Of a DNA stretch of 45,681 nt, positions 1 through 45,681 are shown piece by piece. Every line of letters begins with the position of its first letter. Within the stretch, counting starts at the first letter, position 1. Made by a program: the position numbers and the translations under genes. The notes under the pieces were generated by a model. That model was not told where the DNA came from, did no database searches, and saw only the letters and a list, made by a program, of their open reading frames with translations. The DNA is from an uncultured Eubacteriales bacterium (GTDB lineage Bacteria; Bacillota; Clostridia; Peptostreptococcales; Anaerovoracaceae): NCBI GenBank assembly GCA_900315555.1, contig OMZN01000138.1, positions 1 through 45,681 on the forward strand, given 5' to 3'.

Positions 1-21
1 CCGATTTGTTTGCTTAACAAC

Positions 22-50
22 AGTGTAACGCATTATAATCGATTATTCAA
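22..50 (-). promoter_or_regulatory. Candidate sigma-A promoter pointing out of the window to the left
   Basis: On the minus strand the -35 box TTGAAT (45-50) is separated by 17 bp from the -10 box TACACT (22-27). The palindrome ATAATCGATTAT (35-46) lies inside the spacer, as an operator would. The gene it would drive is outside the window. The stretch 1-237 otherwise holds no convincing gene. Confidence 0.45.
35..46. promoter_or_regulatory. ATAATCGATTAT palindrome, candidate operator copy 1
   Basis: A perfect 12-bp palindrome in the spacer of the leftward promoter. An identical copy lies at 201-212, a related sequence at about 225-236, and further relatives before nrdR (42664-42687). The binding protein is unknown. 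Confidence 0.45.
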
Positions 51-200
51 TCATTTTTTGCAAAAAGTCGAATTTTCTGCATTTTCTCGTTCTATTTTTC
101 AACGAACCCTTAAATTCCAACATATAGGCCATCTGAACCTTCTCTTTGCTTTCGTTATTTCTCATGATTTTTTCTGCAGTTTGCAGATTCATTTTTGAAT

Positions 201-212
201 ATAATCGATTAT
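201..212. promoter_or_regulatory. ATAATCGATTAT palindrome, candidate operator copy 2
   Basis: Identical to the 12-mer at 35-46, with centres 166 bp apart (close to 16 helical turns). It lies between the malic-enzyme terminator and the leftward promoter. A degenerate copy (ATGATCGATTTT) follows at 225-236. The spacing would allow DNA looping by one repressor, but this is inference. Confidence 0.4.
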
Positions 213-237
213 TTAATTTAGAAATGATCGATTTTCG

Positions 238-268
238 AAAAAAAGACGACGCACTTCAGTGCGCCGTC
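238..268 (-). terminator. Intrinsic terminator of the aco-lplA-larA-malic enzyme operon
   Basis: On the minus strand a stem of about 10-11 bp (GACGGCGCACT pairing with AGTGCGTCGTC, one G-U pair, tight TGAA-type loop) is followed by seven T residues. It lies about 40 bp after the malic enzyme stop codon and is the first strong terminator after the sigma-54 promoter near 9230. Confidence 0.88.
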
Positions 269-309
269 CGCAGGATCACTTATTTTCATACCACTTTGCT
301 TTTTTTTGA

Positions 310-1485
310 TTATTTTCTTGCCACGCCACTGTCCCGTGCCGCCCGGGCAACAGCTTTGGCTACCGCCGGTCCCACCTTCGGATCAAAAGCCTTGGGGATA
401 ATATACTCTGCGGTGAGTTCTTCGTGCGGGATCAGATCCGCCAGTGCATGGGCCGCTGCAATCTTCATCTCCTCATTGATATCGCTTGCCCGCACATCAA
501 AAGCGCCGCGGAATACCCCGGGAAAGGCCAGCACGTTGTTGATCTGGTTGGGGAAATCCGACCGCCCGGTCGATACGACAGCTGCGCCGGCAGCCTTGGC
601 TTCCTCAGGGAAGATCTCCGGCGTCGGATTGGCACAGGCAAAAATAATTGGATCCTGATTCATCGACCGCACCATCTCCGCCGTGAGAAGACCGGGTGCA
701 GATACGCCGATGAATACATCGGCGCCCCGGATCACATCGGCAAGGCTGCCCTTTTCATGGTCGCGGTTGGTGATCCCGGCCATCTCTTCTTTGATCCAGT
801 TCATACCTTCCCTGCGGCCCTCATAGATGGCACCGTGGCGATCCGTCATCACCACGTGCCGCAGTCCCGCCGAAAGCAGCAGCTTCGTAATGGAGATTGC
901 AGCGGCACCGGCTCCGCTGGTTACTACCTTGATGTCCTCCAGCTTCTTGCCGACGACGCGCAGCGCATTGGTCAGCCCGGCCAGCGTGATGATCGCCGTA
1001 CCGTGCTGATCATCATGAAAGATGGGAATATCGCACTTTTCCTTCAGTTTCTTTTCAATCTCAAAACACCGCGGCGCGGAGATGTCTTCCAGGTTGATGC
1101 CGCCAAAGGAGCCCGAGATCCTATAGACCGTATCCACGATCTCATCCACATCGTTGGATTTGATACAGATGGGGAAGGCGTCCACATCGCCAAAAGACTT
1201 GAACAGGACGCATTTGCCCTCCATGACCGGCATACCGGCCTCCGGTCCGATGTTGCCCAGTCCCAGCACGGCAGAGCCGTCTGTGACCACGGCGCACATA
1301 TTCCAGCGCCTTGTCAAAGTATAGCTTTTTTCGATATCCTCTTTGATCTCCAGGCAGGGCCGCGCCACACCCGGTGTATAGGCAAGGGACAGATCATTCT
1401 CATTTTCAACCGGCACCGTCGCCTTGACCTCGATCTTGCCCTTCCACGCCTCGTGAAGCTTCAACGATTCCTTTGCATAATCCAC
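310..1485 (-). CDS. Malic enzyme (NAD(P)-dependent, oxaloacetate-decarboxylating)
   Basis: A 391-residue cytosolic malic enzyme that converts malate to pyruvate and CO2 with reduction of NAD(P). Its short length is typical of bacterial malic enzymes. Visible landmarks are the catalytic tyrosine in SLAYTPGVA (Tyr36), the lysine region MPVMEGK, the divalent-metal segment GGINLEDISAPR, the IFHDDQHGT motif, a GAGAAA nucleotide-binding turn and TGRSDFPNQ near the C-terminus. The start codon is GTG, preceded by GAGGAGG that overlaps the stop of the larA-like gene 5 bp upstream, so translation is probably coupled. It is the last gene of the aco-type operon, where it would supply pyruvate. Cofactor preference cannot be read with certainty. 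Confidence 0.93.
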   Translation of the reverse strand: MDYAKESLKLHEAWKGKIEVKATVPVENENDLSLAYTPGVARPCLEIKEDIEKSYTLTRRWNMCAVVTDGSAVLGLGNIGPEAGMPVMEGKCVLFKSFGDVDAFPICIKSNDVDEIVDTVYRISGSFGGINLEDISAPRCFEIEKKLKEKCDIPIFHDDQHGTAIITLAGLTNALRVVGKKLEDIKVVTSGAGAAAISITKLLLSAGLRHVVMTDRHGAIYEGRREGMNWIKEEMAGITNRDHEKGSLADVIRGADVFIGVSAPGLLTAEMVRSMNQDPIIFACANPTPEIFPEEAKAAGAAVVSTGRSDFPNQINNVLAFPGVFRGAFDVRASDINEEMKIAAAHALADLIPHEELTAEYIIPKAFDPKVGPAVAKAVARAARDSGVARK

Positions 1486-1490
1486 AGTTC

Positions 1491-2744
1491 TTACCTCCTC
1501 TTTGCAAACGGAAGTACGGATCCGCCATGTCCCATCACCAGAACAGAGGCATCCGCGCCCTTCTCGTCCAGCGCATCCGCAAGTGCTTCCTGTGCGCTGT
1601 GATACGGCTTGAAAAACATGCTGGCAGCAAACGAGGGTGCAAGCTCACTGACGAGATAGATATCCGCCATGCCCATCACCTTCGCGATAGCAGCTGCCTT
1701 ATGTCCCCCAAGCTGAAAATCTCTTTGAATATGCTCGATCATGTCTTCCGGCCGCTTGTGGCCAGTCATCCATCGTTCAAAATTCGCATTGCCAAGGCCT
1801 TCCTCGCAGGCACCTACCAGGATGATGATCCCGCCATCCTTGACAGCGTGCTTGGCATTATCAAGCGCCTTCTGCAGCTGATACAGATTCAGATCCTTAG
1901 GGGCACCGCCCTGGGAGACCACGACGATGTCCGCCTTTTCTTCAATTTCCACTTTGTAGAGCGTATCAAGGAAGGCGCAGCCGACCCGGTGCGCCGCCGT
2001 AACATCACCTGCCACAGCCTTGATAATTCTCTTTTCTTCATCCAGCACGACATTGAGAATGAAGTCGACACCCACCATGGCTGCCGCCTCTTCAATATCC
2101 TCCCGCACAGGATTGCCTTCAAGATGGCTCTGATACGATGCCGCATCGACCATAAACCGATGATTCATCTGGATGGCCTTCGGCGTGGACGATCCGGGCA
2201 TGATAGCCTTAGCGCCGCCGGAATAGCCCGCAAAGTAATGGTATTCGATATTGCCCAGGCAGATTCTTCTGTCAGCCTCCGCCACCGGGCGCACAATATC
2301 AACCGGCGTACCGCGCTTGGTAACACCCAGGTGCACCGTATCCTCCACATCGCCGTCAATACAGCGCACCTTCTCGAATACGGCATCGCCGACAAGACGC
2401 CGCTGTTCCGCCTCCGTGTGCGGTCTATGCGAACCCAGGGCAAATACCACCGTGATATCTTCAAGCGAAATGCCGTCCGCCTCAAGTTCCTCCAGCAGCG
2501 GCGGAAGAATCTCAAAGGAAGGGCAGGGTCTTGTGATATCACTGGTGATGACAGCGATCTTTTCCCCCGGGTGCACGATATCGCCAAGCGGTGCCGAGCC
2601 GATCGGATCAAGCAGCGCTCTCCGCACTTCCTCACTGCCCGTCAACGCCACATCCACATGGTTGGCATGCAGCTCACCCCGGAAACATTGATCCGGCACA
2701 TCGATGATCTGTGTCGTCTTTCCGTAGCCAAGTTCGACCTTCAT
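1491..2744 (-). CDS. larA: LarA-family nickel-pincer racemase/epimerase (lactate racemase-like)
   Basis: A 417-residue member of the LarA (DUF2088) family, whose founding member interconverts D- and L-lactate with a nickel pincer nucleotide. The active-site set is present: Arg72 in DITRP, His106 and His109 in GSHRPHT, His169 and Lys179 in YHYFAGYSGGAKAIMPG, and His195 in MNHRF. These align with the LarA catalytic histidines and the lysine that attaches the cofactor. Its ATG overlaps the lplA stop as ATGA, so translation is coupled. The cofactor factor LarC is encoded at 18406-19755, and larB and larE are not in the window. Many family members act on 2-hydroxy acids other than lactate, so the substrate is open. 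Placement before the malic enzyme suggests 2-hydroxyacid-to-pyruvate catabolism. Confidence 0.88.
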   Translation of the reverse strand: MKVELGYGKTTQIIDVPDQCFRGELHANHVDVALTGSEEVRRALLDPIGSAPLGDIVHPGEKIAVITSDITRPCPSFEILPPLLEELEADGISLEDITVVFALGSHRPHTEAEQRRLVGDAVFEKVRCIDGDVEDTVHLGVTKRGTPVDIVRPVAEADRRICLGNIEYHYFAGYSGGAKAIMPGSSTPKAIQMNHRFMVDAASYQSHLEGNPVREDIEEAAAMVGVDFILNVVLDEEKRIIKAVAGDVTAAHRVGCAFLDTLYKVEIEEKADIVVVSQGGAPKDLNLYQLQKALDNAKHAVKDGGIIILVGACEEGLGNANFERWMTGHKRPEDMIEHIQRDFQLGGHKAAAIAKVMGMADIYLVSELAPSFAASMFFKPYHSAQEALADALDEKGADASVLVMGHGGSVLPFAKRR

Positions 2745-3763
2745 CCCTGCTCCTTTCCGCCACCATGAGGCATCACGCCCCGGGCTTCACCAAACACAAA
2801 ATCCTGCAGCCAGTCTCGTTCCATACCGGCAATGGCCTCTGCCATGGAAGCCAGCGGTTCAGCGAGGTCATCGCGCGTAAACCGGCATTCCTGCATGCAC
2901 TGCATATCCTCTTCAATGTCCCGGCTGGTAAAGAAATCCCCCTGCAGCAGGAAAGAAGAGATTCTGCCTCTGTCCAGCGCAAGACGCAGCTGCACCGTGC
3001 CGCCCGGGAAACGGGCTTCCCTTTCGATTTCACAGGCAGGTGATTTCCCGTACGTCCATTCCCAGGTACCGTACCGTTCTTTTTTCAGCTTCTCAGCAGT
3101 CTCCCAGTCCTGCTTTGTCAGTGCATACTCATGTATTCCGCTGAAGCTGCGGAGAATAAACTCCTTCTCCATCTGCTTGAAGGCTTCCAGACTAAGCGGC
3201 GCCGAAAGATGCTCCGCTACCGTCGTCACTCTTTCGTGGATAGATCGGATCGCCTTCGACCGCATCTTCACATCGCTGACGTGCAGCGCCTGCACCACCT
3301 TGTCCAGATCGGAATCGAACATCAGTGTTCCATGATGCAGAACCCGGCCATGCCTGATGTACTGCGAATTGCCGGAGAATTTCTTCCCGTCGATCACGAT
3401 GTCGTTGCGGCTGTTATATTCAGCCGCAACACCGATCTCCGCCAGCATATCGATAATGGTTTTCTCAAAGTGGCGAAAGTTGAGCGCCGTCTTTTCTTCG
3501 GCCTTGGTAATGAACGTGAAGTTGACGTTGCCCAAGTCGTGATACACTGCACCGCCGCCGGACATTCTGCGCACGACATGCACCTGATGTGCCCGAACGT
3601 AGTCGGCATTGATCTCTGCCATAGTATCCTGATATCTTCCGACAACGATGGTGTTGTCGTTCTGCCAGAGCATGAACACATCCTCGTCGAAATCCGAAAA
3701 GAAATGTTCTTCCATGGCGAGATTGAGAGCAGGATCCGTGGTGGGTACATTTACATACAACAT
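2741..3763 (-). CDS. lplA: Lipoate-protein ligase A
   Basis: A 340-residue two-domain lipoate-protein ligase. It activates free lipoate with ATP and transfers it to the lysine of lipoyl domains. Seen in the sequence are the lipoate-binding RRMSGGGAVYHD motif (about residues 65-76), NFTFI, and the catalytic-lysine segment GKKFSGNSQ, followed by a C-terminal accessory domain. It starts 5 bp after the E3 gene and its stop overlaps the larA start. Its obvious clients are the two lipoyl domains encoded just upstream, on E2 and on E3. Dedicated ligases commonly accompany acetoin or pyruvate dehydrogenase operons in anaerobes that scavenge lipoate. Confidence 0.94.
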   Translation of the reverse strand: MLYVNVPTTDPALNLAMEEHFFSDFDEDVFMLWQNDNTIVVGRYQDTMAEINADYVRAHQVHVVRRMSGGGAVYHDLGNVNFTFITKAEEKTALNFRHFEKTIIDMLAEIGVAAEYNSRNDIVIDGKKFSGNSQYIRHGRVLHHGTLMFDSDLDKVVQALHVSDVKMRSKAIRSIHERVTTVAEHLSAPLSLEAFKQMEKEFILRSFSGIHEYALTKQDWETAEKLKKERYGTWEWTYGKSPACEIEREARFPGGTVQLRLALDRGRISSFLLQGDFFTSRDIEEDMQCMQECRFTRDDLAEPLASMAEAIAGMERDWLQDFVFGEARGVMPHGGGKEQG

Positions 3764-3768
3764 GACAG

Positions 3769-5520
3769 TTAAAAATGAATGGCTCTGCCGCCGACAGCAT
3801 GCATTGCTTCGCCCATGATTTCAGAAATGCTCGGATGCGGATGCACCGTTCTTGCCACCTCGTTCACTGTCGCTTCCAGATTCATGGCCACAGCTGATTC
3901 TGCAATCATGTCTGCCGCATGCACACCATAAATGTGCACACCCAGGATCTCGCCATAGTCTGCGTCCGCAATCACTTTGACCATGCCTCTGGTGTCGCCC
4001 TCGATCTTTGCCTTTCCATTGGCCATAAGCGGGAACTTGCCGATATTGACCTTGCTGTATTTTTCTCTGGCCTGTGCCTCTGTCAGACCGACGCTGGCGA
4101 TCTCAGGATGCACATAGATAACACTGGGGATCGCATGATATTCCATCACGGTATCCCTGCCCGCCATGTTCTCCGCCGCTGTGATACCTTCCATCATCGC
4201 TGTGTGAGCAAGCATGGCCTTGCCGTTGGCATCACCGATGCAGTAAACGTCCGGCACAGAGGTTCTGAGATGGGCATCGGTGATGATGGAGCCTTTTTCC
4301 ACCTTCAGCCCCAGCGCTGCCGTATCGATACCGTCCAGCCGGGATCCGCGTCCGGTAGCCATAAGGACCTTCTCCACCGGAATCTCCTGCTCTTTGCCAT
4401 CTTTCTCGTAGCACACACTGTTCGCCGTGATCCCGGTAACCTTGGCGCCTGTAATGATCTCGATCCCGTCTTTCATCAGGTCGCTGGTGACCATCTCTGT
4501 GATCTCCTCATCAACCATAGGCAGAATCCTGTCCATATACTCCAGCACAGTGACCTTCGTGCCGGCCATAGCCAGGAACTCGGCGAACTCCATACCGATA
4601 ACACCACCACCGATGACGGCCATAGAGGCGGGCAGTTCCTCGAGCGCCAGCATTTCCGTACTGCTGAGCACATCCATCGCCGGGTCGATCTCAATGGGCA
4701 GAGGTCTGTTCTCAGACCCGGTAGCGATGACCACGTTCTGCGCCGTATAGGATTCTCCTGCAATGCGCACTTCATGGTTCTTCGCAAAGACCGCCTCGCC
4801 CGTCTTCATCTCGACACCATTGCTCTTAAGCAGACCCTTGACACCGCCGACCAACTGGTTCACCACATCGCTCTTCCTTTGCTGCACTGCCTTCATGTCC
4901 AGCTTCGCCGCCTTGACATCCGCACCGACAACGCCAAACGCGGCACCGCTCTGTACCTGCTTGAGAGCCTCTGCACTGCGAAGCAGCGCTTTTGTCGGAA
5001 TGCATCCGATATTCAGGCAGGTGCCGCCGAAGTGTTCTTTTTCGGCAATCATGACCTTCTTGCCAAGCTGTGCCGCCTGGATCGCCGCCACATAACCGCC
5101 GGGGCCGCCGCCGATGACAATGATATCGTAATCATAGGCAGCATTGTTTTCCTGCTGCGCAGCCGGCGCTGCCGCAGCACCGCCGGCATCTGCTGTGGTA
5201 CCGGCATCTTTTGGCACAGCATCCGGTGCCTTTTCGGCAATCTGCTGCAGCGCTTCTTTTTCTAAAGCGCTGATATCTTCCGCTGCCGATCCCACAATGG
5301 CAATGGGCAGCGTCACCGGCAGACTTTCCCCTTCACCGATAAACAGCCGCCTCACGACTCCATCACCGGTTGCCTCAATGTCCATATTCGTCTTGTCGGT
5401 CTCAATGGAGAACAGCGGCTCGCCCTTGGTGACGGCCTCTCCCTCCTTCTTGTACCATGCCACTAATTTCCCTTCACTCATGTTAAAGCCCAGCTTGGGC
5501 ATAATGATTAATTCAGCCAT
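3769..5520 (-). CDS. acoL: Dihydrolipoyl dehydrogenase (E3) with N-terminal lipoyl domain
   Basis: A 583-residue flavoprotein that reoxidises dihydrolipoamide with NAD. Residues 1-80 form a lipoyl domain with the modified lysine in ETDKTNM, joined by an Ala-rich linker (about 95-130) to the oxidoreductase. FAD binding is seen in IIVIGGGPGGYVAA, the redox disulfide in GGTCLNIGC, the NAD site in VIGGGVIGMEFAE, and the C-terminal His-Glu pair in HPHPSISE. An N-terminal lipoyl domain on E3 is frequent in acetoin dehydrogenase systems and in some Gram-positive pyruvate dehydrogenases. The lipoyl domain is about 80 percent identical to that of the adjacent E2 (see findings). It is the fourth gene of the operon. 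Confidence 0.95.
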   Translation of the reverse strand: MAELIIMPKLGFNMSEGKLVAWYKKEGEAVTKGEPLFSIETDKTNMDIEATGDGVVRRLFIGEGESLPVTLPIAIVGSAAEDISALEKEALQQIAEKAPDAVPKDAGTTADAGGAAAAPAAQQENNAAYDYDIIVIGGGPGGYVAAIQAAQLGKKVMIAEKEHFGGTCLNIGCIPTKALLRSAEALKQVQSGAAFGVVGADVKAAKLDMKAVQQRKSDVVNQLVGGVKGLLKSNGVEMKTGEAVFAKNHEVRIAGESYTAQNVVIATGSENRPLPIEIDPAMDVLSSTEMLALEELPASMAVIGGGVIGMEFAEFLAMAGTKVTVLEYMDRILPMVDEEITEMVTSDLMKDGIEIITGAKVTGITANSVCYEKDGKEQEIPVEKVLMATGRGSRLDGIDTAALGLKVEKGSIITDAHLRTSVPDVYCIGDANGKAMLAHTAMMEGITAAENMAGRDTVMEYHAIPSVIYVHPEIASVGLTEAQAREKYSKVNIGKFPLMANGKAKIEGDTRGMVKVIADADYGEILGVHIYGVHAADMIAESAVAMNLEATVNEVARTVHPHPSISEIMGEAMHAVGGRAIHF

Positions 5521-5574
5521 GATTTCACTCCCATTGCATCTATGTTTCAGCTCGCAGATCGAATAAAGTGCCGG

Positions 5575-6996
5575 CTATACCATCAGCACCATAGGGTTCT
5601 CCAGCTTTTCCTTCACTGCTGTGACGAACTGAGCAGCCATATAACCGTCGATCACACGATGATCAACGGTCAGCTGGATGTTCATGATCGGCTTAATCGC
5701 AATTTGCTTCTCACCCTGCTCATCCACAACGACCACCGGTTCGTCCTTGGTGGCGCTGATGGCCAGAATCGCCACCTCCGGCTGGTTGATAATCGCCGTG
5801 AAATTATCCAGCCCCGTCATCCCCAGATTCGATATCGTACAGGTGGCACCGGCATATTCATCCGGCATCAGCCTGCCTTCTCTCGCTTTCTTGACGAGTA
5901 CTGCCGACGCTTTGGAGAACTCCAGCAGACTCATGTCCTGTGCCTCTTTGACATTCGGCACGATGAGGCCGGACTTGGCGGCCACTGCGATACCCAGGTT
6001 AACGCTGGCATAGCGTTCAATATGATCCTTGCCGATTAAAGAGGCATTGACATCCGGAAATTCCTGCAGCGTCTTGACCATGGCCATGCCGATATAATCG
6101 GTGACAGAAGTCTTGTGATCCTGCACGGCATTAACTTCCTTGCGCATGGAAAGAAGCTTTTCCATGTTGACCTTCTGGTTGAAGTACAGATGCGGCGCCG
6201 TGAACTTGCTCTGCGACATCCTCTCACCGATCACCTTACGCACGCCTTCATAAGGCACCTTCTCTGCGATTCGCTTGCCATCGGGCGTGACTTCGCCGCT
6301 GCTCTTTTCTGCAGGCGCCTCTGCAGAAGCTGTCGCAGCCGCTGCTTTCGCAGCTGCCTCCACATCAGCTCTCTTGATCTTGCCGTTTTCTCCTGTGCCC
6401 TGCACATTGGCAAGATCCACGCCTTTTCCGGCGGCAACAGCCTTGGCCAGCGGCGTAACCCTTGTTTTGTTCGCTTCCAGATACTGCAGAATATCCTTCT
6501 CGCAGATGCCGCCTTCCCATCCGGTCCCGCGGATTGCAAGGCCTTCCAGCGAGAGGCCGTGTTCCTTCGCCACACGGCGTGCCCGGGGAGAAATTTTCAT
6601 TCTTCCTTCGTTGGTTACAGGCACCGGCTCTGCCGATACCGATGCAGCAGCCGGTGTGCTCTCATCAGGAGAAGCATCGTCTGCCGCCGCAGGAGAAGCC
6701 GGTGCCCTGCCGCCCAGCTTGTCCTCTGCTTCTTTAAGTACCGATGTAATATCCTCCTCTGCCGTTCCTACAATGGCGATAGGCAGGGTAACCGGCAGAC
6801 TGTCCCCTTCACCGATCAAAAGTTTTCTAACAACCGCATCCTCGGTGGCCTCAATGTCCATATTGGTTTTGTCAGTCTCAACGGAAAACAGCGACTCACC
6901 TTTTTTGACCGCATCGCCTTCCTGCTTGTACCACTGCACAAGCTTGCCCTCGCTCATGTTAAAGCCCAGCTTGGGCATTTCTATGATCTTTGCCAT
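5575..6996 (-). CDS. acoC: Dihydrolipoamide acyltransferase E2 of an acetoin/pyruvate dehydrogenase complex
   Basis: A 473-residue E2. In order it has a lipoyl domain (1-80, lysine in ETDKTNM), an Ala/Pro/Ser linker, two consecutive peripheral-subunit-binding-like segments (about 130-170, ISPRARRVAKEHG...; about 173-213, VTPLAKAVAAGKG...), another Ala-rich linker, and the acyltransferase core ending with the catalytic DHRVIDG motif. The start was placed at the ATG preceded by GGAGGAGA, because longer readings extend into the intergenic hairpin. E2 transfers the acetyl group to CoA and forms the core of the complex. Two tandem subunit-binding segments are more than the single one usual in this family. 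Confidence 0.93.
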   Translation of the reverse strand: MAKIIEMPKLGFNMSEGKLVQWYKQEGDAVKKGESLFSVETDKTNMDIEATEDAVVRKLLIGEGDSLPVTLPIAIVGTAEEDITSVLKEAEDKLGGRAPASPAAADDASPDESTPAAASVSAEPVPVTNEGRMKISPRARRVAKEHGLSLEGLAIRGTGWEGGICEKDILQYLEANKTRVTPLAKAVAAGKGVDLANVQGTGENGKIKRADVEAAAKAAAATASAEAPAEKSSGEVTPDGKRIAEKVPYEGVRKVIGERMSQSKFTAPHLYFNQKVNMEKLLSMRKEVNAVQDHKTSVTDYIGMAMVKTLQEFPDVNASLIGKDHIERYASVNLGIAVAAKSGLIVPNVKEAQDMSLLEFSKASAVLVKKAREGRLMPDEYAGATCTISNLGMTGLDNFTAIINQPEVAILAISATKDEPVVVVDEQGEKQIAIKPIMNIQLTVDHRVIDGYMAAQFVTAVKEKLENPMVLMV

Positions 6997-7023
6997 ATTC
7001 TCCTCCTTTATGACCCGGCCAGC

Positions 7024-7055
7024 TTCTGAATCTGACACACAAGTCAGATTCAGAA
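7024..7055 (-). other. Intercistronic hairpin between E1 beta and E2
   Basis: A perfect 13-bp inverted repeat (TTCTGAATCTGAC and GTCAGATTCAGAA) around the 6-nt loop ACACAA, in the 96-bp gap between E1 beta and E2. No T-tract follows on the minus strand, so it is more likely an mRNA-stabilising or processing hairpin than a terminator. A second small dyad, GCAGCAG-C-CTGCTGC, lies at 7059-7073. Confidence 0.7.
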
Positions 7056-7092
7056 ACTGCAGCAGCCTGCTGCGTGGCGCTTTTTCAATCCT

Positions 7093-8067
7093 TTATTTGA
7101 AGTACGTCTTTACTTTCTCGTAGACCTTGTCTTCCGAAGGAATCAGCGGGAACTCCAGTGCCGGGCTGAAGGGAAGCGGTACATCCGGGTTGCCGATCCG
7201 TCCAACAGGGGCATCCAGGTAGTAGAAGATATCATCTGCCACGGCTGCACCAACCTCGGCGCCGATACCGCAGCGTTCGTGGGCTTCATCCACCACCAGC
7301 AGCCTGCCGGTCTTCTTGACGGACTCGATGATCGTATCCTTGTCCAGCGGCACGATGGTTCTCAGGTCGATAACCTCACAGTCAATGCCTTCCTTGGCCA
7401 GGCGTTCTGCCGCCGCCTCACTCTTCATCACCATGGATGAAGTGGCTGCAATGGTAATGTCCTTTCCTTCTCTTGCAATCCGCGCCTTGCCGAAAGGAAT
7501 GGGTTTGATAACATCATCGACCTCAAAGGTCTTGTTGTATTCCATCTTATGTTCGAAGACGACCACCGGGTTGTCATCATAAACGGCAGTCATCAGCAGA
7601 CCGGCCGCTTCCTGTGCCGTAGACGGCACGGCAACTTTGATGCCCGGAAAATGCGCGATCATAGCCTGCATTGACTGGGAATGCTGTGCCGCAGAAGATC
7701 TTCCCGCACCGATGGGGCAGCGGATAGTCATGGGAACTTTGGCCTGCCCGCCCGACATATAGGTGATCTTAGCCATCTGGTTAATCACCTGATCGGCAGC
7801 CACCAGCAGAAAGTCGGAGAACATGACCTCCACAATGGGCCGCAGTCCCGTCAATGCCATACCGACTCCCATGCCTACAAATCCCTGCTCAGAAATCGGG
7901 GAATCCTTGACACGCATATCACCGTACTTCTCAAGAAGGCCCTCTGTGCATTTGAAGTTTCCGCCGATGAATCCTACATCCTCGCCGATGACCATGACAT
8001 TCTCATCTTCCGCCATGATTTTGTCCAACGCTTCATTAATCGCTTTTGCGTACTTGATTTTTCTCAT
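7093..8067 (-). CDS. acoB: TPP-dependent dehydrogenase E1 beta subunit (acetoin/pyruvate dehydrogenase)
   Basis: A 324-residue transketolase-type beta subunit that pairs with the alpha subunit to form the TPP-binding E1. Family features include VIGEDVGFIGG near the N-terminus, the SEQGFVGMGVGMAL helix, MPMTIRCPIGAGRSSAAQHSQS, and a C-terminal transketolase domain ending RIGNPDVPLPFSPALE. Two in-frame ATG codons lie close together. The second (8067) was chosen because GAGG lies about 7 nt ahead of it, while the first is directly against that site. It is the second gene of the operon. Acetoin and pyruvate dehydrogenase E1 subunits are hard to tell apart by eye, and the neighbouring AcoR-like regulator favours acetoin. 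Confidence 0.93.
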   Translation of the reverse strand: MRKIKYAKAINEALDKIMAEDENVMVIGEDVGFIGGNFKCTEGLLEKYGDMRVKDSPISEQGFVGMGVGMALTGLRPIVEVMFSDFLLVAADQVINQMAKITYMSGGQAKVPMTIRCPIGAGRSSAAQHSQSMQAMIAHFPGIKVAVPSTAQEAAGLLMTAVYDDNPVVVFEHKMEYNKTFEVDDVIKPIPFGKARIAREGKDITIAATSSMVMKSEAAAERLAKEGIDCEVIDLRTIVPLDKDTIIESVKKTGRLLVVDEAHERCGIGAEVGAAVADDIFYYLDAPVGRIGNPDVPLPFSPALEFPLIPSEDKVYEKVKTYFK

Positions 8068-8163
8068 TTTCATACCTCATTTTGTATCCGATTCTTGTAC
8101 CGAATCCTGATTTGAAAAGATCGTTATCTGTCTGTCCTGCGAAATGACGTTCTCTTGCTGCCA

Positions 8164-9141
8164 CTATGCGAAAATATTATTAAAGGCATCCTCTGCCGCA
8201 GGATAATCGCTTTCCTCCGCAAACTTGGCAGCGGCGGCAATATCAGCCTCGACATCCGCTTCAATCTTCTCAAACTCATCTGCGGAAGCCAGATTTTCCT
8301 CCATCATGGCAGCCTTCAAATTCTTGATAGGATCCTTCTTCATCCAGTCTTCCTTCTCCGTCTTGCTCTTACGGCTCCGATAAACGGCCGGATCGCCGAC
8401 ATGGTGTCCCTGCCATCTATAGGTCTTGGCCTCAATGATGGTGGGGCCCTCTCCGGCTCTTGCTCTGGCCACAGCTTCCTTGGCCGCCTCATACACCGCC
8501 GTCACATCCATGCCGTCCACAGTGACACCCGGAATGTTGTATCCCTTGGCACGAACGGACAGATCCGGCGTGTTGGTAACGTCACGAATATCGACGGAAA
8601 TGCCGTACAGGTTATTTTCAATCACATAGATACAGGGTAAATGCCATGCGGCTGCCATGTTGACACTCTCATGGAACGTTCCTTCATTGCTGGCACCATC
8701 TCCCAGAAAGGCGATGGAAACCTGATCTGTCTTTCTGTACTTTGCAGAATATGCCGCCCCTGTAGCAATAGGGATCTCGCCGCCGACGATGCCGTTGGCA
8801 CCGAGGATGCCTTTATCCATCGCCATAATGTGCATGGAACCGCCCTTGCCGTTGGAATATCCCGTCTTTTTCCCTAAAATCTCGGCCATCATCTTGTCCA
8901 GATCTGCACCGCGCGCAATCAGATGGCCATGTCCTCTGTGGGTGCTTCCGATATAATCTTTTTCGTTCAGGGCGCCGCATACACCGGTGGCAACTGCTTC
9001 TTCGCCCATATACAGATGGGCAAGCCCTGCCATCAGTCCGCGCTTGTAGAATTCGAATGTCTGTTCCTCAAAACGGCGAATCGTGAGCATCGTTTTGTAG
9101 AAATCCAGAAGCTGTTTCTTTTCATATCCTTTGACTACCAT
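8164..9141 (-). CDS. acoA: TPP-dependent dehydrogenase E1 alpha subunit (acetoin/pyruvate dehydrogenase)
   Basis: A 325-residue E1 alpha subunit. The thiamine diphosphate motif runs from GDGASNEG to IENN, and the STHRGHGHLIARG and KGGSMH segments are typical of the acoA/pdhA family. With the beta subunit it would decarboxylate or cleave its substrate and pass the two-carbon unit to E2-bound lipoate. The ATG has an excellent AGGAGG 6-7 nt upstream. It is the first gene after the sigma-54 promoter at 9225-9239, giving a leader of about 70 nt. The divergent sigma-54 activator and the E3 with a lipoyl domain point to acetoin dehydrogenase, but pyruvate or another 2-oxoacid is not excluded. Confidence 0.93.
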   Translation of the reverse strand: MVVKGYEKKQLLDFYKTMLTIRRFEEQTFEFYKRGLMAGLAHLYMGEEAVATGVCGALNEKDYIGSTHRGHGHLIARGADLDKMMAEILGKKTGYSNGKGGSMHIMAMDKGILGANGIVGGEIPIATGAAYSAKYRKTDQVSIAFLGDGASNEGTFHESVNMAAAWHLPCIYVIENNLYGISVDIRDVTNTPDLSVRAKGYNIPGVTVDGMDVTAVYEAAKEAVARARAGEGPTIIEAKTYRWQGHHVGDPAVYRSRKSKTEKEDWMKKDPIKNLKAAMMEENLASADEFEKIEADVEADIAAAAKFAEESDYPAAEDAFNNIFA

Positions 9142-9224
9142 CTGTAACCTCCTACGTTATGCAATGGATTTGTTGGATCAAGTGTTGCGATTGCAATATC
9201 GTTTCCGATTTGCCTTTAGAAAAA

Positions 9225-9239
9225 GCAAGACCTGTGCCA
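9225..9239 (-). promoter_or_regulatory. Sigma-54 (-24/-12) promoter of the acoABCL-lplA-larA-malic enzyme operon
   Basis: The minus strand reads TTGGCACAGGTCTTGCT. The invariant GG (9238-9237) and GC (9226-9225) are exactly 10 bp apart, and both blocks match the consensus TGGCAC-N5-TTGCW. The start site is predicted near 9213, about 70 nt before acoA. The promoter stands next to a gene for a sigma-54 activator. Confidence 0.9.
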
Positions 9240-9392
9240 ATCTTCCTTCACGCTTACCTTTCCACGCCTTCATTTCTTCTGAAAGCGCGCCATTGCAGCC
9301 CGTTTTCCCCTTTTTCCCCGGTTGTTTTTTTCATGGCACATGCATTCTTTCTGATTTTTCTTTCTTTTTTTCCCGCTCTTCCTCCCATTTCA

Positions 9393-9443
9393 TGTGTCTC
9401 GTCATGTGCCACCCGTTTGACAGTGTGTCACGTCATGTGCTAC
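9393..9443. promoter_or_regulatory. Upstream activator sites for the AcoR-like regulator
   Basis: Two 20-bp direct repeats, TGTGTCTCGTCATGTGCCAC (9393-9412) and TGTGTCACGTCATGTGCTAC (9424-9443), share 18 of 20 bases and are offset by 31 bp, about three helical turns. Between and over them lies the dyad TGACA-GTG-TGTCA (9418-9430). They are 155-205 bp upstream of the -24 element, the usual place for enhancer-binding proteins. Related motifs occur before the second sigma-54 promoter. Confidence 0.72.
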
Positions 9444-9446
9444 AGT
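9417..9446 (+). promoter_or_regulatory. Candidate housekeeping promoter of the acoR-like gene
   Basis: A perfect -35 box TTGACA (9417-9422) and -10 box TACAGT (9441-9446) are 18 bp apart. They are embedded in the second activator repeat, so binding of the regulator would block its own promoter. The start site would be near 9453, giving a leader of about 30 nt. Confidence 0.5.
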
Positions 9447-9484
9447 TGTGTCATCCGATACACCATACCCTTGTAAGGACAGAA

Positions 9485-11554
9485 ATGAGAAAAACCATGA
9501 CCACTTCTGAAAAAGATTACCAGCAGCAGGTTCACAAGCTTTGGGAACGCTTCATTCGGGGAGAAGAGGCCGACTACAGCCTCCTGCGTCCCGAAATTTA
9601 CGAATCATGGCAGCGATCCCGCCATGCAGACATTGACCACGAAAAGATCAGCACCAGCGTTCTTGACCCGGAAGACCTTAACATCCGTATCAATGCCAAC
9701 CTGCGCATCCTGGAAATTGTCCATCCCTATCTCGAACAAATCTACTCCGTTGTCAAGGGACAGGGCTTTTTCATCGAATACTGTGACAAGGACGGCTATA
9801 TTCTGGATCTGATCGGCGATCCCGATACACAGGAAGATATCAAGCAGCAGTCGATGCTCGTGATCGGCGCCAACCGCAAGGAATCCCTCGTGGGAACCAA
9901 TGCCATCGGAACCTGTCTGCGCCTGCAGAAGCCTATTCAAATCCGGGGCGAAGAACATTATCTGCGTCCACACAAACACTATGCCTGCTCCAGTGCACCC
10001 ATCTTTTACCAGGATGGCAGTGTGCGCGGCTGCATCAACGCCACCGGAAAAGCCGCGGATGTACACCCGCACACTCTTGGCATGATTATGTGTGCCGCCG
10101 GCGGTATCGAAAAAGAGCTGAGCATTCTGGAAAAAAACCGTGCCATCAAGCTGGTCAGTGCCCAAAGAAACAGCATCATTCAGTCCATCTCTGACGGGAT
10201 CATTCTGCTCAATCAGCGCGGCCAGGTGATCCAGATCAATGCACTGGCACTTAAGATGCTTCATATGAAATATGAAGCAATTCTCGGGAAAAATCTCTTT
10301 GACACACTTTCTTTCGACGGCAGGAAAAGCGCCGCCGATAACATGGCTCTGCTCAGCCGTTTTCCGTCCGGCAGCGAAATCGATATCACGCACCGCGGCA
10401 CAAACAGCGCACCTATGACCTTTCATCTCAGTGCAAATTCCGTTGAGGATAACGACAAGAACAACAGCGGCATGGTTCTCTGTCTCTATGAGAAGAAGAC
10501 GCTGAATCGAATGGTCAACACCATCAGCGGCTATCGTGCCAAATACACCTTCGACAGTATCATCGGACAGGCACCTGCCACAAAAAAGATGATCGACCTA
10601 TGCGTAAGAGCCGGCCGCAGCAATTCCAATATCCTGATTACAGGTGAAAGCGGCACCGGCAAGGAGCTGGTTGCGCACGCCATGCACAATGCCAGCAGCC
10701 ACCGCCGCGGGCCCTTCGTAGCCGTCAATTGTGCTGCTCTTCCTAAAAGCCTGGTAGAAAGTGAGCTTTTCGGCTATGCCAAGGGGGCCTTTACCGGGGC
10801 TTCCAAAGCAGGTAATCCCGGCAAATTCGAACTGGCCGATGGCGGCACCATCTTTCTGGATGAAATCGGCGACATGCCACTTGAGGTGCAGAGCGCCCTC
10901 CTGCGTGTTATCGAGACCAAAGAGGTAGTTCGCATCGGCAGCAAACATCCCAAACGAATCGATGTGCGCATCATCGCTGCCACCAATCGCAACCTTCCGC
11001 AAGCCGTGGAGGAAAAGCTCTTCCGAAAGGATCTTTACTACCGACTCAATGTCATGGCCATCGAAGTGCCGTCCCTCACCGAGCGAAAGGAAGATATTCC
11101 CCTGCTGGCTGATTATTTTGCAGAAACCTATTCCGGCGGCCAGCAGATCACAGTGGCGCCGGAAGTCTACGACTGTCTTTGCCGCTACCACTGGCCGGGC
11201 AACATCCGCCAGCTTGAGAATACCATGGAACGTGCCATCAACCTGACCGACGATGGATGCATCACACTGGCACAGCTGCCCGATGAAATCCGCTGCGCTG
11301 CCGGCGAACAGATACCGCCCCTCGCAAAGGAACTGACAAATCGTCCTGCCGCCGCCAAAGAAACATCATCAGAAGCGCACGCCTTTCCGGATACACGCGA
11401 TGGCATCTGCGCCGCACTGGAGGAAAGCGGAGGCAATGTGACCAAGGCGGGCACGCTGCTGGGCATGAGCAGACGAACCGTCTACCGCAGGCTCAAGGCA
11501 CTATCCATCGACTATGAAGCCTTCCGCAAAGGCGCAAATACCAGTCAGAACTAA
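9485..11554 (+). CDS. acoR: Sigma-54-dependent transcriptional activator, AcoR-like
   Basis: A 689-residue enhancer-binding protein. An N-terminal region containing a GAF-like sensor (about 70-210) is followed by a PAS domain (about 232-340, SIIQSISDGIILLNQRG), the AAA+ domain with Walker A GESGTGKE (near 386), the sigma-54 contact loop GAFTGA (near 434) and Walker B GTIFLDEIG, and a Fis-type helix-turn-helix (about 645-680). No receiver domain is present, so it senses a ligand directly rather than by phosphorylation. The start was chosen at the ATG with AAGGA 5 nt upstream. It is divergent from the aco operon and precedes a second sigma-54 promoter. Acetoin is the expected inducer by analogy with AcoR, but this is unproven. 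Confidence 0.93.
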   Translation: MRKTMTTSEKDYQQQVHKLWERFIRGEEADYSLLRPEIYESWQRSRHADIDHEKISTSVLDPEDLNIRINANLRILEIVHPYLEQIYSVVKGQGFFIEYCDKDGYILDLIGDPDTQEDIKQQSMLVIGANRKESLVGTNAIGTCLRLQKPIQIRGEEHYLRPHKHYACSSAPIFYQDGSVRGCINATGKAADVHPHTLGMIMCAAGGIEKELSILEKNRAIKLVSAQRNSIIQSISDGIILLNQRGQVIQINALALKMLHMKYEAILGKNLFDTLSFDGRKSAADNMALLSRFPSGSEIDITHRGTNSAPMTFHLSANSVEDNDKNNSGMVLCLYEKKTLNRMVNTISGYRAKYTFDSIIGQAPATKKMIDLCVRAGRSNSNILITGESGTGKELVAHAMHNASSHRRGPFVAVNCAALPKSLVESELFGYAKGAFTGASKAGNPGKFELADGGTIFLDEIGDMPLEVQSALLRVIETKEVVRIGSKHPKRIDVRIIAATNRNLPQAVEEKLFRKDLYYRLNVMAIEVPSLTERKEDIPLLADYFAETYSGGQQITVAPEVYDCLCRYHWPGNIRQLENTMERAINLTDDGCITLAQLPDEIRCAAGEQIPPLAKELTNRPAAAKETSSEAHAFPDTRDGICAALEESGGNVTKAGTLLGMSRRTVYRRLKALSIDYEAFRKGANTSQN

Positions 11555-11625
11555 ACGCTGGCAGACTATTTTTTCCTCAATCTGTTTTCCTCAATATAGA
11601 TACTGCTGTGCAGACAGCGGCATAG

Positions 11626-11698
11626 TGACAGTGCCACCATTTGACACACTTTTTCATCGCTGGCACTGTGCCGTCTGCCTTATGGCACATACTGACAC
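11626..11698. promoter_or_regulatory. Upstream activator sites for the second sigma-54 promoter
   Basis: This noncoding stretch holds TGACAGTGCCA (11626-11636), GTGCCACCATTTGACA (11631-11646), the dyad TGGCACTGTGCC (11661-11672) and GCACAT-AC-TGACAC (11685-11698). GTGCCACC-N-TTTGACA recurs with a one-base length change at 9407-9422, and the GCACAT/TGACAC pair resembles the complement of the 9393 and 9424 repeats. The sites lie about 200-280 bp before the -24 element at 11902. Confidence 0.6.
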
Positions 11699-11730
11699 GA
11701 TTCTTCTACCGCTGCAGTGGATTTTCTCAC

Positions 11731-11778
11731 ACCGGCAAGCGCCAGTACTCGATACGGCCTGCCGGCTTTTTCTTTTTC
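11731..11778 (+). terminator. Probable terminator of the acoR-like gene
   Basis: CCGGCA (11732-11737) can pair with TGCCGG (11760-11765) around a partly paired 22-nt loop. A run TTTTTCTTTTT follows. It lies between acoR and the second sigma-54 promoter and would separate the two transcripts. Confidence 0.5.
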
Positions 11779-11900
11779 AGAAAAAAGTTTCAAATCTACA
11801 CAAAAGTTTGTCTTCAAGAGGCGCTGCCACAGTTTCTGCTTCTTTCCCGCCTGTTTGATCAGAACCCGTTCAAGTCTGTTCATCACCTGCTCAGCATAGT

Positions 11901-11916
11901 TGGTACAAAAATTGCT
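11901..11916 (+). promoter_or_regulatory. Sigma-54 (-24/-12) promoter of the SGNH-GAPDH-PGK operon
   Basis: The plus strand reads TTGGTACAAAAATTGCTTT. The invariant GG (11902-11903) and GC (11914-11915) are separated by exactly 10 bp, with TTGGTAC at -24 and TTGCTTT at -12. The start site is predicted near 11927, some 23 nt before the SGNH gene start with its GAGAGGAGG ribosome binding site. Related activator motifs lie upstream. Confidence 0.85.
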
Positions 11917-11949
11917 TTAATAATCAGCAGAACAGAGAGGAGGCCTGCC

Positions 11950-12537
11950 ATGCAGATTATCTGTCTGGGAGACAGCTTTACAGAGGGGTTCGGCGTCAGC
12001 GAAGAGGAAAACTGGGTTTCGCTGCTGGATCATAGTGGAAGCGACAGCTACATTAACAAGGGTATCAGCGGTGACACTACCTCCGGCATGCTGGCACGGC
12101 TGCATAGGGACGTCATTTCTCAGCATCCCCACGCCGCCCTGCTCATCGGCGGCAGCAACGATGTGATTGCTTCAGGAAGCATCGAAATCGTCAAGTGCAA
12201 TATGATGGCTATGATCCATCAGCTATTCCACTACGGCATCAAACCAATCCTGTCCACCCCGATTCCGTGCATTCCCGAAAAGATCATGCCCCTTTGGACT
12301 GCTTACAATGATTTTTCAACCTACAACCAGAAGATGGAAGCACTTAATTCCTGGTGCAGGCGCTTCTCCCATGCATTCATGTGCGGCTATATTGATCTTT
12401 ACACACCCTTCCAGGAAGCCATAGCGGCCGGCGGCGCAGACCGGCTGTTCCTCGACGGACTGCATCTTGTTCCCGAGGGACAGAAAATGGCAGCTCAAAG
12501 GATTGCGCAGGCGGTCCATATCGATACATACGCTTGA
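11950..12537 (+). CDS. SGNH/GDSL-family hydrolase (lysophospholipase L1/TesA-like)
   Basis: A 195-residue cytoplasmic esterase or lipase-like protein. All SGNH blocks are visible: GDSFTEG with the nucleophilic Ser near residue 9, the glycine block in GISGDTTSGM, the asparagine block GGSND, and DGLHLVPEG with the catalytic Asp and His. There is no signal peptide, so an intracellular ester or thioester is likely, but the substrate is unknown. It is the first gene after the second sigma-54 promoter, with an AGGAGG-type site, and lies 42 bp before the GAPDH gene. A hydrolase in an operon with two glycolytic enzymes suggests release of a phosphorylated or acylated three-carbon compound, which is inference only. 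Confidence 0.85.
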   Translation: MQIICLGDSFTEGFGVSEEENWVSLLDHSGSDSYINKGISGDTTSGMLARLHRDVISQHPHAALLIGGSNDVIASGSIEIVKCNMMAMIHQLFHYGIKPILSTPIPCIPEKIMPLWTAYNDFSTYNQKMEALNSWCRRFSHAFMCGYIDLYTPFQEAIAAGGADRLFLDGLHLVPEGQKMAAQRIAQAVHIDTYA

Positions 12538-12579
12538 TGAACAGCCTCGTTGCTGTAGAGTAGAAAGGAGTACATTATC

Positions 12580-13620
12580 ATGAAAAAGGTAAAAGTCGGA
12601 GTAGCAGGTTACGGTACAATCGGTCAGCGTCTTGCTGATGGCGTGGCAAAGCAGGGTGACATGGAGCTGGTCGGTATTGCCGACTTCGCACCCACCCTGG
12701 CCATCCGCGCCCTTTATGAAAAAGGCATGCCCTATGATCTCTATCTAGTGGACGGCGCTGATCAGAGCGCATTCGAAAAGCTGGGCATTCCTGTCAAGGG
12801 GAATTTTGATGCACTGCTGGATCAGGTAGATATCATGCTGGATTCCTCCCCGGCCGGTGTAGGTGCCAAAAATAAACTGCTCTATGAAAAGAAAGGCATC
12901 AAGGCTGTATTCCAGGGCGGAGAATCCAATGAGGTGGCCGATGTGTTCTTTCACGGCTATGCCAACTATGAAAAGGGCGTCGGCAGAGATTATCTGAAAC
13001 TGACCAGCTGCAACACCACCGGATTGATCCGCACCATCGACTGCCTGGATCGTGCCTACGGTGTCAAAAAGACGGCCATTACCATCATCCGGCGCGTTGC
13101 TGACCCCGGTGATTACCACAGAGGGCTGACCAATGCACTGAAGGTCGATAAAGCACCGACGCATCAGGCCGTGGATCTGATGACCATCATGCCCCATGTC
13201 GACGCCACCGGCATCCTGGTGCAGACACCGGTCACGCACGGCCACATCATCACTGTGGTCGTTACAGGAAAGAATAAAATCACCAAAGAGATGGCACTGG
13301 AAGCCTTTGAAAAGCATCCCCGTATCCGTGTAGTCAGTACCGACGACGGTTTTCTCGGCAACGCTTCCTTCTTTAAGTATGGTCGTGACTTAGGTCATGC
13401 CCGCGGTGACCTCTATGAAATCGGCCTGTGGGAAGACAGCATTGTGGAGTCAGGTGATGACCTGATGTTTGCCATTCATATCCCGCAGGAAAGCGTCACT
13501 ATTCCCGAAACAATGGATGCCGTCCGCGCCGCCTGCAAAATGCAGTTAACCCGTGAAGAAGGCACCGCTGCTACCAATCAATATCTTGGTATCGGCAAAT
13601 TCAAGACCATGTTCAAATAA
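12580..13620 (+). CDS. Archaeal-type (type II) glyceraldehyde-3-phosphate dehydrogenase
   Basis: A 346-residue protein of the archaeal-type GAPDH family rather than the usual bacterial GapA. The N-terminus VGVAGYGTIGQRLADG is a Rossmann NAD(P) site. The catalytic cysteine is Cys144 in TSCNTTGL, and archaeal features such as VFQGGE, RRVADPGDYHRG and HVDATGILVQTPVTHGH are present. It would oxidise glyceraldehyde-3-phosphate to 1,3-bisphosphoglycerate with NAD(P). It is followed 28 bp later by an archaeal-type phosphoglycerate kinase, and a sigma-54 promoter lies before the operon. A bacterial genome normally carries a class I gapA elsewhere, so this copy may be catabolic or act on a related aldehyde. 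Horizontal origin is plausible. Confidence 0.9.
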   Translation: MKKVKVGVAGYGTIGQRLADGVAKQGDMELVGIADFAPTLAIRALYEKGMPYDLYLVDGADQSAFEKLGIPVKGNFDALLDQVDIMLDSSPAGVGAKNKLLYEKKGIKAVFQGGESNEVADVFFHGYANYEKGVGRDYLKLTSCNTTGLIRTIDCLDRAYGVKKTAITIIRRVADPGDYHRGLTNALKVDKAPTHQAVDLMTIMPHVDATGILVQTPVTHGHIITVVVTGKNKITKEMALEAFEKHPRIRVVSTDDGFLGNASFFKYGRDLGHARGDLYEIGLWEDSIVESGDDLMFAIHIPQESVTIPETMDAVRAACKMQLTREEGTAATNQYLGIGKFKTMFK

Positions 13621-13648
13621 ATTTATTAGAACAGAAAAAGGAGATCTT

Positions 13649-14893
13649 ATGAAATTTGGGATTCATACCTTGGATGACTTCGATGTTCGCCATAAGACCG
13701 TGCTCTGCCGGATTGACATCAACCAGCCCGTCGACCGGGAAACCGGCACATTGAAGAGCACGGCCAGAATCGAAGCCTGCGTGCCAACCATCCGTGAGCT
13801 TTCTGACAAGGGCGCCCGCGTGGTTCTTATGGCCCACCAGGGAAGCGATATCGAATACAAGAACTATTACACCACCCGCCCCCATGCCGCAGTTCTGACT
13901 GCACTCCTGCAGCGGCCGGTCCGCTTCATCGAAGATGTCTGCGGTCCTTATGCACAGGAACAAATCAAATCTCTGCGGGATGGGGAGATCCTCCTTTTGG
14001 ATAACGTCAGATTTCTGGCAGAGGAGCAAACTCTGTTCGAACGCAGCCTGCATCTTTCTCATGATGAGCAGGCAAAGACGCTGCTGGTGCAAAAACTCGC
14101 GCCGCTGGGTGATCTCTACGTATGCGATGCCTTTGCCGCAGCGCACAGAGACCAGCCTTCACTCGCCGGTTTTGAGCAGCTTCTTCCCAGTGCAATGGGA
14201 CGTCTTTTCGAAAAGGAATACTGCATTCTTTCCGAGATGATGGAATCGCCCAAACACCCCTGCGTTTTCCTGCTTGGAGGTGCCAAGGTGGCGGATGCCT
14301 TTCTGATGATGGACAGCGTCCTTGAAAAAAATATCGCAGATAAAATCCTGACCGGCGGCCTCGTAGCAAATATTCTCCTCTTTGCCCGCGGTACGGACAT
14401 CGGAGAAGCCAGCCGCAATATTATTCACAAAGCCGGACTGGACGAGTTCATTCAAACCGGCAGAGAGCTTCTGAACAAGTACAGTGAACGCATTGTCCTG
14501 CCCGAGGATCTGGCCTGTGTCCTTGAAGGTATGCGCCGGGAGGCACCCGTCGATGCCTTCCCCAAAGAGGCACCCGCCATCGACATCGGTGCATCTGCCG
14601 CAGCGCACTATGCGCAGCAGATTCAACAGGCGGCCACCGTCTTTGTCAACGGCCCGATGGGCATCTTCGAAGAAGCGCCATCCGAGGCCGGGACCCGTAC
14701 AGTCTGGCATGCCCTCGGTACGACACAGGCTTTCACCGTAGTCGGCGGCGGCGACAGCATCACCGCCTCCGCTAAATACGGCATCACTGAAAAGGTCTCC
14801 TATATCTGTACCGGCGGCGGCTCACTGATTCGTTTCCTCAGCGGCAGGGAACTCCCTGTCGTGCGCGCGCTGCGGGAAGGTGCGGCACGCTAG
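13649..14893 (+). CDS. pgk: Phosphoglycerate kinase, archaeal-type branch
   Basis: A 414-residue phosphoglycerate kinase that makes ATP from 1,3-bisphosphoglycerate. The substrate-binding start CRIDINQPVD, the AHQGSDIEYKNYYTT segment, LLDNVRF, LGGAKVAD, VNGPMGIFE and the C-terminal GGGDS nucleotide site are all seen. The wording of several motifs (DIN-PVD with TG following, HQGSDIEY, VNGPMG instead of the usual WNGPMG) places it with archaeal-type enzymes. The start is an ATG preceded by AAAAAGGAGA. It completes a GAPDH-PGK pair in the sigma-54 operon. No clear intrinsic terminator follows in the 65 bp before the convergent methyltransferase gene. Confidence 0.9.
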   Translation: MKFGIHTLDDFDVRHKTVLCRIDINQPVDRETGTLKSTARIEACVPTIRELSDKGARVVLMAHQGSDIEYKNYYTTRPHAAVLTALLQRPVRFIEDVCGPYAQEQIKSLRDGEILLLDNVRFLAEEQTLFERSLHLSHDEQAKTLLVQKLAPLGDLYVCDAFAAAHRDQPSLAGFEQLLPSAMGRLFEKEYCILSEMMESPKHPCVFLLGGAKVADAFLMMDSVLEKNIADKILTGGLVANILLFARGTDIGEASRNIIHKAGLDEFIQTGRELLNKYSERIVLPEDLACVLEGMRREAPVDAFPKEAPAIDIGASAAAHYAQQIQQAATVFVNGPMGIFEEAPSEAGTRTVWHALGTTQAFTVVGGGDSITASAKYGITEKVSYICTGGGSLIRFLSGRELPVVRALREGAAR

Positions 14894-14958
14894 AATTTTC
14901 AATGCGATACCGTAAACCGCCTGCAGTGCAGCTATACGAAACTATATGATGCAGCACG

Positions 14959-15897
14959 CTAGCGTTCGGATTTAAGGAGAAGCGCGGTACCGTGCAGATC
15001 GGGCAGAGGCAGCACAAAGGTTCCGCTGGCGCTGCAGAATTCCCTGACAGCGCGTCCTACTCCCGGAAACTGCATGCTGTTGTAATCGTGAATGAGAATG
15101 GCACCGCCCGGACTCATCCGCGGATAGAAAAAAGCCAGTCCGCTCTTCGTAGGGGCATAGAGGTCAGGATCCAGGCTTACCAGCGCAAAATGCATTTCAC
15201 AGATGGAGGGCATCTGCTCCAGACTTTCCGGGAAGCGTCCCTTGACGAAAACAGCCTGCTGCGGATGCGGCAGGCTGTTTCTTACACAATTCTCATCCGT
15301 ATCGGAAAAATCCGCCTGCCGGCCTGCTCCAACGACGGGTATCCTGCCGCCATCGGCTGTTTTTTCTTCGATTGCCAGATCATCCGCATCAAAGCCTGCA
15401 AAGGTATCGAACAAGTACAGTTTCCTAGCAGGAAGAACCCGGTTGATCTCCGCAGCGAAAGCGCCCTGATATACGCCCAGCTCCGCCAGCGCACCCGGCA
15501 CATGCCGCCTTTTGATTTCTTCTGCATACAAACGTAAAGCAGCCAGTCTGAGATCCTGTCTGTCACGAAACCAGCCTGCCGGCACAACCGCACCGGCGAA
15601 TCCGTCATCGCGCAGCTGCCGTATCAACTCACTTTCCGCTTCTTTGTTCAGCACGGCAATATAGACTTCCTCCGGTGCAAGATCCAGCGCCTCCTTTATG
15701 GAAACTACCGGATAGCCCATGCACTGCGTGCCCTGTTTTCTCTTGCTGCTGTCCACATAACAGAGCATCTCACAATCGTGCGGAAGCCACTGCAGCATCA
15801 TGGCACCGGCCTGACCGGCACCCCAAATGATCACCCTTTTCCGGGCTGCAGAGCCTCTCTCTGCCGCTGTCTCCATGGTTTTTGTATCCTTCTTCAT
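14959..15897 (-). CDS. TylF/MycF-like O-methyltransferase with N-terminal Rossmann domain
   Basis: A 312-residue protein with two parts. Residues about 20-100 (RVIIWGAGQAGAMMLQWL...CYVDSSKRKQG) form a short Rossmann segment like those in nucleotide-sugar or cell-surface biosynthesis proteins. Residues about 135-310 resemble the TylF family of S-adenosylmethionine- and Mg-dependent sugar O-methyltransferases (LAELGVYQGAFAAEINRVL, LYLFDTFAGFD, ALVSLDPDLYAPT, GGAILIHDYNS). The substrate is unknown; a surface glycan or a secondary metabolite sugar is reasonable. Its ATG overlaps the stop of the 86-residue gene upstream (ATGA), so the two are translationally coupled. Confidence 0.78.
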   Translation of the reverse strand: MKKDTKTMETAAERGSAARKRVIIWGAGQAGAMMLQWLPHDCEMLCYVDSSKRKQGTQCMGYPVVSIKEALDLAPEEVYIAVLNKEAESELIRQLRDDGFAGAVVPAGWFRDRQDLRLAALRLYAEEIKRRHVPGALAELGVYQGAFAAEINRVLPARKLYLFDTFAGFDADDLAIEEKTADGGRIPVVGAGRQADFSDTDENCVRNSLPHPQQAVFVKGRFPESLEQMPSICEMHFALVSLDPDLYAPTKSGLAFFYPRMSPGGAILIHDYNSMQFPGVGRAVREFCSASGTFVLPLPDLHGTALLLKSER

Positions 15898-16154
15898 GAG
15901 TTGATAGATCTCCAGTTATAGTACTCATTGATTTTCTTTTCCCTCCATTTGTCCCGATCAGCGATGATGGCCAGCATTTCATCCACGATCTCTTCGGCGC
16001 TGCCCGGTTCTGCAGAAAGCAGATAGGCAATCATTCTGTTCATCGTTGATGGCGTACCCAGCTCCCGGGCAATCATGGTGCCCAGCTCTTTGGGATAGCC
16101 CCTGTCAGCCAGGATTTCCTCGATGATGCGGCACTTGTCAGTAAATTCATCCAT
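15894..16154 (-). CDS. Small protein of unknown function, coupled to the TylF-like methyltransferase
   Basis: An 86-residue acidic, probably all-helical cytosolic protein with no recognised family. It starts at an ATG with an AAGGGGG site 8 nt upstream, directly after the tsf terminator, and ends in a 4-bp overlap with the methyltransferase gene. The overlap, its own ribosome binding site and the convincing boundaries support a real gene. Its role may be as a partner or adaptor for the methyltransferase, which is only an inference from the coupling. Confidence 0.75.
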   Translation of the reverse strand: MDEFTDKCRIIEEILADRGYPKELGTMIARELGTPSTMNRMIAYLLSAEPGSAEEIVDEMLAIIADRDKWREKKINEYYNWRSINS

Positions 16155-16210
16155 CCAAGATACCCCCTTGTTCGGCAGTTCCTTTATATCTTCCAGCCCT
16201 GCTGTTTTCT

Positions 16211-16249
16211 AAGAAAAAGCATCGGTGGTCAAAGACCCCCGATGCTTTT
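16211..16249 (-). terminator. Intrinsic terminator after rpsB-tsf
   Basis: An 11-bp stem (AAAAGCATCGG with CCGATGCTTTT) is topped by an inner GGTC/GACC stem with a three-base AAA loop. On the minus strand it runs into TTTTTCTT. It lies about 25 bp after the tsf stop codon. Confidence 0.9.
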
Positions 16250-16272
16250 ACATTCTATGCAGTACGCATGCC

Positions 16273-17184
16273 CTATTTATTCATCTGCGCAGCGACCTCT
16301 GCGGCGAAATCCTCTTCCTTCTTTTCGAGTCCCTCGCCAACCTCATATCTGGCCATGCTGGCCACTTTGATGTCCTTGCCGATCGCTTTGGCGGATTCCT
16401 CCACATACTCTTGGACGCTCAGATCGCCGTTTTTGACGAACTTCTGATCCACGAGGCATACTTCCTTGAGCTCCTTCTTGATCTTGCCATCGACAATCTT
16501 GTCAACGATCTTTTCCGGTTTGCCCTCATTGAGAACCTCAGCGCGGAGAATCTCTCTCTCATGATCCAGGTAGTCCTGATCGACCTCTGTCTCATCCAGG
16601 AACCTGGGATTCATGGAAGCGACCTGCATAGCCACATCCTTGCCGACAGACTGGATTTCTTCGGCAGAAGCCTCTGTCGCAAGACCGACGATAACGCCGA
16701 TGGTGCCGCCGCCATGGATATAACCGGTGTAAACCACACCGTCCTCAGCCAGCTTGACGAACCTGCGGATGTTCATATTCTCGCCGATCGTAGCAATCTT
16801 ATTGTTCAGTGCATCCTTAACAGTACCATCCTCATAGGAAAGCGCCATGAATTCATCCATGTCCTTGGCGTCGCTGACCAGTGCCAGATCTGCAAGTCCC
16901 TGTACAAAATCGATGAACTCCTGGTTCTTGGCAACGAAGTCGGTCTCAGAGTTTACCTCAACCATAGCTGCCGCTTTTCCATCGGCTGCAAACGCCGTCT
17001 TCACAAGACCCATGGCAGCAATCCTTCCGGACTTTTTCTGTGCCTTCATGATCCCGTTTTCTCTCAGATAGTCAACGGCCTTATCGATATCACCGTCGGT
17101 CTCTACCAGGGCCTTCTTGCAATCCATCATGCCTGCGCCGGTCATTTCACGCAGTTCCTTTACCTGTGCTGCTTTGATCGCCAT
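16273..17184 (-). CDS. tsf: Translation elongation factor Ts
   Basis: A 303-residue full-length EF-Ts, the nucleotide exchange factor that recycles EF-Tu-GDP. The N-terminal UBA-like module AAQVKELREMTGAGMMDCKKAL and the following TDGDIDKAVDYLRENG are diagnostic. The core repeat VEVNSETDFVAKNQEF is also present. It follows rpsB in the universal order, with the start codon overlapping the rpsB stop by one base (TAATG), and is ended by the hairpin at 16211-16249. Confidence 0.98.
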   Translation of the reverse strand: MAIKAAQVKELREMTGAGMMDCKKALVETDGDIDKAVDYLRENGIMKAQKKSGRIAAMGLVKTAFAADGKAAAMVEVNSETDFVAKNQEFIDFVQGLADLALVSDAKDMDEFMALSYEDGTVKDALNNKIATIGENMNIRRFVKLAEDGVVYTGYIHGGGTIGVIVGLATEASAEEIQSVGKDVAMQVASMNPRFLDETEVDQDYLDHEREILRAEVLNEGKPEKIVDKIVDGKIKKELKEVCLVDQKFVKNGDLSVQEYVEESAKAIGKDIKVASMARYEVGEGLEKKEEDFAAEVAAQMNK

Positions 17185-17975
17185 TACTCGGATACCTCCT
17201 CCGTCTTTTCAGCTTCTGCTTCTTCCAACGTTTCCCCAGCGCCGGTTTCGGCTTCTTCTGCCTCGTCGGCTTCTTCTGCCTCCGCCATGCTCTCGCCCTG
17301 CTTGCCTTCCAGGACAGCATCGGCCATGCAGGAAGCAATCAGCTTGACAGCACGGATGGCGTCATCGTTGGCAGGAATGATATAGTCAACATCATCGGGA
17401 TCACAGTTGGTGTCCACGATGCCGATCACCGGAATACCAAGAATCTTGGCTTCCTTGATGGCAATTCTTTCCTTCTTGGGATCCACGATGAACATAGCAC
17501 CCGGCATGCCCTTCATATCACGGATGCCGCCCAGGAACTTCTGCAGCTTGTCATGCTCACGACGCAGATTCTGAACTTCTTTCTTGGACAGCTTCTCAAA
17601 GGTACCGTCTTCTTCCATCGTCTCGATATCTGCCAGCCTCTTGATTCTCTTGGAGATCGTCTTGTAGTTGGTCAGCATGCCGCCCAGCCATCTCTGGTTG
17701 ACATAGTATTCGCCGCACCGTACAGCTTCATCATAGATCGCATTCTGTGCCTGCTTTTTGGTGCCGACAAACAGGATCGGTTTGCCAGCCTCGGCAACCT
17801 CTCTCATGAAGTTATAAGCATCATCAATCAGATGCACGGTCTTCTGCAGATCGATGATGTAAATTCCGTTTCTCTCGGTGAAGATGTAAGGTGCCATCTT
17901 CGGGTTCCATCTTCTGGTCTGGTGACCGAAATGGACACCTGCTTCCAGTAATTGTTTCATTGATACGACTGCCAT
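17184..17975 (-). CDS. rpsB: 30S ribosomal protein S2
   Basis: A 263-residue S2. Diagnostic segments are [24 protein letters not shown], the WLGGMLTN motif and [22 protein letters not shown] Glu/Ala-rich acidic C-terminal tail (about 230-263) is longer than in many homologues. The start was fixed at the ATG with GGAGGAAGAAA upstream; the open frame runs much further upstream but that part has no protein-like features and contains the promoter. It is co-transcribed with tsf from a promoter at 18122-18150. Confidence 0.98.
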
Positions 17976-18115
17976 TTTCTTCCTCCTGGTTTTGTTCATC
18001 CACCGGCGGCAAACAATCCGCTGAAACCGTCCAGAGTGGCTTATTCCCCGGTGCCGGCACCTTGCGTGCGCCATCCGATGTGAAAAATAAAGAATAGCGT
18101 ACTCCATAAAAGCAC
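17976..18115 (-). promoter_or_regulatory. 5' leader of rpsB-tsf
   Basis: About 140 nt lie between the predicted start site and the rpsB ATG. The leader contains the perfect palindrome GGTGCCGGCACC (18050-18061) and other GC-rich pairing segments. Autoregulation of rpsB by S2 through a leader is known in other bacteria, but I cannot match this sequence to a described structure. Confidence 0.4.
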
Positions 18116-18121
18116 CACAAT

Positions 18122-18150
18122 ATCTTACTATAAAAACCCCTGCAGCGCAA
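18122..18150 (-). promoter_or_regulatory. rpsB-tsf promoter
   Basis: On the minus strand TTGCGC (18145-18150) and TAAGAT (18122-18127) are separated by 17 bp. The start site is predicted near 18115. No other good promoter is seen in the 430-bp gap between rpsB and larC. Confidence 0.65.
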
Positions 18151-18181
18151 GCCGGAAATGGCAGAGAAAAGGGCTTCCTGC

Positions 18182-18212
18182 AAAAAAAAGCCACATCACA
18201 AACCGCATGATG
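18182..18212 (-). terminator. Possible terminator of the etf-to-larC transcript
   Basis: On the minus strand a modest CATCA/TGATG stem is followed after four bases by a run of eight T residues (18182-18189), just upstream of the rpsB promoter. The stem is weak, so termination here is tentative. The segment 18213-18330 between this site and the larC-distal hairpins holds no gene I can support. Confidence 0.4.
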
Positions 18213-18330
18213 AAGAAAAGAGGAAATTCTGACCCGGCAGCATGCAGCGAACAAGACCATAGGGAAATCCACGCTCCATATCGACATTTCCACGCCTCTT
18301 AACCCACGGCAGCCGGCACAGATGATAAAA

Positions 18331-18403
18331 TGCAGATGGGCAGATGTACTGCCCCTGCAAAGGAAGACAGGCGCTTGGCACGACGCCTGTCTTCCTTTGC
18401 AGG
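18331..18403 (-). other. Long 20-bp hairpin and overlapping alternative hairpin after larC
   Basis: CCTGCAAAGGAAGACAGGCG (18354-18373) is perfectly complementary to 18384-18403 around a 10-nt loop, and begins 2 bp after the larC stop. A second stem (GGGCAG 18338-18343 with CTGCCC 18349-18354, plus outer TGCAG/CTGCA) shares bases 18354-18359, so the two cannot fully coexist. Only TTTTATC follows the second stem, so neither is a classical terminator. Confidence 0.7.
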
Positions 18404-18405
18404 AA

Positions 18406-19755
18406 TCACTCCATGCCGGAAAGAATTCTCCGATACGCTTCTTCAAAGACGATGCCCGCCTGCTCTGCAGCAGCCCGCACGCTTTCATATTCCGGATAGG
18501 CCCGCTCTGTGCCGCCGGGCAGACGGCAGACTTTAAAGAGAATCTCCCCCAGCGGCGTTTCTCTTGCCTCTTCCCGACGCGCCAGCACAGTACGCTGCTC
18601 GCTGCGTCTGCGCACGCCGATGGTGGTTGTACATGCAAAGAGAATGCGCTCCATCTCCGCTGTCTGCGGCGGTGTGCAAAGAACGGTCAGCTTCACCGCC
18701 GGCCGGTTTTTCTTCATATAAATCGGCGTGAAAAACACATCCCTGGCACCCGCCGCAAGCAGCGTCTCCATAGCGCTGCCCAGCATCTCCCCGGTGCCGT
18801 CATCAATATTGGTTTCAAGACAGACTACCTGGTCTTCTGTTTCCCGCTTCTCTTCATCCAGCGAAATCAGCATCACGCGCAAAATACTGGCCACGGCATA
18901 CTCCCGTTTGCCGGCACCCATGCCGATTTTCTCCACACAATAGGAAGCCGGCAAGGCAGCATCGGTTCGAAGCGCCGCCGCAGCCGCCGCACCGGTAGGT
19001 GTTACAAATTCGCCGTCGACACCCAGAGGCCGCATGGGAATCTGATACCGCTCGACAATATTGGCCACGGCAGGCACCGGCACCGGCAGGATGCCGTGCT
19101 GACAGCGTACGGTACCGCTTCCCTCACTGAGAGAAGGCACAAAGGCCCTCCTTATGCCGAGATCATCGATGCATACTGCAATAGCGACGATATCGACAAT
19201 GGAATCCACCGCACCGACCTCATGAAAGTGAACCTCTTCACGGGGGACACCGTGAGCCTTTGCCTCGGCCTCTGCCAGAATATCGAACATCTTCTTTGCA
19301 AGCGACCGTGCTCCGTCGGTCAGAGCGGCGCCCTCAAGGATCGCCGTCACCTCCCGCAGGCCGCGGTGCACATGCCCGTAATGGTGCTCGTGATCGTGAT
19401 CATGCTCATGGCTTTGATGGTGCTCGTGATCATGATCGTGTTCATGGCTGTGATGATGTTCATGCGCCTGGCCGGCGTGTTCGGCCGCTGCATGCAGATC
19501 CGCCCCGGGGCTTCGTTCGCCATGCAGATAGGCCATATCGTGATCGTGATTTTCTTCCCGGAGAATCACATGAAAATCGCAGCAGGCCAGACCAGCTTTC
19601 TTCACTTGTGAAATTTCAATCTCATATCCATCCAGCGGAAGAGAATCCAGCACCTTGACAAGCTTTTCCCGATCGGCGCCAAGATCCAGCAGCGCTGCCA
19701 CCAGCATGTCGCCGGCGATACCCGCAGCCGCTTCGATATACAATGCTTTGCCCAT
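18406..19755 (-). CDS. larC: LarC, nickel chelatase for the nickel-pincer cofactor
   Basis: A 449-residue LarC (formerly DUF111). It inserts nickel into the pyridinium bis-thiocarboxylate nucleotide used by LarA enzymes. Seen are the N-terminal [53 protein letters not shown], the TPTGAA segment, and a CTP-binding-like C-terminal half. Residues about 60-130 form a His-rich nickel-binding loop with a 12-residue tandem repeat. The ATG has AGGAG 8 nt upstream and lies 11 bp after rsmE. In Lactiplantibacillus LarC is made from two frames by ribosomal frameshifting, whereas here it is one uninterrupted frame. It supports a functional LarA at 1491-2744. Confidence 0.93.
19381..19452 (-). repeat. 36-bp tandem repeat encoding the His-rich loop of LarC
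   Basis: Two adjacent 36-bp units (19381-19416 and 19417-19452) match at 32 of 36 positions and encode 12-residue units rich in His, Asp and Glu. The third-base differences keep the protein repeat intact. Slippage could change the number of metal-binding units. Confidence 0.85.
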
Positions 19756-19766
19756 GATGGTTTCTC

Positions 19767-20504
19767 CTATTGCATTTCCAGCTCGTACATGCACATGGCC
19801 GCCGCCACGGGACCCGCCGTCTCCGTGCGCAGGATGGTTTTGCCAAGGGATACACTGATCCCGCCGGAGAAAAGAATGTGCCCGGCCTCTTCATCAGAAA
19901 AACCGCCCTCCGGACCGACGATGATGGCGATCCGCTTCGGCTTTTCCTTCAGTCCGCGCAGGCACTGTTTGATGGTGCGCTTTTCCTCGTTTTCATAGGG
20001 GAAAAGGATCAGATCGTAGGTATCCGCCAGCGTTGAAAAATCATCGGGATAGATGGGCTCCGTCACCACCGGGACGATGCCCCTGCGGCATTGTTTAGCT
20101 GCTTCCCGGGCAATGGTATTATAACGGATGATCTTTTTGCCGTATTTACCGTTATCCGCCACCACACTGCGCATCATAAATACGGGGACGATCTGCACGA
20201 CGCCCAATTCGGTACACTTCTGCACCACCTGCTCCATTCTGTCCCCTTTGGGAACGCCCTGATAGAGCGTAATCTCTAAGGAAGGTTCCCTGGCAAACCG
20301 CTGTTTGTCTTCAATGACAGCTTCCACCGCATCCTCTTCCACAGAGACAATCCGGCATCGATATTCCCAGCTGCTGGAATCGGAAACCTCGATGACATCA
20401 CCGGGGCGAAGCCGCAGAACCTTTCGAATATGTCTGACATCTTCGCCATCGATCAGGATGCTCTTACCAACAACCTGAGAGGCGTCCACAAAAAACCTAT
20501 GCAT
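19767..20504 (-). CDS. rsmE: 16S rRNA (uracil-1498-N3)-methyltransferase
   Basis: A 245-residue SPOUT-family methyltransferase that methylates U1498 of 16S rRNA using S-adenosylmethionine. An N-terminal PUA-like domain (HHIRKVLRLRPGD-type segment near residues 24-38) precedes the knotted domain. The knot motifs IVGPEGGFSDEEA and LGKTILRTETAGP are intact. It overlaps the end of prmA by 8 bp, and prmA-rsmE is a common pair in Bacillota. larC follows after 11 bp. Confidence 0.96.
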   Translation of the reverse strand: MHRFFVDASQVVGKSILIDGEDVRHIRKVLRLRPGDVIEVSDSSSWEYRCRIVSVEEDAVEAVIEDKQRFAREPSLEITLYQGVPKGDRMEQVVQKCTELGVVQIVPVFMMRSVVADNGKYGKKIIRYNTIAREAAKQCRRGIVPVVTEPIYPDDFSTLADTYDLILFPYENEEKRTIKQCLRGLKEKPKRIAIIVGPEGGFSDEEAGHILFSGGISVSLGKTILRTETAGPVAAAMCMYELEMQ

Positions 20505-21429
20505 ACTTAGCCGCGATCGCGCACCATTCTCCTTTCTCTTTTATTTCCATGATTTCCATTCCTGCCTTTCGGACAGCATCAAGGACATCCTGCTTCTTTT
20601 CGATCAGAATCCCCGATGAAATAAAAATTCCACCCGGGCAGAGATGCGCCGGAACATGGGCACTGAGCATGCAGATCAAATCGGCCATCAGATTGGCCAC
20701 CACGATGTCCGCCGTCCAGTCCACACCCTGCACCAAATCACCCTCGCAAATCTCTACCCGGTCCTGCATACCGTTGATCCGGATATTCTCCTCTGCCACC
20801 TGACATGCGGTAGGATCGATATCAATGCCAAGCACACGCTCGGCCCCTTCGGCAGCCGCCGCCATAGCAAGAATGCCGCTGCCGGTGCCGATATCAAGTA
20901 TCCGTTTGCCGCTGCATCCGAGCTCTTCCAGCAAGGCAGCACACAAAGCGGTCGTCTCATGCGATCCTGTCCCGAAAGCCATCCCCGGATCCAGAACAAT
21001 GATCTTCTTGTCGCTGCCGAAGGCGGCGCGTACCTTTTCCTCCGGCTCCCAGCTCGGCCGAACAACAATCTGGCTCGTCAGCGGCTGCACCTTGAACTGC
21101 CGCTTGTAGGAGTCCACCCAGTCCTGTTCCCTGACAATCTCCATCTCCATGGCATGGCCGGCAAAAGCACGCTTGACCTGTGCCATCAAAGCCAGGCCTT
21201 CTTCGCTTTCCTCCACATAGACACAGATCTGCGGATCCTGCGTCCGATCGGCCTGCACCAGAGCAGGCTCGATGTAATCCCATGCATACGCCTGCTTTTC
21301 TGCCATCATTTCATCGACGATGGCGTTGTCGACAATCTGCGTCGAGGTGATGCCCATCTCCGCCAGCTTCCAGGTAGCTTCCTCCAGGGCCTCACGCGGA
21401 AGCCGAATCTTCAGTTCGCGATAGTCCAT
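20497..21429 (-). CDS. prmA: Ribosomal protein L11 methyltransferase
   Basis: A 310-residue PrmA, which trimethylates ribosomal protein L11 at several amino groups. The N-terminal L11-recognition domain is followed by a class I methyltransferase fold with VLDPGMAFGTGSHETT, the cofactor loop ILDIGTGSGILAMAAA and VANLMADLI. The ATG overlaps the stop of the macro-domain gene by one base (TGATG), and an AGGAGG site precedes it. The end overlaps rsmE by 8 bp. Confidence 0.96.
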   Translation of the reverse strand: MDYRELKIRLPREALEEATWKLAEMGITSTQIVDNAIVDEMMAEKQAYAWDYIEPALVQADRTQDPQICVYVEESEEGLALMAQVKRAFAGHAMEMEIVREQDWVDSYKRQFKVQPLTSQIVVRPSWEPEEKVRAAFGSDKKIIVLDPGMAFGTGSHETTALCAALLEELGCSGKRILDIGTGSGILAMAAAAEGAERVLGIDIDPTACQVAEENIRINGMQDRVEICEGDLVQGVDWTADIVVANLMADLICMLSAHVPAHLCPGGIFISSGILIEKKQDVLDAVRKAGMEIMEIKEKGEWCAIAAKYA

Positions 21430-22445
21430 CAGTCCTCCTCTTCCGTGATTTCCTGGATCATGCGCCGGTAAATCACCGTATCCTCATGGTTGTGCGTACA
21501 GAAGATGACCGTGATGCCCTCATCTCCCTTATCCGCCAGCCAGTCATCCACAGCAGACACAGCAATGCGCGCCGCTTCCTCCTTGGGGTAGCCGTAAACG
21601 CCGGTCGAGATGCAGGGAAAAGCGATACTCAAAAGCTCATGCTCATATGCCAGATTCAGTGAATTGATATAGCAGGACCGCAGGAGATCCGCCTCCTCCG
21701 GTCTTCCTGAATAGATGGGGCCCACGGTATGAATGACATACTCCGCCGGCAGATCGTAGCCCCAGGTCATCTTGGCCTCTCCGGTGGGACATCCGTGCAG
21801 ATCCCGGCATTCCTCCAGGAGTTTAGGTCCGGCAGCGCGATGAATGGCACCATCCACGCCGCTGCCGCCAAGCAGCGTATTGTTAGCCGCATTGACGATG
21901 GCATCCACCTCAAGGCGGGTGATATCTCCCTCCAGCAGGAGGATCTTCGTTTCCTCGGCAAAGTCTTCAAGGCCTTCCCGCATAGCTTCCATGATTTCCC
22001 GCGGCAGTACAAAACCGCCATCATGCCAGGGGTCGATCACAATACCCGCCAGATCATCCTCCCCGGTTACATAGAAAATGATCGATGCAATGCTGTCGCT
22101 GACTCTTGAGGTGGCATCTCCCTTGTCCACCTCCTCCTCAGAGGTGAAAACCGGAACCCATGCCTCACCGTCATCATCTTCGAGTGTCTTGACAATAAAG
22201 CCGGGGTCTTCCCCGTCAGCCACTGTCAGCTGCGTCTGATCCGCAGGATCTTCCTCGAGCTTCTCCATCGTCTCCTGAGGAATATCCACCGGCATCAGCA
22301 CCTCAGCGTCCATGAAGGCTGCTTCCATGATGCAGTCAACCACCGTCTCGAAATGGTCGTCGCTTTCATCCTCTGCAAAGACATCGATCGCCTTCCGTAT
22401 CGCCAGAATACTGTCTTCCGTCTTTGTCTGTACCGATTTCGTCAT
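21429..22445 (-). CDS. SseB-like N-terminal domain fused to a macro domain
   Basis: A 338-residue two-part protein. Residues about 20-130 resemble the SseB N-terminal domain ([32 protein letters not shown]). Residues about 165-330 form a macro domain with the ADP-ribose motifs [30 protein letters not shown] and STGVYGYP. Macro domains of this type remove ADP-ribose from proteins or hydrolyse O-acetyl-ADP-ribose. The SseB part has no settled enzymatic role. The start is the ATG with AAAAGGAGAA upstream. It lies 37 bp after etfA1 and directly before prmA. The fusion occurs in other Clostridia to my recollection, but its substrate is not known. Confidence 0.85.
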
Positions 22446-22482
22446 TCCCGTTCTCCTTTTTAACCTGTACACAAAGCAGCGT

Positions 22483-23538
22483 TTAGCGCTGCCGTTCAAC
22501 GGGCAGATCAGCCGCTTCGCTAAGCTCGTCAAGCAGCGCCTGGGCATCGTCCCACTGGCGAATCAGCGCAGGCACCACATCATATAAATCGCCCACGATA
22601 CCATAATCCGCCGTCTCAAAGATAGGGGCCGAGGGATCCTCGTTGATGGCCACGATCACATCAGCATCCTCCATGCCCGCCGTAAACTGCAGCGAACCGG
22701 ATACACCGCATGCGATGAACAGCTTCGGCCGCACCGTGACGCCGGTCTGCCCGATCTGCATGCTTTTCGGCACCCAACCGGCATCCACGGCGGCACGGGT
22801 GGCAGCCACAACGCCGCCGGCCTTTTCCGCCAGCTGCTTCAGCAGATCAAAGCCGTCTGCTTCTCCCAGTCCCCGGCCGCCGCAGACGATGACATCTGCC
22901 TGCGCCAGACCGGTATCTGCACCGGCATCTTCGATGGTCTCCGCCACTTCCGTCCCGATCGCTGTCTCATCGATAACAGGCGTCAGGCAGAGGACTTCCC
23001 CTTCTGCCTGATGATCAGCCTCTGCAGGACGCATCACCCCCGGGCGGACCGTCACCATCTGCGGGCGTTTCGTCTCGCAGACAATGGTAGCCATCATATT
23101 CTCACCAAACGCCGGCTTCGTCGCATAAAGCAGTCCATCATGCACCCGGAGCCGGGCAGCATCTGCCGTCAGGCCGGTACCCAGTTCGACCGCAGCCCGC
23201 GGGGCAAGATCCATCCCGCGAAAAGTGGCTCCAAAGAGCACAATCTCCGGATCGATCTGCCGCAGCGCCTGCACAGTGGCACGCGCATAGCCTTCGCTGC
23301 TGTAGGAAGCAAGCGCCGGATGCTCTGCAAGGCAGACCCTGTCTGCTCCCAGGGCAAAGCAGGCCTTGGCATGCTGCGCCACGGCACTGCCGCAAAGAAG
23401 AACCGTCACATCCTGTCCGTCAGCCGCCAGACCACAGGCCGCAGCCACCAGCTCTCTTGTGACCTCAACAGGCCCCTCCTGATCATATTCTGCCACGATA
23501 ACGATATCGCCCGGCTTATCTTTCTTTTCCTTCTCCAT
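22483..23538 (-). CDS. etfA: Electron transfer flavoprotein alpha subunit (copy 1)
   Basis: A 351-residue EtfA. The N-terminal half is the ETF fold shared with EtfB, and the C-terminal half carries the FAD-binding segment [26 protein letters not shown] and [20 protein letters not shown]. With EtfB it shuttles electrons to or from acyl-CoA dehydrogenases. An ATG with GGAG 6 nt upstream was chosen; a GTG four codons earlier overlaps the etfB stop but lacks a site. It follows etfB1 and the acyl-CoA dehydrogenase in one operon. Whether this pair performs electron bifurcation with ferredoxin cannot be judged by eye. Confidence 0.95.
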
Positions 23539-23549
23539 TTCCTTCTCCA

Positions 23550-24347
23550 CTAGATTGCATGGATCTTTTTGAGCTGGGCCAGCAGGAGAGCCGCTGTCTC
23601 CTGTTCACTGTCCCCTTTGATCATAACTCCTGCACCGCCTTTTTCGGGTGCGAAGGAATCTATCACACGGGTAGGAGAAGCCTGCAGTCCGGCCTTTTCC
23701 GGATCCACACCGGCCTGCACGGCATCCCATACGCAAAGATCCGGATTCTCTTCGAAGATCCGGGGAATCGACATGAACCGCGGCACGTTGAGCGCGCCGC
23801 TCACTGTGAGGAGGCAGGGCATCTTCACGCGCACCATCTCATGGCCCCTCCTATAGGGACGCCGCACCAGGAGGTGCCTGCCATCCGGTTCCACCTCCAT
23901 CTGATCCACAAAGCTCACCTGCGGGATGCCAAGCCGGCCCGCAACCTCCGGCCCTACCTGTCCCGTTTCGCCATCCTGCGCCTTGCTGCCACACAAAATC
24001 AAATCAAAGGCGCCCATCTTCTGAAGTGCGCAGGTCAGCACATAGGATGTCGCATAGGTGTCCGACTCGGCCAGCGCCTTATCGGATACCAGGACCGCAT
24101 GGTCGGCACCCATGGCAAGACATTCAAAAAGCATATCCTCGGCTTGGCGAGGGCCCATCGACAGGACGCTGACGGTAGTATCCTTAACAGCATCTTTGAT
24201 CGCAAGCGCCGCCTCCAGCGCATGCGCATCATCCGGGTTCATTTTTACCGGCGCACCATGCCTCTGCAGGGATCCGGTTTTAGGATCGATCTTGATCTTC
24301 TCCGTATCGGGCACCTGCTTAGCACAGACCAGCACACGAAATGTCAT
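23550..24347 (-). CDS. etfB: Electron transfer flavoprotein beta subunit (copy 1)
   Basis: A 265-residue EtfB that binds AMP or a second FAD and forms the heterodimer with EtfA. Family features are the VCAKQVPDTEKIKIDPKTGSL start, NPDDAHALEAAL, LSMGPRQAEDML, the GSKAQDGETGQVGPEVAGRLG segment and PRFMSIPRIFE. The ATG is preceded by AAGGGGAG and lies 16 bp after the acyl-CoA dehydrogenase stop, while its TAG stop overlaps an alternative GTG of etfA. It is a paralogue of the etfB at 27051-27848, which is the same length. Confidence 0.95.
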   Translation of the reverse strand: MTFRVLVCAKQVPDTEKIKIDPKTGSLQRHGAPVKMNPDDAHALEAALAIKDAVKDTTVSVLSMGPRQAEDMLFECLAMGADHAVLVSDKALAESDTYATSYVLTCALQKMGAFDLILCGSKAQDGETGQVGPEVAGRLGIPQVSFVDQMEVEPDGRHLLVRRPYRRGHEMVRVKMPCLLTVSGALNVPRFMSIPRIFEENPDLCVWDAVQAGVDPEKAGLQASPTRVIDSFAPEKGGAGVMIKGDSEQETAALLLAQLKKIHAI

Positions 24348-24363
24348 TTTTTCTCCCCTTATC

Positions 24364-25497
24364 TTACAGCACCGCCGCAGCAATCACCATCTTCTGTACT
24401 TCGGAAGTGCCTTCATAAATTTCTGTTACCTTCGCATCACGCATCATCCGTTCTATGGGGAACTCCTTGGTATAGCCATAGCCGCCATGGAACTGGACAC
24501 ACTTGGTGGTCACATGCATAGCCGTCTCTGAAGCAAAGAGCTTGGCCATCGAAGCTTCCTTCGTATGGGAAAGGCCCTTGTCTTTGCGGTCAGCCGCCTT
24601 GTAGATCAAGAGCTGTGCCGCTTCAATCTGCGTCGCCATCTCCGCCATTTCAAACTGAAGCGCCTCCATCTTGGCAAGCGGCCGTCCGAACTGCTTGCGC
24701 GAACGCAGATAGCTGACGGTCTGATCGAAAGCTTCGCGGGCAATGCCGATCGCCTGTGCCGCAATGCCGATCCTGCCGCCGTCCAGGGTGGACATGGCCA
24801 CTTTAAAGCCCTTGCCCAGCTCCCCCAGCATTCTGTCCTTGGGGATCCTGCAGTTATGAAACACCAGATCGGTCATCGATGAGCCGCAGACGCCCATTTT
24901 GATATCTGTCTTGCCGATAGAAAATCCGGGATCGCCCTTTTCCACCAGAAACGACGTGATCCCGTGATTGCCCTTGCTCTTGTCGGTCATAGCCATGACC
25001 AGAAACACGTCGGCATAGCCGCCATTGGTAATAAAGGTCTTGGCTCCATTGAGCACCCACGCATCCCCGTCTAACACTGCTTTGGTCTGCTGCCGCGCCG
25101 CATCGGTGCCTGCATTCGGTTCTGTCAGGGCAAAAGCGCCCAGCTTGCGCCCCGCCAGAAGATCCGGCAGATAGTGCCTGCGCTGCTGCTCGGTGCCGTA
25201 GGTATAAATAGGCCACGTACAAAGCGTATGTGCCGCACAGATGACGCCCGTCGTGGCACAGGCCCGCGACAGCTCCTCGATGGCAACGGCGTAGGAAATA
25301 TAATCGCCGCCCGCACCGCCATAGGTCTTGGGAAATGGTATGCCCATCATGCCGTAAGCGGCCATCTTCTCTACGTTCTCCACCGGAAAGCGGTGATTTG
25401 CATCGACTTCCGCTGCATGCGGCCGCACTTCACGGTCTGCAAACGCCCGCACCATTTTTCTGACAAGCTGCTGCCGTCGATTAAGCTGAAAATCCAT
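24364..25497 (-). CDS. Acyl-CoA dehydrogenase (short-chain/butyryl-CoA type)
   Basis: A 377-residue flavin-dependent acyl-CoA dehydrogenase. Motifs are AFALTEPNAGTDAA and KTFITNGGYADVF (FAD and substrate binding), FGRPLAKMEALQFEMAEM, VQFHGGYGYTKEFPIERMMRDAKV, and the catalytic Glu362 in IYEGTSE. That position and the overall length fit short-chain enzymes of the butyryl-CoA dehydrogenase type. The exact acyl chain is unknown. It lies between a hotdog thioesterase upstream (17-bp overlap) and etfB1-etfA1 downstream, so it probably forms a complex or electron relay with that ETF. It could reduce crotonyl-CoA-like substrates or oxidise branched acyl-CoAs. Confidence 0.93.
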   Translation of the reverse strand: MDFQLNRRQQLVRKMVRAFADREVRPHAAEVDANHRFPVENVEKMAAYGMMGIPFPKTYGGAGGDYISYAVAIEELSRACATTGVICAAHTLCTWPIYTYGTEQQRRHYLPDLLAGRKLGAFALTEPNAGTDAARQQTKAVLDGDAWVLNGAKTFITNGGYADVFLVMAMTDKSKGNHGITSFLVEKGDPGFSIGKTDIKMGVCGSSMTDLVFHNCRIPKDRMLGELGKGFKVAMSTLDGGRIGIAAQAIGIAREAFDQTVSYLRSRKQFGRPLAKMEALQFEMAEMATQIEAAQLLIYKAADRKDKGLSHTKEASMAKLFASETAMHVTTKCVQFHGGYGYTKEFPIERMMRDAKVTEIYEGTSEVQKMVIAAAVL

Positions 25498-25927
25498 CGT
25501 TCTTCTCCGTCAAATTGCCTTCCTTCTGCTTCTTTTGCAGCCGGCGTCCGTGCATCTTCACATCCGCCACGTGAATATTCTCATCATCCGTGATGGTGAT
25601 CAGAAACCAGCAGTCCCTGCCGTCGTCAGACAACATCTCTGTAGATGAATAGAGCTTTCTGCCTTTCGACGGTTTGCGGAAGGTAATCTCTGATGTCATT
25701 GTAACCGTTGGTATGCCGCCGATATTGGAAGCGATGGCAAATGTCAGATCCGCCAGGGTGTAGATTGCGCCGCCCATGGGGATCGAGAGGGCATTCATAT
25801 GATCCGGCGTCAGTGCAAGCGAACAGCGCGCCATATTGACATCAGCCTCCTCAATCACCACGCCGGTCACCTTGGTGGCGAAAAGATCCTTCTTGAAATA
25901 TTCCCTTGCTTCCCTGGTCAGACTCAA
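25481..25927 (-). CDS. PaaI-like hotdog-fold acyl-CoA thioesterase
   Basis: A 148-residue hotdog protein of the PaaI/YdiI group that would hydrolyse acyl- or aryl-CoA thioesters. The core helix and loop are seen in HMNALSIPMGGAIYTLADLTFAIASN and VTMTSEITFRKPSKGRKLYS. The usual catalytic-loop HGG reads MGG here, which is a deviation to test. The start codon is TTG, preceded by GAGGAGG with a 5-nt gap. The C-terminus overlaps the acyl-CoA dehydrogenase start. It may relieve dead-end CoA esters or release the acid product of the adjacent dehydrogenase. Confidence 0.85.
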   Translation of the reverse strand: MSLTREAREYFKKDLFATKVTGVVIEEADVNMARCSLALTPDHMNALSIPMGGAIYTLADLTFAIASNIGGIPTVTMTSEITFRKPSKGRKLYSSTEMLSDDGRDCWFLITITDDENIHVADVKMHGRRLQKKQKEGNLTEKNDGFSA

Positions 25928-25947
25928 CGGTACCTCCTCTCGTTTAT

Positions 25948-25978
25948 AGACGGCATCCCCAAAGCAGGAATGCCGTCT
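25948..25978 (-). other. Hairpin between etfA2 and the thioesterase gene
   Basis: A 9-bp stem (AGACGGCAT with ATGCCGTCT) and a 13-nt loop, placed just before the thioesterase ribosome binding site. No T-tract follows on the minus strand. It may set the ratio of upstream to downstream messages by processing or partial termination. Confidence 0.55.
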
Positions 25979-26002
25979 TTCCGTCTTTCACTATACTGCA
26001 GG

Positions 26003-27028
26003 CTAGTGTTTCTGCTTGCTGGCGTAGAACAGTTCCTCCGCATCATCCCACTGCCGGATCAGGGACGGTACCACATCAAAGATATCGCCGACAATCCCGA
26101 AATCCGCCACCTCGAAGATGGGAGCATTGGGATCCTTATTAATCGCCACAATGGTATCTGCATTGAGAATACCGGCCGTAAACTGCAGCGCTCCGGAAGC
26201 GCCGCAGACAATCAGTAGCCGCGGTGCTACGTTGATGCCTGTCTGGCCGATCTGGATGGACTGACCTGCCCATCCCGCATTGATGGTAACGCGGGTTGCG
26301 CCGACGGCACCGCCCACCTTGTCCGCCAGCTCCTGCAGCATCCGAAAGCCCTTCTTGCCGCCGACGGCCCGTCCGCCGACGATAACGATATCGGCATCAG
26401 CAAGCGGCACCTTCTGCTCTTCCTGGTGCGTACCTACGACCTCAGTTCGAATATCACCGGGAGAAAGCGCAGGTTCTATCGCAATCCGTTCACCGGAAGC
26501 ATTCGCCACATACGGATTCCTGGTCACAACACCCGGACGCACCGTGGCCATCTGCGGCCTGGCTGTCTCGCAAACTGTCTTCGACATCATATTTTCGCTG
26601 TAGGCCGGTTTGGTCATCACGAGAATGCCGTCCTGCATCTCAAGATGCGTACTGTCAGCTGTCAGCCCCGTATGCAGCCTGGCAGCGACCCGAGGTGCCA
26701 GATCTCTTCCAAGCAGGGTGCCTCCCAAAAGGAAAATCTCCGGCTGATACGCCTCTGCCGCCTGGCAGACAGCCTTCGTATAAGCATCGGTCGAGTACGT
26801 CTTCAGTAGCGGACTGTCAATAGTATAGGCAATCTCGGCGCCGTAACAGAAGGCCTCCTCTGCCGCCTGTGCGGTGTCTTCGCCCAGGATCAGCGCAGCG
26901 ACCTTCATGCCGCCGCCCTTCTGGCCGGCCAGCGCCTTGGCAGCACCCAGAAGTTCCAGCGAAACCTCTGAAAGTCCGCCGTCCTTCGTCTCGGCGAACA
27001 CCCAAATATCTTTGCATGCCTGTGTCAT
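26003..27028 (-). CDS. etfA: Electron transfer flavoprotein alpha subunit (copy 2)
   Basis: A 341-residue EtfA paralogue of the copy at 22483-23538. It has the same C-terminal FAD site (GQTGINVAPRLLIVCGASGALQFTAG, INKDPNAPIFEVADFGIVGD) and shares YSENMM and ETARPQMATVRPGV with copy 1. It lies 22 bp after etfB2 and 75 bp before the thioesterase gene. Having two EtfAB pairs in one cluster suggests two electron routes, for example one that feeds the acyl-CoA dehydrogenase and another that serves an external dehydrogenase such as a lactate or 2-hydroxyacid dehydrogenase. The partner of this copy is not encoded here. Confidence 0.95.
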   Translation of the reverse strand: MTQACKDIWVFAETKDGGLSEVSLELLGAAKALAGQKGGGMKVAALILGEDTAQAAEEAFCYGAEIAYTIDSPLLKTYSTDAYTKAVCQAAEAYQPEIFLLGGTLLGRDLAPRVAARLHTGLTADSTHLEMQDGILVMTKPAYSENMMSKTVCETARPQMATVRPGVVTRNPYVANASGERIAIEPALSPGDIRTEVVGTHQEEQKVPLADADIVIVGGRAVGGKKGFRMLQELADKVGGAVGATRVTINAGWAGQSIQIGQTGINVAPRLLIVCGASGALQFTAGILNADTIVAINKDPNAPIFEVADFGIVGDIFDVVPSLIRQWDDAEELFYASKQKH

Positions 27029-27050
27029 GGTATATTTTCCTGCCTTCCCG

Positions 27051-27848
27051 TTAAATCGTCTGCAGTTCCTTGAGTTCTACCAGCAGCTCCGATACCGCCT
27101 CATCGGTATCGTCTGCCGGAATCATCCTGCCGCCGCGTCCGCGGGGAGGCTGATAGGTATCGATCACCTTGGTCATCGAAGCCGCCAGTCCGACGCAGTC
27201 GGGATCAATGCCGGCTTCTTCCGCATTCCACACCTGGATGGGCTTGTTCTTTCTGAAAATTCCCGCCATGGACATGTACCGCGGCTTGTTCATTTCTGCT
27301 GTCACCGTCAAAAGTGCCGGAAGCGGCAGCCGCATCACAGCATGTCCCTGATCGGTCATAACATGCACCTGCACCTTGCCGCCCTCCTCAATGGATTCCA
27401 GGGCATCAACGCAGGTAGCCTGCGGCATGTCCAGCTGCTCGGCCAGCTCAGGTCCCACCTGCGCCGTTACGCCGTCAGACGCCTGGCGTCCTGTCAGCAG
27501 GAGATCCACCGGTGCCAGCTTTTTCACTGCACACGCCAAAGCGTAGGCCGTAGCCCATGTATCCGATTCGGCAAGGCGGCTGTCATTGACCAGAACGCCG
27601 TCATCGGCACCCATGGCGATGGCTTCGATAAGCACATCCTTTGCCTGTGCCGGCCCCATGGTGAGAACCGTAACACGGGCATCCGGATAGGTGTCCTTAA
27701 TGGACAAGGCAGTCTCCAAGGCATGCGCATCATCCGGGTTGAGAATGCTCGGTGCGCCTTCTCTCAGCAGCGACCCTGTCTTACTGTCAATCTTGATTTC
27801 ACTTGTGTCAGGCACCTGTTTGGCGCAGACAACAATATGCATGGACAT
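27051..27848 (-). CDS. etfB: Electron transfer flavoprotein beta subunit (copy 2)
   Basis: A 265-residue EtfB paralogue. The signature VCAKQVPDTSEIKIDSKTGSL, NPDDAHALETAL, LTMGPAQAKDVL, TGRQASDGVTAQVGPELAEQL and PRYMSMAGIF match the family and closely resemble copy 1. Two ATG codons two residues apart (27848 and 27842) both fit the AGGAG site, and the upstream one was kept. It is the first gene of the etf-thioesterase-dehydrogenase-macro-prmA-rsmE-larC cluster. Confidence 0.94.
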   Translation of the reverse strand: MSMHIVVCAKQVPDTSEIKIDSKTGSLLREGAPSILNPDDAHALETALSIKDTYPDARVTVLTMGPAQAKDVLIEAIAMGADDGVLVNDSRLAESDTWATAYALACAVKKLAPVDLLLTGRQASDGVTAQVGPELAEQLDMPQATCVDALESIEEGGKVQVHVMTDQGHAVMRLPLPALLTVTAEMNKPRYMSMAGIFRKNKPIQVWNAEEAGIDPDCVGLAASMTKVIDTYQPPRGRGGRMIPADDTDEAVSELLVELKELQTI

Positions 27849-27918
27849 AAGTCTCCTTTCCTTCTCTCCGCAGAGGACGCAGAGACGAAGAATACGATCC
27901 AGTAGCTTTTGTCTTTTT

Positions 27919-27927
27919 ACTATACCA
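27919..27927 (-). promoter_or_regulatory. Candidate extended -10 promoter of the etfB2 cluster
   Basis: On the minus strand TGGTATAGT gives an extended -10 (TGn plus TATAGT at 27919-27924). No good -35 box is visible at 17-18 bp. It is the best candidate in the 111-bp gap between thiI and etfB2. Confidence 0.4.
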
Positions 27928-27959
27928 TAAGTCGGCATAAGGAAAAAAGTTATATTTTC

Positions 27960-29150
27960 TTAATCTATGCGAGGATAAATGTCGATGGTCTCCTCGGATT
28001 CCACCGCCTCACTGATGAGCCTTTCCACATCCAGTCCGGCCTCGGAACGCTCGATACGATCCAGTCTGGGCTTGGTCAGAGGATGCTTGGGCAGAAAGAC
28101 CGTACAGCAGTCTTCATAGGGCTCGATGGATTTTTCATAGGTGCCTATGTGTCTGGCCAGATCCATGATTTCCGTCTTATCCATAGCGATAAGCGGCCGC
28201 ATCACCGGCATCGTTACAGAGGCATCGGTGACACACAGCGCTTCCGCAGTCTGGCTGGCAACCTGGCCCAGGCTTTCTCCGGTAACCAGCATGCTGCAGT
28301 CATTTTTGGCAGCGATCTTTTCCCCGACCCGCATCATGAACCGCCGCAGCTGAATGGTCATTTCCTCCGCCGGGCAGTGCGCCGCAATCTGCTCCTGAAT
28401 AGGCAGCATATTGATCACGTGCATCTTGAAGCGGCTGCAGTATACCGCAAGAATGCCGGCCAGTTCTTCGACCTTTTCCTGTGCACGCTCCGAGGTATAG
28501 GGATAGGAATGGTAATGAACCGCCTCGATCTGCATGCCGCGCCGTGCCATCATCCAGGCGGCAACGGGAGAATCGATCCCGCCCGAGAGAAGAACCAGTC
28601 CCTTGCCGTTGCTTCCCAGCGGAAGGCCGCCGAGGCCTTTGATTTTCTGCTGGTACAAGTACGTTACATCCCGACGCAGATCAACGAAAAGATGCACATC
28701 CGGATCATGAACATCCACCTTCAGCACCTTGCAACCCTTGAGGACGCTGGCGCCCACTTTTTTAGCGATATCAGGAGACTTGACAGGGAAGCTCTTGTCG
28801 GCGCGCTTGGCTTCCACCTTGAAGGTTTTGACGCCCTTCTCCTGAATCAGGCGATTCATATACTCCACCGCCGCCCTGCCGATCTCCTCCAGATCCGAAG
28901 GGCACTCCACGGCCGGACTGATGCTGGCGATGCCGAACACCTTGCCGATCTCGCGAATAATATCCTCCTGCGGGATGCTCTTGTCGGCCCGCACAAAGAT
29001 CAATCCCTCTTTTCTTCTGACCTCGATGGATCCCAGTCTCTTGACAAGCTTGCGTATCCTCTCTACCAGCAGCTTTTCAAAATATGGCTTGTTCTGCCCC
29101 TTTAGGGCCGCTTCACCGAATCGTACGATAAAAAGATTTCTTTCGTTCAT
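27960..29150 (-). CDS. thiI: tRNA 4-thiouridine synthase ThiI
   Basis: A 396-residue ThiI that adenylates U8 of tRNA and, in some organisms, supplies sulfur for thiamine thiazole. It has the N-terminal ferredoxin-like and THUMP domains (about 1-165) and the PP-loop pyrophosphatase domain with LLSGGIDSPVAAW. The rhodanese domain found in the 482-residue E. coli protein is absent, as in most Bacillota. In that form a dedicated NifS-like desulfurase gives the sulfur directly, and such a gene lies 48 bp upstream. Confidence 0.96.
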   Translation of the reverse strand: MNERNLFIVRFGEAALKGQNKPYFEKLLVERIRKLVKRLGSIEVRRKEGLIFVRADKSIPQEDIIREIGKVFGIASISPAVECPSDLEEIGRAAVEYMNRLIQEKGVKTFKVEAKRADKSFPVKSPDIAKKVGASVLKGCKVLKVDVHDPDVHLFVDLRRDVTYLYQQKIKGLGGLPLGSNGKGLVLLSGGIDSPVAAWMMARRGMQIEAVHYHSYPYTSERAQEKVEELAGILAVYCSRFKMHVINMLPIQEQIAAHCPAEEMTIQLRRFMMRVGEKIAAKNDCSMLVTGESLGQVASQTAEALCVTDASVTMPVMRPLIAMDKTEIMDLARHIGTYEKSIEPYEDCCTVFLPKHPLTKPRLDRIERSEAGLDVERLISEAVESEETIDIYPRID

Positions 29151-29198
29151 ATTGATGTTCCACCTTTCCCTGTTGAAGTTGATCCATAGGCCGGACGA

Positions 29199-30341
29199 TC
29201 AGCGAAACCCGCCCAGATGCCGGAAGCGATGCACTGCCTTCTTCAGCGCATCCACTGTCTGCTCGATGTCTTCCTTCGTGTTATAGGCACTCAGACTGAA
29301 ACGGATGGCGCCCTCGATGGCCTCCCCGGAAAGGCCCATGGCGCGAAGCACGTGGGAGCCACGCGTCTTGGCATGCGAGGAGCAGGCAGATCCCGTCGAA
29401 ACATAGATGCCCTGCTGTTCCAGCGTATGCAGAATCACTTCACCGCGCGTCCCCAGGAAAGAAACATTGAGAATACAGCAGACCGCATCATGATCAGGCG
29501 TATTGATCCGCACATCCGGAATTTCATCAAGGATCCCCCGGCGCAGATAGTCCCGCATCGCCGCAATCTGTGTACATCGTTCATCCATGCTCTCTGCAGC
29601 CATGGACGCCGCCAGGCCAAAGCCTGCTATGCCCGGCACATTCTCCGTTCCGGAGCGGAGACCCTTCTCCTGTCCGCCGCCGGTCTGCTGAGGGATAATA
29701 TGCAGGCTGCCCGCCTTATACAATGCGCCCATGCCCTTGGGCCCGTGAATTTTATGGGCACTGAAGCTGGCCAGATCCAGCACCTCCGTAGGGATAGGCA
29801 GCTTACCCAGACTCTGCACACAGTCACTGTGAAGCAGCGCGTTTTTCTTTTTTTCTGCAACCGCAGCAAGCGGTTGAATGCTGCCCACCTCATTGTTGAC
29901 ATGCATAACGGAGATCAGGGTCGTTTCCTCGTCTACCGCTTCCGCCAGACGATCCGGATCAACAAATCCCTCTTTATCAACGCCGACAATGCATGTTTCA
30001 TAGCCTTCATTTTCCAGAGCTGCAAAAGTCTCCAGCACGGCCGGATGCTCGATCGCCGTCGTCACCAGTCTGCGCCCGGCGCGGCGCCTGGCCTCGGCGA
30101 TACCGCGAATCGCCAGATTATCACTTTCCGTGCCGCAGGATGTGAAGACAATCTCCTCAGCACGACACCCCACGGCACGTGCAAGGCTGCGCCTTGCCTG
30201 CTTGACATGTCTTTCAGCGGCCAGTCCCATATGATGCAGCGATGAGGGATTGCCGTAATCCTCCCGCATCAGACGGCACATCAAATTCGTCACTTCTTCA
30301 TGCTGCCTCGTTGTTGCACTGTTATCCAGATAGATGCTCAT
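29199..30341 (-). CDS. Cysteine desulfurase, NifS/IscS family (ThiI partner)
   Basis: A 380-residue pyridoxal-phosphate enzyme that takes sulfur from cysteine. The N-terminus YLDNSATT, the HVNNEVGSIQPL segment, the lysine in FSAHKIHGPKGMG and the catalytic cysteine in STGSACSSH are intact. Its tight linkage to a rhodanese-less thiI suggests it supplies sulfur for s4U in tRNA, like NifZ of Bacillus, rather than for general iron-sulfur assembly. A GTG immediately before the chosen ATG is an alternative start. No iscU-like gene is nearby. Confidence 0.94.
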   Translation of the reverse strand: MSIYLDNSATTRQHEEVTNLMCRLMREDYGNPSSLHHMGLAAERHVKQARRSLARAVGCRAEEIVFTSCGTESDNLAIRGIAEARRRAGRRLVTTAIEHPAVLETFAALENEGYETCIVGVDKEGFVDPDRLAEAVDEETTLISVMHVNNEVGSIQPLAAVAEKKKNALLHSDCVQSLGKLPIPTEVLDLASFSAHKIHGPKGMGALYKAGSLHIIPQQTGGGQEKGLRSGTENVPGIAGFGLAASMAAESMDERCTQIAAMRDYLRRGILDEIPDVRINTPDHDAVCCILNVSFLGTRGEVILHTLEQQGIYVSTGSACSSHAKTRGSHVLRAMGLSGEAIEGAIRFSLSAYNTKEDIEQTVDALKKAVHRFRHLGGFR

Positions 30342-30404
30342 CACTCGTTCTTATCTTTCTTCCCTTCTGCCGATACAGATTCCGGCGAATCTTTTCTATT
30401 CGTT

Positions 30405-30430
30405 AACAAAGGGGCAGCTTCGCCGCCCCT
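30405..30430 (-). terminator. Probable terminator after rny
   Basis: On the minus strand AGGGGCGGC pairs with GCTGCCCCT around a GAA loop, then TTTGTTAAC follows. The stem is strong and the T-tract weak. It lies about 27 bp after the rny stop and before nifS, so nifS-thiI may depend on read-through or a promoter in the same gap. Confidence 0.6.
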
Positions 30431-30456
30431 CTGTGGATTCTTCCGTTGCCCGCAGC

Positions 30457-31995
30457 CTATTTGGCATAGTCTACAGCTCTGGTCTCTCTTACGATATTGA
30501 CTTTAATCTGACCCGGATAATCCAGTCCGTCTTCCACCTTCTTGGCGATTTCTCTGGCCAGCATAGGCATTTCCTCATCCTTCACCTTGTCAGGCTGCAC
30601 GATGATGCGAATCTCGCGGCCTGCCTGGATGGCATACGATCGGTCCACGCCAGGGGTCGTATTGGCAATCTCCTCCAGGCTCTGAAGTCTCTTGATATAG
30701 TTCTCCAGCGTTTCGCTGCGCGCACCCGGACGAGCGGCCGAAAGCGCATCCGCCGCAGCGATGAGAACAGCTTCCATAGAAGTGGCCTCATAGTCTCCGT
30801 GATGCGCCGACATGGCATCGATGACGGCCTGCGGCTCTTTGTATTTCCGCAGAATCTCCATGCCTAGATCAACATGAGTTCCTTCCCGCTCATGGTCAAC
30901 GGCCTTGCCGATGTCATGAAGCAGTCCCGCACGCTTGGCCAGCTTGGGATCCAGCCCCAGTTCACTGGCCATCAGCCCGGCCAGCATAGCCACTTCCTCG
31001 GAATGCTTGAGGACATTCTGCCCGTACGATGTTCTGTACTTGAGTCTTCCCAGGAGTTTAACCAGCTCCGGATGCAGGTTGTGAACACCTACATCGAAAG
31101 TAGCCTGCTCGCCAGCCTCCTTGATGCTGCGGTTGACTTCTTTCTCTGCCTTGTTCACCATATCCTCGATCCTGGCCGGGTGAATTCTTCCGTCCACGAT
31201 CAGTTTTTCCAGCGCAATCCGCGCAACCTCTCTGCGCACAGGATCAAAGCCGGAAAGGATCACCGCCTCGGGCGTGTCATCAATGATCAATTCAATGCCT
31301 GTAAGCGTCTCAAGCGCACGGATGTTGCGGCCTTCCCGGCCGATGATTCTGCCCTTCATCTCTTCATTGGGCAGGTTGACAACAGAAACCGTGCTCTCGG
31401 CCACATGGTCGGCTGCACAGCGCTGAATCGCACCGACAATAATTTCTTTGGCCCGCTTGTCTGCCTCGTCCTTTGCTTTTGTCTCGATATCGCGGATCAT
31501 CTGCGAACCTTCTGCCCGGATATCGCTTTCCAGCTCGGAAAGCAGAATCTTCTTGGCTTCCTCTGTAGTGTAGCCGGAAATTCGTTCCAGCTCCGCAACC
31601 TGTTTCTCATGAAGATGATCCAGGTCCTTGAGTTTGTTGTTTATATTTTGTTCTTTTGCCGTAATACTTTGTTCTTTTCTTTCGATATGGTCGAGTTTCT
31701 TGTCAACCGATTCTTCCTTCTGATTCACTCTCCGTTCTGCTTTGGAGACTTCATTCCGTCGTTCTTTTATTTCCTTTTCTGCCTCGTTCTTGTAGCGGAT
31801 GGCCTCTTCCTGCGCCTTCAGCGCAACTTCCTTCTTGATGGTCTCCGACTGCGCCTCTGCATCCAGAACGATGTTCTTCGCCTTCGTCTCTGCGCTTCCG
31901 ATGGCCTTTTCTCCAACATTCTTCCGAATAATATAACCAGCCAGAATCCCGATGGCAAGCGCCGCTGCGACGGCAATAATGGATATAATCGACAT
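30457..31995 (-). CDS. rny: Ribonuclease Y
   Basis: A 512-residue membrane-anchored endoribonuclease that starts mRNA decay. The N-terminal transmembrane helix (about 2-24) precedes a long charged coiled coil (about 30-190, rich in Glu and Lys), a KH domain ([20 protein letters not shown]), and the HD domain with [12 protein letters not shown] and [13 protein letters not shown]. The start is the ATG with GGAGGTG upstream; an earlier in-frame start is not supported. It is expressed from a near-consensus promoter that faces rodA. Length and domain order match Bacillota RNase Y. Confidence 0.97.
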
Positions 31996-32091
31996 ATGTA
32001 CACCTCCTTCCAATCGAATTTGTATGTCGTAAACTAATCAATTTCAAGTGATTGAAAGAAAAGCTGTATCAGTATTACTATGAATAAAAAC

Positions 32092-32120
32092 TTGATATAA
32101 TCATACAGCGATATTATAAT
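32092..32120 (+). promoter_or_regulatory. rodA promoter
   Basis: TTGATA (32092-32097) and TATAAT (32115-32120) are 17 bp apart. The -10 box overlaps that of the opposing rny promoter by 4 bp. The start site is predicted near 32127, about 58 nt before rodA. Confidence 0.75.
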
Positions 32121-32142
32121 AGTTGTGCTGTCGCGATGTCAA
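32113..32142 (-). promoter_or_regulatory. rny promoter
   Basis: On the minus strand TTGACA (32137-32142) and TATAAT (32113-32118) are 18 bp apart, with both boxes at consensus. The leader to rny is about 110 nt. It faces the rodA promoter and shares the ATTATAAT core. Confidence 0.8.
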
Positions 32143-32184
32143 GATTGAAAGGTTTAAACAAAGCGGTTCAGCCCGGAGGAAACA

Positions 32185-33300
32185 TTGAAGATCTTAGGAT
32201 ATATTAGCAAGACATTTCGTGGTGTGGACAAGCGGCTCTATCTGATGCCGCTCCTTTTAGCCGGCATCAGCATCATGATGATGGTGTCCACTTCCTATGA
32301 GGACGGCGCCTTCACCGACCATACCGTGCTGATTCAAAGCGCAGCCTACGTGCTGGGCTTTATTCTGGTGGTTATCATCGCCAATATCAGCTACACGGCC
32401 TTTGCCGATATAGAAGAATGGCTCTATATCGGTTCTCTGGTCTTCCTTCTCCTGGTCTATGTGCCCGGTCTGGGACTTGAACTTAACGGTGCAAGGTCCT
32501 GGATCAACCTGGGCTTCACCACCTTCCAGCCATCGGAAATCGTTAAGATTACGTTTGTGCTGCTCTTTGCCAAATACCTGGTGAACCATAAAGAAGAACT
32601 GCGTTATCTGACCGGTGTTCTCAAGGCGCTGCTGTACTGCGCCCCCTTCATCGCCATCGTCCTCAAAGAGGATCTGGGCAGTGCCCTGGTCTTTATGGCC
32701 ATGTGGCTTATCATGATTTTCTACGCCGGCATCCGCGGCTCGCTCTTTGCCAAAGGGCTGGCTGTTGTCGCCCTGCTGGTTCCGGTGGGCTACAATTTCA
32801 TGGCTGCCCACCAGAAAGAGCGTATCAACGCCTTTCTGCATCCTGACAACCTCTCCATCGGTGCCAACTATCAGGTATGGCAGTCGAAGGTGGCCATCGG
32901 CTCCGGCGGTTTCTTTGGCAAGGGACTCTTTCATGGTACCCAGAAAGGGCTCAAATTCCTTCCGGTGCGCAATTCCGACTTTGTCTTCTCAGTCATCATC
33001 GAGGAGCTTGGATTCATCGGCGGTGCCATCGTCATCACAGCCTATTCCTTCTTTATCTACGCTGCCATGAAGGTTGTCAAGCAGTGCAGTGATGCCTACG
33101 GCTCCCTGATCGTCATAGGCTTTATCGCTATGTTCACCTTCCAGATCTTCGAAAACATCGCCATGACCATGGGCATCATGCCGGTCACCGGCATCACACT
33201 TCCCTTTGTCAGCTATGGCGGTTCCTCCGTTCTGGCCAACATGATGGCTGTCGGCTTCATCATCAATATCGCCGCACACAGCAAAGTGGTGCAGTTCTAG
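32185..33300 (+). CDS. rodA: Rod-shape-determining SEDS glycosyltransferase RodA
   Basis: A 371-residue polytopic membrane protein of the SEDS family that polymerises lipid II during side-wall growth together with a class B PBP. About ten hydrophobic segments are seen, with LNGARSWINLG, FQPSEIVKITFVLLFAKYL, LKEDLGSALV, and the family end motif GIMPVTGITLPFVSYGGSS. The start codon is TTG with GGAGG 6 nt before it. It is the only plus-strand gene of the shape cluster. Its likely partner PBP2 is encoded at 34125-36998 on the other strand, and the gene converges on minD. Confidence 0.96.
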   Translation: MKILGYISKTFRGVDKRLYLMPLLLAGISIMMMVSTSYEDGAFTDHTVLIQSAAYVLGFILVVIIANISYTAFADIEEWLYIGSLVFLLLVYVPGLGLELNGARSWINLGFTTFQPSEIVKITFVLLFAKYLVNHKEELRYLTGVLKALLYCAPFIAIVLKEDLGSALVFMAMWLIMIFYAGIRGSLFAKGLAVVALLVPVGYNFMAAHQKERINAFLHPDNLSIGANYQVWQSKVAIGSGGFFGKGLFHGTQKGLKFLPVRNSDFVFSVIIEELGFIGGAIVITAYSFFIYAAMKVVKQCSDAYGSLIVIGFIAMFTFQIFENIAMTMGIMPVTGITLPFVSYGGSSVLANMMAVGFIINIAAHSKVVQF

Positions 33301-33348
33301 CAGCGCTCATTTCGATTCCAGCTTGTGCTTATAAGTCAGTGTGTATGC

Positions 33349-34110
33349 TTATTCGTGCTTATTGATATCATTCTGCCTTTGACTGCCGGCAGCGAGAATT
33401 CGTTTTAGAATTTTTCGGAAATTCTTTTCGATGTAGGTCTCCTTCTTCATAACGATGGGAACACCCTTATTGCAGGACAGATAGATATTGTCATCATACT
33501 GAATAACGCCCTCGATCTGCAGACGCATGCCCCGGGAGACCGTAGAAAGTCCCGGCATGGCGCCGATGGTAACGAGATCTCCATGCACTTTATTGACAAT
33601 GCAGATCCGCTCCCGGATACCCATCTTCTGCAGTTCCCTGTCCACCGTATCCGCATCCCGCACAGAAGCAGCTTCCGCCTCCGTGATGATCACCGCACTG
33701 TCGGCGGCCGCCACGGAAAGCGTCAGCCCATCGCCCAGACCGGCCGGTGCATCGATGATGATATAGTCAAATTTTTTCTTCAGCTTGTCGCAGAGCACCT
33801 GCATGTGCATCGGCGTAATGTCACGTGTATCCCTTCCGGGGCTGGCCGAAATCAGATAGAGACGGTCCCCAAAGCGGCGATCTTTAATCAGCGCCTGACG
33901 AATCCGGCACAATCCGCTCAGAACATCCATCAGATTATAGACCACCTTGTTTTCCAGTCCGAGATAAAGATCGATGTTGCGAAGTCCCATGTCCATGTCA
34001 AGGAGCACAACCTTATGACCGTCCATGGCGAGCATAGCACCCATGTTGACAGCGAACATGGTCTTGCCCGTCCCTCCCTTGCCGGAAGTAATCGCATATA
34101 CCTTTCCCAT
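33349..34110 (-). CDS. minD: Septum site-determining ATPase MinD
   Basis: A 253-residue deviant Walker A ATPase. GKGGTGKT and the DMDMGLRNIDLYLGLE segment are typical of MinD, and the C-terminal YIEKNFRKILKRIL is the amphipathic membrane-targeting helix. MinD polymerises on the membrane and positions the division site. It is the last gene of the radC-mre operon and starts 14 bp after PBP2. No minC or minE is present beside it, where most Gram-positives with this operon have minCD. It may work with distant minC or with DivIVA/MinJ-like factors. Confidence 0.95.
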   Translation of the reverse strand: MGKVYAITSGKGGTGKTMFAVNMGAMLAMDGHKVVLLDMDMGLRNIDLYLGLENKVVYNLMDVLSGLCRIRQALIKDRRFGDRLYLISASPGRDTRDITPMHMQVLCDKLKKKFDYIIIDAPAGLGDGLTLSVAAADSAVIITEAEAASVRDADTVDRELQKMGIRERICIVNKVHGDLVTIGAMPGLSTVSRGMRLQIEGVIQYDDNIYLSCNKGVPIVMKKETYIEKNFRKILKRILAAGSQRQNDINKHE

Positions 34111-34124
34111 CTCTCCAATCCTCT

Positions 34125-36998
34125 CTACTGCTGCGTATCTGCCGTATTCGTCGTCGCAGCGCTTCCTGTATTGTCCGAACCTGTACTGCTCCCTGCACCG
34201 GATCCCGATGTTCCGGTGATTCCTGTCGTATTGCTGTAGCTGCTGTATTTCTTGCTCTTGTCAAAGTAAGCACCGATGACCTCTTTGACAGCAGGCGCGG
34301 CATTGGCCGCCGTGGCACCCTGCGGTACCATGACACAAACCGCAATTTGCGGATCGTCATAGGGAGCCAGCGCAACTACCCATGCGAAGTTGTCATAATC
34401 ACTCTTGTAACGATCCAGATCATCCGTATCGACCTTGCCATGACTGAGATTGATAACAGCGCGGCGTACCGCCGTATCTTCACTCTGATAGGTATCCGGA
34501 TAGGTCTTCATCAGACGGTTCATTTCCTTTTTGACACGGCTCCAGGACAAACTGCTGTTAATCTGCGACAAGTGCTGCCGGATATAGCTCACCTCTGACT
34601 TGGGGTTCACCTTGCCCTGCCGTTCGGCCGTTCCTGTCTTGGCAGCCACCTTGACATCCAGATTCTTAAAGTATTTAGAAACGGTACTCTCCTGGTTGTT
34701 CCCTACATAGTACATGCCCTGCAGGACCTCGCTGAAATACCGCTTGCTGGATACTTTCACCCGGCTTGTTTTTTTCTTTTTCGTACTGCCTTTTCCCTGG
34801 ACGCTCTTTACGATGCTGACCTGATGATGCAGCCCCTTGTTGCCCAGCGTGGCAATATAATTGCACATCTGCAGCGGCGTATACGAATTATCACCCTGTC
34901 CGATACAGATATTGAACGTGTCTGCCGTCGTCCACTTGGATTCGGGATAATAGGTATAGAGAACAAGCTGTCCCACCTTATCGCATTTGCTCTTCTTGAT
35001 GCCGTAGCCGGGGAGTGTCTTGTCCACCAGCTCGTCCCAGCTAAGATTCTTTTTGGTCAGCAGGCTGACGATGCCATCGATATTCCGATTTAACTGTTCG
35101 GAATTCTTGACAACATCGCTCTTGAAGTATTCCTCTGCAGCTGCCTGCAGCTGGTACTTCAGCTGGGTCTTCTCAGCATTGATTTTATGCTTCTCAGAAG
35201 GCACCAGACCCGTCGCTTCATCCAGCTCGATGCCGGTGGGCTTTCCAAGTCCATACTGCTTGGCATAGTTGGTGATGGTCTTCCAGGATATTTTCTTTTT
35301 GTATCCCAGCGTACCGCCGTTGGCCCAGTCCTTGTTCGTAGCAATATCATAGAAATAATAGTTGCAGGAGACGCCGATGGCACGATACATGTTCAGAGAA
35401 CCATGATTCTTCTTGTAAAGATTCCACATGACACATGCAAAAGTCTGTCCGCCCAGCTTAATATAACCCGCATCTGTCAGGTAAGCATTCGGGTTCAGAC
35501 CACACTCCAGTGCCGCCGTTGCGGTCACCGGCTTGAAGGTCGATCCGGGCTGCACGGTACTCATGGTGGCCATGTTGTAGAGCGGCGATGCCGCCAGCGG
35601 ATCTCTCGGATTGCTGCTCTGCAGCTTGTTCCAGTTTGCAGAGCTGATTCCCTCCGCAAAGAGATTGGGATTGAAGCTGGGATAGTTGGCCAGGGCCAGC
35701 ACATCACCCGATTTAACATCAATGGCAACAATGGCACCGCTCTTGGCATTAGGCGCCGATTCAGAAGGTGACGAACTGCCGTATTTGCTGGTCACCGTGC
35801 CGCCGTAGCGCATGGCATTGATCGTCTTGGACAGTCCGCTTTCCGCCGCTTTCTGCAGGCTCAGATCCAGGGTCAGATAGACATCCTTTCCCTTCTGGGG
35901 ACTTGTCTCAGAAAGCACCTTCTCCGTTTCTCCACTGGCATTAACCTGTACTGTCTTTGTACCATCCTTCCCCTTAAGAGAGGACTCGTACTTCTGTTCA
36001 ATGCCGTACTGTCCGATCAGTTCATCGCTGGAATATCCCTTCTTCTCATATTCTTCCTTCTTGTCATCTGAGATTTCTCCCAGGTAGCCAAGCACATGGG
36101 CTGCCGTGGAAGCATTGGGGTAGTAACGGGTAGACTCAGAAACTACCTGCACGCCCTTCAGATCATCGGATCCCTCTTCGATCAGCATGACCGTATCCTC
36201 AGAGACATCTTTGGATACCACCGCCGACAGATATTTATTATAGCCCAGGGCGTCGATGCTGTACCGGACCGTCATGATCTTCCTGGCATACTGATTGGAA
36301 TAAGTTTTTTTGATGCCCATGTCCTCCCGTATCCGGGCAAAAGCTTCCTTTGCCGAGAGCTTCATGCGTTCTTTGTCACTCATGTTCGGGAAATACTGCT
36401 CCAGGAAGGTATTCTTCTCCTCATCCGCTGTATACTGCATCGTATTGACATTGATCGGCGGATAAGTGCTGTAGGTCTGCTGCATCTGCAGCTGCGCATC
36501 GTAGTCCGACAGCGAACTGTCGATGCCGAGCTTCTGCCTGAGCGCACGGAAGGCCTCCCGCGCCGTCAAATCAGTCGACAGATTGTTTTTGCGCAGCCAC
36601 TTGGTAATCTCCCCGTCATAGGTATACGTATAGTGACCGTTACTAAGCTTGATGGGGAAATCATCTTCGATCTTGTCATGATTCCTGGTTAATACCGTCA
36701 GCAGATTGTGAATCGTCTTATTAAGCTGTGCATCGGTCTGATCCTCGCCGGAAATCTTGACGGTGAAAGACTGCTTGCTTCCTGCTAGAAGCTTTCCGTT
36801 CCGATCGTAAATATTGCCCCGGGGAGCCGTGGTATAGACTGTCTTGGTGGAAATGCTCTTGGCATTCTGCGCCCATGTTTTGTGTTCAAATACTGTGAGG
36901 ATAAAGAGTCTTACCACTAATATAACAGCCAGCAGCAGGAAGACACCCAGCAGCTGCTTGTATCGCGTGGAAAAAACGTTTTTTAAAATATCTTTCAT
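34125..36998 (-). CDS. mrdA: Class B penicillin-binding protein 2 (elongasome transpeptidase), enlarged
   Basis: A 957-residue class B PBP that cross-links side-wall peptidoglycan with RodA. A short cytosolic N-terminus and one transmembrane helix (about 15-35) precede the dimerisation domain (TAPRGNIYDRNG) and the transpeptidase domain. The active serine is in GSTFK (near 484), SCN near 542, and KTGTA near 788. It is far longer than the 633-residue E. coli enzyme. The extra length lies in the N-terminal region, between SxN and KTG (about 246 residues against 157), and in a Ser/Thr/Gly-rich C-terminal tail. The ATG overlaps the mreD stop (ATGA). Large PBP2s are known in Clostridia. Confidence 0.95.
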   Translation of the reverse strand: MKDILKNVFSTRYKQLLGVFLLLAVILVVRLFILTVFEHKTWAQNAKSISTKTVYTTAPRGNIYDRNGKLLAGSKQSFTVKISGEDQTDAQLNKTIHNLLTVLTRNHDKIEDDFPIKLSNGHYTYTYDGEITKWLRKNNLSTDLTAREAFRALRQKLGIDSSLSDYDAQLQMQQTYSTYPPINVNTMQYTADEEKNTFLEQYFPNMSDKERMKLSAKEAFARIREDMGIKKTYSNQYARKIMTVRYSIDALGYNKYLSAVVSKDVSEDTVMLIEEGSDDLKGVQVVSESTRYYPNASTAAHVLGYLGEISDDKKEEYEKKGYSSDELIGQYGIEQKYESSLKGKDGTKTVQVNASGETEKVLSETSPQKGKDVYLTLDLSLQKAAESGLSKTINAMRYGGTVTSKYGSSSPSESAPNAKSGAIVAIDVKSGDVLALANYPSFNPNLFAEGISSANWNKLQSSNPRDPLAASPLYNMATMSTVQPGSTFKPVTATAALECGLNPNAYLTDAGYIKLGGQTFACVMWNLYKKNHGSLNMYRAIGVSCNYYFYDIATNKDWANGGTLGYKKKISWKTITNYAKQYGLGKPTGIELDEATGLVPSEKHKINAEKTQLKYQLQAAAEEYFKSDVVKNSEQLNRNIDGIVSLLTKKNLSWDELVDKTLPGYGIKKSKCDKVGQLVLYTYYPESKWTTADTFNICIGQGDNSYTPLQMCNYIATLGNKGLHHQVSIVKSVQGKGSTKKKKTSRVKVSSKRYFSEVLQGMYYVGNNQESTVSKYFKNLDVKVAAKTGTAERQGKVNPKSEVSYIRQHLSQINSSLSWSRVKKEMNRLMKTYPDTYQSEDTAVRRAVINLSHGKVDTDDLDRYKSDYDNFAWVVALAPYDDPQIAVCVMVPQGATAANAAPAVKEVIGAYFDKSKKYSSYSNTTGITGTSGSGAGSSTGSDNTGSAATTNTADTQQ

Positions 36999-37510
36999 GA
37001 TTCTTCTTCCTCGTCCGGCAAGCCCCGCAGCTTCCATTTTCTGAACGTGCTGCTATAGAAAAACCACAGAATGGCCATGATGATCAAGTTATAGGCTATG
37101 AAACACGGCTGGAAGCGCAGAATATATCCGAGACTGTAATAGTTTTTTAAAATGCTCTGGATGAGCCAGTAGATGATCCAGTATAGCACCGTGCATACAG
37201 CACCGGTGGCAAGCAGGGTCTTGAGCAGATCCGTGTTCATATAATATCTGACCCAGATCAGAAATATCATCACCAGGAACAGCGCCAGCGACGAAACTCC
37301 CAAATACGCCCCGGCGCACAGATCCAGCAGCAAAGTCGCCGCAATGGCAAAGGGGAAACATCGCCATCCTCGATCAAAACGGAAGGCGATGAAGATGGTA
37401 ACGCAAAAAATCAAATTAGGCGCCATGCCGCCGGCAGAAATCAGATTGACCACCGAAAGCTGCAGGAAAAACGCCGCTGCATAGAAGATCGTGACATGCC
37501 TAATACTCAT
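36995..37510 (-). CDS. mreD: Rod shape-determining protein MreD
   Basis: A 171-residue integral membrane protein with about five or six hydrophobic helices, in the expected position between mreC and PBP2. MreD links MreC and MreB to the RodA-PBP2 machine. The sequence diverges fast and is recognised mainly by size, topology (QLSVVNLIS...NLIFCVTIFIAFRFDRGW) and order. The start lies 11 bp inside the end of mreC, so the genes are coupled. Confidence 0.88.
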   Translation of the reverse strand: MSIRHVTIFYAAAFFLQLSVVNLISAGGMAPNLIFCVTIFIAFRFDRGWRCFPFAIAATLLLDLCAGAYLGVSSLALFLVMIFLIWVRYYMNTDLLKTLLATGAVCTVLYWIIYWLIQSILKNYYSLGYILRFQPCFIAYNLIIMAILWFFYSSTFRKWKLRGLPDEEEES

Positions 37511-38324
37511 AATAGATCGCCACCTTCTGCAGTGCACCGAAGTTGACGGTCGGCTTGACCTTGATCACCTTCAGCTGGGTGTCTTCATCATATTCGATCG
37601 AACGAATGGTGCCGATCTCAATGCCTTCAGGATAAATGCCGATACCCGAGGTGATCAGCCGATCTCCCTTGAGGACAGACATGTTCTCATTCATAACATA
37701 TCCCGAAAGCTCTCCATGACCGCTGCCCTTGAGAACACCTGTGACAGAGGAACGACGCTCCAGCCGGAAGCTGATACTGTTCCGACTGGACAGAATGGAT
37801 ACAATCTTGCTGTAGTTTTTCCCAGCTTCCTGTACCCGTCCCACCAGGCCGCTGCCATTAACGACGATATCATTCCGTTTGACATGCTTCTTCGTGCCGG
37901 CATCGACGGTGAACACAACGTAGGGATTTGACTCGTCGATCTCGATCACCCGTGCCGCCACTGCCTTGGAAGTCCCGGCAAAGGGTTTGAAGTCAAAGCT
38001 TTTTGAAAGAGAACGCAGTTCTCTGAGCTCGCTCTTTTTGATCCTGAGGTTCTTATTTTCCTCCTGCAGTGCATCCACCTTGGCCTGTAAAGCCTTATTT
38101 TCCTTCTGCAATTCTTTATAGCGAAAGATTCCCCCCACATTTTCCTTGACACTGCGTGTGAAGGAGGACAGGGGGCGCTGGATCCACGAAATGCCGGATT
38201 GGATGCCTCTTCCTAAAGCACCGCTGCCGCCGGCAGCCGCAAAGGAAATAATGATCACCAGACACAATGCGACAATAATGCCTGCTACCACTGTAAAAAG
38301 TCTGTGTTCAGCAAACCATTTCAT
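37500..38324 (-). CDS. mreC: Rod shape-determining protein MreC
   Basis: A 274-residue bitopic membrane protein. One N-terminal helix (about 8-32) is followed by an extracellular coiled coil (about 68-108, KELQKENKALQAKVDAL...) and the double beta-barrel domain with VVNGSGLVGRVQEAG and SGIGIYPEGIEIGTI. MreC binds PBP2 and activates it. It follows mreB by 32 bp and overlaps mreD by 11 bp. All main domains are present. Confidence 0.96.
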   Translation of the reverse strand: MKWFAEHRLFTVVAGIIVALCLVIIISFAAAGGSGALGRGIQSGISWIQRPLSSFTRSVKENVGGIFRYKELQKENKALQAKVDALQEENKNLRIKKSELRELRSLSKSFDFKPFAGTSKAVAARVIEIDESNPYVVFTVDAGTKKHVKRNDIVVNGSGLVGRVQEAGKNYSKIVSILSSRNSISFRLERRSSVTGVLKGSGHGELSGYVMNENMSVLKGDRLITSGIGIYPEGIEIGTIRSIEYDEDTQLKVIKVKPTVNFGALQKVAIYYEY

Positions 38325-38356
38325 CTCAGCTAAAACCTACAATCCTATCTTTTGTT

Positions 38357-39394
38357 CTATCTTTTCTTGTCACTCGCATAGACTCTGAGCCGCTCGATGT
38401 TTTCCAGGCTCTTGCCTGCTCCCAGTGCAACCGCTTCATAGGGATCCGGTGCAAGCGAAACTTCCATGCCTGTACGCCGGGCAATCAGCTTATCGAGATT
38501 CTCGATCATACCGCCGCCGCCTGTAAGCATCACGCCACGCTCGGCAATATCGGCTGCAATCTCCGGCGGAGCCTTTTCCACTGTCGATTTAACGGCATCG
38601 ATGATCATCTCCATCGATTCATGAAGCGCTGCCTCCATATCCTTGCTGTTGACCCGGAATGTCTTGGGCAGGCCGGAGATCAAGTCTCTTCCTCGGGCAT
38701 CCATCACCTTGATGATTTCCTTGCCGTCGGCACCGGTCTCGATCATGGCGCTTCCCACCTTAATCTTCAGTTCTTCCGCCGTCTTATCGCCGATGAGAAC
38801 ACCCTTTTTCTTCCGCACATATTGAATGATGGCCTCGTTCATCTTGTCGCCGGCGTACCGCAGCGATGTGCTGACAACAATACCGCCCAGCGAGAGAATC
38901 GCGACATCCGTTGTGCCGCCGCCTATATCAACAACCATACAGGCATCCGAACTGTCGATGTCCAGACCGGCACCAATGGCCGCCGCAGTAGGTTCATCCA
39001 GAATGTAAACCTCCTTGGCACCCATGAGTCCTACAACCTCTTCAACCGCCAGCTTTTCCACCTCGGTGACACCGCTTGGTACACCGATGACGATCCGCAT
39101 GCCGGATGGCTTCTTTTCCCCCATCGCTGTGCGGATAAAGCGCTGCAGCATCTCGGCTGCCATATCAAAATCAGATATGACGCCATCCTGCAGCGGCTTG
39201 ACCACAACGATGTCTTTAGGCGCCTTGCCGTACATTGCCTTTGCCTTTGCACCGGTGGCAATGACCTCGGCATTCCGCTTGTCATAAGCGATGCAGGATG
39301 CCTCATTAAGAACCATTCCCTTGTCCTTGATATAAATGAGTGTATTGGCTGTTCCCAGATCAATACCCATTTCTTTCGCTGAAAAACCAAACAC
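38357..39394 (-). CDS. mreB: Actin-like cell-shape protein MreB
   Basis: A 345-residue bacterial actin that forms membrane-bound filaments guiding wall synthesis. The ATPase fold is marked by MGIDLGTANTLIY, VVDIGGGTTDVAILSLGG, the ILDEPTAAAIGAGLDI segment and VMLTGGGGMIENLD. The start codon is GTG, with AGGAGG about 6-7 nt ahead. It is the second gene of the radC-mreBCD-PBP2-minD operon, 15 bp after radC. The C-terminus is standard. Confidence 0.98.
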   Translation of the reverse strand: MFGFSAKEMGIDLGTANTLIYIKDKGMVLNEASCIAYDKRNAEVIATGAKAKAMYGKAPKDIVVVKPLQDGVISDFDMAAEMLQRFIRTAMGEKKPSGMRIVIGVPSGVTEVEKLAVEEVVGLMGAKEVYILDEPTAAAIGAGLDIDSSDACMVVDIGGGTTDVAILSLGGIVVSTSLRYAGDKMNEAIIQYVRKKKGVLIGDKTAEELKIKVGSAMIETGADGKEIIKVMDARGRDLISGLPKTFRVNSKDMEAALHESMEMIIDAVKSTVEKAPPEIAADIAERGVMLTGGGGMIENLDKLIARRTGMEVSLAPDPYEAVALGAGKSLENIERLRVYASDKKR

Positions 39395-39409
39395 AGTGCT
39401 TCCTCCTGT

Positions 39410-40090
39410 TTATTCTATCAAACCTTTTTCCCTCAAACTGCTGTATCGCCCATCTCCGATGATCACGTGATCCAGTACGCGGATCCCCAGAATACTGCCG
39501 GCCTGCGCCAGCCGTTTTGTCACAAGGACATCCTCCTCACTGGGAGAAGGATCACCGCTGGGGTGGTTGTGGACGAAGGCTACCGCCGCCGCACCGCGAC
39601 GCACCGCAGAGGAAAACGACTCTCTGGGATGAACGATGCTGGAGGAAAGATCACCCACGGTGATATTCTCCTCGGCAATAATGTCACCCTTAGCGTTAAA
39701 CAGGATGACATTGAAGTACTCCTTGCGGTAGTAGCGCATCTTCTCCATGAAGATATTGGCAATGTCCTCCGGACTGCTTACCCGATCGCGCTTTCGGCGC
39801 GGCGTGGTAGCGATCCGGCTGCCCAGCTCGACAGCTGCCAGCAGCTGACTCGTTTTGGCAAGTCCCATGCCGCTGATGCCAGCCAGTTCCTCGAAGGCAC
39901 ACTCCGTCAAGTACACAATCCCCTCAGGGCTCATGGACAGAATCTCCTCTGCCAGATCCATGGCGGTCTTCTCTTTCGTACCGCTGGCCAGAAGCACGGC
40001 AAGCAGCTCGGCATTGGTCAGCGATTTCGCACCGTTCATACGAAGCTTTTCTCTTGGGCGTTCGCTTTCCGGCATTTCTCTGATGATCAT
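39410..40090 (-). CDS. radC: RadC family JAMM-domain protein (UPF0758)
   Basis: A 226-residue protein with an N-terminal helix-hairpin-helix region (GISGMGLAKTSQLLAAVELG) and a C-terminal MPN/JAMM domain with the metal motif HNHPSGDPSPSEED. Despite its name its role in DNA repair is unsettled. It opens the mreB operon, as in many Bacillota. The start chosen is the ATG with AGGAGG upstream; the frame continues 27 codons further up, but that part overlaps the predicted promoter. Confidence 0.95.
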   Translation of the reverse strand: MIIREMPESERPREKLRMNGAKSLTNAELLAVLLASGTKEKTAMDLAEEILSMSPEGIVYLTECAFEELAGISGMGLAKTSQLLAAVELGSRIATTPRRKRDRVSSPEDIANIFMEKMRYYRKEYFNVILFNAKGDIIAEENITVGDLSSSIVHPRESFSSAVRRGAAAVAFVHNHPSGDPSPSEEDVLVTKRLAQAGSILGIRVLDHVIIGDGRYSSLREKGLIE

Positions 40091-40158
40091 GTTTCCTCCT
40101 GTATATCTACCGATAGGCAGGCCGGTCCGATCATGATCAACGAACAAAGTCGGCTTAT

Positions 40159-40187
40159 ATTTTATCATCATTCCACCGCAAGCACAA
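40159..40187 (-). promoter_or_regulatory. radC-mreBCD-PBP2-minD promoter
   Basis: On the minus strand TTGTGC (40182-40187) and TAAAAT (40159-40164) are 17 bp apart. The start site is expected near 40151, giving a leader of about 60 nt before radC. No terminator is evident for the upstream DUF1015 gene. Confidence 0.6.
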
Positions 40188-40223
40188 TGAAATCAATGAT
40201 ATTTTCACAATGACAAGGGCAGC

Positions 40224-41468
40224 CTAACCCAGCCGGTGCATGAAGAGCCCGCTTCCCAGCTTGGGTTCAAACCATGTGGACTTGGGCGGCATAACCTGCC
40301 CGTGATCAGCTACATTCATCAAATCAGCGATGGTCACCGGATAGACAGCAAAGGCCACCTTCATATCTGTCTGCACCCTTCGTTCCAGTTCCTCCAGGCC
40401 TCGGATTCCACCGACAAAATCGATGCGCTCGTCCTTTCTTGGATCTGCGATGCCGAGAACAGGCCCCAACAGATGATCCTGCAGCACCGCCACATCAAGT
40501 GAACCGATCAAATCATCGGGCACGATGGCATCATCCGCCGTCAATTTGTACCAGCCGCCATCAAGATACATGCCGAATTCTCCCTTGCACTGCGGCCGAT
40601 AGGCAGAGACGCCCTTTTCCTCCACGGCAAAGCCGGCCTCTTTGATCTTCTGCAGAAGCGTCTGCGGTGTATTTCCGGCGAGGTCAGCCACCACACGGTT
40701 ATAATCATAAACCTGAAGATCGCTGTCGGGAAAGATCACTGCCATGAAGTAGTTGAATTCCTCATCACCACTGTAGCCGGGATCCTTCTCCCTCCGCATC
40801 TGACCGACGCGGCAGGCACTCGCACTGCGATGATGACCATCGGCGATATAAAGTGCCGGAACAGCTGCAAACAGCCCCACCAGGCCGGAAATCACATTCT
40901 CATCTGAAACCAGCCAAAGCTGATGAATCACGCCGTCAGCACCGGTAAAATCATATTCAGGATCATTGTTATCGATAATGCCCTGCACAAGCGCATTGAT
41001 GCCGGCATCATCACGATATGTCAAAAAGATAGGCTCTGTATCGCAGTTGCAGACATCAAAATGACGGATACGATCCTGCTCCTTCTCAACCCTGGTATGC
41101 TCATGCTTCTTGATGACGTTATTTTCATAATCGTCCACCGACACACAGCCGACGATGCCGGTCTGCACCTTGCCGTTCATCGTCTGGCGATAAATGTAGA
41201 GCATCGGCTTGGCTTCCTCCATCAGAATGCCTCTTGCAAGGAAGTCATCGATATTGGAAGCTGCCTTCTCATAGACAGCATCATCATAGGGAGATACCTC
41301 ATCAGGCAAATCGATCTCAGCACGACATATATGCAGGAAGCTGTAAGGATTTCCCTCCGCCATGACCTTGGCTTCCTCCCGGTTCATGACATCATAGGGC
41401 AGAGAACATACTTTGTCCGCCAGCTTGCGGTCGGGCCGGATTGCCCGAAAGGGTCTGACTACTGCCAT
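40224..41468 (-). CDS. DUF1015 family protein (possible serine kinase-type)
   Basis: A 414-residue cytosolic protein of the DUF1015 family, with VRPFRAIRPDRKLADKVCSLPYDV near the N-terminus, HEHTRVEKEQDR, YIADGHHRSASACRV and a VMPPKSTWFEPKL end. The HHR and KHEHT segments are the most conserved and probably catalytic. The family is often linked to serine biosynthesis genes in Clostridia, and I recall reports of free serine kinase activity in relatives with a ParB/Srx-like fold, but I cannot confirm that here. It overlaps the end of cmk by 10 bp, so it belongs to the nrdR-cmk operon. No ser genes are adjacent. Confidence 0.85.
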   Translation of the reverse strand: MAVVRPFRAIRPDRKLADKVCSLPYDVMNREEAKVMAEGNPYSFLHICRAEIDLPDEVSPYDDAVYEKAASNIDDFLARGILMEEAKPMLYIYRQTMNGKVQTGIVGCVSVDDYENNVIKKHEHTRVEKEQDRIRHFDVCNCDTEPIFLTYRDDAGINALVQGIIDNNDPEYDFTGADGVIHQLWLVSDENVISGLVGLFAAVPALYIADGHHRSASACRVGQMRREKDPGYSGDEEFNYFMAVIFPDSDLQVYDYNRVVADLAGNTPQTLLQKIKEAGFAVEEKGVSAYRPQCKGEFGMYLDGGWYKLTADDAIVPDDLIGSLDVAVLQDHLLGPVLGIADPRKDERIDFVGGIRGLEELERRVQTDMKVAFAVYPVTIADLMNVADHGQVMPPKSTWFEPKLGSGLFMHRLG

Positions 41469-42109
41469 GGTTCTGCCTCCTTGGTGATCGCCGCGACCAC
41501 CTCTTCAATGCTCATATTTGTTGTATCCAGCTCTTTGGCGTCCGCCGCCTTCCGCAGCGGATCCACTGCGCGGGTCATGTCAGCGTGGTCTCTTTTCTCA
41601 ATGGCCTGCAGAACCGCATCGTAATCAGCCTGCTTGCCTTTCGAAAGAAGTTCCTCATAGCGTCTCCTCGCCCGCTCTTTCGGTGTGGCCGTAAGGTAGA
41701 TCTTCACCTCGGCATCCTTCAGGACATTGGTGCCGATATCACGTCCATCCATCACCACGTTTCGATTCTGTCCCATGGCACGCTGCAGAGCGATAAGCTT
41801 ATCTCTTACCGCCGGAATCGCCGATACGCGGCTTGCCATGTCTGCCGCCTCCGGCGTCCTGATGGCAGCGGATACGTCCTTTTCATCAAGGAAGATCTTC
41901 TCATCGTGAAAATCGATACGGCTTTCCGAGAGCAGGCGTGCAACCTGGTGATCATCCTTCAGGTCCGTCTTCTTTTGCATGGCGGCAAGACCGATGGCGC
42001 GGTACATGGCACCAGTGTCAATATAATCCAATCCCAGTGCCCCTGCAACACGTCGGGCAATAGTGCTCTTGCCGGCGCCGCCGGGTCCATCGATGGCGAT
42101 TCTTATCAT
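41459..42109 (-). CDS. cmk: Cytidylate kinase
   Basis: A 216-residue (d)CMP kinase. The P-loop IDGPGGAGKST, LDYIDTGAMYRA, MDGRDIGTNV and RRRYEELLSKGK (LID-type) are present. It makes CDP and dCDP for nucleotide synthesis. The ATG at 42109 was preferred because it gives the usual MIRIAIDGP start; a GTG four codons earlier is possible. It begins 8 bp after nrdR and overlaps the DUF1015 start. The coupling with the ribonucleotide reductase repressor nrdR links two steps of dNTP supply. Confidence 0.96.
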   Translation of the reverse strand: MIRIAIDGPGGAGKSTIARRVAGALGLDYIDTGAMYRAIGLAAMQKKTDLKDDHQVARLLSESRIDFHDEKIFLDEKDVSAAIRTPEAADMASRVSAIPAVRDKLIALQRAMGQNRNVVMDGRDIGTNVLKDAEVKIYLTATPKERARRRYEELLSKGKQADYDAVLQAIEKRDHADMTRAVDPLRKAADAKELDTTNMSIEEVVAAITKEAEPWQ

Positions 42110-42117
42110 CTTTCTAC

Positions 42118-42576
42118 TCACTTTCTGCTGCTGGCCAGCTTTTCGATTTCCTTCATGAAGGTATTGATGTCCGTGAACTGACGATATACCGAGGCAAAAC
42201 GAACATAGGCGACCTCGTCCAGCTCCTTGAGCTTATCCATCACCAGCTCGCCGATGAAAGAACTCTTGACCTCCTTTTCCATCATATTGCTGAGTCCCCG
42301 TTCGATCTCCGAGACAATCTTTTCCATATCAGCGACCGCCACCGGCCTCTTTTCACATGATTTAAGAATGCCGTTCATAATCTTATTGCGATCGAACGCC
42401 TGGCGGCTGCCATCCTTCTTGACTACCATCATGACCATTTCCTCCACCTTTTCATAGGTGGTGAACCGTTTTCCGCATTTCTCGCATTCTCTGCGCCGCC
42501 GAATAACGTGTCCCTCTTCCGTATGCCGGGAGTCAATTACCTTCGTACCGTCATTTTCACAATACGGGCATTTCAT
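42118..42576 (-). CDS. nrdR: Transcriptional repressor NrdR
   Basis: A 152-residue repressor of ribonucleotide reductase genes. It has the N-terminal zinc ribbon ([14 protein letters not shown]) and the ATP-cone domain ([24 protein letters not shown]) that senses ATP and dATP. The start chosen gives the standard MKCPYC; GGAGG lies 10 nt upstream. A close ATG three codons before has no space for the site. It is the first gene of an operon with cmk and DUF1015, behind a promoter covered by a perfect palindrome. Confidence 0.97.
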
Positions 42577-42599
42577 AACAGCCATACCTCCGAACCACA

Positions 42600-42617
42600 A
42601 AACGTATGTATACGTTT
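42600..42617. promoter_or_regulatory. Perfect palindrome over the nrdR start site, candidate operator
   Basis: AAACGTATGTATACGTTT has two perfect 8-bp arms with a 2-bp centre. It covers the predicted transcription start (near 42614) of the nrdR operon. It does not resemble the AT-rich NrdR box that I know, so the binding protein is open. Confidence 0.55.
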
Positions 42618-42620
42618 ATT

Positions 42621-42649
42621 ATTTTACAACATATTGCTGCAGCACTCAA
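42621..42649 (-). promoter_or_regulatory. nrdR-cmk-DUF1015 promoter
   Basis: On the minus strand TTGAGT (42644-42649) and TAAAAT (42621-42626) are 17 bp apart. ATCGAT-containing repeats lie just upstream (42657-42687) and a palindrome lies just downstream over the start site. Confidence 0.65.
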
Positions 42650-42656
42650 ATAAGAA

Positions 42657-42687
42657 TATCGACATGATCGATTGACATAATCGATTT
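42657..42687. promoter_or_regulatory. ATCGAT tandem sites upstream of the nrdR promoter
   Basis: On the minus strand ATCGATTATGTCA is followed directly by ATCGATCATGTCG, two 13-mers with 11 matches. The element ATAATCGATTT (42677-42687) recalls the palindromes at 35-46 and 201-212. They lie just upstream of the -35 box. Confidence 0.4.
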
Positions 42688-42700
42688 GAGCGCCAAACAG

Positions 42701-42728
42701 GAAAAGCCGGCATGTTTCCATGCCGGCT
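42701..42728 (-). terminator. Terminator after the trigger-factor-like lipoprotein gene
   Basis: On the minus strand a 10-bp GC-rich stem (AGCCGGCATG/CATGCCGGCT) with a GAAA loop is followed by TTTTC. It lies 15 bp after the stop codon. Confidence 0.85.
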
Positions 42729-42742
42729 CAGTGTAATGCATC

Positions 42743-43846
42743 TTAATCGGATACTTTATCTACTACCTTGGCTTTACTCAGGATGAAATTCTCCACCTTC
42801 TCCAGATAGCAGGCCTTCCAGATGTTTTCCTTGCCCTGTGAATCTTCGTAGCTTTCGCCGTTGGCATCCTTGAACGATTTTTCGGTGTAACCGTACTGCT
42901 TCAGGGTCTTCTTGATATAAGCCTTGTATTCCTTCTTGCTGACCTTGATGTCCTCTTTATCAGCAATATAGTAGATGACTTCTTCTTCCTTGACGATATC
43001 CTTGGCGTACGACTTAAGCTGCTTATTGAACTGTGTCGTCGTCATCCCCATCTGGTTTTTGACGAAATCCTTCAGCTTCATGTTGTAGCTTTTAGCATAC
43101 CTGGTATACATGCTCCTGGTATCCTTTACAACGCGGTCGATTTCATCCTGCGGGTACTTTTCCTTCCCGTTCTTGTCCGTCTTTACCTTGGAAGAACTGA
43201 GTACCTTATCCCAAAGATAGGTCTTCTGATCCGTTTCGCCTTCCTTTTTTTCCTTCTTCTCAAGATACTTCTTGATATAAGCTTTGTAGGCAGCAACCGT
43301 CTTGTACTTGCTGTTTTCCTTGACGAACTCCTCATCCAGAGAAGGCGTCACCTGTTTTTGGATCGACTTTACTTTAACCTTGAAGGTAACGTCCTTTCCG
43401 GCTACATCGCTGTCGTTGTAATCCTTCGGAAACGTAAGGTGAAGGGTTTTCGAATCACCGGGCGACAAACCGATAAGGCCGGACTCAAAGCCGTCGATAA
43501 ACTGCTTGGAGCCGATCGTCACGCTGGCGTTATCAGAGGAACCGCCGGAAAAGGACTTGCCGTTGATTTTCCCGTTATAAGAAATGGTAACGGTATCGCC
43601 CTTCTTCACCGTCCCGGTCGTGACATCCTCTGTCTTAGCCGCTTTCTTGAGGCGGGACTTAATCTCTTTGCTGACCTGTGAGCTGGTGACATGCACGGTG
43701 TATTTCTTGACTTCAAGGCCCTTGTATTTTCCAACCTTGACATAGTCAGACAATGTGTAGCCGCTATAGGGGCGGCCGCATCCGGACATGGCCATGGAAA
43801 TGCATACACAGACAGCTACAATCAATGCTATTCTTGATTTTTTCAT
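42743..43846 (-). CDS. Trigger-factor-like peptidyl-prolyl isomerase lipoprotein
   Basis: A 367-residue secreted chaperone-like protein. An N-terminal signal peptide ends in a lipobox (AMSGC, Cys near residue 23), so the protein is probably anchored to the outer face of the membrane. An FKBP domain of trigger-factor type follows (KKGDTVTISYNGKINGKSF, FIDGFESGLIGLSPGD, LTFPKDYNDSDVAGKDVTF). The Lys-rich C-terminal half resembles the trigger factor chaperone arms. It lacks the ribosome-binding N-terminal domain. It probably helps fold exported proteins, a role filled by PrsA elsewhere. The start was chosen at the ATG with AAGGAG. It follows the infC-rpmI-rplT operon. Confidence 0.88.
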   Translation of the reverse strand: MKKSRIALIVAVCVCISMAMSGCGRPYSGYTLSDYVKVGKYKGLEVKKYTVHVTSSQVSKEIKSRLKKAAKTEDVTTGTVKKGDTVTISYNGKINGKSFSGGSSDNASVTIGSKQFIDGFESGLIGLSPGDSKTLHLTFPKDYNDSDVAGKDVTFKVKVKSIQKQVTPSLDEEFVKENSKYKTVAAYKAYIKKYLEKKEKKEGETDQKTYLWDKVLSSSKVKTDKNGKEKYPQDEIDRVVKDTRSMYTRYAKSYNMKLKDFVKNQMGMTTTQFNKQLKSYAKDIVKEEEVIYYIADKEDIKVSKKEYKAYIKKTLKQYGYTEKSFKDANGESYEDSQGKENIWKACYLEKVENFILSKAKVVDKVSD

Positions 43847-43920
43847 ATATCTCCTTGCCTTGCAGCCATTATTGCTGTTCCGATCTCTTGTCCTCACCAT
43901 TCTCCAAATCAACACAAAGG

Positions 43921-44271
43921 TTAAGCGTTTTTAGCCGTGTCGCAAAGCTTGGCAAAAGCCGGCGCATCGTAAACTGCCAGTTCGGCCAGCATCTTCCTGT
44001 TGATGTCAATCCCGGCCTTCTTAAGACCACTGATCAGCTTGCTGTAGGAAAGCCCGTTCATCCTTGCACCGGCATTGATCCTTGCAATCCACATTCTTCT
44101 GTACTGTCTTTTCTTGTTCTTTCTGCCGACGTAAGCACTGCGCATGGATCTCATGACCGCCGGTTTGGCCGCCCTGTAAACCTTGCTCTTCTGTCCGTAG
44201 AAGCCCTTTGCCTGCTTCAGAATCTTCTTGTGCTTTTTATGTGCGTTCAAGCCTTTTTTTACTCTTGCCAT
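43921..44271 (-). CDS. rplT: 50S ribosomal protein L20
   Basis: A 116-residue L20, essential for early 50S assembly. The basic N-terminal helix ([22 protein letters not shown]), [39 protein letters not shown] and [19 protein letters not shown] are diagnostic. It is the last gene of infC-rpmI-rplT, 12 bp after rpmI. L20 commonly represses this operon through the leader in Bacillota. Confidence 0.98.
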
Positions 44272-44283
44272 CGTTCTGCCTCC

Positions 44284-44484
44284 TTACTGTCCCATTGCCC
44301 GCTTAATTCTCTTCAGATCCGCACTGGTCAATGTGGTGGCCTTGCGCAGGCCTCTCTTTCTCTTCTGACTCTTCTTGGTCAGAATATGACTCTTATAGGC
44401 CTTGTTTCTCTTCAATTTGCCGGATCCCAGCGTCTTGAAACGTTTCTTAGCACCCCTGTGGGACTTCATTTTATTCTTTGCCAT
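44284..44484 (-). CDS. rpmI: 50S ribosomal protein L35
   Basis: A 66-residue L35, strongly basic, with the typical [15 protein letters not shown] start and [15 protein letters not shown]. The start codon ATG is preceded by GGAGGAAA. It sits between infC and rplT in the usual order and is 31 bp from the end of infC. Confidence 0.98.
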
Positions 44485-44515
44485 TCCTATTTCCTCCTGC
44501 AAACAATTTGATGCA

Positions 44516-45037
44516 CTATTTTTTGTCCGGCTTTGGCGCCACAAACATCGTGAGACTGCGTCCCTCGAATTTGGGCTTTTTCTCCACCTCCGCAACATCC
44601 GAAACGACATCTGCGAAACGGTTCATCACTTCAAAGCCTCGGTCCTTATAGTCGCGTTCCCTTCCTCTGAAACGAAGGCTTACCTTAACCTTGTCGCCAT
44701 TTTTGAGGAACTTGGAAGCCGCCTTGGCCTTCACTTCGATGTCATGATCTTCTATGAATGTAGAAAGCCGGATCTCCTTGACTTGCATGTTCTTCTGTTT
44801 CTTGCGGTTTTCTTTTTCTTTTTTCTGCTTGTCGTAGCGATACTTGCCGTAATCCATGATTTTGGCAACCGGCGGATTGGCTCTTGGGGAAATGAGCACA
44901 AGATCCAGGTTTTTCTTTTCTGCCTCTTCCAGTGCTTCTCTCTTGGAGAGGATCCCTAGCTGTTCGCCATTTGAAGCGATCACACGAAGTTCCCTGTCCC
45001 TGATCTCTCCGTTGATCAATGTTCTGTCCTTGCTAAT
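44516..45037 (-). CDS. infC: Translation initiation factor IF-3, ATT start
   Basis: A 173-residue IF-3 that prevents premature subunit joining and checks the initiator tRNA. It contains the N-terminal [14 protein letters not shown] segment, the Lys-rich linker (about 85-100, [18 protein letters not shown]) and the C-terminal domain. The best start is ATT, 8 nt after a strong AAGGAGG, giving the usual [13 protein letters not shown] beginning. ATT starts for infC are well known and allow IF-3 to repress its own translation. An upstream in-frame ATG would add about 25 residues without a good site. It heads the infC-rpmI-rplT operon. Confidence 0.95.
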
Positions 45038-45038
45038 T

Positions 45039-45228
45039 GTTCGCACCTCCTTCAGGTCGTTTATATTTGCAAGAATGTTTTTCCGCTGCGACAACACAGC
45101 TGCGGAAGACATAAAAAATAAGCGGATTACTATCCGCTCACCCACCACAACGATATGCAGTCAATGTTATCAACCCGCCGACATACGCCGACCCAGGTGA
45201 GAAGCGGACAACTTCTTCTTCATTTACA
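45039..45228 (-). promoter_or_regulatory. infC leader with L20/IF-3 type control
   Basis: About 190 nt of leader lie between the predicted start site and infC. It holds an intrinsic attenuator (45112-45138) and a dyad TTCCGC/GCGGAA (45081-45107) just before the ribosome binding site. In Bacillota, L20 binds the leader of this operon and prompts premature termination, so such control is likely here. The exact fold was not modelled. Confidence 0.65.
45112..45138 (-). terminator. Attenuator in the infC leader
   Basis: On the minus strand AGCGGAT-AGTA-ATCCGCT forms a 7-bp stem followed by TATTTTTTA. It lies about 75 nt upstream of the infC start and downstream of the predicted promoter. Confidence 0.8.
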
Positions 45229-45234
45229 AAGAAT

Positions 45235-45263
45235 ATCATACCTGAGATCCTATGATCCGTCAA
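45235..45263 (-). promoter_or_regulatory. infC-rpmI-rplT promoter
   Basis: On the minus strand TTGACG (45258-45263) and TATGAT (45235-45240) are exactly 17 bp apart. The start site is predicted near 45228. The tRNA terminator lies immediately upstream. Confidence 0.82.
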
Positions 45264-45274
45264 GTATTCTTTGG

Positions 45275-45315
45275 AAAAAAGACAACCTCTTGGACACTAG
45301 GTCAGCAAGAGATTG
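45275..45315 (-). terminator. Terminator of the tRNA cluster
   Basis: On the minus strand CAATCTCTTG pairs with CAAGAGGTTG (10 bp, one G-U) around a 13-nt loop, followed by TCTTTTTT. It lies 8 bp after the CCA end of tRNA-Phe. Confidence 0.85.
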
Positions 45316-45323
45316 CCTTCGTA

Positions 45324-45399
45324 TGGTGCTCAGACTCGGAATTGAACCAAGGACACGGGGATTTTCAGTCCCCTGCTCTACCAACTGAGCTATCTGAGC
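45324..45399 (-). tRNA. tRNA-Phe (anticodon GAA), CCA encoded
   Basis: Cloverleaf with 7-bp acceptor GCTCAGA/TCTGAGC, D arm AGCTCAGTTGGTAGAGC, anticodon loop CTGAAAA and T arm GGTTCAATTCC. The 3' CCA is encoded at 45324-45326. It is the last tRNA of the cluster. Confidence 0.97.
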
Positions 45400-45418
45400 A
45401 TATAAAATAATATTTTAC

Positions 45419-45495
45419 TGGTGGACCATCAGGGACTCGAACCCCGGACCTGCCGGTTATGAGCCGGATGCTCTGACCAACTGAGCTAATGGTCC
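45419..45495 (-). tRNA. tRNA with CAT anticodon, probably tRNA-Ile2 (lysidine-modified)
   Basis: Acceptor GGACCAT/ATGGTCC, D arm AGCTCAGTTGGTCAGAGC, anticodon loop CTCATAA, T arm GGTTCGAGTCC, and encoded CCA. The C4-G69 and C5-G68 pairs match TilS recognition elements known for tRNA-Ile2, and the acceptor resembles that of Bacillus tRNA-Ile2. An elongator tRNA-Met cannot be fully excluded. Confidence 0.85.
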
Positions 45496-45501
45496 ATACT
45501 T

Positions 45502-45578
45502 TGGTCGGGGTGACAGGATTCGAACCTGCGACCTACTGGTCCCAAACCAGTCGCGCTACCAAGCTGCGCTACACCCCG
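45502..45578 (-). tRNA. tRNA-Pro (anticodon TGG), CCA encoded
   Basis: Acceptor CGGGGTG/CACCCCG, anticodon loop TTTGGGA, T arm AGGTTCGAATCCT, and encoded CCA (45502-45504). The cloverleaf is complete. Confidence 0.97.
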
Positions 45579-45624
45579 TCGTGTAATCATCAGCCTCCAA
45601 GCGCAAATCCACCTAGCTGGATTA

Positions 45625-45681
45625 TGGCAGGGGCAGTAGGATTTGAACCCACGGCACGCGGTTTTGGAGACCGCTGCTCTA
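45625..45681 (-). tRNA. tRNA-Trp (anticodon CCA), 5' end outside the window
   Basis: The 3' part is seen: anticodon stem GCGGT/ACCGC with loop CTCCAAA, T arm GGGTTCAAATCC, acceptor strand TGCCCCT with discriminator G and encoded CCA. The acceptor strand matches Bacillus tRNA-Trp. The D arm and 5' acceptor strand lie past the window edge. Confidence 0.92.

Follow-up and report, generated by a model that had tools for sequence, protein, structure and literature searches.

Lower glycolysis of archaea and bacteria passes through GAPDH and PGK, acting in this order, and gains ATP from an acyl phosphate; in archaea, type II GAPDH (GAPDH-II) and PGK often serve gluconeogenesis. Malic enzymes act on L-malate. 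Inositol, a product of dietary phytate, is degraded by a pathway in which IolC phosphorylates 5-dehydro-2-deoxy-D-gluconate. The classic form of this pathway, described in Bacillus and Anaerostipes (IolG/E/D/B/C/J/A; PMC8355322), yields malonic semialdehyde and DHAP. In aerobic carnitine breakdown, which starts with an oxygenase, a non-phosphorylating aldehyde dehydrogenase turns malic semialdehyde specifically into D-malate, with no ATP made at the step, and a D-malate dehydrogenase then leads to pyruvate (PMC11353897). The LarAH6/Mar2 protein of Thermoanaerobacterium racemises malate efficiently (KM 0.38 mM); the authors of the study left its physiological role open (PMC7583248). Acetoin dehydrogenase operons associate E1/E2/E3 genes with the sigma-54 activator AcoR. 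The window, by which we mean the whole stretch of DNA analysed (45,681 nucleotides, the entire contig C13 of a 1.8 Mb genome), carries the following genes and sites to be compared with these systems:

310..1485, minus strand: malic enzyme, L-malate to pyruvate and CO2 (PF00390/PF03949; partial match to NF009501, 420 bits)
1491..2744, minus strand: nickel-pincer malate racemase, LarAH6/Mar2 family (NF052593, 560 bits, cut-off 500)
2741..3763, minus strand: lipoate-protein ligase LplA (TIGR00545, 388 bits, cut-off 280)
3769..5520, minus strand: E3 dihydrolipoyl dehydrogenase with an N-terminal lipoyl domain (TIGR01350, 538 bits, cut-off 409; PF00364)
5575..7038, minus strand: E2 acyltransferase with lipoyl, E3-binding and catalytic domains (PF00198, PF02817, PF00364)
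7093..8073, minus strand: E1 beta, thiamine-diphosphate enzyme (NF006667, 380 bits, cut-off 321)
8164..9141, minus strand: E1 alpha, acetoin-dehydrogenase type (TIGR03182, 396 bits)
9224..9239, minus strand: sigma-54 -24/-12 promoter TGGCACAGGTCTTGCT of the E1-alpha operon, exact match ahead of the divergent operon
9485..11554, plus strand: sigma-54 enhancer-binding activator, AcoR/DhaR-like (GAF-PAS-AAA+-Fis, GAFTGA motif; PF00158, 235 bits, PF01590, PF02954)
11642..11700, no strand assigned: possible activator sites, TGACACA at 11642 and the palindrome TGTGCC-N11-GGCACA at 11667-11689 (sequence and repeat scan)
11901..11916, plus strand: sigma-54 -24/-12 promoter TGGTACAAAAATTGCT of the SGNH-GAPDH-PGK operon, exact match 33 bp before the SGNH start
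11950..12537, plus strand: SGNH/GDSL hydrolase (PF13472, 78 bits), a window-specific passenger
12580..13620, plus strand: type II (archaeal-type) GAPDH, predicted phosphorylating D-malic semialdehyde dehydrogenase (NF003251, 401 bits)
13649..14893, plus strand: archaeal-branch PGK, predicted D-malate kinase working towards ATP (PF00162, 381 bits; Ser at the Arg65 equivalent)
18406..19794, minus strand: LarC, nickel-pincer cofactor synthesis (TIGR00299, 192 bits; NF052512, 151 bits)

The SGNH hydrolase, GAPDH and PGK genes follow each other in tandem on the plus strand with small gaps between them (window ORFs and profile searches). The initial annotation had described GAPDH and PGK as an archaeal-type pair, and this is borne out. 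The GAPDH exceeds the cut-offs of the type II models (185 bits for NF003251; 302 bits against 233 for TIGR01546) and has the archaeal enzyme of M. fervidus (1CF2) as its best solved relative. The PGK is closest to P. horikoshii 2CUN (304 bits, versus 218 for the top bacterial PGK) and, in a tree with a single archaeal row and a long branch, groups with it and not with the class I PGKs. Contig C43 of the genome carries adjacent gap and pgk genes of the ordinary class I type and contig C69 one more class I GAPDH, so that the archaeal-type pair is not the glycolysis of this genome. Its reading as the plain glycolytic set, the eventuality against which the initial annotation had set its conditional substrate-level phosphorylation branch distinct from glycolysis, is thereby rejected, and such a branch stands as a prediction. 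Annotation pipelines call these genes glycolysis. The hydrolase had been proposed to free the substrate of the pair; no counterpart was seen in the 80 related loci presented below, so it does not belong to the conserved module and is rejected as its substrate-releasing step.

The strict sigma-54 consensus TGGYAC-N5-TTGCW, searched as an exact match, occurs twice in the 45.7 kb window versus 0.10 occurrences expected, while a looser scan allowing two mismatches gives 114 matches versus 92 expected. The activator gene, whose start was picked by eye as the ATG behind AAGGACAG, sits between the two strict promoters and thus between the two divergent halves of the locus. The window therefore combines -24/-12 promoters with an enhancer-binding activator, as would a sigma-54 regulon, and the sigma-54 control of the GAPDH operon advanced previously is well supported at the sequence level. 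Since one strict promoter precedes each half and none is found elsewhere in the window, the two halves look like a single regulated unit. The repeats at 11642-11700, together with TGTGTCA at 9424 and 9447, are suggestive of binding sites for the activator.

The seven genes from E1 alpha to malic enzyme form one tight run on the minus strand, from 9141 to 310. This divergent half is absent from the initial annotation. The contig ends just past the malic enzyme gene, so the operon may continue beyond it. E1 alpha shares about 50% identity with its counterpart in a plasmid-borne acetoin dehydrogenase operon (order sigma-54 regulator, lpdA, E1, E2, 2,3-butanediol dehydrogenase); its score against the Gram-positive PDH 1w85 is low. 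E1/E2/E3 genes and an AcoR-type sigma-54 activator, the gene set of acetoin dehydrogenase, are thus found together in the window. Unlike an acetoin operon, this one extends to genes for malate racemase and malic enzyme, and a second sigma-54 operon encodes GAPDH-II and PGK; these partners argue for a ketol other than acetoin as the predicted substrate of the complex. The racemase is the only match to NF052593 in the whole genome. LarC is encoded in the window and LarB and LarE both on contig C107, outside it; with larB, larC and larE present and a model score above the curated cut-off, the protein qualifies as a member of the LarAH6 nickel malate racemases, which need the nickel-pincer cofactor that LarC helps to make. 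The malic enzyme shares 76% amino acid sequence identity with that of a related locus (L040).

A scan of 84,980 species led to 80 named loci, spread over Clostridia, Anaerolineae and one spirochaete, whose GAPDH (hereafter GAPDH') is 75-83% identical to that of the window; the GAPDH' gene set amounts to about 95 related loci in all. Partner genes were typed by tblastn. The corresponding PGK (PGK') is found in 75 of the 80 loci, 72 times at 300 bp or less and on the same strand. Other partners are a LarA-family racemase (63 loci), a split transketolase (56), malic enzyme (39), IolD (37) and an iPGM gene (20), and the inositol genes IolG/E/D/B accompany GAPDH' in many related loci. Longer stretches of the relatives' genomes display the same clusters. 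E1/E2/E3 genes occur in six loci, including that of Acetobacterium, and never with the transketolase (p 4e-4; in this and the other p-values for co-occurrence, related genomes count as independent), which is expected if either enzyme supplies the same aldehyde. Among 391 genomes of the class, GAPDH-II is found in 16, 14 of which also encode LarAH6, a family present in 44 overall (hypergeometric p 7e-13), and the two genes mostly lie less than 10 kb apart in co-carrying genomes. Among the LarAH6 loci without GAPDH-II, which lie on stretches too short for good typing, one (L135) adjoins E1/E2 genes and one (L144) the end of a PGK'.

We favour, as likely, the hypothesis that GAPDH' and PGK' form the ATP-gaining core of a pathway that mirrors lower glycolysis with carboxylates, ends in pyruvate and in the window is controlled by sigma-54. 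Gene content and arrangement, promoter matches, family membership, co-occurrence, the lack of IolC and the residue changes are observed; the substrates, the direction and the ketol-cleaving role of the complex are inferred. An upstream thiamine enzyme would split an alpha-ketol, R-CO-CHOH-CHOH-CH2-COO-, to release D-malic semialdehyde (OHC-CHOH-CH2-COO-), a compound equivalent to D-glyceraldehyde-3-phosphate with CH2-COO- replacing CH2-OPO3. In most relatives the split transketolase would carry out this cleavage, on 5-dehydro-2-deoxy-D-gluconate, the ketol that IolG/E/D/B produce from inositol. Viewed from the opposite end, this molecule is D-xylulose-5-phosphate with CH2-COO- for CH2-OPO3 and the same 3,4-configuration, and by analogy its cleavage by transketolase would leave D-malic semialdehyde. 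In the window the acetoin-dehydrogenase-type E1/E2/E3 complex would achieve the cleavage and give an acyl-CoA as well. GAPDH' would then oxidise D-malic semialdehyde with phosphate to malyl-1-phosphate and PGK' would transfer the phosphate to ADP, giving D-malate and ATP. The stereochemistry (Fischer projection) demands D-malate at this point and malic enzyme needs L-malate, which explains the presence of a racemase: the nickel enzyme would convert D-malate to L-malate and malic enzyme would yield pyruvate and CO2. The activator encoded between the two halves would turn both on. The initial annotation had envisaged, among its options, a route for a GAP analogue, in line with the partner genes pointing to malic semialdehyde. 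It had taken the substrate for an aldehyde phosphate, a part of the proposal that we do not retain since the PGK' family has no 3-phosphate-binding Arg and the partners suggest a carboxylate.

The residues of the two enzymes were compared with those of characterised relatives. All 87 module PGKs have lost the Arg of the SHLGRP motif (Ser in 69, including the window protein, Asp in 17 and Gly in one), the residue that in PGKs binds the 3-phosphate of 3PG (numbering here is yeast-style). This Arg is present in the three class I PGKs aligned; 2CUN, the single archaeal PGK in the comparison, has Lys at the position, and descent may therefore account for part of the loss. The equivalents of Asp23, Asn25, Arg38, His62, Arg121, His169, Arg170 and the first Lys of GGAK are invariant in the 87 proteins; the window PGK accordingly has the family signature and catalytic residues without the 3-phosphate-binding Arg. 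The second Lys of GGAKVSDK is Ala in module PGKs (Thr in one) and Ser in 2CUN. Catalytic Cys and His are retained in 96 of 96 module GAPDHs, the window enzyme having SCNTTG and a His aligned with His219 of M. fervidus. In these 96 members, 24 columns are fixed, or nearly so, differently from four archaeal enzymes, with active-site changes from HH to HQ and from TLMH to THGH; the pocket differences could be clade drift. The changes in PGK' and GAPDH' would fit a carboxylate substrate but also a separate ancestry.

The distribution of IolC bears on the identity of the ketol. Genomes with IolD have IolC in one of 12 cases when GAPDH-II is present versus 11 of 16 when it is absent (p 0.002). The single positive is the window genome; setting it aside, IolC is found in none of the 11 module-bearing IolD genomes. 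More widely, 47 of 48 named GAPDH-II genomes have no IolC above the cut-off. The module thus seems to replace the IolC/IolJ steps in these relatives. They share IolG/E/D/B with the classic pathway as far as 5-dehydro-2-deoxy-D-gluconate, but the predicted transketolase cleavage would spare the ATP of the kinase and gain another, and the products would be D-malate and a sugar phosphate extended by a C2 unit instead of malonic semialdehyde and DHAP. The window genome, unlike the relatives, also has the classic route, as an IolC/IolD/IolB/aldolase cluster on another contig, which makes inositol an unlikely substrate of its module. The window module probably serves a ketol other than the inositol product; no ketol source was found beside it.

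Other explanations of the gene pair were weighed. It is unlikely that GAPDH' and PGK' are a conditional duplicate of lower glycolysis, using GAP and 3PG proper and induced when triose phosphate arises from a sugar or from inositol. The known members of both families do use these substrates and the iPGM gene of 20 loci agrees with such a role; however, class I gap and pgk are already in the genome, inositol-linked module genomes have no IolC and so would obtain no DHAP from inositol that way, the 3-phosphate-binding Arg is gone from every module PGK, and racemase and malic enzyme are left unexplained. Neither does a gluconeogenic pair comparable to GapB of Bacillus, working backwards from 3PG on acetoin, lactate or malate under an acetoin-type sigma-54 activator, account for the split transketolase and inositol genes of the relatives and their lack of IolC, for the malate racemase or for the missing PGK Arg. 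We regard it as very improbable despite the co-regulation with an acetoin-dehydrogenase-type complex and the frequent gluconeogenic use of the archaeal enzymes.

A third proposal is a variant of the carboxylate pathway and compatible with its core: the GAPDH', PGK', racemase and malic enzyme chemistry is the same, an enzyme encoded elsewhere in the genome makes the aldehyde, and the window's E1/E2/E3 genes specify an ordinary pyruvate dehydrogenase that only burns the pyruvate formed. This is conceivable but doubtful. Generic models label the three components as PDH and pyruvate would be available from malic enzyme; against this, E1 alpha resembles that of an acetoin dehydrogenase cluster with its own sigma-54 regulator and PDH 1w85 only weakly, the complex takes the place of transketolase in the loci, and one locus (L101) has complex and racemase with malic enzyme not found there. 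Returning to the carboxylate pathway with a ketol-cleaving complex, we lean on balance towards a natural substrate-level phosphorylation via malyl-1-phosphate that would be transketolase-fed in many gut and rumen Clostridia, as an IolC-free inositol route, and complex-fed in the window and Acetobacterium.

No such pathway was found in the literature searched (subscription journals and preprints being mostly outside its scope), and its novelty is provisional. The proposed acyl phosphate appears there only in engineered E. coli; the malyl phosphate of that strain is reportedly the other regio-isomer. The module has the protein families, reaction order and ATP-yielding step of lower glycolysis but differs by the carboxylate replacing the phosphate of its predicted substrate, by a PGK deprived of the 3-phosphate-binding Arg and by its malate racemase and malic enzyme partners. 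With carnitine breakdown it would share malic semialdehyde and D-malate, followed by pyruvate, the enzymes of the two routes being different. If correct, the hypothesis would give the GAPDH-PGK couple a second, non-glycolytic use in making ATP, explain inositol use by many rumen and gut Clostridia that have IolD and no IolC, and supply LarAH6 malate racemases, the family to which the window protein belongs, with the physiological role left open for the Thermoanaerobacterium enzyme (PMC7583248). Among the complex-type loci, L101 also has a zinc polyol-type dehydrogenase and a transaldolase-like gene, and L111 has molybdenum-hydroxylase subunits, a metallo-hydrolase and a 3-hydroxyacyl-CoA-dehydrogenase-like gene, neighbours that hint at sugar acids.

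The window's own genome holds both the new GAPDH-II/PGK' module and a classic inositol cluster, the latter on contig C106. Features noted in this genome include:

L119:12025-19744 (contig C106), classic inositol cluster with IolE, IolC, IolD, IolB, a class II aldolase and a regulator
window 14959-15897, convergent with PGK, TylF-like methyltransferase with a NeuD-like N-terminal stretch
window 18406-19794, LarC, nickel-pincer cofactor gene

Four scanned genomes (G037, G065, G082, G093) encode IolD with neither IolC nor GAPDH-II above the cut-offs, and may therefore run the inositol pathway in yet a third way. Upstream of the inositol/GAPDH-II cluster, many rumen Clostridia carry four consecutive HAD-like genes and iPGM (loci L060-L112, e.g. 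L072:2284-7000), whose products possibly act in inositol phosphate dephosphorylation.

The Acetobacterium modules (loci L096, L097, L111) are also flanked by a 44-47% relative of the window's TylF-like methyltransferase. Ahead of the complex-type module of Acetobacterium bakii (L111:2-3244) are found genes for molybdenum-hydroxylase subunits, a metallo-beta-lactamase-fold hydrolase and a 3-hydroxyacyl-CoA-dehydrogenase-like protein.

LarC, which has a His-rich stretch, lies about 16 kb from the genome's single match to the LarAH6 model. Elsewhere in the window, the stretch 22483-27938 contains an acyl-CoA dehydrogenase gene (24364-25497) with a separate electron-transfer flavoprotein alpha/beta pair on either side.
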